This document shows, piece after piece, positions 1 to 64,000 of a stretch of DNA of 64,000 nt (position 1 is its first letter; every line of letters begins with the position of its first letter). Source of the DNA: Xestospongia muta (Eukaryota; Porifera; Demospongiae; Haplosclerida; Petrosiidae); assembly GCA_963693285.1 (NCBI GenBank), contig OY848920.1, positions 9,732,182 through 9,796,181 of the forward strand. Reading direction: 5' to 3'. The position numbers were made by a program, and so were the translations under genes. The notes beneath the pieces are model-generated. The model was not told the origin of the DNA. It saw only the letters and a program-made list of their open reading frames with translations, and did not search any database.

Positions 1-137
1 AAATGTACAACAAAGATAGTTGTAATAGAATTAAAATTGTATCACTTAAAAAACAATAATAATAAGAAATACATAGCGTAATATATAAAGTAGACATTGC
101 ATTTTTGAAATATATTTTAACGTATCAGTGTTATTCC

Positions 138-147
138 TATTTATTTA
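138..147 (-). terminator. Putative polyadenylation signal of the TIG receptor gene
   Basis: The minus strand carries AATAAATAG about 45 nt past the stop codon at 188-190. It is the nearest AATAAA hexamer downstream of the coding end. Position and motif are the only support. Confidence 0.4.
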
Positions 148-187
148 AGAACACACATTTATAAAGTAAAAAAAGATCTTATAAAAA

Positions 188-3100
188 TTATTTAGCCCTT
201 GATTTAATTGTGGGTTGGACAGATTTGTTCATTTCCTCGTAATACTCTTCTATTGTACCAGGAGTTACATCCTCTGCACTTCCAGTTGAACTAGTACGAC
301 CAGGCATACTGGTATCACTTGTTCTGGAAACCTGTTTGGCATAAGGTACGGGTTTGGTTGGTTGTGAACGAGGAGGCAATGGTGGTCTTTGGCCACTAAA
401 TCCAGGTCGTGGAGGGAGATCAGGTGGTTTATCAGTTGATGGAAAAACAGAAGGTTGACGACCATCCTGTTTATCAGTTATGTCATCTATGAACGTGGGA
501 GACTGGAGGTCAGTTTCTTCATACAGATTCTGTTCCACAAAGCTATCGTCACGTTGCTTGCTAAATATGGGAATGGCTGAAATTGACATTGGTAATTGAG
601 CTTGCATAAGTTCCATATCAGTGTATTCCTCCTGTGTGGCTAAAGAGATCTCTTGGTCAGGTGGCTCTCCCTCCATGTACAATGCCAAAGGTTCTATATC
701 TCCAGGGTCAGGTAGAAATGCAAGTGGATTTGTTTGAGGATTTTGTGTTACTTCTAAAGGAGAAGGAAGAGGTGAAGATGGTTTACGTGATTTTGGCGGA
801 ATAGGAGGTAAAGTGGTATGTTCATACGGATTAGGATTCCTGGTTGGCCGTTCCGGTGGTTGACTTACTACAGAGGCACTAACATTACTTTCTGTGAAAT
901 GCAAAGTAGAATGTAGAGACTTGTTCTGATTAAGTGCCTCATAACTTCGACTTAAGCTGGTTTCGTCTTCTTCTAGTAGCTCAATGTTACTCACTTCAAG
1001 ATAAGCTGGATTCATTTTTGATACATTGATATCTCCTGGCATTAGTGTACTGGTTCCTATCCTAATCCCTCCAGATCGAATCATTTTTGTTTCTGTTGTA
1101 GAGTCACCAGACAAATTGTCAGCATTATCACCTACCACATTCACATTTGTGTGCATTGACATTTCAATTGGGCAACTACTAAAATCCTCTTTAGCAAATT
1201 TATACTTTCCTTGAGAGTTTACTGACATCTTCAGTTTTACAACCAGTACAATAATTACCATTGTAAATATTATTAACATTATTACTATCACAACAATGGT
1301 AAGAGCTATAGTACCGGCACCAGCTGAGAAAGGACCTACAGACGTTGTTATTGTAGTTGGGCTTTCAGTGAGCTCTACAAAACAGTCCATGCTTGAGGGT
1401 CCATCACAACCCATGATGCATGAATAATGACATGACTCACAATTGCCTGTTCTTAAATCAGCGTAAGTGTTATTTGGACACAGCAGTAAGCACTCCTCAT
1501 TAAATCTGGGCACAAATTCAGAGGTCATTGTGTTATCACCAGTGAAATTTCTACACGCTATACAGTCCGTAGCAAAAGGTCCATTACAACCAGCTGTGAG
1601 TGAACACAGTTGGTGACAGGACTGACACTCTCCAGTGAAAGGGTCTTGATACATTGTACGCAATGTGGAGTCAGGATTGCAATCCGACACACACTCAAAG
1701 TTACCGTTAGTATGTACTATTGTAGCATCAGTACAGGCAATGCATTGTGTATTTAGTGGACCAATACAACCACCTCGACATTCAGTATGACAAGGCTGAC
1801 ACCGATTATTGTTGTCCCCATAGAAGTCACTAGGACAAAAAGGGACACATTCGTCAAATGATGTCTCATTTCCTGCACGAGTGATACTAACATTTGCACA
1901 TACATTGCATTGATAGGCCTCTGGTCCATAACAATTTGCCGTAGGTAAGCACTGTTCATGACATGGATAACACGTGCTATTGACAACATAGGACCCAGTT
2001 GAACAGGCGATTACACACACCCCTTTTTCAATGACATTGCTACATGCAGTACATTGTGATGGTTGTGGACCAGAGCAACTTAAATTGGGATCACACAGTG
2101 AGCTACAATTATAACAATAAGTTACATTATCGAGAGTTGAAATATGTCTGTATTGGTAAGTTGTGCAATCATCTACACACTCTTTGTTTGGTTTAGAAAC
2201 ACTCGGACATCTTGATACACATTGGGTCAAATCGCCATTTAATATTCTGAAGTTCTTACACTCGTAACAATTGTAATCACTTGGTCCATAACAATGATCA
2301 CATTCTGGGTGACAAGGAGAACACGAGTTGGTGCTGTTGCCATGTTGTCCAATAGGACACTCACTTTCATAAATAAAACCATTACTCAATATCGTCAGAG
2401 CACCTGTGTCTGATTCAATGCTAACATCACCCATTCTTGGTTGTCCATCTGCATTGAATCCTGTCTCCACTTCAATATAAGTGTCATTACCCATGATGAT
2501 TTCTCTCACCTTGATACCTGCCAGTATAACGTTAATAATGCTGGTACCACCTCCTAATAAGGATGTCCCAGTTATAATAACAATACTACCTCCTGTAGCA
2601 TTAGAAGGTTGAACTGCCATAATGTCACTCCTTTCCAAGTAACTCCATGAAGTATTAGTACTCAAGTTGCTATGGTGATTTGATATAAGAGTAATAGTAG
2701 CGTTGAATGTATTTGAAGAAAGAGGATTTCCCGCTCGGAAAACTACTATGCTTGAGTTACTAGAGATGATATCTAAAGCTGGAACATCCCCTATGAAGAC
2801 TTGTGATACTGATGACCCACCAGCTGTCAGTCGTTCTCCTGTAATGGTAACGATAGTTCCATACTGTCCAGAAAGAGGAGACAGGGACATTATTTCTCCA
2901 ACTTGAATATAGGTCCAACCATTGAGTCTTGTCACCTCGGCTCCAGTGTCAGCTGTCAGAATTATATCACCAAGAATATCAGCATAATTGCTATCAACAT
3001 TTTCATCTATTGTTAATCTTACAACACTATCACTCTCAGAGATAATGACAGCTGGAACACTACATACTGTTGCAGAAGTCACACGAGCACCCTCTCCTCT

Positions 3101-6100
3101 TAATCTAGCTCCTGTTATAATCACATCTGCCCCTCGTTGTCCTTGGTAAGGCAAAATACTATATATATGTCCTTCTTGAAGATAGACAAAGCTTTGTGTA
3201 CTTTCAGTAACAGTTCCATCCATTGATACCACTATAATTGGTCCTGCTAATGAAGAAATAAACGAGGGACGTTGTGCTGTTACTTTGACCTCAGTTTCGT
3301 TAAAGGAGATAAGACTTGCCTCTACCTGACTAAGTATAACTTGTTTGATACCACTACCAGAATAAACCTGTATTCCAGTAATAGTGATTATTGTACCGAA
3401 CTGTCCACTAGATGGACTAAATGATATAATTTGTCCTGGAGTTAAATATTGAAATGATACATCTGTAACAATAGAAGAGACTTCTGCTCCAGTATTGGCG
3501 ATTATTGTGACATTTCCAGCACCTGTAACACCACTGTCTCCTGCTCTGATACGTATAAAAGTATCGTAACTAACCATGATCTCTAATGCTGATACTCCAT
3601 TCAAAAGCACAGAACTCACCTCTTGGCCTCCTCCAAGCATTCCTGTTCCAGTAATAGTAATGATTGTTCCTTTTCGTCCACTACTTGGAGTCACTGCATC
3701 AATTTGTCCTGGAGAAACGTACATCCAACTGGTTGCTATAGTGACATGAGCACCAGAATCCATTATATACACAATATCAGATGGAATAATTGTGTTATTT
3801 GATCCAGCTGCTACCACTTTAATCTCATTATCATAAATAGATGTTATATTTGCTGCCAGAATACCTGCCAATCTGAATGAGGAAATGGAACTTCCTCCTG
3901 CTAATAAACCAGTTCCTGTAATAGATACTAAAGTACCATATTGTCCATTGCTAGGAGATACAGATGTCACAGATACCTGGAGATATGTAAAGATCACATT
4001 TTGATGGTTGGAGGTATAAATTGAGCCATCCTGTCCTACAATAATAATGGGTCCAGTAATATTCCCGGTTCCATTGGAATCAAAATAATCATTTATTCTG
4101 ACAGTCAGTAGTGAGTCATTTTGACTAATGATAGTAGTGTTAAAACCAGCTAATGTGACTGAATATACCGGTACTACGTTTCCAGAAAATATTCCTTGAA
4201 AACTCGAACCATTGAGAGATACTGTAGTATTATAATAACCAATGAGAGAGTTCTGGTTGGTTGTTATGGTTACAGGAGCCTGATACGCCCATGAACTTGG
4301 GATAATGAGCATGATGTCATTTTGAAAGTACAGTACAATGTCACCAGTTGGACTAGACGAAGCATAATTACCAGCTGTCAATTCTAACATTCCTCCATTT
4401 ATAGACACAACAGTAGCATTAATACCAACTAATGTCGCAGACTGTATTAAATAAGTACTAGGGATGGATGATATATCAATAATCACTTTTGTTCCATTCC
4501 GTCCTGATTGAGGGGTGACATTGGAAGCTGTAAGGGTAGGCAGGTACATCCAAGAGTCCGCCCCACTTAGACCTGTTAGTAGGCCATTATCTGATTCAAT
4601 TACAACAGTCCCACTGATATCGCTAGCAACACCAGCATGTACAAAAATCGTAGAGTTAGTGAAGTTAATTATCTCAGCTTTGACCCCAGCAAGGTATACA
4701 GCTCTAAGACTTCCTCCATTCAATAAATTTGTTCCATTAATCATTACTTCTGCTCCCGTACCACCTGCATTAGGTGTTACAGCTGCTACACTGCCAACCA
4801 TTTTGAATGTGAAAAGACCTGAGTTGTTGTAAACTGTGGCACCATTATTAGCCTCAATATAAATTGGTAAGCTTGTATTAGGCATGTCCAAGCCTTGGTA
4901 TGGACCAACTCTAAACTGTATAGTGGTTGTGTCAATAATGGTGGCATCAAATGATTGGGTTTGTCCTACGACTACCTTAACGCCAGTAGCATTTTGTGGG
5001 ACAAGGGAAGCACCTTGAATAGTGACATTCTCACCAGGGAAAGCTGTTGTAGGATTGATTGAATCAATATGACCTGGTTCTTGAAAGTACCACTGGTCTT
5101 GAAGAATCAAACTAGCACCTGAACTTGAAGTGATTTGAACGGAAACTGGGGCTGGCATATTTTCAGAATATCCTGCTCTGACTCGTACACTGTTTGCTGA
5201 TAGTGTGACAATGTCAAATGCGTTGATGTTACCGAAGTGAACACTGGTTACTGTATTATTACTATCAGGTTCTCCGATAAGATTAGTGCCATTCAAGGTA
5301 ACATAGGTGCCATTAACACCTGATTTGGGATAAACAGAATCAATTCTAGCTTCGTAATATGACCAGTTTGTTAAACTGGTTATAACAGGTCCAGAATATT
5401 CCTTAACAACTACAGGTCCTGTTCTGGACACATTACTATAGCCAGCTGCAACTTGTACACTTGTATTGGTTTGATTGAGAATGGTTGCTGGAACCCCAGC
5501 AAGTGTTACTTCAATAATATGAGACCCAGAACTTCCTATTAATGAGGCTCCTTCTATCACCACAATTACTCCTTGTTGACCTGTCGATGGTGAGACAGAG
5601 GTTATATTTCCCAGCTCTTCATAAGTCCAAGCTGAATTTAATACCACGGTCGAGCCTGTGTTTGAAATAATTATAACTTGACCTGGTCCACCAGTAGCAT
5701 TGCCAAAACCAGCCATTGCTTTAATATGAGTGTTACTGTCAAACATAATTGAAGCTGGGACTCCATCTAAGATCACCTGACTGGTATGAGTGCCTCCACC
5801 TTGTAAATTAGTGCCATATATATTAACAACAGTTCTTATGGTACCAGTAGAAGGTGATACCAAAGTTATAGCACCAGCTGCAATATACCGAAAATGAAGA
5901 GTATTTGAAGATATTATTGCGCCACTTGTCAGGATCACACTCACACTATCGCTCACTTGAGAACCAGCTCCTGCTTTCACTTGTATATTAGTACTGTTTG
6001 GTGTCCCTAATATTACAGCTTCTACTCCAGCTAACAAAACAGAAGTAACGTCTAGAGATCCCTGTAGAAGATCCATTCCTTTTATGGTCACCACAGTACC

Positions 6101-9100
6101 ATACTGACCTCTAGCAGGACTCACAGCTGTGATTTGACCCGGTTGAACAAAGGAAAAACCTTGATACCGTGTTACTATAGCACCTGTATTACTGATAATA
6201 ACAATATCACCACTGAAGGGATACAAGGCAGCATTGATGTTAGCAGCCACTGATATGTTGATGTTAATATCTGACAATCCTTCCACATAAGCTGATACAC
6301 CTCCGACAGTGACTGATGTAATATTGGTACCTCCTCCTAGTAATCTTTCGCCACTTATATTCACCCTTGTGCCTTTCTGACCTTCTCCCGGTAGAACAGA
6401 GTAGATACTACCTTCAGGTAAGTAAGTGAAGCCATTTGTCTGACGAGCAATAATGTGATCGCTACTCTCAACAGCAACATCCACATTGTGTCCTCCGATA
6501 GTACGGGCACGTGGAACTGAGACCGTTACAGTCATTAGTATTGTATTGGTACTCAATATGGTAGCGTCTGAACCGCCAATAAGGATCCTCGTAACATCTT
6601 CAACTGGAAAAGGGACTTTGATTGTTATTTGTGTTCCATGTTGACCGTAGTTAAGTCCAACTACCGAAATATTGAGACTTTGGTAAGTAAAAGACCCTCC
6701 TTCAACATATGATCCATCAGATGATATAACTCTAATAGTTTGATTTGTTAAATTACTAGGAGCTGGACCTACCACAACAGAGACACTGTTCTTTGATGTA
6801 GTAACAATTCGACTAACTTCAGATCCTCCTATTGTGACATTAGTGATATCAAAGGAACCAGTTTGTAGTTCGGTTCCTTGTATAAGGACACCAACACCCT
6901 CGGCACCAATAGAGGGAGTAACAGCATTGATAAAACCTGGTTGTGTGTATGTAAAGACAGCTGTTGATTCAATAATAGCACCTGTGTTAATATTTATGCG
7001 TATTCGACCACTGGTTCCATTTGGAGCTGGTCCTACTTGAACTACGAGCTGAGTATCGCCATTTTGTGTTTGAAAGTTTTCAGATACAGAATTGTAGCCT
7101 GCAACGCTAACACTAGTTATTGTTTGTCCAAAGCCTGTCAGATTGTATCCAGTGATAACGATTTTTGTACCTTGTCTACCAAACATTGGGGCAAATGATG
7201 TGATCATACCGGGAGAAAGTTGTTCAAATGTACCTCCAGTAACAAAGGCTCCTGTATTGGACTCAATGTATATCTGATTAGCTGGGAAATTGGAATCTCT
7301 AAGAGTTTCCTCACCTAGACGTACAGTGATTTGAGTTGATGTATATCCTGGCTGGATGATTGCAGGAACTCCATCCATGTAAAGCTTGCTGATGTTTGCA
7401 CCACCTCCGAGAAGATTTACTCCATTGATAGTAATTGTAGAACCAATTTGGCCTTGATTAGGTATTACAGAGGTAATCTCTCCGACTCTCAAGTAGGTCC
7501 ATATGAGTGCACTTGATTCAACTCGTGCATGTGTGTCAGAGATAATGGTCACACGTACCAGCGTGTCTGCTGACACATTGAATAGACCAGCACGAACTAA
7601 TATTGAAGAGTTTGTTAACACATCATATTGAATGTTAGCCTCGATGTCACCAAATGTCACAGAAGTCACATTGCTACCATATCCAAATAGATTAAGTCCA
7701 TTGATTGTTACTATAGAGAAAACACAAGAGAAGTAAACGACTCTACATTAAAACATATATACACTATTGATGTTCTTATGTAGTTTGGCCCTATTAGATG
7801 ATTGGTATAACTAATAATAAGGTTATGAGTTTACTGGCCTTCGTTAAATACTATTGATAAGCAAATGGTTTCTATTGTTGCTACAATGACACATCATTGT
7901 ACTTAACACTAACATTGTATAAATAATACTCATGCATAGGGAAACCCCCTTTAAAGTCCATTGACTGGATCAAATAGATCAATGGTATCAACTTACCATA
8001 TGTGCCTCTCTGGCCTTCTGAGGGTGACACTGAGACAATTCTTCCCTTCTCTAAATATCTGAATACTCCTTGTCCTCGTACTTGAGCACCATTGTCAGCA
8101 ATTAAGTAGATATCAATAAAACCTGTGTAATTAACATCAGCTGGTCTGGGAACGGACAGTGTTACGGCAAAATCCGAAAATGAGTCTATTTCTGCAGTCA
8201 CTATGGGATCACTTACTACATTACCTGTGCTGGAGCCAAGGAAGATGGCAAGCTGTAATGTAGTGCCGTAACCAAGGAGATTTGTTCCTGTAATGTTGAT
8301 ATATGTACCATATTGTCCAGTGGGTGGATCTACAGACGTAATTTCTCCTGGCACAAGATAAGACCAACCATTGGCAAGAAATACTGTAGACGTTAGTCCA
8401 TACTGTGTCACTTTGATTTCCACATCACCTAACTGGTTTGTCACGTTTGTCTGGTTTAACGGAGAGGCTTGTACAATGATTTCATTTTGTGTGTAATTAT
8501 GGACAATAGCTTGGACTCCGGAGAGGTACACTTGTGGTGTCACATTGAGATTGTTGTAGCCAGAAAGTAACTGTATACCACGTATAGTTACATACGTATA
8601 TTCTTGTCCTTGATTAGGATTCACAGAGGAGATGTTAGCATACTCAAATAACAAGTTATCTTGTGTAGTGACAACAGCCTCTGTGTCGGCAGTTAGGTTG
8701 ACTGAACCTATAAGAGACAATGCAACATCAATGTTCGGAATGATAGCACTTAAACACTCTGGTGGTAGCCCTGGATCAGAAATGTTCACCAGTGTTTGTG
8801 AAAAGATCTGAGCTGGGATGCCTGCTATGGATACATTGGTTATTGTAACTCCACCCCCTCTTAGACTTGTCCCACAAATGTATATAGTTTGACCTGCCTG
8901 TCCTGCGGGAGGAACAAGAGTTGTAATAACACCATCTGTCAACTGCGTCCAGAGACCGGAAACTGAATTATAAGGTCCTGGCAACTCTGCTCCATTTTCA
9001 TTACTGTACTGAGTTGAGTTGAGTTGAATACTTCCTGGTCCAGCTGCTCCAGACTCTACCCTAACAATAACTTTGGACTGTGTAGTACTGATTATTTCAG

Positions 9101-10467
9101 CTGCAACCCCTCCAAATGTAACGCTAGTAATTTGAATCCCTAGGGCTCCGAGACCAATCAAGTTGTTACCTTGAATTGTAACGAGTGTCCCTTTTTGTCC
9201 AGTAGAAGGGATTACATTTGTAATATTACCAGCCAGTTCGTAATTGATAAGGTCTGTAGTAATTATGAAGACAGTTCCATATTGTGATATAATACTTATA
9301 GGTGCATTAAGTATAGCTGAGGGAACATGAGCAAGTCGAATATAGAAGATACTGGTAAAGCCAACTCCCACAACTTGAGATGCTAACACTTCGACATTAA
9401 CTCCTCCCACTTGAACTTCATAGGACGTACTATTGTCTCCACATGTTGAAGGAAAACATCCATTGGCTTTAATAACTGTTCCTGGCTGACCATTATTACT
9501 GGACAAAGTAGATATAAGTGGTGCTGTGAATAAGAATAGAATAATAATAGATAGACCAACGCTACGTCAATGGATTTATAATCTGAATTCTTCCTTATTA
9601 AATATCAAATTTCTACTTCTGAGGATTATCTGTTTGCATATCCAAGGATCTATTTATTGATATTATCCACAATTTAGTAGTACTACTGTCTTGATTTTCA
9701 AAGAAATTAGCCAGGATAGTTTCTGTTAAAGCATGCATTTTACACTGGCCATCCTCTAAATTATATCTCAGTTGTTATTAGATAATATGAATATAAAACC
9801 TAATAATTAAACATCCTTTAAAAATGAACTACTCAAATAAAAGTGTTATAACATATAAATGTTGACAGACATGGTCCCTTATTGCAAAACAGGTCAAATA
9901 TATGTTAATATTTTACGTAGGCCTGTAGGGGAATAAATGATTATAATCTGTCTGTTTTGACTAGTGCATTATCGGAGCATAAACCTTTTCAATATTTGTC
10001 ATTACTAAGAATTCAAACTATAAAGATTTCAGGCAAGACATTCTTTATAATTTAACAGGTGTGAATTAGTATTATAATGTACAAAAAATTAGAGACTTTC
10101 TGTCAGAGTTTTAGACAAAATTGGAGTGCACATTGAACTTACCGATCCCTTTGATGTCAATTGTGAATGAAATAAAGATACAGTTTACATTGTCACTTGG
10201 TAGTAAGTTAATAGTGATAATACCAGACGGTTGTACTGGCAGAAACTGAAAATTGATCTGACCAAAGTTGACTTTTGTATAGTTAACAGTGCCTTGAGAG
10301 GCTGTTATATTGGCGACCTGTAAAAGGTTACTACCAGTGATAGTAAAAACCTGTTGCTTTAAGCCACTCTTCGGGTTCACATTTGATACAGCTGGACATT
10401 GAGCGTTACAAGTAGACCGAAGACAAACTACAATGACTGTTACTAGTAGAACTGTTAGCTGCAACAT
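188..10467 (-). CDS. Giant IPT/TIG-repeat, furin-like Cys-rich single-pass receptor-like protein (3 exons, about 3124 aa)
   Basis: Coding exons read on the minus strand are 10143-10467, 7997-9523 and 188-7710. Phases match (1, then 1) and the total is 9375 nt. The start is the ATG at 10465-10467, followed by a signal peptide (MLQLTVLLVTVIVVCL, then NAQC). I count about 26 IPT/TIG-like repeats with the recurring pattern GQxGTxVTIxGxNLxGGG...V.LAG. From about residue 2400 there are six Cys-rich furin-like repeats (CxxCHxxC...GPxxxxCxxC). A hydrophobic TM segment lies near residues 2750-2772, and the roughly 350-aa cytoplasmic tail is rich in PPxPP and Tyr motifs (NPYEH, EEYTDM, NLYEE, EEYYEEM). 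TIG domains are known from plexins, MET/RON and choanoflagellate or sponge receptors; furin-like repeats from receptor tyrosine kinases. No kinase, Sema or RasGAP domain is present. A cell-surface adhesion or signalling receptor that recruits SH3/SH2 proteins is inferred; the ligand is unknown. Confidence 0.9.
9524..10142 (-). other. Intron 1 of the TIG receptor gene
   Basis: The donor is GTAAGT at the 10142 side and the acceptor ends TTCACAG at the 9524 side. It separates the signal-peptide/first-TIG exon from exon 2. I see no other coding content in it. Confidence 0.8.
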
Positions 10468-10520
10468 AGTCAAGAAAGAAAGGGTGGATCTCAGATCTGG
10501 GTGGAGGTCATTAATATAGG

Positions 10521-10528
10521 TTACGTCA
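10521..10528. promoter_or_regulatory. CRE/ATF-like site TTACGTCA upstream of the TIG receptor
   Basis: TTACGTCA (TGACGTAA on the gene strand) lies about 55 bp upstream of the receptor ATG. It matches the ATF/CREB/PAR-bZIP site type. Function is inferred from position only. Confidence 0.35.
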
Positions 10529-10581
10529 TGAATTTAATTACTACGTACGGTGTTGTCCGCTTAACTAGCTCTAGCCACTCC

Positions 10582-10603
10582 CCCAAAGAAACGTTTCTTT
10601 GGG
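10582..10603. promoter_or_regulatory. 22-bp perfect palindrome in the TIG receptor promoter region
   Basis: The half-site CCCAAAGAAAC is followed directly by its exact reverse complement, about 115 bp upstream of the receptor ATG. The core contains AGAAACGTTTCT, loosely like a heat-shock or other dimeric factor site but with nonstandard spacing. It could be an operator-like binding site for a homodimer. Confidence 0.4.
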
Positions 10604-11390
10604 AAGGTATTATGTATGTATGCGAAACTGTATAGACTTAGTTGCACTATACTCTCCATTGAAATATATGTATATATATATATATACATGCACACACATA
10701 GGCTATAGTGAGTTCTTTAGTCAACAAAACCTTTCGTTAACAATCGTCCTAAGTCAAAATTGATTTTTCCTGGTTTCAATCAGTACAATCTGGTATCTGG
10801 TCTGAATTTATGATTTATTAAATATTGACCTAATTATCTCATTTAAACATGTACTATAGTCGTGATGCTGTACAAAAGATCAGCTGTTACCGAGGCTCTT
10901 CTCAGTCTTTTATTTATTTCAGCAGTTTATGATAAGGGCAACAGTGGGTGGTTTCTTTATCTTTTGACTTAATTTAATTGATTAATGTTATCTTTAGAAT
11001 AATCTCTTTCCTGCACCAATTTTAACCTATTTTGAGAGCTAGTAAACGTATTTGATGTTAGAACTTCTATGTATATGTACAGCTGATATATAATACAACA
11101 TATATAGTTATACAAAACTCATGAGGAACTGAATGTAGCTACAAGCTAACAAATTATATAGCAAAGAGTATATAACAAAATCAAATCAATAGAGCAAAAA
11201 TAGTTAAAGATTTTAATCAAAAATCACTGTTCAGAAAAAAAAAACAAGACTCTTTTTGATAAACATTATTTAATACAGTTACCATAAGTAAATTGTTTAG
11301 GATTGTTAAGTCTTAATATGTTCTAATAGTAGGTTAGATAAATAGTAGATACAGCCATTATTTATACTGCAATCAGTAACAATAGAATTA
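10604..11390. other. Intergenic region between the TIG receptor and trefoil genes
   Basis: AT-rich sequence with a short (AT)n run near 10669-10686 and no supportable coding exon. It holds the 5' flank of the receptor gene and the 3' flank of the trefoil gene; both genes are on the minus strand. Confidence 0.6.
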
Positions 11391-12310
11391 TTATTTGGCA
11401 GGTGGTTTTAGAATTGTCTTATGATAACACCAAGGAACACCAGTTGCAGTAGTCTATGACATATAAAATAACATTGACCAATCAAATTATAGATCCAAGG
11501 TCACATGACATGTTATAAATCGTTACAAGATGGTATTATTATTATATATATTCTAGGATTCTTCTACCAAAGGTGTTGTTCTAATAGACTAGTTGTAATC
11601 CTGATTAACTTACCTCTGTCCAGCAACAACCTTTTGCATTACATTCAGTTTGTTTAATCCCAATATATCCTAAAAATGGAATACAACAAATAGTTAATAA
11701 ATATAACAAATAGTTAATAAATATAACAAATAGTTATTAAATATAACAAATAGTTATTAAATATAACAAATAATTAATAAATATAACAAATAGTTATTAA
11801 ATATAACAAATAGTTATTAAATATAACAAATAGTTAATAAATATAACAAATAGTTAATAAATATAACCAATAGTTAATAAATATATGACATTACTTACCA
11901 CAATCAACACGAGAAGACTCTGGTTGACAGGCTGATGGTGGAGACTTATAAAAACAATAAGGAAGGCCAAAGTTTTCCTAAATATATAAAAAAAGTTTGT
12001 TAACAAAATGATGGACACTCCCAATACTAAGTACAAAATAATATTAATATATATAACAGAGATAATCAGAACTCCTTAACAAGAATCTAATAAGCTGTAG
12101 TTATTGACTTACAGTTGACCAACAGCAACCTTTGGCATTACATTCTTGTTCAGTAATCCCATGATATCCTAGAATAAGTTTAAAAGACGATGGCATCACT
12201 GTCACTTCAAAACTGTTCGTACACACAATCCTTACTTACCACAATCAGCACGAGTAACATTCGGTTGACATAATGACCTGTAAAAGCACCAAGGAACACC
12301 ATCTTTATCC

Positions 12311-12355
<45 letters not shown>

Positions 12356-13672
12356 GACATTTATCAATTAATAATTGCTATTGTAATAAGTTACAAAAGG
12401 TACTTTAACAAACAGAACTACAAGACAAGTGTCCACTGCCAACACACTGGTTGACTTACAGTTGACCAGCAGCAACCTTTAGCCGAGCAGTCTTTTTGGG
12501 TTATTCCAAAGTATCCTAAAATAAAAGAGAATTACAATATAGCACCTGTATTATTTTAGTTATCAAGTTCAGACAAGAACAGTCACTGATTATTTACCAC
12601 AGTCATAACGGGGAGCATTAGGTTCACAGGTCAATACTGCAGTCTTGTAATAGCACCAAGGAACACCCGATATATTGTCCTACATATACCAAATAATAAC
12701 ACTAAACTGGTAACATATAAACAGCTGATATATTATCCTGCATATATACTTAATACACAATTATTTCCAATGAGAAGAAAGTTTGTGATTTTTGAGCCAA
12801 GATAAATTTTTAACTCTTAACTATTACATTGAGTACCAAGTCTAAATTGTGGTTAAAATTTTATACCAAACTTGAAATTTACTACGTAATTTTTTGCATA
12901 ATAACAACATGCCTTTTATCAGTGAAATTAATACTAAGCAAAAACAACTAGTATACTGTATTATGATTAGTTATTAACTTAGTTGACTTACTTCTGACCA
13001 GCAACAACTCCTAGCTTTGCAGTCTTGTGAGGTTATGCCATAATATCCTATAAATATGAAAAAAAACTTGGTAAACACTATAGCTTTGTTGTCATTTAAT
13101 TTGTGTTTAAATATAATAATTGACTCACCACATTCTTTACGAGGAGAATTTGGTTGACAAAGTGACTTATAAAAACAACTGGGAGTACCATCCTATATCA
13201 CATGTAAAATAATAAAGTCTTATTATAGTATACAATATGATATCAATATGTTTTCTTAAGCAACTACAATTTCGACCATTTTGATTTGATATAACCATGC
13301 TAATTTAATTGACTTACCACTGACCAGCAGCAACCTTTAGCTTCACATTCATCTTGTGTTATCCCGTAATATCCTAGAAAATTGCATAAGACAAGCAAGT
13401 AATGACAATAATGGCACATCTATGATAACTACTTTAATTGACTGTTTAAAATGTACAGTTATTATATTTACCACAATCAGTACGAGCACAATTTGCGTCA
13501 CAAGCTGGTTGTATGGCATCACATGTTCCTATACATGAGAAGAGTAAGCAATTAAGAAAATAGAGCTCAAAGATCTTTTAAAATTGCACTACAAACCTTT
13601 ACTAGGATCACAGGGTTGACTCCATGCTGTGGCTAGACACAAACTTAATAATAATAAAAGGTGATTATTCAT
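11391..13672 (-). CDS. Secreted five-trefoil (P-type) domain protein, 12 exons, about 256 aa
   Basis: Exons (minus strand order) are 13597-13672, 13472-13528, 13318-13373, 13129-13192, 12992-13047, 12598-12679, 12460-12515, 12240-12309, 12113-12168, 11899-11977, 11614-11669 and 11391-11453. They total 771 nt with consistent phases. The ATG at 13670-13672 opens a signal peptide (MNNHLLLLLSLCLATAWSQ). Five P-type trefoil domains follow, each showing DCGYxGI...C.AKGCCW....PWCxYK. Each trefoil is split by a phase-1 intron right after the Cys of DC|G and by a phase-0 intron after CCW+2. One domain has PSC instead of PWC. Trefoil proteins are usually secreted, protease-resistant mucus or mucosal factors. 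This one has no other domain, so that role is inferred from the family. Its signal-peptide exon is closely related to that of the neighbouring GH31 gene. Confidence 0.87.
11675..11888. repeat. Tandem repeat of about 21 bp in a trefoil gene intron
   Basis: About ten near-perfect units of ATAAATATAACAAATAGTTA lie between the exons at 11614-11669 and 11899-11977. Confidence 0.9.
12314..12354. repeat. (AAT)n microsatellite in a trefoil gene intron
   Basis: A continuous TAA/AAT trinucleotide run directly upstream (gene sense) of the exon at 12240-12309. Confidence 0.9.
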
Positions 13673-13750
13673 CTTTGCACTTCACTTATTCACTACAGTT
13701 ACATAAGAGTATATTTACAGAAACTGATTGCTTGTAAGTTTTATCCAGGA

Positions 13751-13758
13751 TTTATATA
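13751..13758 (-). promoter_or_regulatory. TATA-like box of the five-trefoil gene
   Basis: TATATAAA on the minus strand lies about 80 bp upstream of the ATG at 13670-13672. Position fits a core promoter. Confidence 0.4.
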
Positions 13759-13779
13759 TCACAATCATTTTACTTACTT

Positions 13780-14160
13780 CCTAAAGTGACAGATGTACCT
13801 GTTAAAGAAACCAGTTACAAAGAACCACCACCTTGTCACAACTTGTCATCAATGGATACTAATAAAAGTTCCTATAGTGACAGATATACTTGTTAGAGGA
13901 AAGCAAACACCTGAGTACAGGCTGCTGTCAATGGTAAGTGACTTGTTACATGGAAGCAAATAGTTGGTCACAAGTTGTCAATGGTAACATGATTGTTATA
14001 AGGGAGGAACCACCTAGTGATGACAAATTGTCATCAATTGACACTATATGTTTCCTTAAGTGACAGGCACACTTGTTAGAGGGAACCACACACCTGATCA
14101 TTTGTTGTTATTAATGGTTACTAGTACATGTTTCATAAAGTTACAAAACAATAAATTATA
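13780..14160. repeat. Degenerate minisatellite between the divergent trefoil and GH31 genes
   Basis: Imperfect copies of a unit containing AGTGACAGATxxACxTGTTAGAG plus CACAACTTGTCATCAATGG recur near 13786, 13877, 13975 and 14060. No coding potential is seen. Confidence 0.6.
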
Positions 14161-14384
14161 TGTACCTTGTCTTCAACATATACTAGCAAATGTAGGTTTT
14201 GATTAACAAATAAGTTATTATATATAAAAATTGTGATGTGATGATTTATCTCCACAAGTTTTATATAACAATGATATCATTAAAAGTCACTAAGTCACAA
14301 AGAGGTGGTAAGTATGTATGTTCTAAAATTTTTGTTTGGTTATATTACTTGATGCATGGTTACTTTTTGTACTTTAATTGGTGA

Positions 14385-14440
14385 TTAGGTCACATTACAC
14401 TGTTGATTAGGTCACATGACACTGTTGATTAGGCCATATG
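14385..14440. repeat. Short tandem repeat GATTAGGTCACATGACACTGTT
   Basis: About two and a half adjacent copies of a unit of about 22 bp, with small substitutions. Confidence 0.7.
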
Positions 14441-15140
14441 ATGAGGGTAGAACTGTGGTTTTGTTATTAAGTCCAAAAGGTAAATGTATTACTTAATTTC
14501 CATTAATCATTCTTTTATATTCTTATGCTTGCTGTTATATATTTAGGAATGTGTTGTCTGTCATGTTGGTCATCATGTCACTTTATCACTTCATTTATCA
14601 CATAGATTGTCTCATTTGTTTCATGCTTTGGTCATGTGAATAATAGTTTGAATTTTAAAGTCAGACTCGTTAATGTTGTATATGTAGAGTTATCAATTTA
14701 AAACATATTCTCTTAAAAATCAAAACCTGACTACATCACACACTTTCATTATATCAGACACTTTCAATGTGTAATCATTATAACAATAGCATTACTTATA
14801 CAGGCCCCTCCCTATCTTTTGATATAAAGCTCACTCACTACACATGCATGCATGTTGTTACTGTTATGTGAAGCTATAATAATAATATCACAAATTGTAG
14901 TGGTTTTAATATTTTCACACACGCCTGTTTAACAATCAAGTTTAATTTGAGGACAAATTAAAACTAACTACTTTTCAATTCCAATGCTCACTGAGTGTTG
15001 TTGCTATCATCAGATAACTCGTAAATTGTTTAGTGATTAATGTTGTTTAATAAATAATGTTTAACTAATCAGTTATGAGGTAATAACTAGTAACTCATTA
15101 ATTTTTTTTCATTTCAGTCAAGTATCTAAACAAATCATAC
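14441..15140. other. Noncoding part of the divergent intergenic region
   Basis: AT-rich sequence between the head-to-head trefoil and GH31 genes. I see no exon, RNA gene or clear repeat here. Confidence 0.5.
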
Positions 15141-15285
15141 TAACACATGTGATCAGCACATGATCAGTATGTGATCGGCACATGATCAGTATGTGATCTG
15201 TACATGATCAGTATGTGATCAGTATTTGATCAGTATGTGATCGGCACATGATCAGTATCTGATCAGCACATGATCAACAACACAT
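15141..15285. repeat. Array of TGATCA-containing decamers upstream of the GH31 gene
   Basis: Repeated ATGATCAGTATGTGATCGGC-type units, about 13 GATC cores spaced mostly 10-11 bp apart. It could be a simple minisatellite. The helical spacing of a palindromic hexamer about 320 bp upstream of a start codon is noted. Confidence 0.7.
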
Positions 15286-15555
15286 CTTATTATATTACCA
15301 TAATAAGTTTTCACTGGGACTTTATTTTAGCAAAGCCACCAAGATGCAAGAATTAAATCTCACAAAAGATTAACTTCACAATATTAAAATCTAATAGATG
15401 GAGAAATAATGGAAAATATTAAAATTTCATTCTGCTTACAAAAAAACAATTATGCAATAAAAAATATAAAAAATAATTTATTAAACATTTATCCAGTAAA
15501 CAAGAATCCATACTACGATTTTCAGAAATGGGTGGGGCTCATTAATGTAAGTTAA

Positions 15556-15563
15556 TATATAAG
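15556..15563 (+). promoter_or_regulatory. TATA-like box of the trefoil-GH31 gene
   Basis: TATATAAG lies about 40 bp upstream of the ATG at 15603. Position fits a core promoter with a short 5' UTR. Confidence 0.45.
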
Positions 15564-15602
15564 ACAATGAATATAGTCAAAAATTTGGTTAGCTATCTAA
15601 AG

Positions 15603-24873
<9,271 letters not shown>

Positions 24874-24989
24874 TTGGTTGATGATCATAAAAACTTTATT
24901 ATTGTTTAATTAAGAATAATTGTGTGTTAAATATCATGTATTAGTAAATTAACAATACGTGTATAATTTTTATATCTGTTTATTGTAAC

Positions 24990-24998
24990 AGATGCTGC

Positions 24999-25053
<55 letters not shown>

Positions 25054-25055
25054 AT
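24990..25055. repeat. (ATT)n microsatellite downstream of GH31
   Basis: A pure ATT run about 120 bp past the GH31 stop codon. Confidence 0.95.
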
Positions 25056-25189
25056 TAATACTGTTAAATATTGTATGTGGAGCAAAGGAACTATAGCATT
25101 AAAGACAATTACAACCTGAACATCACAACTTGTACAGTAGCTACTTGACCTTCGAACTTTAGATGACTACTTGCTTGTTTTCCTTTTAA

Positions 25190-27550
25190 ATTTATCATTA
25201 CCATTACAATCTATTACCATTACAACCATTACTATTAAAATCTATTCCATTACAATCTATTACCATTACAATCTATTACCATTATAATCTATTACCATTA
25301 CAACCATTACCATTACAATCCATTACCATTACAATCTATTACCATTACAATCTATTACCATTACAACCATTATTTTTACAATCTATTACCATTACAATCT
25401 ATTACCATTACAACCATTATCATTACAATCTATTACCATTACAATCTATTACAATTACAACTATTACCATTACCATTACCATTACCATTACAATCTACTA
25501 CCATTACAATCTATTACCATTACAACCATTACCATTACAATCTATTACCATTACAATCCATTACCATTACAATCTATTACCATTACCATTACCATTACCA
25601 TTACCATTACAATCTATTACCATTACAATCTATTACGATTACAATCTATTATCATTACAACCATTACCATTACATTCTATTACCATTACAATCCATTACC
25701 ATTACAATCTATTACCATCACAACCATTACCATTACAATCTATTACCATTACAACCATTACCATTACAATCCATTACCATTACAATCTATTACCATTATA
25801 ACCATTACCATTACAATCTATTACCATTACAATCTATTACCATTATAATCTATTACCATTACAACCATTACCATTACAATCCATTACCATTACAATCTAT
25901 TACCATTACAATCTATTACCATTACAACCATTATTTTTACAATCTATTACCATTACAATCTATTACCATTACAACCATTATCATTACAATCTATTACCAT
26001 TACAATCTATTACAATTACAACTATTACCATTACCATTACCATTACCATTACAATCTACTACCATTACAATCTATTACCATTACAACCATTACCATTACA
26101 ATCTATTACCATTACAATCCATTACCATTACAATCTATTACCATTATAACCATTACCATTACAATCTATTACCATTACAATCTATTACCATTATAATCTA
26201 TTACCATTACAACCATTACCATTACAATCCATTACCATTACAATCTATTACCATTACAATCTATTACCATTACAACCATTATTTTTACAATCTATTACCA
26301 TTACAATCTATTACCATTACAACCATTATCATTACAATCTATTACCATTACAATCTATTACAATTACAACTATTACCATTACCATTACCATTACCATTAC
26401 AATCTACTACCATTACAATCTATTACCATTACAACCATTACCATTACAATCTATTACCATTACAATCCATTACCATTACAATCTATTACCATTACCATTA
26501 CCATTACCATTACCATTACAATCTATTACCATTACAATCTATTACGATTACAATCTATTATCATTACAACCATTACCATTACATTCTATTACCATTACAA
26601 TCCATTACCATTACAATCTATTACCATCACAACCATTACCATTACAATCTATTACCATTACAACCATTACCATTACAATCTATTACCATTACAATCTATT
26701 ACCATTACAATCATTACCGTTACAATCATTACCATTACCATTACCATTACCATTACAATCTATTACCATTACACTATTACCATTACAATCTATTACCATT
26801 ACAATCTATTACTATTACAATCCATTACCATTACAATCTATTACTATTACAATCCATTACCATTACAATCTATTACCATTACAACCATTACCATTACAAT
26901 CTATTACCATTACAATCTATTACTATTACAATCCATTACCATTACAATCTATTACTATTACAATCCATTACCATTACAATCTATTACCATTACCATTACC
27001 ATTACCATTGCAATCTATTACCATTACAATCTATTACCATTACAATCTATTACCATTGCAATCCATTACCATTACAATCTATTACCATTGCAATCTATTA
27101 CCATTACAATCTATTACCATTACAACCATTACCATTACAATCTATTCCAATTCCCATTACCATTATAATTCATTACCATTACAATCTATTACTATTACAA
27201 TCCATTACCATTACAATCTATTACCATTACAACCATTACCATTACAACTATTCCCATTATCATTACATTACCATTACAATCTATTACGGTAATAGATTGT
27301 AATGGTAATGGTAATTGTAATGTTAATGAATATGGTAATAGATTATAATGGTAATAGATTGTAATGGTAATGGTAATGGTTGTAATGGTAATAGATTATA
27401 ATGGTAATAGATTGTAATGGTAATGGTAATTGTAATGTTAATGAATATGGTAATAGATTATAATGGTAATAGTTGTAATGGTAATGGTAATGGTTGTAAT
27501 GGTAATAGATTATAATGGTAATAGATTGTAATGGTAATCGTATTACCATT
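25190..27550. repeat. 2.4-kb satellite built on CCATTACAATCTATTA units with higher-order repeats
   Basis: The block consists of hexamer/15-mer units (TTACCATTACAATCTA, TTACAACCATTACC). A marker variant, TATTTTTACAATC, recurs at about 25371, 25932 and 26280, each time with the same flanking unit order. This indicates higher-order duplication with a period near 348 bp plus a longer 561-bp form. At 27287/27288 the strand of the repeat flips, and it flips back near 27540. ORFs here are artefacts. Confidence 0.95.
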
Positions 27551-28479
27551 ACAATCTATTACCATATATTTATTAACATTATAATTACCATTACTATTAT
27601 AATTATCGTTACTATTACCATTAGTACTTTCATTACTATTACACTTACTTTTACTGTAATCAATTACAATTACAACTACATTTCTACAATTATAATTAAC
27701 AATATAATGATTATAGACACGTCATTGACATCAACATTACATTATAAATTACTATCAATTAAAATTATCAATGACCATTACATTTAGTGTTAATAATACA
27801 TCAACTACCACTATATAATAACTTATTAGGATTAAAATTTAATGACCTGCCTTCTTTTCCTCTGAATTTTCTTTAACTTTAAAGAGAACACAATTTATAC
27901 TAGATCCATTATTGACAACAGCAATTACCTAATATGTCAACTTTTTATGCTAGCTTAGCTATGGGCTAATGGCTGAGGTACAGTATCATCATAGCACAAC
28001 TTGACAGTACAGAAACAGTTATTAGTTCAAATGGGTCCCTATTGACACTACATTTAGTCATCATATTTTGAGCACAGCTACAGGAGAAAGCTTACTTTAC
28101 TTTCTAGAAAACACACACACCATGTGATCTACATGTGTTACATGATTAATTGACTGTTATTAGTACATGAAATTAAGTGAGAATCAATTAATCAATTGAG
28201 AATTAATATAATAAAAAATTATTATCTACTTACATCTGTGATCAGCTGTAGAGCTATGATACAATCGCAACTTCATTTTTTCACGTTAGTTGCAAATTGA
28301 TTATGTTAAATTTTTTTTTACTATAATCAAATTTTATTTTCGATTTATATAAATTATAATAATATTCAATCGAATGTTAACAAAATTATAGTTACTTGTC
28401 ACATGTCCTGCACATGATCAACACACACAGAAGTTAACAATACATGTACAACACTACATGTATATATATACCTATTACA
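27551..28479. other. Noncoding spacer between the satellite and CAMSAP 3' end
   Basis: Degenerate ATTAC-rich tail to about 27790, then AT-rich unique sequence. No supportable gene is seen. Confidence 0.5.
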
Positions 28480-31400
28480 CTATTTCAATTGTGACAATAA
28501 TGATGATGTAGTGGCTCTTTTCTTTGTAGTCCAACAATGATCTTGTACAGTGAGTGCATCAACAGAGATAGAAAATGTACGAGATGGGATGAATTGAAAA
28601 GATTTAGTACCACAATTATATCTAATGAAGTGAAATGATAACATCAATTATTATAAAATCGAGTTACATAAGCTACCACTAAAAGTTCAATGACTATCAA
28701 ATAGTAAATATATAATACTAACCTGCTCCTTTTCTTAAAGGATGCAGGTACAATGTACTATATCACATACTTTGATTATTACTTTTATTACAATAATTAC
28801 ATTGTTAATAATTAATAATTATTAGTTTTATTACAATAATTATAATATTAACAGTGTTTATAGTTAAATGTTGCAATCTAATAAATTAATTAGCTACACA
28901 GCTTAGAAATTAAATAGTATTCATTAAATTTGAGCAGTTATAATAAGATACAAAATTGTTCTACTTATTTATTTACTTGTAAAGTTTCTCCACCATGCCT
29001 TCTGTGATGGTCTTAGGTCCAGTACCAAACAAACGAAAATACTACAAATATAAATATAATGTATAAAGTAACTAGTAAAAATGGTTATTAGATTTCTTAC
29101 ATGACTATCTGGAGAGTAACCATAGAGACCTTTAAATTTAAGACTCAAACGATCTCGAAACAGAATCAGAAAGTGACCAGCATTGGATGACTCTAATTCC
29201 TATAAAAGGAACAAAAAGCAACGCTCACTTCTTTCTCTCTCTCTCCTCCCTTCTCTCTACTCACAGTTAAGGCTTTCTGTTTCAAAGCAATATTTGCCTC
29301 ACCAGCCAAACAGATATATGACAAAGCATTTCTGACTAATTTCTTATTACTCCTAATTTGTCCTCGTAAAGTACCCTCAGTTGTTACAACACTACCAGTA
29401 GATACAATCTCCTGATGTCCTAAAAAAGAGAATGATTTAATTTAATGGAGTTTAACATTTTCGGTAGATCAAGAAAATTGCAAGATAAATTTTAAATATA
29501 GATACAGTTGCGATATGTGCAGAATATTCTATAACATTTTATATGGAGCAGTCAAAAAATATGAATAGTTAAGACATCTCAAAGTTAGGATTAGAGTCAA
29601 CTCCTGTGTCTATAGGTCCATCAGAAAGTCCTACTCTGCTTTGTATAATTAATGCTTAGAGTTTAGAGGGTGAGAATCATTTTGACAGATGACAAAGTAT
29701 GGTCTTCCTACTGGACCTATAAGCACTGTTGAATCTAATAGAACTTGGGCATGTTATTTATCCTCTTCTGGAACCTTCACTTACAACAACATCCGTAAAA
29801 TGCTCAGGTATGCTCAGGTATGCTCAGGTATGCTCAGGTATGCTCAGGTATGCTCAGGTATGTTCAGGTATATTCAGATAAGACATGAATGTGCTGATAA
29901 TTTAGGTGCAAAGGAGAATTTCATTAGCAGATTTAAGGATATGACATCACAGGTTATCAAGGTCTAATGAATTCTTTTACTAAGAAGCTACATTGCTACT
30001 ACAATCTTGTGCAGATTGATGGGTAATCATAAAACCAAACCACGTCCAAGTCCTATTGGTACTGAAGGACATGATGGTCCTTCAAAACCGCTATTTCAAG
30101 AGCCAAAATCTGAGTCAACTAACTTGACTCAAGACCAACTGGGAAAGAAAGAGAGAGAAATAGCAGCTCAGGTAAGATATAAGTGTCATTGATTTTAGTC
30201 AGTCATTCTATTGGTCTATAGATGAAATATGATGTAGAGAGGAAGATGGGTACAAGGTATACAAGATATGATGTTAATACTTACATTAATGAGGGTGCTA
30301 AATATTGCTTCAGAGTAAGTGGAACAAACGATTGAGTATTTTTTATGAGTTTTATAGATTTATGTTGATAATGGTATTATCATTGACGTGTGTGGAAAAT
30401 ATATAGATGGAAAAGTTAATGAAGTTTATGCTTGGAAAGTGTCTCACAGGGACGCACTGGAATTCTTTACAGTAAGTATAACTGTAAGCATTACATTGTG
30501 CTATGATACAAACAACCTGAGGGCTGGCTGCGGGCCCAAGGCTTGATGGATTACAGATACACTTGCAGAAGGATGGAATTATAATGTGCTTGTGGCATGG
30601 CATCACAGCTCTATACCTGGCTGGATAAAATTTTGTGACATTGCATCTATATATTGAGTAAATGTTATGAAAGCATTTTAAATTTCTACAACATATAATG
30701 TAATGAATGAGCTAAATGTGATCTTTATGTTTCTATAGGTTAATGACTACGTACTACATGAAAAATATTTGGAAGATGCTGACAGTGTTGACGATCTACA
30801 GCTGTAACAATTAATAAATAAATATTTAACCGTGATTTAAATTTCCATGAAGTTGTTATGTCTTTAAATTTTTTTATTCCTATATTTGTTTCTTAGTCCA
30901 AAGTTATTTTTAAACCAGAATATAAACCAAGATATAAACTCAGTATAAAGATATAGAAATATCAATTAACTATATACCATCATCATTGCAAAGGTGTAAA
31001 TACATAAGATAGGTTTCTCTACATAGCTAGCATGATTAGCTTTAGAAATTAATATAATTAACTAATAGAATCCAATAGAAATCAGCATTCATTGAATACC
31101 AACACACATCAATGGTATCTGTTTATAAATACATACGCTTAAATGTTATCCATTGTCATATGACATGTGTCAAGGTCATATACTATGCTATACCTCTAGT
31201 AATGCAGTTATTATGATGTCATACTATTGTCAATACAATATAGTGGATGTTTGAGGGTGTCTAGTGTTACTAAACAAACATTATGTTGTGAGAACAGGTA
31301 TTTAAAATCCACTCCCTTGGCACAAATTGTTGTGACAAAGTATCAAAAGAATGTGTTAATTTAATTTATATAATGCACTTATAAACATTATTGCCTGTCC

Positions 31401-34400
31401 AGAGTTCATGATTTATAATACATCTACTAACATTAGAAACTTGGAAATGTTCAATAATAGTGAGTGTTAGATTCAAAGTCATGCCAATTTCTGACTTGAC
31501 ATCTAAATCTTAACACACACACACATATGATACTAGTTTTGCTAAATTCATGAAATTAATACACACTATACTATGATGGTATCACAATAACTGAGCACTT
31601 TTGGTTGTCAAATATTTAGTGTTTTAAAGAGTTAATATCATTATAGCACACTACATAGCACTTGACAGAGCCAGTACAATACTTTCTACTTACTTTGTTG
31701 TGTTGACGTTTTGTCTTTCTTCTGTAGATAAGTTGCTTCAAGTACATTTTCTTGATGTCTTCTTCTCCTCTCCTGGAGAGCACTTTTCCTCTCTCTTTCT
31801 CTTTCTTCTAATCTCAATTTTATTTGTTCTTCTCTTCTTCGCCTCCTCTCTTCTTCTTTCATTCTGAAGACATTGTCTTGATTTCTCTTCACTCGTTGTT
31901 GTCCAGTTCCTTGTCGACTTGATGGCCTAGTAGCATTGACATTCTTCTCACCTTCTACCTCAGCAATGGGATTTAAAATAAGTTTGTCTACAACAGTGTC
32001 TGATTCACTCGTTGGTTTGTCTTGTGTCATCACATCAAAGAAGACTTTCTTGTTGACTAACAGTGATGTTTCTTTCTCCTTGGTTTGGGCCTCTCTCATT
32101 TTCTCTTTGACCTCCTTCATTTTGCTTCGTAGCTTGACTCGGAGAAGTAAGTCAGTAGTATCAGTCTTGAGGTCTTCAGGTGAAGTACTGGACTCTAACG
32201 GAAATATATGCAAGTATAGTGGACCAAGTATGCCTTCTTCATCACTAGTTGAATCAAGTTTCTCTTCCTTTATTGCTGGTAGTAGTTCCATCACTGCTCC
32301 TCCTCCTTGTAGTTTCTTTAGACAAGAGACAAGATCGTCCACTTCAAGTTTAGGCTGCAGGACAGTGTGTGAAAAATCTTTTTGCTTAATTTCTTTGACA
32401 TCTATTTGTTGAGCATTTACAGTTGATTTTGCAGCTTTGTTTCGATCTTGTAACTGATCAAGATCAATAACTCCTGTTACTGAGTGAGATTTAAGTAGGA
32501 CATCATCTTTCCCAGCAAGTCCTTGTGTTCCCGGAGGTACTCCTGTAGTACCTTTCTCCTGTGTACCCTTACTAGAAGGTCGAATAAATTTTAATTTTAT
32601 AGGTTGATGAGAAGGGATTTCTTCCCCAGACTCCTCTTCCTTTTTAGTACTTGGTGGTTCTAAACTACTACTTGTAGTGGCTGGATAATCTGTTGTTATA
32701 GTAGATATAGGTAGAGTTGAGGTGACACTGGAAACTGTCAATATGTCATCTTTTGCTGTTGCTTTCTTATCTTCTTGGTTTTGATCATTGGACAGTCTAT
32801 TGGTAAACAGATGTTTCAGTTGTGAAGCTTGTTCCATTTGTGATCGGATACCCAAGTTTTCAACTGATGCTGTTATAAGACGAGGTAAATCAGAGGCACT
32901 CCCCATGTCCTTACCAAAGCTGGGCTGTTGGTTGACTCCCCAAGCCGAAAAAGGATTATTTTTGTTAAACGATGACAGTAATGCTGTCTGTATTGTAGAA
33001 GAGGGGTTTCTTACAGCTGCAGGAAATAGAGTTCTTTGAGCTTTGCTCCTCTTTCCTTCCATGTCAGTGACACTGCTGCTGGAAATATTATTTAAGGAGA
33101 GAGAATGAAGCATATTAGAACTCTGCATTCCCCGGACACTCAGAGCACTAGTTTCATGTTCCTCAATATTAGTACATATACATTTGGATCCTGTACATGT
33201 ACATGTACTGTTGTGAGCTGGTAGGCTGGCTGAGCTAATTGAGGACAAGTTCAAAAGAGACTGTGGTTTCTTGACGGTTGTAGTAGGATGCTTTCTTTTA
33301 CTCTTTCTAGACTTTAATGGAGTACTTGTTGAAGCATGATTGGATATAACTTTAGATGATGATTGAGTTGACTCTTCAATATGGTTACTTGAAGGCATTG
33401 TTCTAGTAGGTACTTTAGCGTGGGTAGCACTGGTTTCAAGAGAACTGTACAAGTGAGCTAAAAACGCTAGTATGTTGTTGTTAATGTGTCCAGAAGATGC
33501 ATGTTCTAACCAGAGGTCTGGATCAATGTGTAATGAAGGCAAAGAGAGATGGTGATCACAATATGCTTTGATTTTGTTAAGATTTGTGAGAGCTTCTTTT
33601 CTTGCCAATGGTTGATGACTGAAGTGGAAATCTAAAGGATTACAATAATATAATAAATATTGTATGTAAGTAGATACATATTAGGCTATTGTAATCTTCG
33701 ATAATTTAGGGCAAAGCTTTCTAATGGTAGATGTTCTACATCTCCGTCATAAGTAATAATTCTAACCTATGTCCTAATATCACAGTGAGTGGTGATGCTA
33801 ATAGTAAGTACTGGTCTATAAAGTGCTAGACAAATATATTACCTGTCCAATTGAGGTCATCCTTAGCATAGTACAATATTGCAGCTGCTATACATTGTCC
33901 ATCAGTCAAAGCACTATGGATATTTGTAGCCTTAGGAAATCCTTCTTTCACTCCTCCTTCCTGTAATACCTTCAGTTGATATTGTCTCCTTTTAATGGGA
34001 TCAGGTTCCTGTAACATTGTTTGGTGCAGTTGTTGTTCACGTGAAAGTGCTGCTCTTCCTATTTTGTTTACCCATAGCAACAGAGCTTCTTCAGTGGAAC
34101 TAGGTAACTCCTTGGAAGCACTAAGTCCAGATATTTGTCTGCCAGTATACAAAGAGAAGCATACAAAGAGTTCTAATATGTAAACTAGTACTGTTAATTT
34201 ACAATTATAAAAAAATGGCTACATAGTCTGTTGGATGAATAATGAATGGTGCACTAATGGATGGATGGATGCACTAATGGATGAATGGATGCACTAATGG
34301 ATGGATGGATGCACTAATGGATGGATGGATGCACTAATGGATGAATGGATGCACTAATGGATGGATGGATGCACTAATGGATGGATGGATGCACTAATGG

Positions 34401-36010
34401 ATGAATGGATGCACTAATGGATGGATGGATGCACTAATGAATGAATGGATGCACTAGTGGATGGATGGATGCACTAATGGATGGATGGATGGATGAATAG
34501 AAACACTATTGAAGAGATAGATGAATGGATAAATGAATGGACAGACAGGCAAACAGATGGATGAATGGATGAATGGATAAATGAATGGACAGACAGGCAA
34601 ACAGATGGATGAATGGATAAACGAATGGACAGACAGACAAACAGATGGATAAATGGATAAATGAATGGACAGACAGGCAAACAGATGGATGAATGGATAA
34701 ATGAATGGACAGACAGGCAAACAGATGGATGAATGGATAAATGAATGGACAGACAGGCAAACAGATGGATGAATATGTGATAAAGTTGTCAATATATTTA
34801 TCTAACACATTAACAGTAGCCATCCTACCTGACAGATCTGACGACTTTTCCAGTTGGTGCAAGAGTGGAGGCATAACACTCCATTAGCCCCTCAATTAGA
34901 GCACAATGAACAGACTATAATGAAATAAATAATTATTATATCAATTATATATCCATTTGACAATGTGTCCATCCATTAGTCTGTCTGTCTGTCCATCTAT
35001 CCAACCTATCTTTCCATCCATTCATCCATTAATTCATTCCACTATCCATTCATATCTGTCCATTTACCATTGAAGACGTAACTACTACAACTGTGATGAT
35101 AACTTACTTCTTTAAATGGATTTGTTGATGCAATCATAGAATGATTTATATTAGCATCAGATTGAGTATCTACAAGGTAGATACCCTGACGAGCGAGAGC
35201 ATGAATTAGAGGCCAGAAAGTTTCCTGAGACAAGGGAAGGTCCTCTGAAGGCTGGATACATTTAAAGACAGTACAGTAGAGATGAGGTTGAGTTAGGATC
35301 TGGATAACATCATAGTTTTGTTTGATCTAATAATAAAGAAGACCGTTGCTATTAATCAATTATATATGTCCATTATGACATCATTAATTAATTATATATG
35401 TCCATTAAGACATCATTAATCAATTATATATGTCCATTATGACATCATTAATCAATTATATATGTCCATTATGACATCATTAATCAATTATATATGTCCA
35501 TTAAGACATCATTAATCAATTATATATATCCATTATGACATCATCAATTAAACCATTGTTCCATTTATCTAATGCTGTCTATCAAAAACATTATTTACAA
35601 TGGATCTAGTGGGTTCATATTTCATTAGAAAATTAACCGTCAATAAAAGATAGATATTAGACCTCAAATAACGGGTCCTAACTCTTAAATATAAATTGTA
35701 CATTAAACATAGTGTACCCTCACTGGGACTTTTAAAACTAACAAAATTTATACATCAATTAAACGCTATATGCCCATCCAATAAAATATATATTTTATTT
35801 ATGTATTGTTTCCCACCATATTTCCACATATATAGCTATCTAGTGTCGTCTGCCATTCATTATCTGGAGCTCTTGACTTTAATACACCAGACAACCACTT
35901 AATAGAACACTTCAATATGACCTAGAAAATTACAGCAGCATAGAAAAGTACACACTATATATAATTAACAATAAAACGTTTTTAGTCAGACTTACCTTAA
36001 AATGATCCAT
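28480..36010 (-). CDS. CAMSAP: CAMSAP/Patronin microtubule minus-end-binding protein, 9 exons, about 1004 aa
   Basis: Exons (minus strand order) are 35996-36010, 35108-35326, 34829-34914, 33843-34138, 31694-33631, 29265-29419, 29101-29199, 28977-29041 and 28480-28621. They total 3015 nt with phases intact. The N-terminal region to about residue 250 resembles the CAMSAP calponin-homology domain (HCALIEGLMECYA, DFHFSHQPLA.KEAL). A low-complexity Ser/Thr-rich middle leads to a strongly charged coiled coil near residues 790-845 (EEERRRRREEQIKLRLEERE). The C-terminal 150 residues are a clear CKK domain: LVRNALSYICLAGE, GHFLILFRD, LFGTGPKTITEGMV, FIPSRTFSISVDALTVQ. In animals CAMSAPs bind and stabilise non-centrosomal microtubule minus ends through CKK. 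At about 1000 aa it is shorter than vertebrate CAMSAPs. The first exon encodes only MDHFK. The cystatin-like gene lies inside its largest intron on the other strand. Confidence 0.92.
29689..29970 (+). other. Unrecognised open frame containing a decamer tandem repeat, inside a CAMSAP intron
   Basis: An ATG-initiated frame of 92 codons begins MTKYGLPTGPISTVESN. Its middle is a tandem GGTATGCTCA decamer (29807-29870). I do not recognise it. It may be a decayed mobile-element fragment, an upstream exon of the cystatin-like gene, or chance. It ends in a stop shortly before the cystatin ATG, so it is not simply fused in frame. Confidence 0.25.
29807..29870. repeat. Decamer tandem repeat GGTATGCTCA
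   Basis: Six to seven head-to-tail copies, the last ones diverged (GGTATGTTCA, GGTATATTCA). Confidence 0.9.
30019..30807 (+). CDS. Stefin-like (type 1) cystatin homologue, 4 exons, about 142 aa, nested in a CAMSAP intron
   Basis: Exons are 30019-30171, 30222-30314, 30358-30471 and 30739-30807, all phase 0, 429 nt. The start is the ATG at 30019; AATAAA signals follow the stop at 30811-30822. The C-terminal two thirds follow the stefin/cystatin pattern. An N-terminal Lys/Glu helix (KKEREIAAQMKYDVERKMG) leads to YDVNTYINEGAKYCFRIYVD, in the place of the usual QVVAGxNYxIKV strand, then IIIDVCGKYIDG, a region like the second hairpin, and a C-terminal DYVLHEKYLED. The QxVxG loop that inserts into papain-type proteases is not conserved (YINEG instead), so inhibitory activity is uncertain. 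There is no signal peptide, consistent with a cytosolic type 1 cystatin. The N-terminal extension of about 30 residues rich in Pro/Lys is unusual. Homology is judged from pattern only. Confidence 0.6.
30808..31693. other. Remainder of the CAMSAP intron downstream of the cystatin-like gene
   Basis: AT-rich sequence with no supportable exon on either strand. Confidence 0.55.
34240..34495. repeat. Minisatellite GATGCACTAATGGATGGATG in a CAMSAP intron
   Basis: About ten copies of a 20-bp unit. It is followed by a related but different array at 34500-34775. Confidence 0.95.
34500..34775. repeat. Minisatellite with GGACAGACAGGCAAACAG units in a CAMSAP intron
   Basis: About five to six copies of a unit of about 60 bp (ATGAATGGATAAATGAATGG then ACAGACAGGCAAACAGATGG). 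Long Cys/His/Pro-rich reading frames across it are artefacts. Confidence 0.95.
35345..35555. repeat. Tandem repeat of about 40 bp in CAMSAP intron 1
   Basis: About five copies of a unit with TATATATGTCCATTATGACA followed by TCATTAATCAAT. Confidence 0.9.
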
Positions 36011-36205
36011 GATAAGTTAATAGATGATAGCTTGCCTTTATTCCATATATTTCTTAGCTAAAGTGAATGCTATTTGAAGTGAAAATCAAGTGAAGATGCA
36101 CAAAACTACCGCCAGTTTATCAACGTGGTAGTTGCTATGGCAGCACAAGTTTCGCCCCTTAACCAGCCCCACCCTCTTTATGTGCATAATTATTAGTATT
36201 GCAAA
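36011..36205. promoter_or_regulatory. 195-bp bidirectional promoter of CAMSAP and BDH2
   Basis: The CAMSAP ATG (36010, minus) and the BDH2 ATG (36206, plus) are only 195 bp apart. The centre is GC-richer than its surroundings (GTTTCGCCCCTTAACCAGCC) and has no TATA box. A shared divergent promoter is inferred. Confidence 0.65.
36131..36144. promoter_or_regulatory. RFX X-box-like motif GTTGCTATGGCAGC
   Basis: It differs by one base from the palindromic X-box form GTTGCYATGGCAAC bound by RFX factors. It lies in the centre of the CAMSAP/BDH2 divergent promoter. RFX factors commonly control cilium and microtubule genes; binding here is inferred. Confidence 0.45.
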
Positions 36206-37703
<1,498 letters not shown>

Positions 37704-39009
37704 GTCACCTGACCTTTGACAATCTAGTTAATACTGATATATTAATTTGTATTTTGTGAAATGATTTGTTAATAATTATTATTAATTAACTTTAAAATAG
37801 TTAATTAAACATAATATATGTCATACATCCCCTCCATGAGCAATTACACTATCTTTTGCCTTCCACTCAACTATAAACTCCACCTACATTAGTAAAACCT
37901 CACAGAATGAAGTATGTCCTCAAGAACACTAGAATATGAAGAGTGCAAAAGAGATGGAGAAATTAGAATTAAAAAAACCCTATTCATTAACATGTAAGAC
38001 AATCAATACCAGTGACCCTGTAGTCTAGTTAATAACATATAAGTGAATATTTTTATAATAAATTATTTGTGGCTAAATAGTTTACAAGATTGAACCCCGC
38101 CCATTGACTTCACATAGTGCCTTTCTTCAAGGTTAAAATTCTCTTACCACAAAATATTTACACATATATTATATAAATATAAAGACTAAAGAAGAAAGTG
38201 GTTCTTGGTATAACTTGACTATGATGACATCATAATGAAATGACACATAGTGATATCATCATATTGATGACATCACCTAAACCCTAAACCAAACCTAACA
38301 TTATTAACTCTATGACACAGTGATGTCATCATAAGGCAAGTTGTTACATCATCAGTCAAATGACACCCCTCAAAGAAGAGAAGAGAGGGTACAATAATTA
38401 CCTTTGATCATTTCAATTTATTTACTTCATATTATAGTTTTCATCCTCTCACTTCTTATATATTGTATCCAGTTAATGGTTTATATCAAAGTTTGTTTCT
38501 CTCTTGTACCCAACAGAGTCTCCTTTATAATAGTGATATGTACATTGTTCATAAAATATAGAATATGTTGAGTTCTCAGGAATATCTATTGAACTGTAAC
38601 ATGTCAAAATAAAATCAGTTTTTTTGATTAATTGAATTGACTTCCCTGCGATCTCAGCTGCCTTCTCTGAAAGGCTGTCATGATGCTGACTGCTGTAGCA
38701 AGGCCACTAACCCACTATTGAGTTACTTAAAGCACGTTTGTCATCCTTGAAAGTAGTGTGAACTCATCAGAGGGTTAGAATGAGGCCACATCCACAAAAA
38801 TCTCATAGGTGCAAAAGAGAGAGAGTAAAAGTGCGACGTTAGAGAAGCAAGTGTCAAGCAAAACTGCTCTATTTTTATTGTCTACTAGTTTTGTTAGAGA
38901 ATATATAAATTGTTAATAAAAGAAGAGAAGATAAAGTCAAGAGTAATTTAAAGAGAAAATAAAAGTGAGTGATAAGACAGATTAAGAATAAACAAAAAAC
39001 TACTTACTA
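37704..39009. repeat. Convergent intergenic spacer with ATGATGACATCAT inverted repeats; part of the segmental duplication
   Basis: The spacer lies between the BDH2 3' end and the LRR exon of copy A. It contains ACTTGACTATGATGACATCA near 38215 and the inverse GTGATGTCATCATAAGGCAA near 38321, which look like arms of a small inverted-repeat element. The same spacer recurs at 51101-52463 and is mostly deleted after 60565. Confidence 0.65.
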
Positions 39010-42000
39010 TTACACGAACTCGAGTCTGTCTTTAATAACTTGATAACTGTCTAACTTCTTACAATACTCTTTATGTTGACTTGATAAATATAGTTCCCTA
39101 ATTGTAGTATTTTTAGTTAGTGATGTGCATATTGTCTTGATATCATCATTGTTCAGTGAAGTATTGTGGAGACGTAGTTCGGTCAGTGATGTAGTAGTTT
39201 GTATTAGATCTGCTATTGTACTGGTACTAACTGAAGTGATCTGATGATTACAACTGATGCTCAACATAGTCAATGTTTGGTTTTTAGTAAGTCCTTGACA
39301 GATATATCGGACTCCATTATCAGTGATGTTACAGTAGGGGAGACGTAGTACTTCTAGAGTTGTATTAATTGCTAACATAGTAGATAAGCGAGTCATATCT
39401 TCATCTGTAATACCAGTAACATTAAACAACCATAACAGCACAAGTGTTTTGTTATTGAAGAGACTATCACTGACTTGTTTGATACCACCAGTAAGTGAAG
39501 AGGAGTACAGCATTAGTATCTTTATTGTTTTATTAGTTTTTAGTATCTCTGATAATATCGATATACACTTGCTGTCCAATGAAGTGTCCCATATCTCAAG
39601 CCTCCACACTGTACACTTATTAAGATTGTTTATAATAACTGCAGTACTTTCAGGAGATGATGAGGAGAGACGAATGCTCCATTCTTTTCCTGTTTGTTGT
39701 TCTTTTATTAATTTACTTATAACATCTTCACTTTGTGCTACACTTGGTCTATTGAGTCTAACAATATTGTCATCATGTTTCCACTGAACGCTTCCAGTGT
39801 CTCCTATTATAAAACAGAGTTAGTATATAGTATAGTACACACATAGTAATATATACTATAACACACTACAATACATAGACAACACAGTGAAGAAGAAAGG
39901 AAGCCATTACCGTTTACTGACTATGGTTACTATGGCAATGATTTACAGGAGTTTACAGGAGGCGTGGTTTACTGTTAAATTTGAGACTTGTGTATGTTCT
40001 ACAGAGAAATTACACTCTTTACTACATAATAGTTTAAGATATTCATATATATATATATATATCAACTAGTCTGGCAAGACTAGCCCTTCTGTTTAGAGAG
40101 GAATTATATGGTAGTCTATTGAACCTGTTTCTAACAAACCACATTGTTTTTATAGTTGATTGTAGGATTTGCAAAATGAATAATTCTTTAGACATTTCCT
40201 GTTTGAATATGGTCAGTTCTCATTACATTTAAGTCAATAATAAATATAAAGGCTAGCTTATGTTTAATGGAGTCCTGGAGTCTAATATATACAAGGATTT
40301 ATATCAGGAAATTATTATAAGAGAGCAACTTGTTCTGTAATAATAATGGATGGGACTGAAGATATGTTAACATATTGTGACACTTGAAGTAACGAGATGG
40401 AACTTGATAAATTAAATTAATCAAAGAACTAGTTAAAGTACTGACTATTATCTAATAGTAGAACAAGCTACTACTATTACTACTACTAGTATTAGGGACA
40501 TTGACTTTATGCCTTGAGTTAACCATTTTCTAGTCTCAAGTATCGTAATACATACATATAATACTATGTGATATACAATGGACACTGTCTTGTGTTACTA
40601 CCTGTAGTTTCACTGATAAGTGATGTCTCTTCCTGACTGGATGGTGTTTGGGTCTTCTCAACTCCTTGATTAGGTACTGGTTTATTAGTCTTTGGTATAA
40701 ACGCTAGATTTGTAACAATGTCATATAATGAGAAGTGACTAATACCAGTTACCTTTTAAGCTCTGCATTAATGCTTCAAACTGTTTGTTTCTCTCTCTTA
40801 ATCGTAATGTCAATGATGTTACTCCTTCTTGCTGTGTTTCCAACTTTTTTTGTCTCTCTGAAGACGCTGACAATAACTCTTCCTTAATAACTAAATAATT
40901 ATTAAATATAATTATGTATTGACAAATCAGTGACACAGACTATGTTATATATATAATATAGTTTGTGTTAGACTCTGCCCTTAGTTTGTCTGACTCCACC
41001 CACTTGTGGTCAGATATACCAATGTACATACTTAGCTATAGTTAGATGACAACAAATTACTTCTGACAGGGATCAGTTGGAAATGAGTGATGGGTGGGGC
41101 TAGATTTATACACAAATTATACTGTTTGTTTGTACATGTATTGTTATGTAACTGTTACCACATCATAATATATAATAAAATGTAAAGAGATAATAATGTT
41201 ATTAGACTAGAATCCACAATCTTTCTTCTCTACATTTAGTAGTGATATAGAATATTACAAGTAACTACATGTTCCTAATACTGGAATATCAATGTTATCA
41301 TGATATCATTTTGTCTTTCCTTTCTTTATTAAGTTATTCATTTTAATCAGTTACACTTTATAATATTATTGTGTCAGTACAAATCACAATAAATCATTGA
41401 TGTAAATAGTTTTGTCTATAATGTTCCTTTTTACATACTCTAGTATTTTTAGATGCCTATTTTTAAAAATTGTAATGTTATTAGAACTAGTTAGCTATTA
41501 AAGTTCAATTGTGAGTTTGTTTCCATAATATCTAATATTCATTACTTCATTGTTATTTCTAGATCTTATCCTAAACCACTAATGTACATGTGACAACCAA
41601 TGAGCCACTATAATATAATATAACTGTCATGAGCCACTATTTCTAGCACTGTCATTATGGATGTGACTGATTATTCTATTAAGGTTCTAGTTAGCTTGAT
41701 TCCCTGTCTTATAGTTTCTGACAAACTTCAGTGTATGTCTGTGATATTAACATTAATTATAACTGAGATAATTATCTCAATTATAATATTGTTTACATTT
41801 ATTAATGATAACTGGTTACTAGTACATACCTCTTTTGTTTGACTCTTTATCTTTATCATCATTAGAATCCTTTAATACATCATATGATACTGGAGACTCT
41901 ATTCAAATTTAGATATATCATAATAACATCTTAAATATATTAATAATCATATTATTAAATATTATTCATTTTTGTGGTTTGAGTATATGAATATAATTAA

Positions 42001-45000
42001 TAGACATCAGTGATAACCAGGATGGTAATAACAGTACACTGGTGAGTAAAATCATACCAAATACTTCAAATGATCATTCTATTATTATAATAGTACTACT
42101 ACTGAGTACTAATGTTTACTACAAACCAGTAGTTATTAATGTGGTATAAGTGATCTAACCTTTTCAAGTATGTCATCACATGTGGTTTAAGTTGTCAAAA
42201 CATTGTACAATACTTTAATACTTGTTAATATCAATGTTACTTCTATCTGTACAACAACCCTATATGTTCAATGTTCAGTTAACACATCCTTCTATTAAAC
42301 ACCTATGCTCACTATTAACACACTATCTATGATCACTTGGTATCATATCATTATCATATACTCTACATATTATACTAACACTGAAGAGTATTAACTTAAT
42401 ATATACTAAATTATAATTATAATATAACCTACTTGGATGAGGTAAGGAACTCTCATCTTTATCATCAGCTGTACCCTTTAACTGATCTTTCAAATCTGAT
42501 ATAAATGAAGGCTCTATATCAGTAGTTATATCATTTCTATTACTACCTGTAGTTTCATTGATGAATGGTGTGGGTTCTTGTCGACTAGAGTTTGTAGAGG
42601 TTTCCTCTGGTTCTTGATCTTCCTTCTCTACATTTAGTAGTGATATAGAATACTACGAGTAACTACATGTTCCTAATACTGGAATATCAATATTATCATG
42701 ATATCATTTTGTCTTTCCTTTCTTTATTAAGTTATTCATTTTAATCAGTTACACTTTATAATATTATTGTGTCAGTACAAATCACAATAAATCATTGATG
42801 TAAATAGTTTTGTCTATAATGTTCCTTTTTTATATACTCTAGTATTTTTAGACTAGCTAGGACACAGTTCATGAAAAGACAAATTTGGAATCACAAAAGA
42901 AATCAAACAAATACAGTAAAGAACATGGAAGAAGACTATTATTGAATAATGATATCTGTAATATCAATGATTTTGTCTTTTATAATTGTTTTTAACTCCT
43001 CCCTATATACCACTAATTTTCTTTATCAACAGTTAAGTCTGACTCCACCCATGTACAGATGAAATATACATATAGTGACTTAGGAGGAAATGAAGGTGGA
43101 AGGCAATGGTGTACATACACTTTTAACAGTTTATTAACATTAATAAAAGGGTGTGGCTAGATTTTTGCTTTGGACCACAAAATGCTTTAAAACATTTCTA
43201 AATCAATTTTGATGTTGATCTAATACCTATTGATTGTCATTAAAAGAAAAGTTAACTATGTCAATAAGTGAAGTCCAGCCACACCTACTTCCAAAAGTTG
43301 TTGCAATGTTATTAGAACTAGTTAGCTATTAAAGTTCAATTTTGTGGGTTTGTTTCCAGAATATCTAATATTTATTACTTTAATGTTATTTCTAGATCTC
43401 ATCCTAAACCCTAAGTGGTAGTCTCATAAGCCACACCCCTATCCTGTATGATTGAATGATGGATGAGAAAGGATTGGGAAATTATTATAAGAGAGGAACT
43501 TTTTTCGTAATAATGATGGGTGGGACTGAATTATTTGTTAACATATTGTGACACTTGAAGCAACAAGATGGAACTTGGTAAACTAAATTAATCAAAGAAC
43601 TAGTTAAAGTACTGACTATTATCTAATAGTAGAACAAGCTACTACTACTACTATATATATCTACTTACATCATTTTACTCTATTGGGACAAAAGCTAATA
43701 AATTTAAACCACTAATGTACATATGACAACCAATGAACCACTACTGCAACTGTCATGATGGATGTGAGATGATTATTCTTTTAAGGTTCTAGTTAACTTG
43801 ATTGCCTGTCTTACAACTTCTCAAAACTTCAGTGTATGTCTGTGACATTAACATTAATTATAACTGAGGTGATTTTCTCAATTATAATATTGTTAACATT
43901 TATTAATGATAACTGGTTACTAGTACATACCTCTTTTGTTTGACTGTTTATCTTTATCATCATTAGGATCCTTTAATACATCATCTGATACTGGAGACTC
44001 TATTCAAATTTAGATATATCATAATAACATCTTAAATATTAATAATCATAATTATTAAATATTATTCATTTTTTGGTTTGAGTATATTAATATAATTAAT
44101 AGATATCAGTGATAACCAGGATGGTAATAACAGTACACTGGTGAGTAAAATCATACCAAATACTTCAAATGATCATTCTATTATTATAATAGTACTACTA
44201 CTGAGTACTAATGTTTACTACAAACCAGTAGTTATTAATGTGGTATAAGTGATCCAGCCTTTTCAAGTATGTCATCACATGTGGTTTAAGTTGTCAAAAC
44301 ATTGTACAATACTTTAACACTTGTTAATATCAATGTTACTTCTATCTTCTATCTGTACAACAACACTTTATGTTCAATGTTCAGTTAACATTTCCTTCTA
44401 TTGAACACCTATGCTCACTATTAACACACTATCTATGATCACTTGATATCATATCATTATCATATACTCTACATATTATACTAACACTGAAGAGTATTAA
44501 CTTAATATATACTAAGTTATAATTATAATATAACCTACTTGGATGAGGTAAGGAACTCTCATCTTTATCATCAGCTGCACCCTTTAAATGATCTTTCAAC
44601 TCTGATATAAATGAAGGTTCTATATCAGTAGTTATATCATTATTATTACTACCTGTAGTTTCACTGGTAAATGGTGTGGGTTCTTGTCGACTAGAGTTTG
44701 TAGAGGTTTCCTCTGGTTCTTGGTCTTTCTTCTCTACATTTAGTAGTGATATAGAATACTACAAGTAACTACATGTTCCTAATACTGGAATATCAATGCT
44801 ATCATCATTTTAATCAGTTACACTTTATAATATTATTGTGTCAGTACAAATCACAATAAATCATTGATGTAAATAGTTTTGTCTATAATGTTCCTTTTTA
44901 GATACTCTAGTATTTTTAGACTAGCTAGGACACAGTTTGTGAAAAGACAAATTTGGAATCACAAAAGAAATCAAGCAAATACAATAAATAACATAAAAGA

Positions 45001-48000
45001 AGACTATTATTGAATAATGATATCTGTAATATCAATGACTTTGTCTTTTATAATTGTTTTTAACTCCTCCCTATATGTCACTAACTTTCTTTATCAACAG
45101 TTAAGTCTGACTTCACCCATGTACAGATGACATACATACAGTGACTTAACTGATCTTTCAACTCTGATACAAATGAAGGTTCTATATCAGTAGTTATATT
45201 ATTATTATTACTATCTAAACTTAATTTAGCATAATTTTAAACAGACCTCCCGAGTAAACAATATAGTTTTAGCCCCTCCCACTTATAAGAGGTAATATTA
45301 CCATTGACTAGCAGTTTAATAATGACATATATAACTTACTAATGGTTTCTGATGATCTTTTAACAGTTAGTGCAATTTTGTTTTCTCCTTGTTTAACAAT
45401 AGTGACAGCATTATTATGCGGCATACCTTCAGTTGAGTAACCATTAATTTCTAATAATATATCACCATCCTATAATAATAATATTATTATAAACCACACC
45501 CTCTACTAATTATAGATATATGCCCCTTACTCTTAGTCCAGCTCTGTCTGCAGCTCCACCCTTTATTATATCTGTAACTTTTATAGTAGTCTTAGACTTT
45601 GTTCCTCCAATAATAGAAAATCTAAACTTATCATAATCTTTAGAAAACTCTATATGATGTATTTCCTCTATATTGGAATAGCCACGCCCTAGTTCAGGAT
45701 AAAGAGAAAGTTGGTTATAGGATATTATAACATGTTCATTATCTCAGTGGGTAGAACAACTCAATAAATATATTAGTATAACAATAATTTTAAATTAATA
45801 CAATTTAATTATAATATTAGTAGTCTGAGTTAGTCTGATAATGAATATGTTATCTTTATACCATATAACAGGTTTTTTCAAGGGCAGCATATTTCGGAAT
45901 TTAGGACAAATCCTACACAGTTAAACCATAGATTATTAATACTATGTAACGTAGTATTAATAATAAATCTAAACTCACTTGTGTCACATGGATCAATACA
46001 AACATGGCGTTACTAGAGTATTTCAAGAAATCTAGCTTTTTGCCTAATCCTAATGGACCCCTATCAGAACAAATGCCATCTTATAGTAACAAGTTTGTGA
46101 AATTTTCATTTGTGAATGCAAATGTTAGCTTCACTCATGAAATATACTGTCCTCGAAAAAACGCTATATTTTAACAATGTATATATATATTATACGTTAT
46201 AGTTTATAAATAATTTTAGTTGACTCCGGCCATTTGTGAGTGTAATATAAGAAATTCATCATGATGTGGTCAAAATTAAAGCTCAGCCCTATTATCATCT
46301 TCCAGTCTCAGGTATCTCAATACATATATACAATTTTTACAGTGCTATGTGATATACAATGGACACTGTCTTGTGTTACTACCTGTTGTTTCAGTGATAA
46401 GTGATGTCTCTTCTTGACTGGACTGTGTTAGGCTCTCCTGAAGTCCTTGATCAGTTACTGGTTTACTAGTCTCTGGTATGAATGCTAGATCTAGTAACAA
46501 TGTCATATAATGAAAAGTGACTAATACCAGTTACCTTTTAATCTCTGCCTTAATGCCTCAAACTGTTTGTTTCTCTCTCTTAATCGTAATATCAATGATG
46601 TTATTACTTCCTGTAGTGTCTCCAACTCTTTTTGTCTCTCTGCAGACACTGACAGTAACTCTTCTTTAATAACTAAATAATTATTTATTATAATTATGTA
46701 TTGACAAATCAGTAACACAGACTATGTTAATGATAGCTATTGTATTAATAATACCTTCCTTCCATTTTAAAAGAGATGTCAAATCTTTGATTGTTTTTTC
46801 TTTCATTTGTTTTCTTTCTACATAGAAACATTAAATTTTAAATCAGATATACCATATAATAGACAGCTATTAAATAAACAGTGATTATTGACTACATGGA
46901 CAAATACCTTCACTTTGTTGGAAAACAGATGATTTTTGTAAAGTCATCTTTTTACTGATGGTTTGTCGTAGTTCCAGTCTACTTCTTAACTCCTTCGTGT
47001 TCTCTTCTACAATAGGTCTAACCTCCTATATATCAATAAACAACACATGTAGTAACTGTTGTCTAATACTACTCATATCTTACCTTGTCTCTTTGACGTT
47101 TATCATAAATAGTGTGGTAGCCTATCGTTAACTTGATCACACCCAACTGCTTCAATGATTCAAGATTCTCCTTTGCTGTCATCAACAAAAGATCAATTAA
47201 ACTTTGTGGAGCATAGCAGGTAACAATGATGGAGTTGCCTTCATTTACTGCTCTAACTTGTACTTGCTTTGCCATACCTTTGAATGCTTTTGACAACAAT
47301 CCTCTGATGTCAATGAGAGTATATTTGTCAGCCTCCCACTCCAGAACAAACACAATAGTCTCACAGGTAAGTTGATGAGAAGATGAAGAGATTATGAAAC
47401 TTTGATTACAACATACATCAGCTTTGATCTTCTCACAAAATTTATCGACTGCTGTGTTGTAGTTTGTGATGTGTTCTTTAGCTACTGTAATGTCATATTG
47501 ATCAACAATTTCCTCCAAACAGCAGATGTTAATAATAGTACATTTATCTTGTACAAGATCCATTACATCATCAAGTGATTCAGCTGTTGCTAACTGAGGT
47601 CTCAGATCTCGGAAACATCTACGAAGGTATGTTTTAAGGTCTTGCAGTGAAGGGATGCCCTTTGCAATAAGAGGAGCAACTGTGTAAAAAAGTTTACCAA
47701 ATTTCATTTTTATTTGATCAAAATCATGTTGAAAAATGGGTTGGAGGTTAACTTCGGAGGGAAAAGTTTGATCTATAAATAAAGCAATATAACTTGCAGA
47801 TATATATGCAGTACTTACCATATTCTTTGAGTATATCTTTAGCAATAGGTACTGTTTGTTCAGATTTTAATAAGACACTAGCGAACAGTTTTAGTTTGCC
47901 AGGATCTTCATACACTGTAGTACACAGTGCTCTCAATGGACCATCTCCTAGTACACCTCCCAATCTATTAACTTCATCTAATGTCTCCTTAGATATCACT

Positions 48001-48527
48001 CTCTCTGTATATAACATCTGAACAATCTCCACAGGAAGAGTAACTGGTAAGATCTTATCAGAGTGTTTCTGTAGCATTTGACAAGCTGGAGTAGATAGCT
48101 TATCTGTTATAAAGTAAAGAGACAATGTATTATATAATGAAGATTACAAGTTCTCACTAAATTCTTTTATTTGTTCAACAGTGAAAATTTCTTCCATTGT
48201 CTTGAGAGCATCAGCTAATGTGTCCCATGTAGGACCTCCACTCTCAGTCACCTTGTCAGCTTTACTCAACCACAGAGTTAAACACTCTTGAAGACAGCTC
48301 TCTGGATCATCTCGGTACTTGGTTCTAATGCTTGACAGAGTAGGTTGTAACAGACCCAGTTGTAGACCAAGAGGAGACCAGCGATGACTTGGGAAATAGC
48401 CTTGTTTCAAAGCTTTAACAATATCTTTCAGATTACTAACATCTACAATAACAATGTAAAGAAGAGAAGCAACTTAAAGTGAATAGAATAAAGTTAACTC
48501 ACTCAGTTCACTGTGATTCACTGCCAT
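39010..48527 (-). CDS. Copy A: Death domain - CARD - unknown domain X - coiled coil - PDZ - acidic linkers - coiled coil - LRR protein, 18 exons, about 1227 aa
   Basis: Exons (minus strand order) are 48503-48527, 48158-48442 (DD), 47819-48103 (CARD), 47084-47772 (X), 46908-47025, 46755-46817, 46535-46672, 46383-46484, 45531-45742 and 45340-45469 (PDZ), 45140-45214, 44539-44733, 43931-43999, 42433-42627, 41830-41898, 40753-40890, 40602-40703 and 39010-39803 (LRR). They total 3684 nt in one open frame. The DD shows W..LGLQLGL, CL.LWL and PTW..LADAL. The CARD shows LP.EIVQMLY.ERVISKET. The PDZ shows IKGGAADRAGL and DGDILLEINGYSTEGM. Six or so RNase-inhibitor-type LRRs end the protein. DD, CARD and LRR suggest innate-immune or cell-death signalling, but no NACHT/NB-ARC ATPase is present. 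Linker and coiled-coil exons are internally duplicated. Splicing of the 45140-45214 exon and the join to the LRR exon are the least certain steps. Confidence 0.72.
41200..44900. repeat. Internal segmental duplication within copy A (linker-exon cassette)
   Basis: The stretch with exons 44539-44733 and 43931-43999 is repeated with its introns at 42433-42627 and 41830-41898. Exon lengths are identical (195 and 69 nt). Flanking text such as CTTCTCTACATTTAGTAGTG recurs at 41224, 42630 and 44730. The coiled-coil exons of 138 and 102 nt also occur twice (46535/46383 and 40753/40602). Confidence 0.85.
45340..45742 (-). other. PDZ domain exons of copy A
   Basis: Two exons (45531-45742 and 45340-45469, phase 0 between them) encode a PDZ fold: IEFSKDYDKFRFSIIGG, then IKVTDIIKGGAADRAGLR, then DGDILLEING. 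The carboxylate-binding loop (GLGF in classical PDZ) reads FRFSI here, against FGFTT in copy B and FGFIT in copy C. Peptide specificity may therefore differ. Confidence 0.75.
47084..47772 (-). other. Exon 4 of copy A: unrecognised conserved domain X (about 230 aa)
   Basis: The exon encodes a mostly helical N-terminal half (LKTYLRRCFRDLRPQL, then DKCTIINICCLEEIV, then TAVDKFCEKIK). The C-terminal half looks alpha/beta (TCETIVFVLEW, then EGNSIIVTCYAPQSLIDLLL, then GYHTIYD). I do not recognise the family. It follows CARD and precedes coiled-coil exons. The corresponding exon of copy B is 56754-57439. Confidence 0.65.
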
Positions 48528-48930
48528 AACCAAAGGCTTGTGAGTTTTTATAGTACAAGGGTGGGGGTGCATACCAGGAATATGAATATTGTATAATTAT
48601 TAAATACTGTTACTATAAATAGCATACGACATTTAGTGATATAAATAACATATTTCATTTCCTTATTTGGTAAAACAAACCAGTATTTTATATTCTATGT
48701 ACTTTGTAATAGACGCTTTCTATAAACAAGAAATGTAAAATTTTAGCCTCAACTATATTTGTTTATATTATTATATTTATTTAATTATAAATTATTTGTG
48801 TTCTATTTAATAACTTGGGTGGTCCTTGGTGTAACTTGCCTATGATGACATCATGTGACATCATAACTAAGAACCACCCAATAAGGCAATAACTTATTAA
48901 TAACTCAGGTTGTCTCAATACTGTGGAGTA
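48528..48930. promoter_or_regulatory. Short divergent 5' region of copy A
   Basis: About 400 bp lie between the copy A ATG (48527, minus) and an 89-codon ORF on plus (48931). It is AT-rich, with no clear TATA box at the expected distance. It contains the 71-bp insertion at 48817-48887. Confidence 0.4.
48817..48887. mobile_element. 71-bp inserted element with 8-bp target-site duplication AATAACTT
   Basis: AATAACTT at 48809-48816 is repeated at 48888-48895. The paralogous site in copy B (58477-58484) has one AATAACTT and no insert. The element is largely palindromic (GGGTGGTCCTTGG ... AAGAACCACCC with ATGATGACATCAT inside). An 8-bp duplication fits hAT-type transposition; classification is inferred. 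Confidence 0.7.
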
Positions 48931-49200
48931 ATGAAGACATTAACAATAAGTAATGAAAGGAGTAATGAACATAGTAAGTCAGTAGAATTACAAGGAAAAG
49001 AAATTAAAATATTAACTAGTCATTGTGTGGATACTGTAGTAGCTCATGATCTTAATATATCAAGGAAGTCAGTAGTTAAAAGACTGCCACGCCCACTTTA
49101 TTGGGTTTTTAAAAATAACTTTATGAAGTTGATGTTAAATGATGTTCGTGTTAACAAGAAAAGTATTGAGGTCATTATAGCAGCTGGTGGAACAAGATAA
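48931..49200 (+). CDS. Small uncharacterised ORF, 89 aa, divergent from copy A
   Basis: ATG at 48931 (MKTLTISNERSNEHSKSVEL), ending IIAAGGTR at 49200. No domain is recognised; the composition is basic in the middle (SRKSVVKRLPRPLYW). The duplicate at 58518-58790 carries an in-frame TAA and an indel, so at least that copy is dead. It could be a single-exon gene, an exon of a larger transcript, or a fragment of an ancestral gene caught in the duplication. Confidence 0.35.
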   Translation: MKTLTISNERSNEHSKSVELQGKEIKILTSHCVDTVVAHDLNISRKSVVKRLPRPLYWVFKNNFMKLMLNDVRVNKKSIEVIIAAGGTR

Positions 49201-49675
49201 TATACAAGTTGGACATTCTATGGAGCTATCTTTTGTGAAGGGAACTTGACTACTTAATTTTACCAACAAACAGCTACCACTGTAAGTATATAAAAGAAAG
49301 GGTTTTAGTGAAGTCCAAAATTAATGAATAATGATATTATCATCTTGTTTGATGTTTTATTTTATAGACATCTCTCAATGACTACTGTTTATCACTCCAC
49401 TATCTTTTGTAATGTTATGGAACAAAAAATGATTACAATATGAGAAAAGATTACTAGTTAAACATGAGGTCCTCTCTCAAAGACAGCCCAATACAATAAT
49501 GGTAAGTACTTTATCATATAGACTTAATATTGTCATAATAACTGTATAGCTTTATGATATGTACTTGGAATTATGTAGGAAGGTAATTTTTAATGTAATA
49601 TATTATCTCATTGTAGTCACCATAAGATAACTAACAGATATAGGAGATGTGATATATAGCAATATTACTATATAC

Positions 49676-49756
49676 CTGTATTGTAATGGAGGCTAGTTCA
49701 ACTGCTTTCTCTTCTGATGCAGGATAGTAGTCACTTAATATGTATATGATGTGGTC
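49676..49756 (-). pseudogene. Isolated FERM-like exon (27 codons) at the duplication boundary
   Basis: With good splice signals on both sides (TTATAG acceptor, GTATAT donor) it encodes DHIIYILSDYYP.SEEKAVELAS. This resembles the start of the FERM central lobe (L..yP.SEEeA.eLA.lqlQ). No neighbouring FERM exons are visible. It is repeated at 59266-59346. Probably an exon carried along by the segmental duplication. Confidence 0.4.
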
Positions 49757-49873
49757 CTATAATTGTGTAAAAGTTTACAGTGGGAGTGGCTTAGATGAAC
49801 TGATAAGAATGAATTGACAAGGAATTAGATGTCATTGTATTAACTATATCAAGTAATATTGTATGTGTTATAG

Positions 49874-51100
<1,227 letters not shown>

Positions 51101-52463
51101 GTCACCTGACCTTTGACACTCTAGTTAATACTGATATAAATTTGTATTTTGTGCAATGATTTATTAATAATTATTATTAATTAACTTTAAAATAGTTAAT
51201 TAAATATAATATATGTCATGTAGTGAGAGGTATTAGAGTAAAGTACCAGCTGCTGGTAATAACAATCAACTGATACAGGTACATCCCCCAGGAATAGTTA
51301 CACTATTTCTTGTCTTCCACTCAACTACATACTCCACCTACATTAGTAAAACCTCACAGAATGAAGTATATCCTCAAGAACACTAGAATATGAAGAGTGC
51401 AAAAGAGATGAAGAAATTAGAATTAAAAAAACCTATTCATTAACATGTAATACAATCAATACCAGTGACCCTGTAGTCTAGTTAATAACATATAAGTGAA
51501 TATTTTTACAATAAATTATTTGTGGCTAAATAGTTTACAAGATTGGACCCCGCCCATTGACTTCACATAGTGCCTTTCTTCAAGGTTAAAATTCTCTTAC
51601 CACAAAATATTTACACATATATTATATAAATATAGAGACTAAAGAAGAAAGTGGTTCTTGGTGTAACTTGACTATGATGACATCATAATGAAATGAGACA
51701 TAGTGATATCATCATATTGATGACATCACCTAAACCCTAAACCAAACCTAACATTATTAACTCTATGACACATAGTGATGTCATCATAAGGCAAGTTGTT
51801 ACATCATCAGTCAAATGACACCCCTCAAAGAAGAGAAGAGAGGATACAATAATTACCTTTGATCCTTTCAATTTATTTACTTCATATTATAGTTTTCATC
51901 CTCTCACTTCTTATATGTTGTATCCAGTTAATGGTTTATATCAAAGTTTGTTTCTCTCTTGTACCCAACAGAATCTTCTTTATAATAGTGATATGTACAT
52001 TGTTCATAGAATATAGAATATGTTGAGATCTCAGGAATATCTACTGAATTGTAACATGACAAAATAAAATCAGTTTTTTTGATTAATTGAATTCACTTTC
52101 CTGCGATCTCAGCTGCCTTCTCTGAAAGGCTGTCATGATGCTGACTGGTGTAGCAAGACCACTAACCCACTATTGAGTTACTTAAAGCACGTTTGTCATC
52201 CTTTAAAGTATTGTGAACTCATCAGAGGGATAGAATGAGGCCACATCCACAAAAATCTTGTAGGTGCAAAAGAGAGAGAGAGTAAAAGTGCGACGTTAGA
52301 GAAGCAAGTGTCAAGTAAATGCAAAACTGCTCTATTTTTATTGTCTACTAGTTTTGTTAGAGAATAAATTGTTAATAAAAGAAGATAAAGTCAATAGAAA
52401 TTTAAAGAGAAAATAAAAGTGAGTGAGAAGACAGATTAAGAATAAACAACAAACTACTTACTA
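51101..52463. repeat. Second copy of the convergent spacer
   Basis: Closely matches 37704-39009 throughout, apart from a short extra stretch near 51220-51285 (AGTGAGAGGTATTAGAGTAA). No gene is seen. Confidence 0.8.
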
Positions 52464-55400
52464 TTACACGAACTCAAGTCTGTCTTTAATAACTTGATAA
52501 CTGTCGAACTTCTTACAATACTTGTAATGTTGACTTGATAAGTATAGTTCCCTTATTGTAGTATTTTTAGTTAGTGATGTACATATTGTCTTGATATCAT
52601 CATTGTTCAGTGAAGTATTGTGGAGACGTAGTTCGGTCAGTGATGTAGTTGTTTGTATTAGATCTGCTATTGTACTGGTACTAACTGAAGTGATCTGAGG
52701 ATTACAACTGATGCTCAACATAGTCAATGTTTGGTTTTTAGTAAGTCCTTGACAGATATATCGGACTCCATTATCAGTGATGTTACAGTAGGGGAGACGT
52801 AGTACTTCTAAAGTTGTATTAGTTGCTAACATAGTAGATAAGTGAGTCATATCTTCATCTGTGATACCAGTAACATTATACAACAATAACAGTTCAAGTG
52901 TTTCATTATTACAGAGACTATCACTGACTTGTTTGATACCACCAGTAAGTGAAGAGGAGTACAGCATTAGTACCTTTATTGTTTTATTAGTTTTTAGTAT
53001 CTCTGATAATATCGATACACACTTGCTGTCCAATGAAGTGTTCCATATCTCAAGACTCCTCACTGTACACGTATTAAGATTGTTTATAATAACTGCAGTA
53101 CTTTCAGGAGATGATGAGGAAAGACGAATGCTCCATTCTTTTCCTGTTTGTTGTTCTTTTATTAATTTACTTATAACATCTTCACTTTGTACTACACTTG
53201 GTCTAGTGAGTCTAACAATATTGTCATCATTCCACTGAACACTTCCAGTGTCTCCTGTTATAAAACAGAGTTAGTATATAGTAAAGTACACACATAGTAA
53301 TATATACTATAACACACTACAATACAAGACAACACACTGAAGAAGAAAGGAAGCCATTACTGTTTACTGACTATGGTTACTATGGCAATGATTTACAGGA
53401 GGCGTGGTTTACTGTTAAATTGGAGACCTTGTGTATGTTCTACAGAGAAATAATCCTCATATTAATGTTACACTCTTTACTACATAATAGTTTAAGGTAT
53501 TCATATATCAACTTAGTCTGGTGAGGCCAGCCTCTTTGCTTAGAGAGGAATTGTCTGGTAGTCTATTGGACTTGTTCCTGGCAAACCACATTGTTTTTAT
53601 AGTTGAGTGTGAGCTTTGATCTAATACAGGATTTGCACAACTAATCATTCTTTAGACATTTCCTGTTTGAATATGGTCAGTTTGTGTTAGACTCCACACT
53701 TAGTTTGTCTGACTCCACCCACTTGTGGTCAGATATACCAATGTACATACTTAGCTATAGTTAGATGACAACAAATTACTTCTGACAGGGATCAGTTGGA
53801 AATGAGTGATGGGTGGGGCTAGATTTATACACAAATTATACTGTTTGTTTGTACATGTATTGTTATGTAACTGTTAACACATCATAATATATAATAAAAT
53901 GTAAAGAGATAATAATGTTATTAGACTAGAATCCACAATCTTTCTTCTCTACATTTAGTAGTGATATGGAATACTACAAGTAACTACATGTTCCTAATAC
54001 TGGAATATCAATGTTATCATGATATCATTTTGTCTTTCCTTTCTTTATTAAGTTATTTGTTTTAATCAGTTACACTTTATAATATTATTGTGTCAGTACA
54101 AATCACAATAAATCATTGATGTAAATAGTTTTGTCTATAATGTTCCTTTTTTAGATACTCTAGTATTTTTAGACTAGCTAGGACACAGTTCGTGAAAAGA
54201 CAAATTTGGAATCACAAAAGAAATCAAGCAAATACAGTAAAGAACATAGAAGAAGACTATTATTATATTGAATAATGATATCTGTAATATCAATGATTTT
54301 GTCTTTTATAATTGTTTTTAACTCCTCCCTATATGTCACTAACTTTCTTTATCAACAGTTAAGTCTGACTCCACCCATGTACAGATGACATATACATACA
54401 GTGACTTAGGAGGAAGTGAAGGTGGAAGGCAATGATGTACAAATATTTCTAACAGTTTATTAATATTAATAAAAGGGTGTGGCTAGATTTTTGCTTTGGA
54501 CCACAAGATACTTAAAATATTTCTAAATCGATTTTGATGTTGATCTAACAGGTATTGGTTGTCATTAAAATGGAAAGTAAACTATGTCAACAAGTGAGGT
54601 CCAGTCACACCTACCTTTAAAAGTTGTTGTAATGTTATTAGAACTAGTTAGCTAAATTTGTGGGTTTGTTTTCACTTGTTAAAATCTTACCAAATACTTC
54701 AAATGATCATTCTATTATTATAATAGTACTACTACTGAGTACTAATGTTTACTACAAACCAGTAGTTATTAATGTGGTATAAGTGATCCAGCCTTTTCAA
54801 GTATGTGATTACATGTGGTTTAAGTTATCAAAACATTGTACAATACTTTAATACTTATTAATATCAATGTTACTTTTATCTTCTATCTGTACAACAACAC
54901 TTTATATTCAATGTTCAGTTAACATATCCTTCTATTGAACACCTATGCTCACTATTAACACATTATCTATGATCACTTGATATCATATCATTATCATATA
55001 CTCTACATATTATACTAACACTGAAGAGTATTAACTTAATATATACTAAGTTATAATTATAATATAACCTACTTGGATGAGGTAGGGAACTCTTGTCTTT
55101 ATCATCAGCTGATCCCTTTAACTGATCTTTCAACTCTGATATAAATGAAGGTTCTATATCAGTAGTTATATCAGTATTATTACTACCTATGTTAAATTTA
55201 GTATAATTTTAAACAGATCTCGTAAGTAAACAATATAGTCTTAGCCCCTCCCACTTATAAGAGATAATATTAACACTGACCAACAGTTTAATAATAACAC
55301 ATATAACTTACTAATGGTTTCTGATGATCTTTTAATAGTTAGTGCAATTTTGTTTCCTCCTTGTTTAATAATAGCAACAGCATCAATATGTAACATACCT

Positions 55401-58210
55401 TCAGTTGAGTAACTATTAATTTCTAATAATATATCACCAACCTATAATAATAATATTATAAACCACACCCTCTACTAATTATACATATATGTCCCTTACT
55501 TTAAGTCCAGCTCTGTCTGCAGCTCCACCCTTTATTATATACGTAACTCTTATAGTAGTGCTAGACTCTATTCCTCCACGAGTAGTAAATCCAAACATAT
55601 CATGATGATCTTTAGTAAACTCTATATGATGTATTTCCTCTATATTGGGATAGCCACGTCCTATTTTAAGATAAAGAGAAAGTTGGTTACAGGATATTAT
55701 AACATGTTCATTATCTCAGTGGGTGGAGCAACTCAATAAATATATTAGTATATTAGAGAATTTAAAATTAATACAATTTTGTGGTTTAGTATTATAATAT
55801 CAGTAGCTATGAGTTAGTCTAATGTGATAATGTTGTCTTTTACTACCTTTATATAGTTTATCAATAATGTTTAATTGACCCCGCCCATTTGTGAGTGTGA
55901 TACTACACACTGTAAGATGTGAAATTCATTGTGGGTGTGGTCAAATTATGGCTCAGCCCTATTATCATCTTCCAGTCTTAGGTATCTCAATACATACATA
56001 TAATTTTCACAGTACTATGTGATATATAATGGACACTGTCTTGTGTTACTACCTATAGTTTCAGTGATAAGTGATGTCTCTTCCTGACTGGACAGTGTTT
56101 GGGTCTTCTCAAGTCCTTGATCAGTTACTGGTTTACTAGTCTTTGATATGAATGCTAGATCTAGTAACAATGTCATATAATGAGAAGTGACTAATACTAG
56201 TTACCTTTTAAGCTCTGCCTTAATGCTTCAAATTGTTTGTTTCTCTCTCTTAATCGTAACATCAATGATGTTATTACTTCCTGCAGTGTCTCCAACTCTT
56301 GTTGTCTTTCTCCAGACACTGACAGTAACTCTTCCTTAATAACTAAATAATTATTAATTATAATTATGAATTGACAAATCAGTAACACAGACTATGTTAG
56401 TGATAGCTATTGTATTAATAATACCTTCCTTCCATTTCAAAAGTGATGTCAAATCTTTGATTGTTTTTTCTTTCATTTGTTTTTTTTCTACATAGAAACA
56501 TTGAATTTTAAATCAGATATACCATATAATAGACAGCTATTAAATAAACAGTGATTATTGACTACATGGACAAATACCTTCACTTTGTTGGACAACAGAT
56601 GATATTTGTAAAGTCATCTTTTTACTGATGGTTTGTCGTAGTTTCAGTTTACTTCTCAACTCCTTTGTGTTCTCTTCTACAATAGGTCTAACCTCCTATA
56701 TATCAATAAACAACACATGTAGTAACTGTTGTCTAATACTACTCATCTCTTACCTTGTCTCTTTGACATTTGTCATAAATAGTGTGGTAGCCGAGAATGA
56801 GTTTTATCAATCCCATCTCTTTTAAAATGTCAACATTTTCCTTTGCTGTTATTAGTAATATATCCATCATATATTGTGGAGCATAGCAGGTGACAATGAT
56901 AGAGTTGCCTTCTTTTATAGCTCTAACTTGGACTGACTTTGCCATATCTTTGAATGCTTTTGATAGCAAATCTTTAATGTGACTGAGAGTATATTCATCT
57001 GTTTTCCATTCCAGTATAAACTCTATAGTCTCACAGGTGAGATGGTGTGATGAAGTGACCTTGAAATTCTGGTTAATACATATGTCGGTTTTCACCTTTT
57101 CACAAAACTTATCTACAGCTGTCTTGAATGTTGTGATGTGTGTCTTAGCTTCTGTGATATTGTAGTGATCAACAATAGCCTCTAAACAGCAGATGTTAAT
57201 GATGGTACATTTATCTTCTACCAGCTCCATGACATCATCAAATGATTCAGCTGATGATAGTTGAGGTTTTAGCTCTCGGAAACATCTTCGAAGATATGTT
57301 TTGAGCTCCTTCAATGAAGGAATAACTTTAGCAATGAGAGGTACGACTGTTTCAATAAGATTTCCAAAGGCTACTTTCATCTGATCAAAATCATATTGAT
57401 ATGTTCTGTGAAGACTGACTTGAGAAGGGAATGTTTGGTCTATAACAGAGTCAGTGATTTATATTATACATTATAAAACATTTACATACCAAACTCCTTG
57501 AGTATATCTTGACCAATCAATACTGTTTGTTCAGACTTCATCAAGACACTAGCGAACATTTTTAGTTTGCCAGGATCTTCATACACTGTAGTACACAGTG
57601 CTCTCAATGGACCATCTCCTAGTACACCTCCCAATCTATTGACTTCATCTAATGTCTCCTTAGAGATCACTCTCTCTGTATATAACATCTGAACAATCTC
57701 CACAGGAAGAGTAACTGGTAAAATCTTATCAGAGTGTTTCTGTAGCATTTGACAAGCTGGAGTAGATAGCTCGTCTGTTAAAAGGTAAAGAGACAATGTA
57801 TTATATAATGAAAATTATAAATTCTCACTAAATTCTTTTATTTGTTCAGCAGTGAAAATTTCTTCCATTGTTTTGAGAGCATTAGCTAATGAGTCCCATG
57901 TAGGACCTCCATTCTCAGTCACCTTGTCAGCTTTACTCAACCACAGAGTTAAACACTCCTGAAGACAGCTCTCTGGATCATCTCGGTACTTGGTTCTAAT
58001 ACTTGACAGAGTAGGTTGTAATAGACCCAGTTGTAGACCAAGAGGAGACCAGCGATGACTTGGGAAATAACCTTGTTTCAAAGCTTTAACAATATCTTTC
58101 AGATTACTAACATCTACAATAACAATGTAAAGAAGAGAAGCAACTTAAAGTGAATAAAATAAAAGTTTATATTACTTTAACTCACTCAGTTCAGTTTGAT
58201 TTGCTGCCAT
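52464..58210 (-). CDS. Copy B: Death domain - CARD - unknown domain X - coiled coil - PDZ - linker - LRR protein, 12 exons, about 983 aa
   Basis: Exons (minus strand order) are 58186-58210, 57829-58113 (DD), 57490-57774 (CARD), 56754-57439 (X), 56578-56695, 56425-56487, 56205-56342, 56053-56154, 55500-55714 and 55312-55441 (PDZ), 55073-55186 and 52464-53254 (LRR). They total 2952 nt in one open frame. All splice phases match those of copy A. It has a single linker exon (SELKDQLKGSADDKDKSSL) and lacks the duplicated linker and second coiled-coil exons of copy A, so the LRRs follow the PDZ closely. PDZ reads FGFTTRGG, then YIIKGGAADRAGLK, then VGDILLEIN. Role inferred as for copy A: a death-fold/LRR sensor or adaptor without an ATPase domain. 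A remnant of the copy A linker exon with a stop lies near 53925-53955. Confidence 0.72.
53255..55072. other. Last intron of copy B, with intron remnants of the copy A linker cassette
   Basis: It matches intron sequence around 41040-41440, 42840-43320 and 44130-44530. The exon-like start AGAAGAAAGA near 53943 runs into a stop, so the cassette is deleted here. No working exon is seen. Confidence 0.65.
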
Positions 58211-59459
58211 GTCTAAGGGCTTGGGAGTGTCTAGTACAAGTAAAGGATAAGGCTTCATACCAGAAATATGAATAGTACTTGCAACTATTAATACTGATAC
58301 TATAAATAGCATAGAGTCATTTATAGTGATATAAATAACATATTTCCTTATTTGGTAAACAAATAGCAATTGTACTTTTTGGTAGACGTTTTCTATAAAT
58401 GATAAATGTAAAGTTTTAGGCTCAACTATATTTGTCTATATTATTATATTTATTTAACTATATTTGTGTTCTATTTAATAACTTATTAATAACTCAGGTT
58501 GTCTCAATAATATGGAGTAATGAAGACACTAACAATAAGTAATGAAAGGAGTAATGAACATAGTAAGTCAGTAGAATTACAAGGAAAAGAGATTAAAATA
58601 TTAACTAGTCATTGTGTGGATACTGTAGTAGCTCATGATCTTAATATATAAAGGAAGTCAGTAGTTAAAAGACTGTCACGCCCACTTTATTGGTTTTTTA
58701 AAAAATAACTTTATGAAGTTGATGTTAAATGATGTTCATGTTAACAAGAAAAGTATTGAAGTCATTATAACAGCTGGTGGAACAAGATGATATACAAGTT
58801 GGACATTTTATGGAGCTACCTTTTGTGAAGGGAACTTGACCACTTAATTTTACCAACAAACAGCTACCACTGTAAGTATATAAAAGAAAGGGTTTTAGTG
58901 AAGTCCAAAATTAATGAATAATGATATTATCATCTTGTTTGATGTTTTATTTTATAGACATCTCTCAATGACTACTGTTTATCACTCCACTATCTTTTGT
59001 AACGTTATGGAACAAAAAACGATTACAATATGAGAAAAGATTACTAGTTAAACATGAGCTTCTCTCTCAAAGACAGCCTAATACAATAATGGTAAGTACT
59101 ATATCACATAGACTTAATATTGTCATAATGACTGTATAGTGTTATGATATGTACTTGGAATTATGTAGGAAGGTAATTTTTAATGTAATATATTATCTCA
59201 TTATAGTCACCATAAGATAACTAACAGATATAGGAGATCTGATATATAGCAATATTACTATATACCTGTATTGTAATGGAGGCTAGTTCAACTGCTTTCT
59301 CTTCTGATGCAAGATAGTAGCCACTTAATATGTATATGATGTGGTCCTATAATTGATGTAAAAGTTTACAGTAGGAGTGGCTTAGATGAACTGATAAGAA
59401 TGAATTGACAAGGAATTAGATGTCATTGTATTAACAATATCAAGTAATATGTGTTATAG
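58211..59459. other. Duplicated spacer with a decayed 89-codon ORF copy and a FERM-like exon copy
   Basis: 58518-58790 is the disrupted counterpart of 48931-49200 (TAA after HDLNI, plus an indel in the PLYW region). 59266-59346 is the FERM-like exon copy, with D to G and P to L changes. The 71-bp element is absent. Confidence 0.7.
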
Positions 59460-60565
59460 ATATACAAACTGATCATCTTGATGTTACTGATGAAAATGAA
59501 GTATGTACTGTTATTATGAACTATACTACACAATCTGATGTTAATAAAAATGTTAACACTCTCTTTAATTGTGCAGGGTATGTCAGAGAATAAATAATAA
59601 AAATAGTACTAATAGTTTATAGCTATGTGGCTATAAAGTTGACTCCACCCCTAAATTAATCCTTCAATGAAGCAATATTTTCATTTTTTTTTCCTCTAGG
59701 TGGGTTCATCATGGTAGTTTGCTAGCTACATCAACTACTGACTGGAATAAATCATTTACTATTAATGTGACCAGTATGTTCTTAATGTCCAAATATATAA
59801 TACAACAGGTAATAATAATAATATATATAGCAATCTTTTATTAAATTGTTGTTATTTGTTCATGAACCCATTCTTATCAATATATCAATCTATTAATATC
59901 TGTCCATCATTCATTCTTTTATACATCCATATATCTAGAACATATCAATCCATTGATCCATTCCATTTGTCTATTTATCCATTATTAATATATTCATCTA
60001 TCCATTTGATGTAATTAATTCTATTTTATATATTCAGTGGTTAGAACAGCAGATAAAAGGTAACATTATCAACATGGCCTTTTTAGCTAGCAGTATTAAA
60101 GGATGTGCTAACAGATGTTCATATGGTGTCACTAAAGCAGCTGTATTAGGTTTAACTAAATCAATAGCTGTAGATTATGTTGAGAAAGGAATACATCTAT
60201 CTGTCCAGGTAAGTGGAGACAACTTATAAACTTTATTATTTCTTGTCCATCAATGTATCTGTCTCTTTGATCTATACATCTATTGTACTATTAATTGATC
60301 TGTCCATTTATCCATCTATACATCCATTTTACTATTATATTCATCCATTTTTCAGGTACTGTTGATACTCCATCTCTTTGTGAGAGGTTGTCTATTATGG
60401 GAGGAGGTGATGTTGAAAAGGTTCCATATTAATATTAATTGTTATAGTTAGTTTTAAATTTATATTATAGGGTATGCAGGAATTTACTAAACGTCAGAAA
60501 ATGAATCGACTAGCAACGGCAGAAGAGATATAGCTTCAATAGTAGTATATTTAGCTAGTGATGAG
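59460..60565 (+). pseudogene. SDR copy 3: BDH2 exons 3-7 remnant with frameshifts, exon 8 deleted
   Basis: Exon equivalents are 59460-59577, 59700-59808, 60038-60208, 60356-60420 and 60471-60565. Exon 5 has lost 7 bp (AATACATCTATCTG instead of AATACGTATAAACTCTATCTG). Exon 7 has gained 2 bp (GAGATATAGC). After the exon 7 donor the sequence jumps directly to the spacer next to the LRR gene, so exon 8 and over 1 kb are deleted. Clearly a pseudogene. Confidence 0.93.
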
Positions 60566-60662
60566 GTGAGATAAAAAGAGAAGATAAAGTCAAGAGAAAT
60601 TTAAAGAGAAAATAAAAGTGAGCGAGAAGACAGATTAAGAATAAACAACAAACTACTTACTA

Positions 60663-63600
60663 TTACCAGAACACAAGTCTGTCTTTAATAACTTGATAAC
60701 TGTCTAACTTCTTACAATACTCTTTATGTTCTCTTGATAAGTATAGTTTCCTTATTGTAGTATTTTTAGTTAGTGATGTGCATATTGTCTTGATATCATC
60801 ATTGTTAAGTGAAGTATAGTCGAGATATAGTGTTGTCAGTGATGTAGTAGTTTGTATTAGATCTGCTATTGTACTGGTACTAACTGAAGTGATCTGACGA
60901 TTACGACTGATGTCCAACTTAGTCAATGTTTGGTTTTTAGTAAGTCCTTCACAGATATATCGGACTCCATTATCAGTGATGTTACAGTAGGAGAGACATA
61001 GTTCTTTTAAAGTTGTATTAGTTGCTAATATAGTAGATAAGCGAGTCATATCTTCATCTGTGATACCAATAACATTATCCAACACTAACTGTTCAAGTGT
61101 TCTATTATTAAAGAGACTATCACTGACTTGTTTAATACCACGAGTAAGTGAAGAGGACTGTAGCCGCAGTGTCTTTATTGTTTTATTAGTTTTTAGTATC
61201 TCTGATAATATCAATACACACTTACTGTTCAATAAAGTGCTGTGTATATCAAGTCTCCACACTGTACACTTATTAAGATTGTTTATAATAACTGCAGTAC
61301 TTTCAAGAGAAGATGATGAAAGACTAATATTCCATTCTTTTCCTGTTTGTTGTTCTTTTATTAATTTACTTATAACATCTTCACTTTCTACTACACTTGG
61401 TCTATCGAGCAATACAATATTGTCATCATCTCTCCACTGAACACTTCCAGTGTCTCCTATTATAAAACAGAGTTAGTATATAGTATAGTACACACATAGT
61501 AATATATACTATAACACACTACAATACACAGACAACACACTGAAGAAGAAAGGAAGCCATTACTGTTTACTGACTATGGTTACTATAGCAACAATTTACA
61601 GAAGACGTGGTTTACTGTTAAATTTGAGACCTTGTATGTTTTATAGAGTAACAATCCTATCATATTAGTGTATTATACTATATGATAGACTTCAGGTATT
61701 CACATATCAACTTAAGTCTGGTGAGGCCAGCCCTATTGGACTTTTGCCTGACAAACCACATTGTTTTTATAGTTGAGTGTGACTATAAACTGCTTTGATT
61801 TAATACAAGATCTATAACAAAAGACATTTCCTCTTTGAATGTGGTTTATTCACCTTGTTCTCATTACATTTGAGTCAATGATAAAATATAACATTTTTTA
61901 ATGGAGTCCTGGAGTCTAATACAAGGATTTATCTTACCAGTGATTAATATAAACACGTTTGTACTTTATTGTAACATTTTATATATAATCCATGAAGTAG
62001 ACTATGTTCTTGTTTATTATTTCTACTTTTCCTTTTTATGAGCCTAAGTCTGTCTGACTCCACCCACTTGTGGTCAGATATACTAATGTACATACTTAGC
62101 TATAGTTAGATGACAACAAATTACTTCTGACAGGGATCAGTTAGAAATGAGTGATGGGTGGGGCTAGATTTATACACAAATTATACTGTTTGTTTACAAA
62201 TACAGTAAAGAACATAGAAGAAGACTATTATTGAATAATGATATCTGTAATGTCAATGATTTTGTCTTTTATAATTGTTTTTAACTCCTCCCTATATGTC
62301 ACTAACTTTCTTTATCAACAGTTAAGTCTGACTCCACCCATGTACAGATGACATATACATACAGTGACTTAGGAGGAAGTGAAGGTGGAAGGCAATGATA
62401 TTATAACAGTTTATTAATATTAATAAAAGGGTGTGGCTAGATTTTTACTTTGGACCACAAGATACTTAAAAATATTTCTAAATCAATTTTGATGTTGATC
62501 TAACATCTATTGGTTGTCATTAAAATGGAAAGTAAACTATGTCAATAAGTGAGGTCCAGCCATACCTACCTTTAAAAGTTGTTGTAATGTTATTAGAACT
62601 AGTTAGCTCAATTTGTGGGTTTGTTTTCACTTGTTAATATCAATGTTACTTCTATCTGTACAACAACACTTTATGTTCAATGTTCAGTTAACATTCCTTC
62701 TATTGAACATCTATACTCACTATTAACACACTATCTTATTACCAATACTGATAATAATACTATTAATTTGTTATTAACAACTATATAGATTGATTTTATA
62801 CAATCACTTGATATCATATCATTATCATATACTCTACATATTATACTAACACTGAAGAGTATTAACTTAATATATACTAAGTTATAATTATAATATAACC
62901 TACTTGGATGAGGTAAGGAACTCTTGTCTTTATCACTAGCTAAACCCTTTAACTGATCTTTCAACTCTGATATAAATGAAGGCTTTATATCAGTAGTTAC
63001 ACTCAAAATAGCATTTTGTCATTTCAACCATTGTCTTTGTTACCATAATTTCATCAATATGACATAAGCCCAATATTGAGTTACCACAAAGCCATAACTG
63101 GTCTAACTCAATATGTATAAAGTCAACCAGAAGCCAAAAAGTACTCTTTGTAGTTTATGTCTAGTAATTGAAGCCATGAGCAAGAGATGGATACTATTTC
63201 AACTTAACTAATTGGATTAGGAACAGTTGAAACAGAATCTGCTTATAGCTTCAATTGAAGCCATGATTCAATTACTATAGCAAAGTGGATGTAAAAGAAA
63301 TGTGGTTGTAGATGCAACTAGTTAGCTTTATGCACATTAAGATACACTATAGTTGGCCTTGTAGCAACTTAGAATGGGTTTACATTGTATTGATGAAACT
63401 GTTGTAACGAAGACCTCGGTTAAAATGACTAAATGCTTTTTTCAGTGTAAATCATTATTATTACTACCTAAACTAAATTTAGCATAATTTTAAACAGATC
63501 TCGTAAGTAAACAACATAGTCTTAGCTCCTCCCATTTATAAGAGGTAATATTAACACTGACCAACAGTTTAATAATAACATATATAACTTACTAATGGTT

Positions 63601-64000
63601 TCTGATGATCTTCTAACAGTTAGAGAAATTTTGTTTCCTCCTTGCTTAGTAATAGTGACAGCATCAGTATGTGACATACCTTCAGTTGAGTAACCATTAA
63701 TTTCTAATAATACATCACCAACCTATAATAATAATATTATAAACCACACCCTCTACTAATTATAGATATATGTCCCTTACTTTAAGTCCAGCTCTGTCTG
63801 CAGCTCCACCCTTTATTATATCTGTAACTTTTATAGTAGTACTAGACTCTATTCCTCCATGAGTAATAAATCCAAACTTATCATGATCTTTGGTAAATTC
63901 TATATGATGTATTTCCTCTATATTAGGATAGCCATGTCCTAGTTTAGGATAAAGAGGAAGTTGGTTATAGGACATTAGAATGTGTTCATTAGTGAAATTT
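60663..64000 (-). pseudogene. Copy C (partial in window): PDZ - interrupted linker - LRR, disrupted by a TIR element
   Basis: Visible exons (minus) are PDZ 63781 to about 63990 at the window edge and 63593-63722, linker exon halves 63448-63482 and 62904-62999, and LRR 60663-61456 (794 nt, open). The linker exon is split by the 448-bp element at 63000-63447. Reading into it gives a stop after three codons (DLH, stop). The exon is phase 1 on both sides, so skipping it would restore the frame directly from PDZ to LRR. The copy may thus be a pseudogene or an alternatively spliced gene. DD, CARD and X exons would lie beyond the window. PDZ reads FGFITHGG, then IIKGGAADRAGLK. Confidence 0.65.
63000..63447. 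mobile_element. 448-bp nonautonomous TIR element (MITE-like), TA target duplication
   Basis: The ends are inverted repeats of about 45 bp: left CACTCAAAATAGCATTTTGT, right (reverse complement) CACTGAAAAAAGCATTTAGT. They continue as TCATTT.AACC...GTCTT.GTTAC. TA flanks both sides (62998-62999 and 63448-63449). No coding capacity. TA duplication suggests Tc1/mariner-type mobilisation (inference). A second, left-truncated copy is at 21239-21538. Confidence 0.8.

Follow-up and report, generated by a model that had tools for sequence, protein, structure and literature searches.

The closest described relatives of the genes considered here are found in the sponge Amphimedon. Kaur et al. 2021 (PMC8195603) reported 357 NCOA6-clade TRADD-N proteins in this animal, which, in the main-text account of that work, consist of one to three Death-superfamily domains, the TRADD-N domain, and a variable C-terminus including SH3 plus LRR and PDZ. 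The same account links the expansion of TRADD-N to marine animals that are sessile or aggregate. As the combination of Death, TRADD-N, and a variable C-terminus has already been published, the architecture described below is a version of a known kind, and the statement of an earlier note on this DNA that it knew of no described family is not supported. Other two relevant systems concern the diversification of recognition modules. The zebrafish NLR-B30.2 family is described, in excerpts of PMC4852459, as undergoing domain-specific gene conversion and positive selection on its recognition module, and the brown algal ROCO receptors, in excerpts of PMC11378527, as having positive selection at four concave LRR positions together with LRR exon shuffling.

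The DNA analysed is a stretch of 64,000 nucleotides from the sponge Xestospongia muta (the window), in which three copies of one gene lie on the minus strand. Gene B (58258-52464) was modelled by exon chaining from the DNA. Its 12 exons form one predicted frame of 983 aa between an ATG at 58258 and a stop at 52464, and its introns have GT...AG ends in 11 of 11 cases; an alternative in-frame start at 58210, the end of the range given in the earlier note, would yield 967 aa. In the predicted protein, the order of modules is Death domain, CARD, domain X, coiled coils, PDZ, and RNase-inhibitor-type LRR. Exon 1 (58186-58258, with both ATGs and the donor GTGAGT) is followed by the Death domain exon (57829-58113), the CARD exon (57490-57774), and the exon of domain X (56754-57439), in which a bundle of helices is combined with an RRM-like part, probably of TRADD-N type. 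The coiled-coil/linker exons cc1-cc4 (56053-56695, at 56578-56695, 56425-56487, 56205-56342, and 56053-56160), where coiled coil was assigned on the sequence alone, lead to a PDZ domain in two exons (55312-55660, at 55500-55660 and 55312-55441), to a spacer exon (55073-55186), and to the LRR exon (52464-53254) with its N-terminal hairpin and eight RNase-inhibitor-type repeats. In the spliced protein, Death (PF00531, E 4.4e-5), PDZ (PF00595, E 1.1e-14), and LRR_6 (E 3.9e-6) exceed the curated Pfam cut-offs; the CARD exon has no Pfam match of its own, and SH3 or guanylate kinase is not matched by Pfam in the 983-aa protein.

The earlier note had given two models, of 1227 and 983 aa, each placing Death domain, CARD, X, PDZ, and LRR in a single open frame. 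The 983-aa model of gene B and its single frame under predicted splicing are reproduced, but the 1227-aa model of gene A is not, and its exon chains give 983 aa with one spacer exon or 1021 aa with two, open up to the LRR stop. Gene A consists of exon 1 (48503-48572), a Death domain exon supported by Pfam and the exon chain (48158-48442), CARD (47819-48103), X (47084-47772), cc1-cc4 (46383-47025), a PDZ in two exons (45340-45688), two duplicated spacer exons (42433-44652, at 44539-44652 and 42433-42546) with a third, partial spacer match at about 45147-45212, a second cc3-/cc4-like copy found by tblastn before the LRR (40606-40888, ends approximate), and an LRR exon supported by Pfam and the exon chain (39010-39803). 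Gene C, a third copy overlooked in the earlier note, runs past the window edge. Its PDZ exons (63594-63933, at 63781-63933 and 63594-63722, ends approximate) and LRR exon (60669-61454) lie within the window; outside it, in L024, are its X, its CARD, and a DD-like exon. The order CARD-X-cc1..cc4-PDZ-LRR recurs in seven of the eight PDZ-bearing genes examined (A, B, C, D, E, G, and H), with splice phases verified in A and B only. The exception is gene K, where PDZ is present without LRR in the 4.6 kb examined behind it. Conversely, genes P and Q have LRR without a PDZ match, which makes the PDZ optional.

Domain X, previously called unrecognised, is probably a TRADD-N-type domain. Its composition of helical bundle plus RRM-like domain fits TRADD-N with moderate support. 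In a 48-row alignment, strands 2 and 3 are linked by a turn that mostly reads G-N-S with an invariant Ser, and the position preceding this Ser is mostly Asn, not tiny; the TRADD-N domains of the NCOA6 clade are described as having a tiny residue plus Ser motif in that turn (PMC8195603, main text). The profile PF13820 (NCOA6_TRADD-N) matches X of gene A below cut-off (E 0.045) and is not matched by X of gene B or gene P, and a six-frame genome search with it returned nothing, as did its controls. The predicted structure of X has a pTM of only 0.49; for this model, TRADD-N comes 39th in a group of tied ferredoxin-like folds, and Foldseek found 0 matches in the PDB at E <= 0.001. As regards the CARD, no CARD exon of the window matches Pfam and the exon sequence finds no CARD structure in the PDB, while PF00619 appears at E <= 1 in three of nine aligned family members (best 3.9e-4). 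NCBIfam matches to the X, LRR, and CARD exons are only far under the curated cut-offs, and Rfam has 0 matches in the window. A NACHT hidden in X was considered and dropped, as Pfam recognises none in the spliced gene B protein or among the families matched by 48 X sequences (25 of 29 families listed). This agrees with the earlier claim that NACHT is missing from its usual place, and the earlier note's own counter-case, a NACHT/NB-ARC in X, gains no NACHT from Pfam. Elsewhere in the genome there are at least 98 NACHT matches, and the nearest among those listed on the same contig is more than 1 Mb off.

The LRR exon, whose profile matches ribonuclease inhibitor at 8.2e-36, behaves as a homogenised cassette of about 0.95 kb common to genes with X identity down to about 44%. 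Its hypervariable face is absent from the earlier note. Positions x3, x5, x7, and x8 are strongly variable and the framework residues nearly constant. In 14 copies, pN/pS is 3.1 at concave-face codons vs 0.85 in the remainder of the LRR, a rough measure in recombining paralogues; pN is 0.363 vs 0.038 and pS 0.119 vs 0.045 elsewhere in the LRR. For the entire exon, the ratio is 1.50 (1.09-2.17) in 14 copies and 1.25 in the seven PDZ genes, where the interval (0.87-1.89) includes 1. When LRR positions are ranked by variability, the top 32 include 11 that do not belong to the concave set if all 120 proteins are used, or eight with the 76 closest proteins, and low-variation concave positions exist (x7 of repeat 8, x8 of repeat 1). 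Local hypermutation at concave codons was rejected, because single-base synonymous differences are not raised there (57/2899 vs 517/20847 comparisons); hence the pS excess stems from multi-base codons. In the four-gamete test, recurrent selected changes can imitate exchange between LRR copies. A third homologue search gave nothing more distant among the best 120 of 528 matches. At the level of sequence, the LRR pattern resembles that of a receptor repertoire diversified in the germline and lacking NACHT.

The substitution patterns of the predicted exons show purifying selection on the death-fold and X parts, with pN/pS of 0.24 for the Death domain (three genes), 0.37 for CARD (eight genes), and 0.34 for X (eight genes). 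The PDZ, whose best solved relative is DLG4, has a point estimate above 1 (1.34), yet its interval (0.83-2.38) includes 1, and diversification of its groove was set aside. A His opening helix B is the mark of class-I PDZ specificity. Five genes (A, B, C, G, and H) have His there and three (D, E, and K) have Leu, so that no single specificity is claimed for the family.

It is hardly credible that the LRR exon is a separate gene adjoining the DD-CARD-X-PDZ genes by chance, a case that the earlier note had named against itself. In gene B, an intron of 1.8 kb between the spacer exon and the LRR exon speaks for such a separation, as does the fact that, among 146 LRR exons listed, seven lie directly behind another LRR exon (a tandem observed in detail once, in L061) and five have neither X nor LRR on their strand in the 12 kb upstream. 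However, when the closest X within 10 kb is taken for each of the 146, it lies upstream of the LRR exon and on its strand in 129 (64 expected with random strands), copies on contigs C2 and C12 included; it is downstream on the same strand in 13, on the opposite strand in 0, and lacking in four. X is the closest same-strand upstream element for 134 of those listed. Moreover, the LRR exon of gene B starts at an AG acceptor, carries on the phase of the spacer exon, and has its first in-frame Met at residue 96, in the third repeat, so that an upstream exon is needed. The separate gene is rejected on this genome-wide linkage, which places LRR exon and DD-CARD-X N-terminus in the same predicted gene, and well over a hundred sponge genes appear to join cell-death adaptor domains straight to LRR without an ATP-driven switch. 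Barely more probable is that the copies are mostly functionless, decaying tandem duplicates. In-frame stops in some X matches and the duplicated spacer and cc stretches of gene A would fit decay, but the low pN/pS of X, CARD, and Death domain would not, nor would the lack of internal stops in 14 of 14 LRR copies with DNA examined.

Two other readings accept the genes as functional. A structural or polarity scaffold of CARMA or LAP type, in which turnover of paralogues and relaxed constraint would have produced the LRR diversity as a side effect, is improbable. CARD, coiled coil, and PDZ do form the core of the CARMA/CARD-MAGUK scaffolds, and DLG4 is the nearest solved PDZ; nevertheless, the variation is concentrated at x3/x5/x7/x8 and nearly spares the framework, and relaxed constraint is not the expected cause of such position-specific variation. 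Allorecognition, in which the variable LRR face would read a polymorphic molecule of the own kind and kill fused cells instead of sensing microbes, is unlikely too, albeit less so. The selection pattern is silent on the nature of the ligand, and the tie of TRADD-N expansions to sessile or aggregating animals would suit it. Among 249 public proteins listed (from the best 120 of 404, 120 of 528, and 120 of 528 matches), there is no match above 96% to the X domains of A and B or to the LRRs of A and C, and the LRR of B has one match, 98% over 167 residues. This near-absence of close matches means that repertoires differ between sequenced sources, but these sources could be another individual or another species, and the present data hold no tie of the genes to fusion or rejection.

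The preferred reading, to which a probability of roughly 0.6 is assigned, is that the window genes are the PDZ plus LRR version of the sponge Death/TRADD-N receptor-adaptor expansion, with a clustering mechanism and LRR-cassette diversification. In this scheme, the ligand bound by the LRR horseshoe would vary and would come from microbes or from other individuals. Oligomerisation and adaptor contacts would fall to the coiled coil together with the TRADD-N-type domain, and the PDZ, where present, would hold the protein at a partner's C-terminal tail. Once the ligand has brought such proteins together, Death domain and CARD could seed a signalling assembly of death folds, which would take over the part played in NLRs by the NACHT ATPase switch. 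Selection on point changes in the concave face may create new specificities, and conversion or exchange of the LRR cassette may carry them from gene to gene; tandem terminal LRR exons (7/146 listed) may add alternative splicing. The immune or cell-death role suggested earlier for this NACHT-less, NLR-ended gene remains plausible as a putative function. More tentatively, and with slightly less than even confidence, the family may be a second, NACHT-free intracellular LRR receptor arm about as large as the NLR set (at least 134 LRR exons vs at least 98 NACHT; the totals of 146 and 98 are themselves lower bounds). It would be diversified in an antigen-receptor-like manner, by a mobile cassette of about 0.95 kb among genes with deeply diverged signalling halves, a near-fixed scaffold, and about 30 variable concave residues. 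Its switch would need no NTPase and would work through clustering via coiled coil and TRADD-N and through nucleation of death folds. If so, an early-branching animal would have a big recognition repertoire, diversified mainly at the ligand-binding face, that does without the NACHT switch regarded as the hallmark of such LRR sensors. It would also be a candidate for the discrimination of microbes or other individuals by sponges, and an example of a recognition exon exchanged between signalling backbones.

With the Amphimedon NCOA6 clade, these genes share N-terminal Death-superfamily domains (Death above cut-off; CARD in 3/9 members), a variable C-terminus (PDZ plus LRR; LRR alone in P and Q; PDZ in K without an LRR found nearby), and a copy number of hundreds in a sponge; the putative TRADD-N-type domain would likewise follow the death folds. 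The exact DD-CARD-TRADD-N-PDZ-LRR string is unnamed in the main-text account of Amphimedon in PMC8195603, and its section on the expansion is without PDZ and LRR jointly, concave-face selection, or cassette homogenisation. Cassette homogenisation and the hypervariable concave face were not found in print; a search of the open-licence literature, apart from an older Amphimedon NLR survey cited in PMC12909245, turned up no paper that describes diversification of the concave face in such genes of sponges. The zebrafish NLR-B30.2 family is likewise large and clustered, with conversion and selection on the recognition module, but there this module is B30.2 on a NACHT NLR core (PMC4852459, in excerpt). 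The brown algal ROCO receptors also combine selected concave LRR positions with traded LRR exons, with one repeat per exon and a ROC-COR GTPase, whereas here one exon holds eight repeats and there is no NTPase (PMC11378527, in excerpt).

CARMA proteins have CARD, coiled coil, and PDZ in the same order, and here LRR takes the place of SH3-GUK, with a Death domain and a probable TRADD-N-type domain in addition. In LAP proteins of the Scribble/Erbin type, LRR is N-terminal to PDZ, whereas here it is C-terminal. Vertebrate VLRs have LRRs capped by LRRNT/LRRCT, which do not occur among the Pfam matches of gene B. Finally, the C-terminal RNase-inhibitor-type LRR is as in bona fide NLRs, but where the animal NLRs (NLRC/NLRD/NLRP) have a NACHT, these genes have a probable TRADD-N-type domain, a coiled coil, and an optional PDZ instead.

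Variability in the LRR exon, the C-terminal exon with eight RNase-inhibitor-type repeats, is concentrated on the concave face. Among 115 LRR proteins (retained from the best 120 of 528), mean entropy is 2.08, 2.30, 2.28 and 1.64 bits at repeat positions x3, x5, x7 and x8, respectively; averages for the remaining positions from x-2 to x19 are all at or below 0.84 bits, a value exceeded by individual sites. The difference between the 32 concave positions and the rest was reached in 0 of 20,000 permutations. The 32 most variable LRR positions include 21 concave ones in the best 120 of 528 proteins and 24 in the 76 closest. LRR sites 8, 12, 14 and 16 are located within or at the ends of a predicted N-terminal hairpin.

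LRR codon statistics were obtained from 14 DNA copies out of at least 146 LRR exons. Concave codons show a pN of 0.363 and a pS of 0.119 (ratio 3.06, bootstrap 1.93-5.80), with 1158 nonsynonymous versus 57 synonymous one-base differences; the other 230 LRR codons show 0.038 and 0.045 (ratio 0.85, 0.56-1.37), with 1306 versus 517. For the whole LRR exon, pN/pS is 1.50 (1.09-2.17) in the 14 copies and 1.25 (0.87-1.89) in the seven PDZ genes alone. The ratio is 0.34 in X (the domain between CARD and the coiled coils), 0.37 in CARD and 0.24 in the Death domain (DD), and it is 1.34 in PDZ with an interval that spans 1.

DNA around the 14 LRR exons differs by only 0.019 over the 50 bp on either side (upstream of the acceptor, downstream of the stop), by 0.027 over the adjoining 50 bp on the upstream side, and by about 0.14-0.18 farther than about 150-200 bp from the exon; when the 400 bp upstream are put into a multiple alignment, the figure is 0.259. 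Constraint on the flanks, which would also account for their low divergence, retains a small residual probability. Gene P, a relative elsewhere in the genome, is 44% identical to gene B of the window in X, 35% in CARD and 85% in LRR, and mean dS among PDZ genes is 0.64 in X (eight genes) versus 0.069 in LRR (seven genes). The four-gamete test was applied to 1275 informative site pairs of the LRR exon and failed for 667, with no clear distance dependence; such failures can also arise from recurrent selected changes. The simplest account of these sequence patterns is that the LRR exon and its short flanks have been repeatedly exchanged or converted while selection keeps changing the binding face.

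The window (C4:9732182-9796181 in the 158 Mb, 28 contigs searched) holds three tandem copies, all on the minus strand: genes A (39010-48572), B (52464-58258) and C (60669 to past the window end). Gene B, whose exons were spliced by hand and then checked by script, has 12 exons and 11 GT...AG introns by predicted splicing and forms a single frame ending at 52464, with the 983 aa of the earlier note. The 1227 aa proposed there for gene A was not reproduced; its exon chains give 983 or 1021 aa, depending on the exons chosen, and the larger figure may include stretches that are duplicated between PDZ and LRR. Phase 1 is found in 9 of the 11 gene B introns, so in-frame module swapping is possible. 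Upstream of genes C and D (the latter outside the window), another, DD-like exon precedes the CARD, whose identity to the gene B CARD is 84-87%; gene C's DD-like exon, when scanned, gave no Pfam match above cut-off. A different DD-like exon beside a similar CARD suggests that swapping also involves the N-terminal death fold.

Searching the genome in six frames, with all counts being lower bounds, gave at least 146 LRR-exon matches, at least 150 X places and at least 150 of a second X class (query from gene P). All 300 X places (290 once overlaps are merged) entered the linkage count. For 129 of the 146 listed LRR exons, the closest X within 10 kb lies upstream in the same orientation (randomised strands: mean 64.3, maximum 85 in 300 trials); for 13 it lies downstream on the same strand, for 0 on the opposite strand, and 4 have no X within that distance. 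Within 12 kb, the nearest same-strand upstream element is X in 134 of the 146, another LRR in 7 and none in 5. Because of this linkage the LRR is considered part of the X gene, as the earlier note held, and not a separate gene. At C4:10186900-10194500, an LRR exon (10190513) lies behind another (10194380), and the interval separating them contains no match to DD, CARD or X; the exon behind is possibly a tandem alternative terminal exon or an orphan.

PDZ is scarcer than LRR, with at least 15 matches. X lies just upstream of 14 of the 15 listed, and in 11 of these 14 an LRR precedes the next X; given this rarity and these neighbours, PDZ is regarded as an optional insert. The reported lack of a NACHT is supported, with none of the at least 98 genome matches listed falling within the window. 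Elsewhere, C4:8322300-8328900 carries a Death-like frame with DIELNPGP, a stretch that resembles a 2A ribosome-skipping peptide. It also holds a DD-like frame, X with the coiled-coil/linker exon cc1, a further DD-like frame and a frame of 529 aa or more for a NACHT, the DD-like names being assigned by eye; this is possibly a TRADD-N beside an NLR.

Two other features lie in the window. A 2519-aa open frame (191-7747, minus strand) contains IPT/TIG repeats (3.7e-76) and growth-factor-receptor cysteine-rich repeats (6.1e-27); judged by eye, it also has a transmembrane segment and a tail. A long imperfect repeat array (25181-27302) has strong strand asymmetry, with a GC skew of -0.62 in 26001-28000.

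Among 249 listed public relatives, only P0171 matches the window LRR (A, B, C) or X (A, B) at more than 96%, through a partial match of 167 aa to gene B's LRR. This scarcity may reflect another individual, another species or repertoire turnover.

X is read with moderate confidence as a TRADD-N-type domain. The LRR face would serve recognition and, judging from the domains, assembly of Death domain and CARD would signal; clustering via the coiled coil and the TRADD-N-type domain may replace the NACHT switch, and PDZ, where present, may act as an anchor. In architecture these genes represent a variant of a type that has already been published, and the earlier view that no such family is described is not supported. 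The LRR diversification pattern in these genes was not found in the open-licence literature searched. The combination of conversion and positive selection acting on a recognition module has been published for zebrafish NLR-B30.2 genes (PMC4852459) and for brown algal ROCO genes, in which LRR exons are single-repeat and undergo exon shuffling (PMC11378527).
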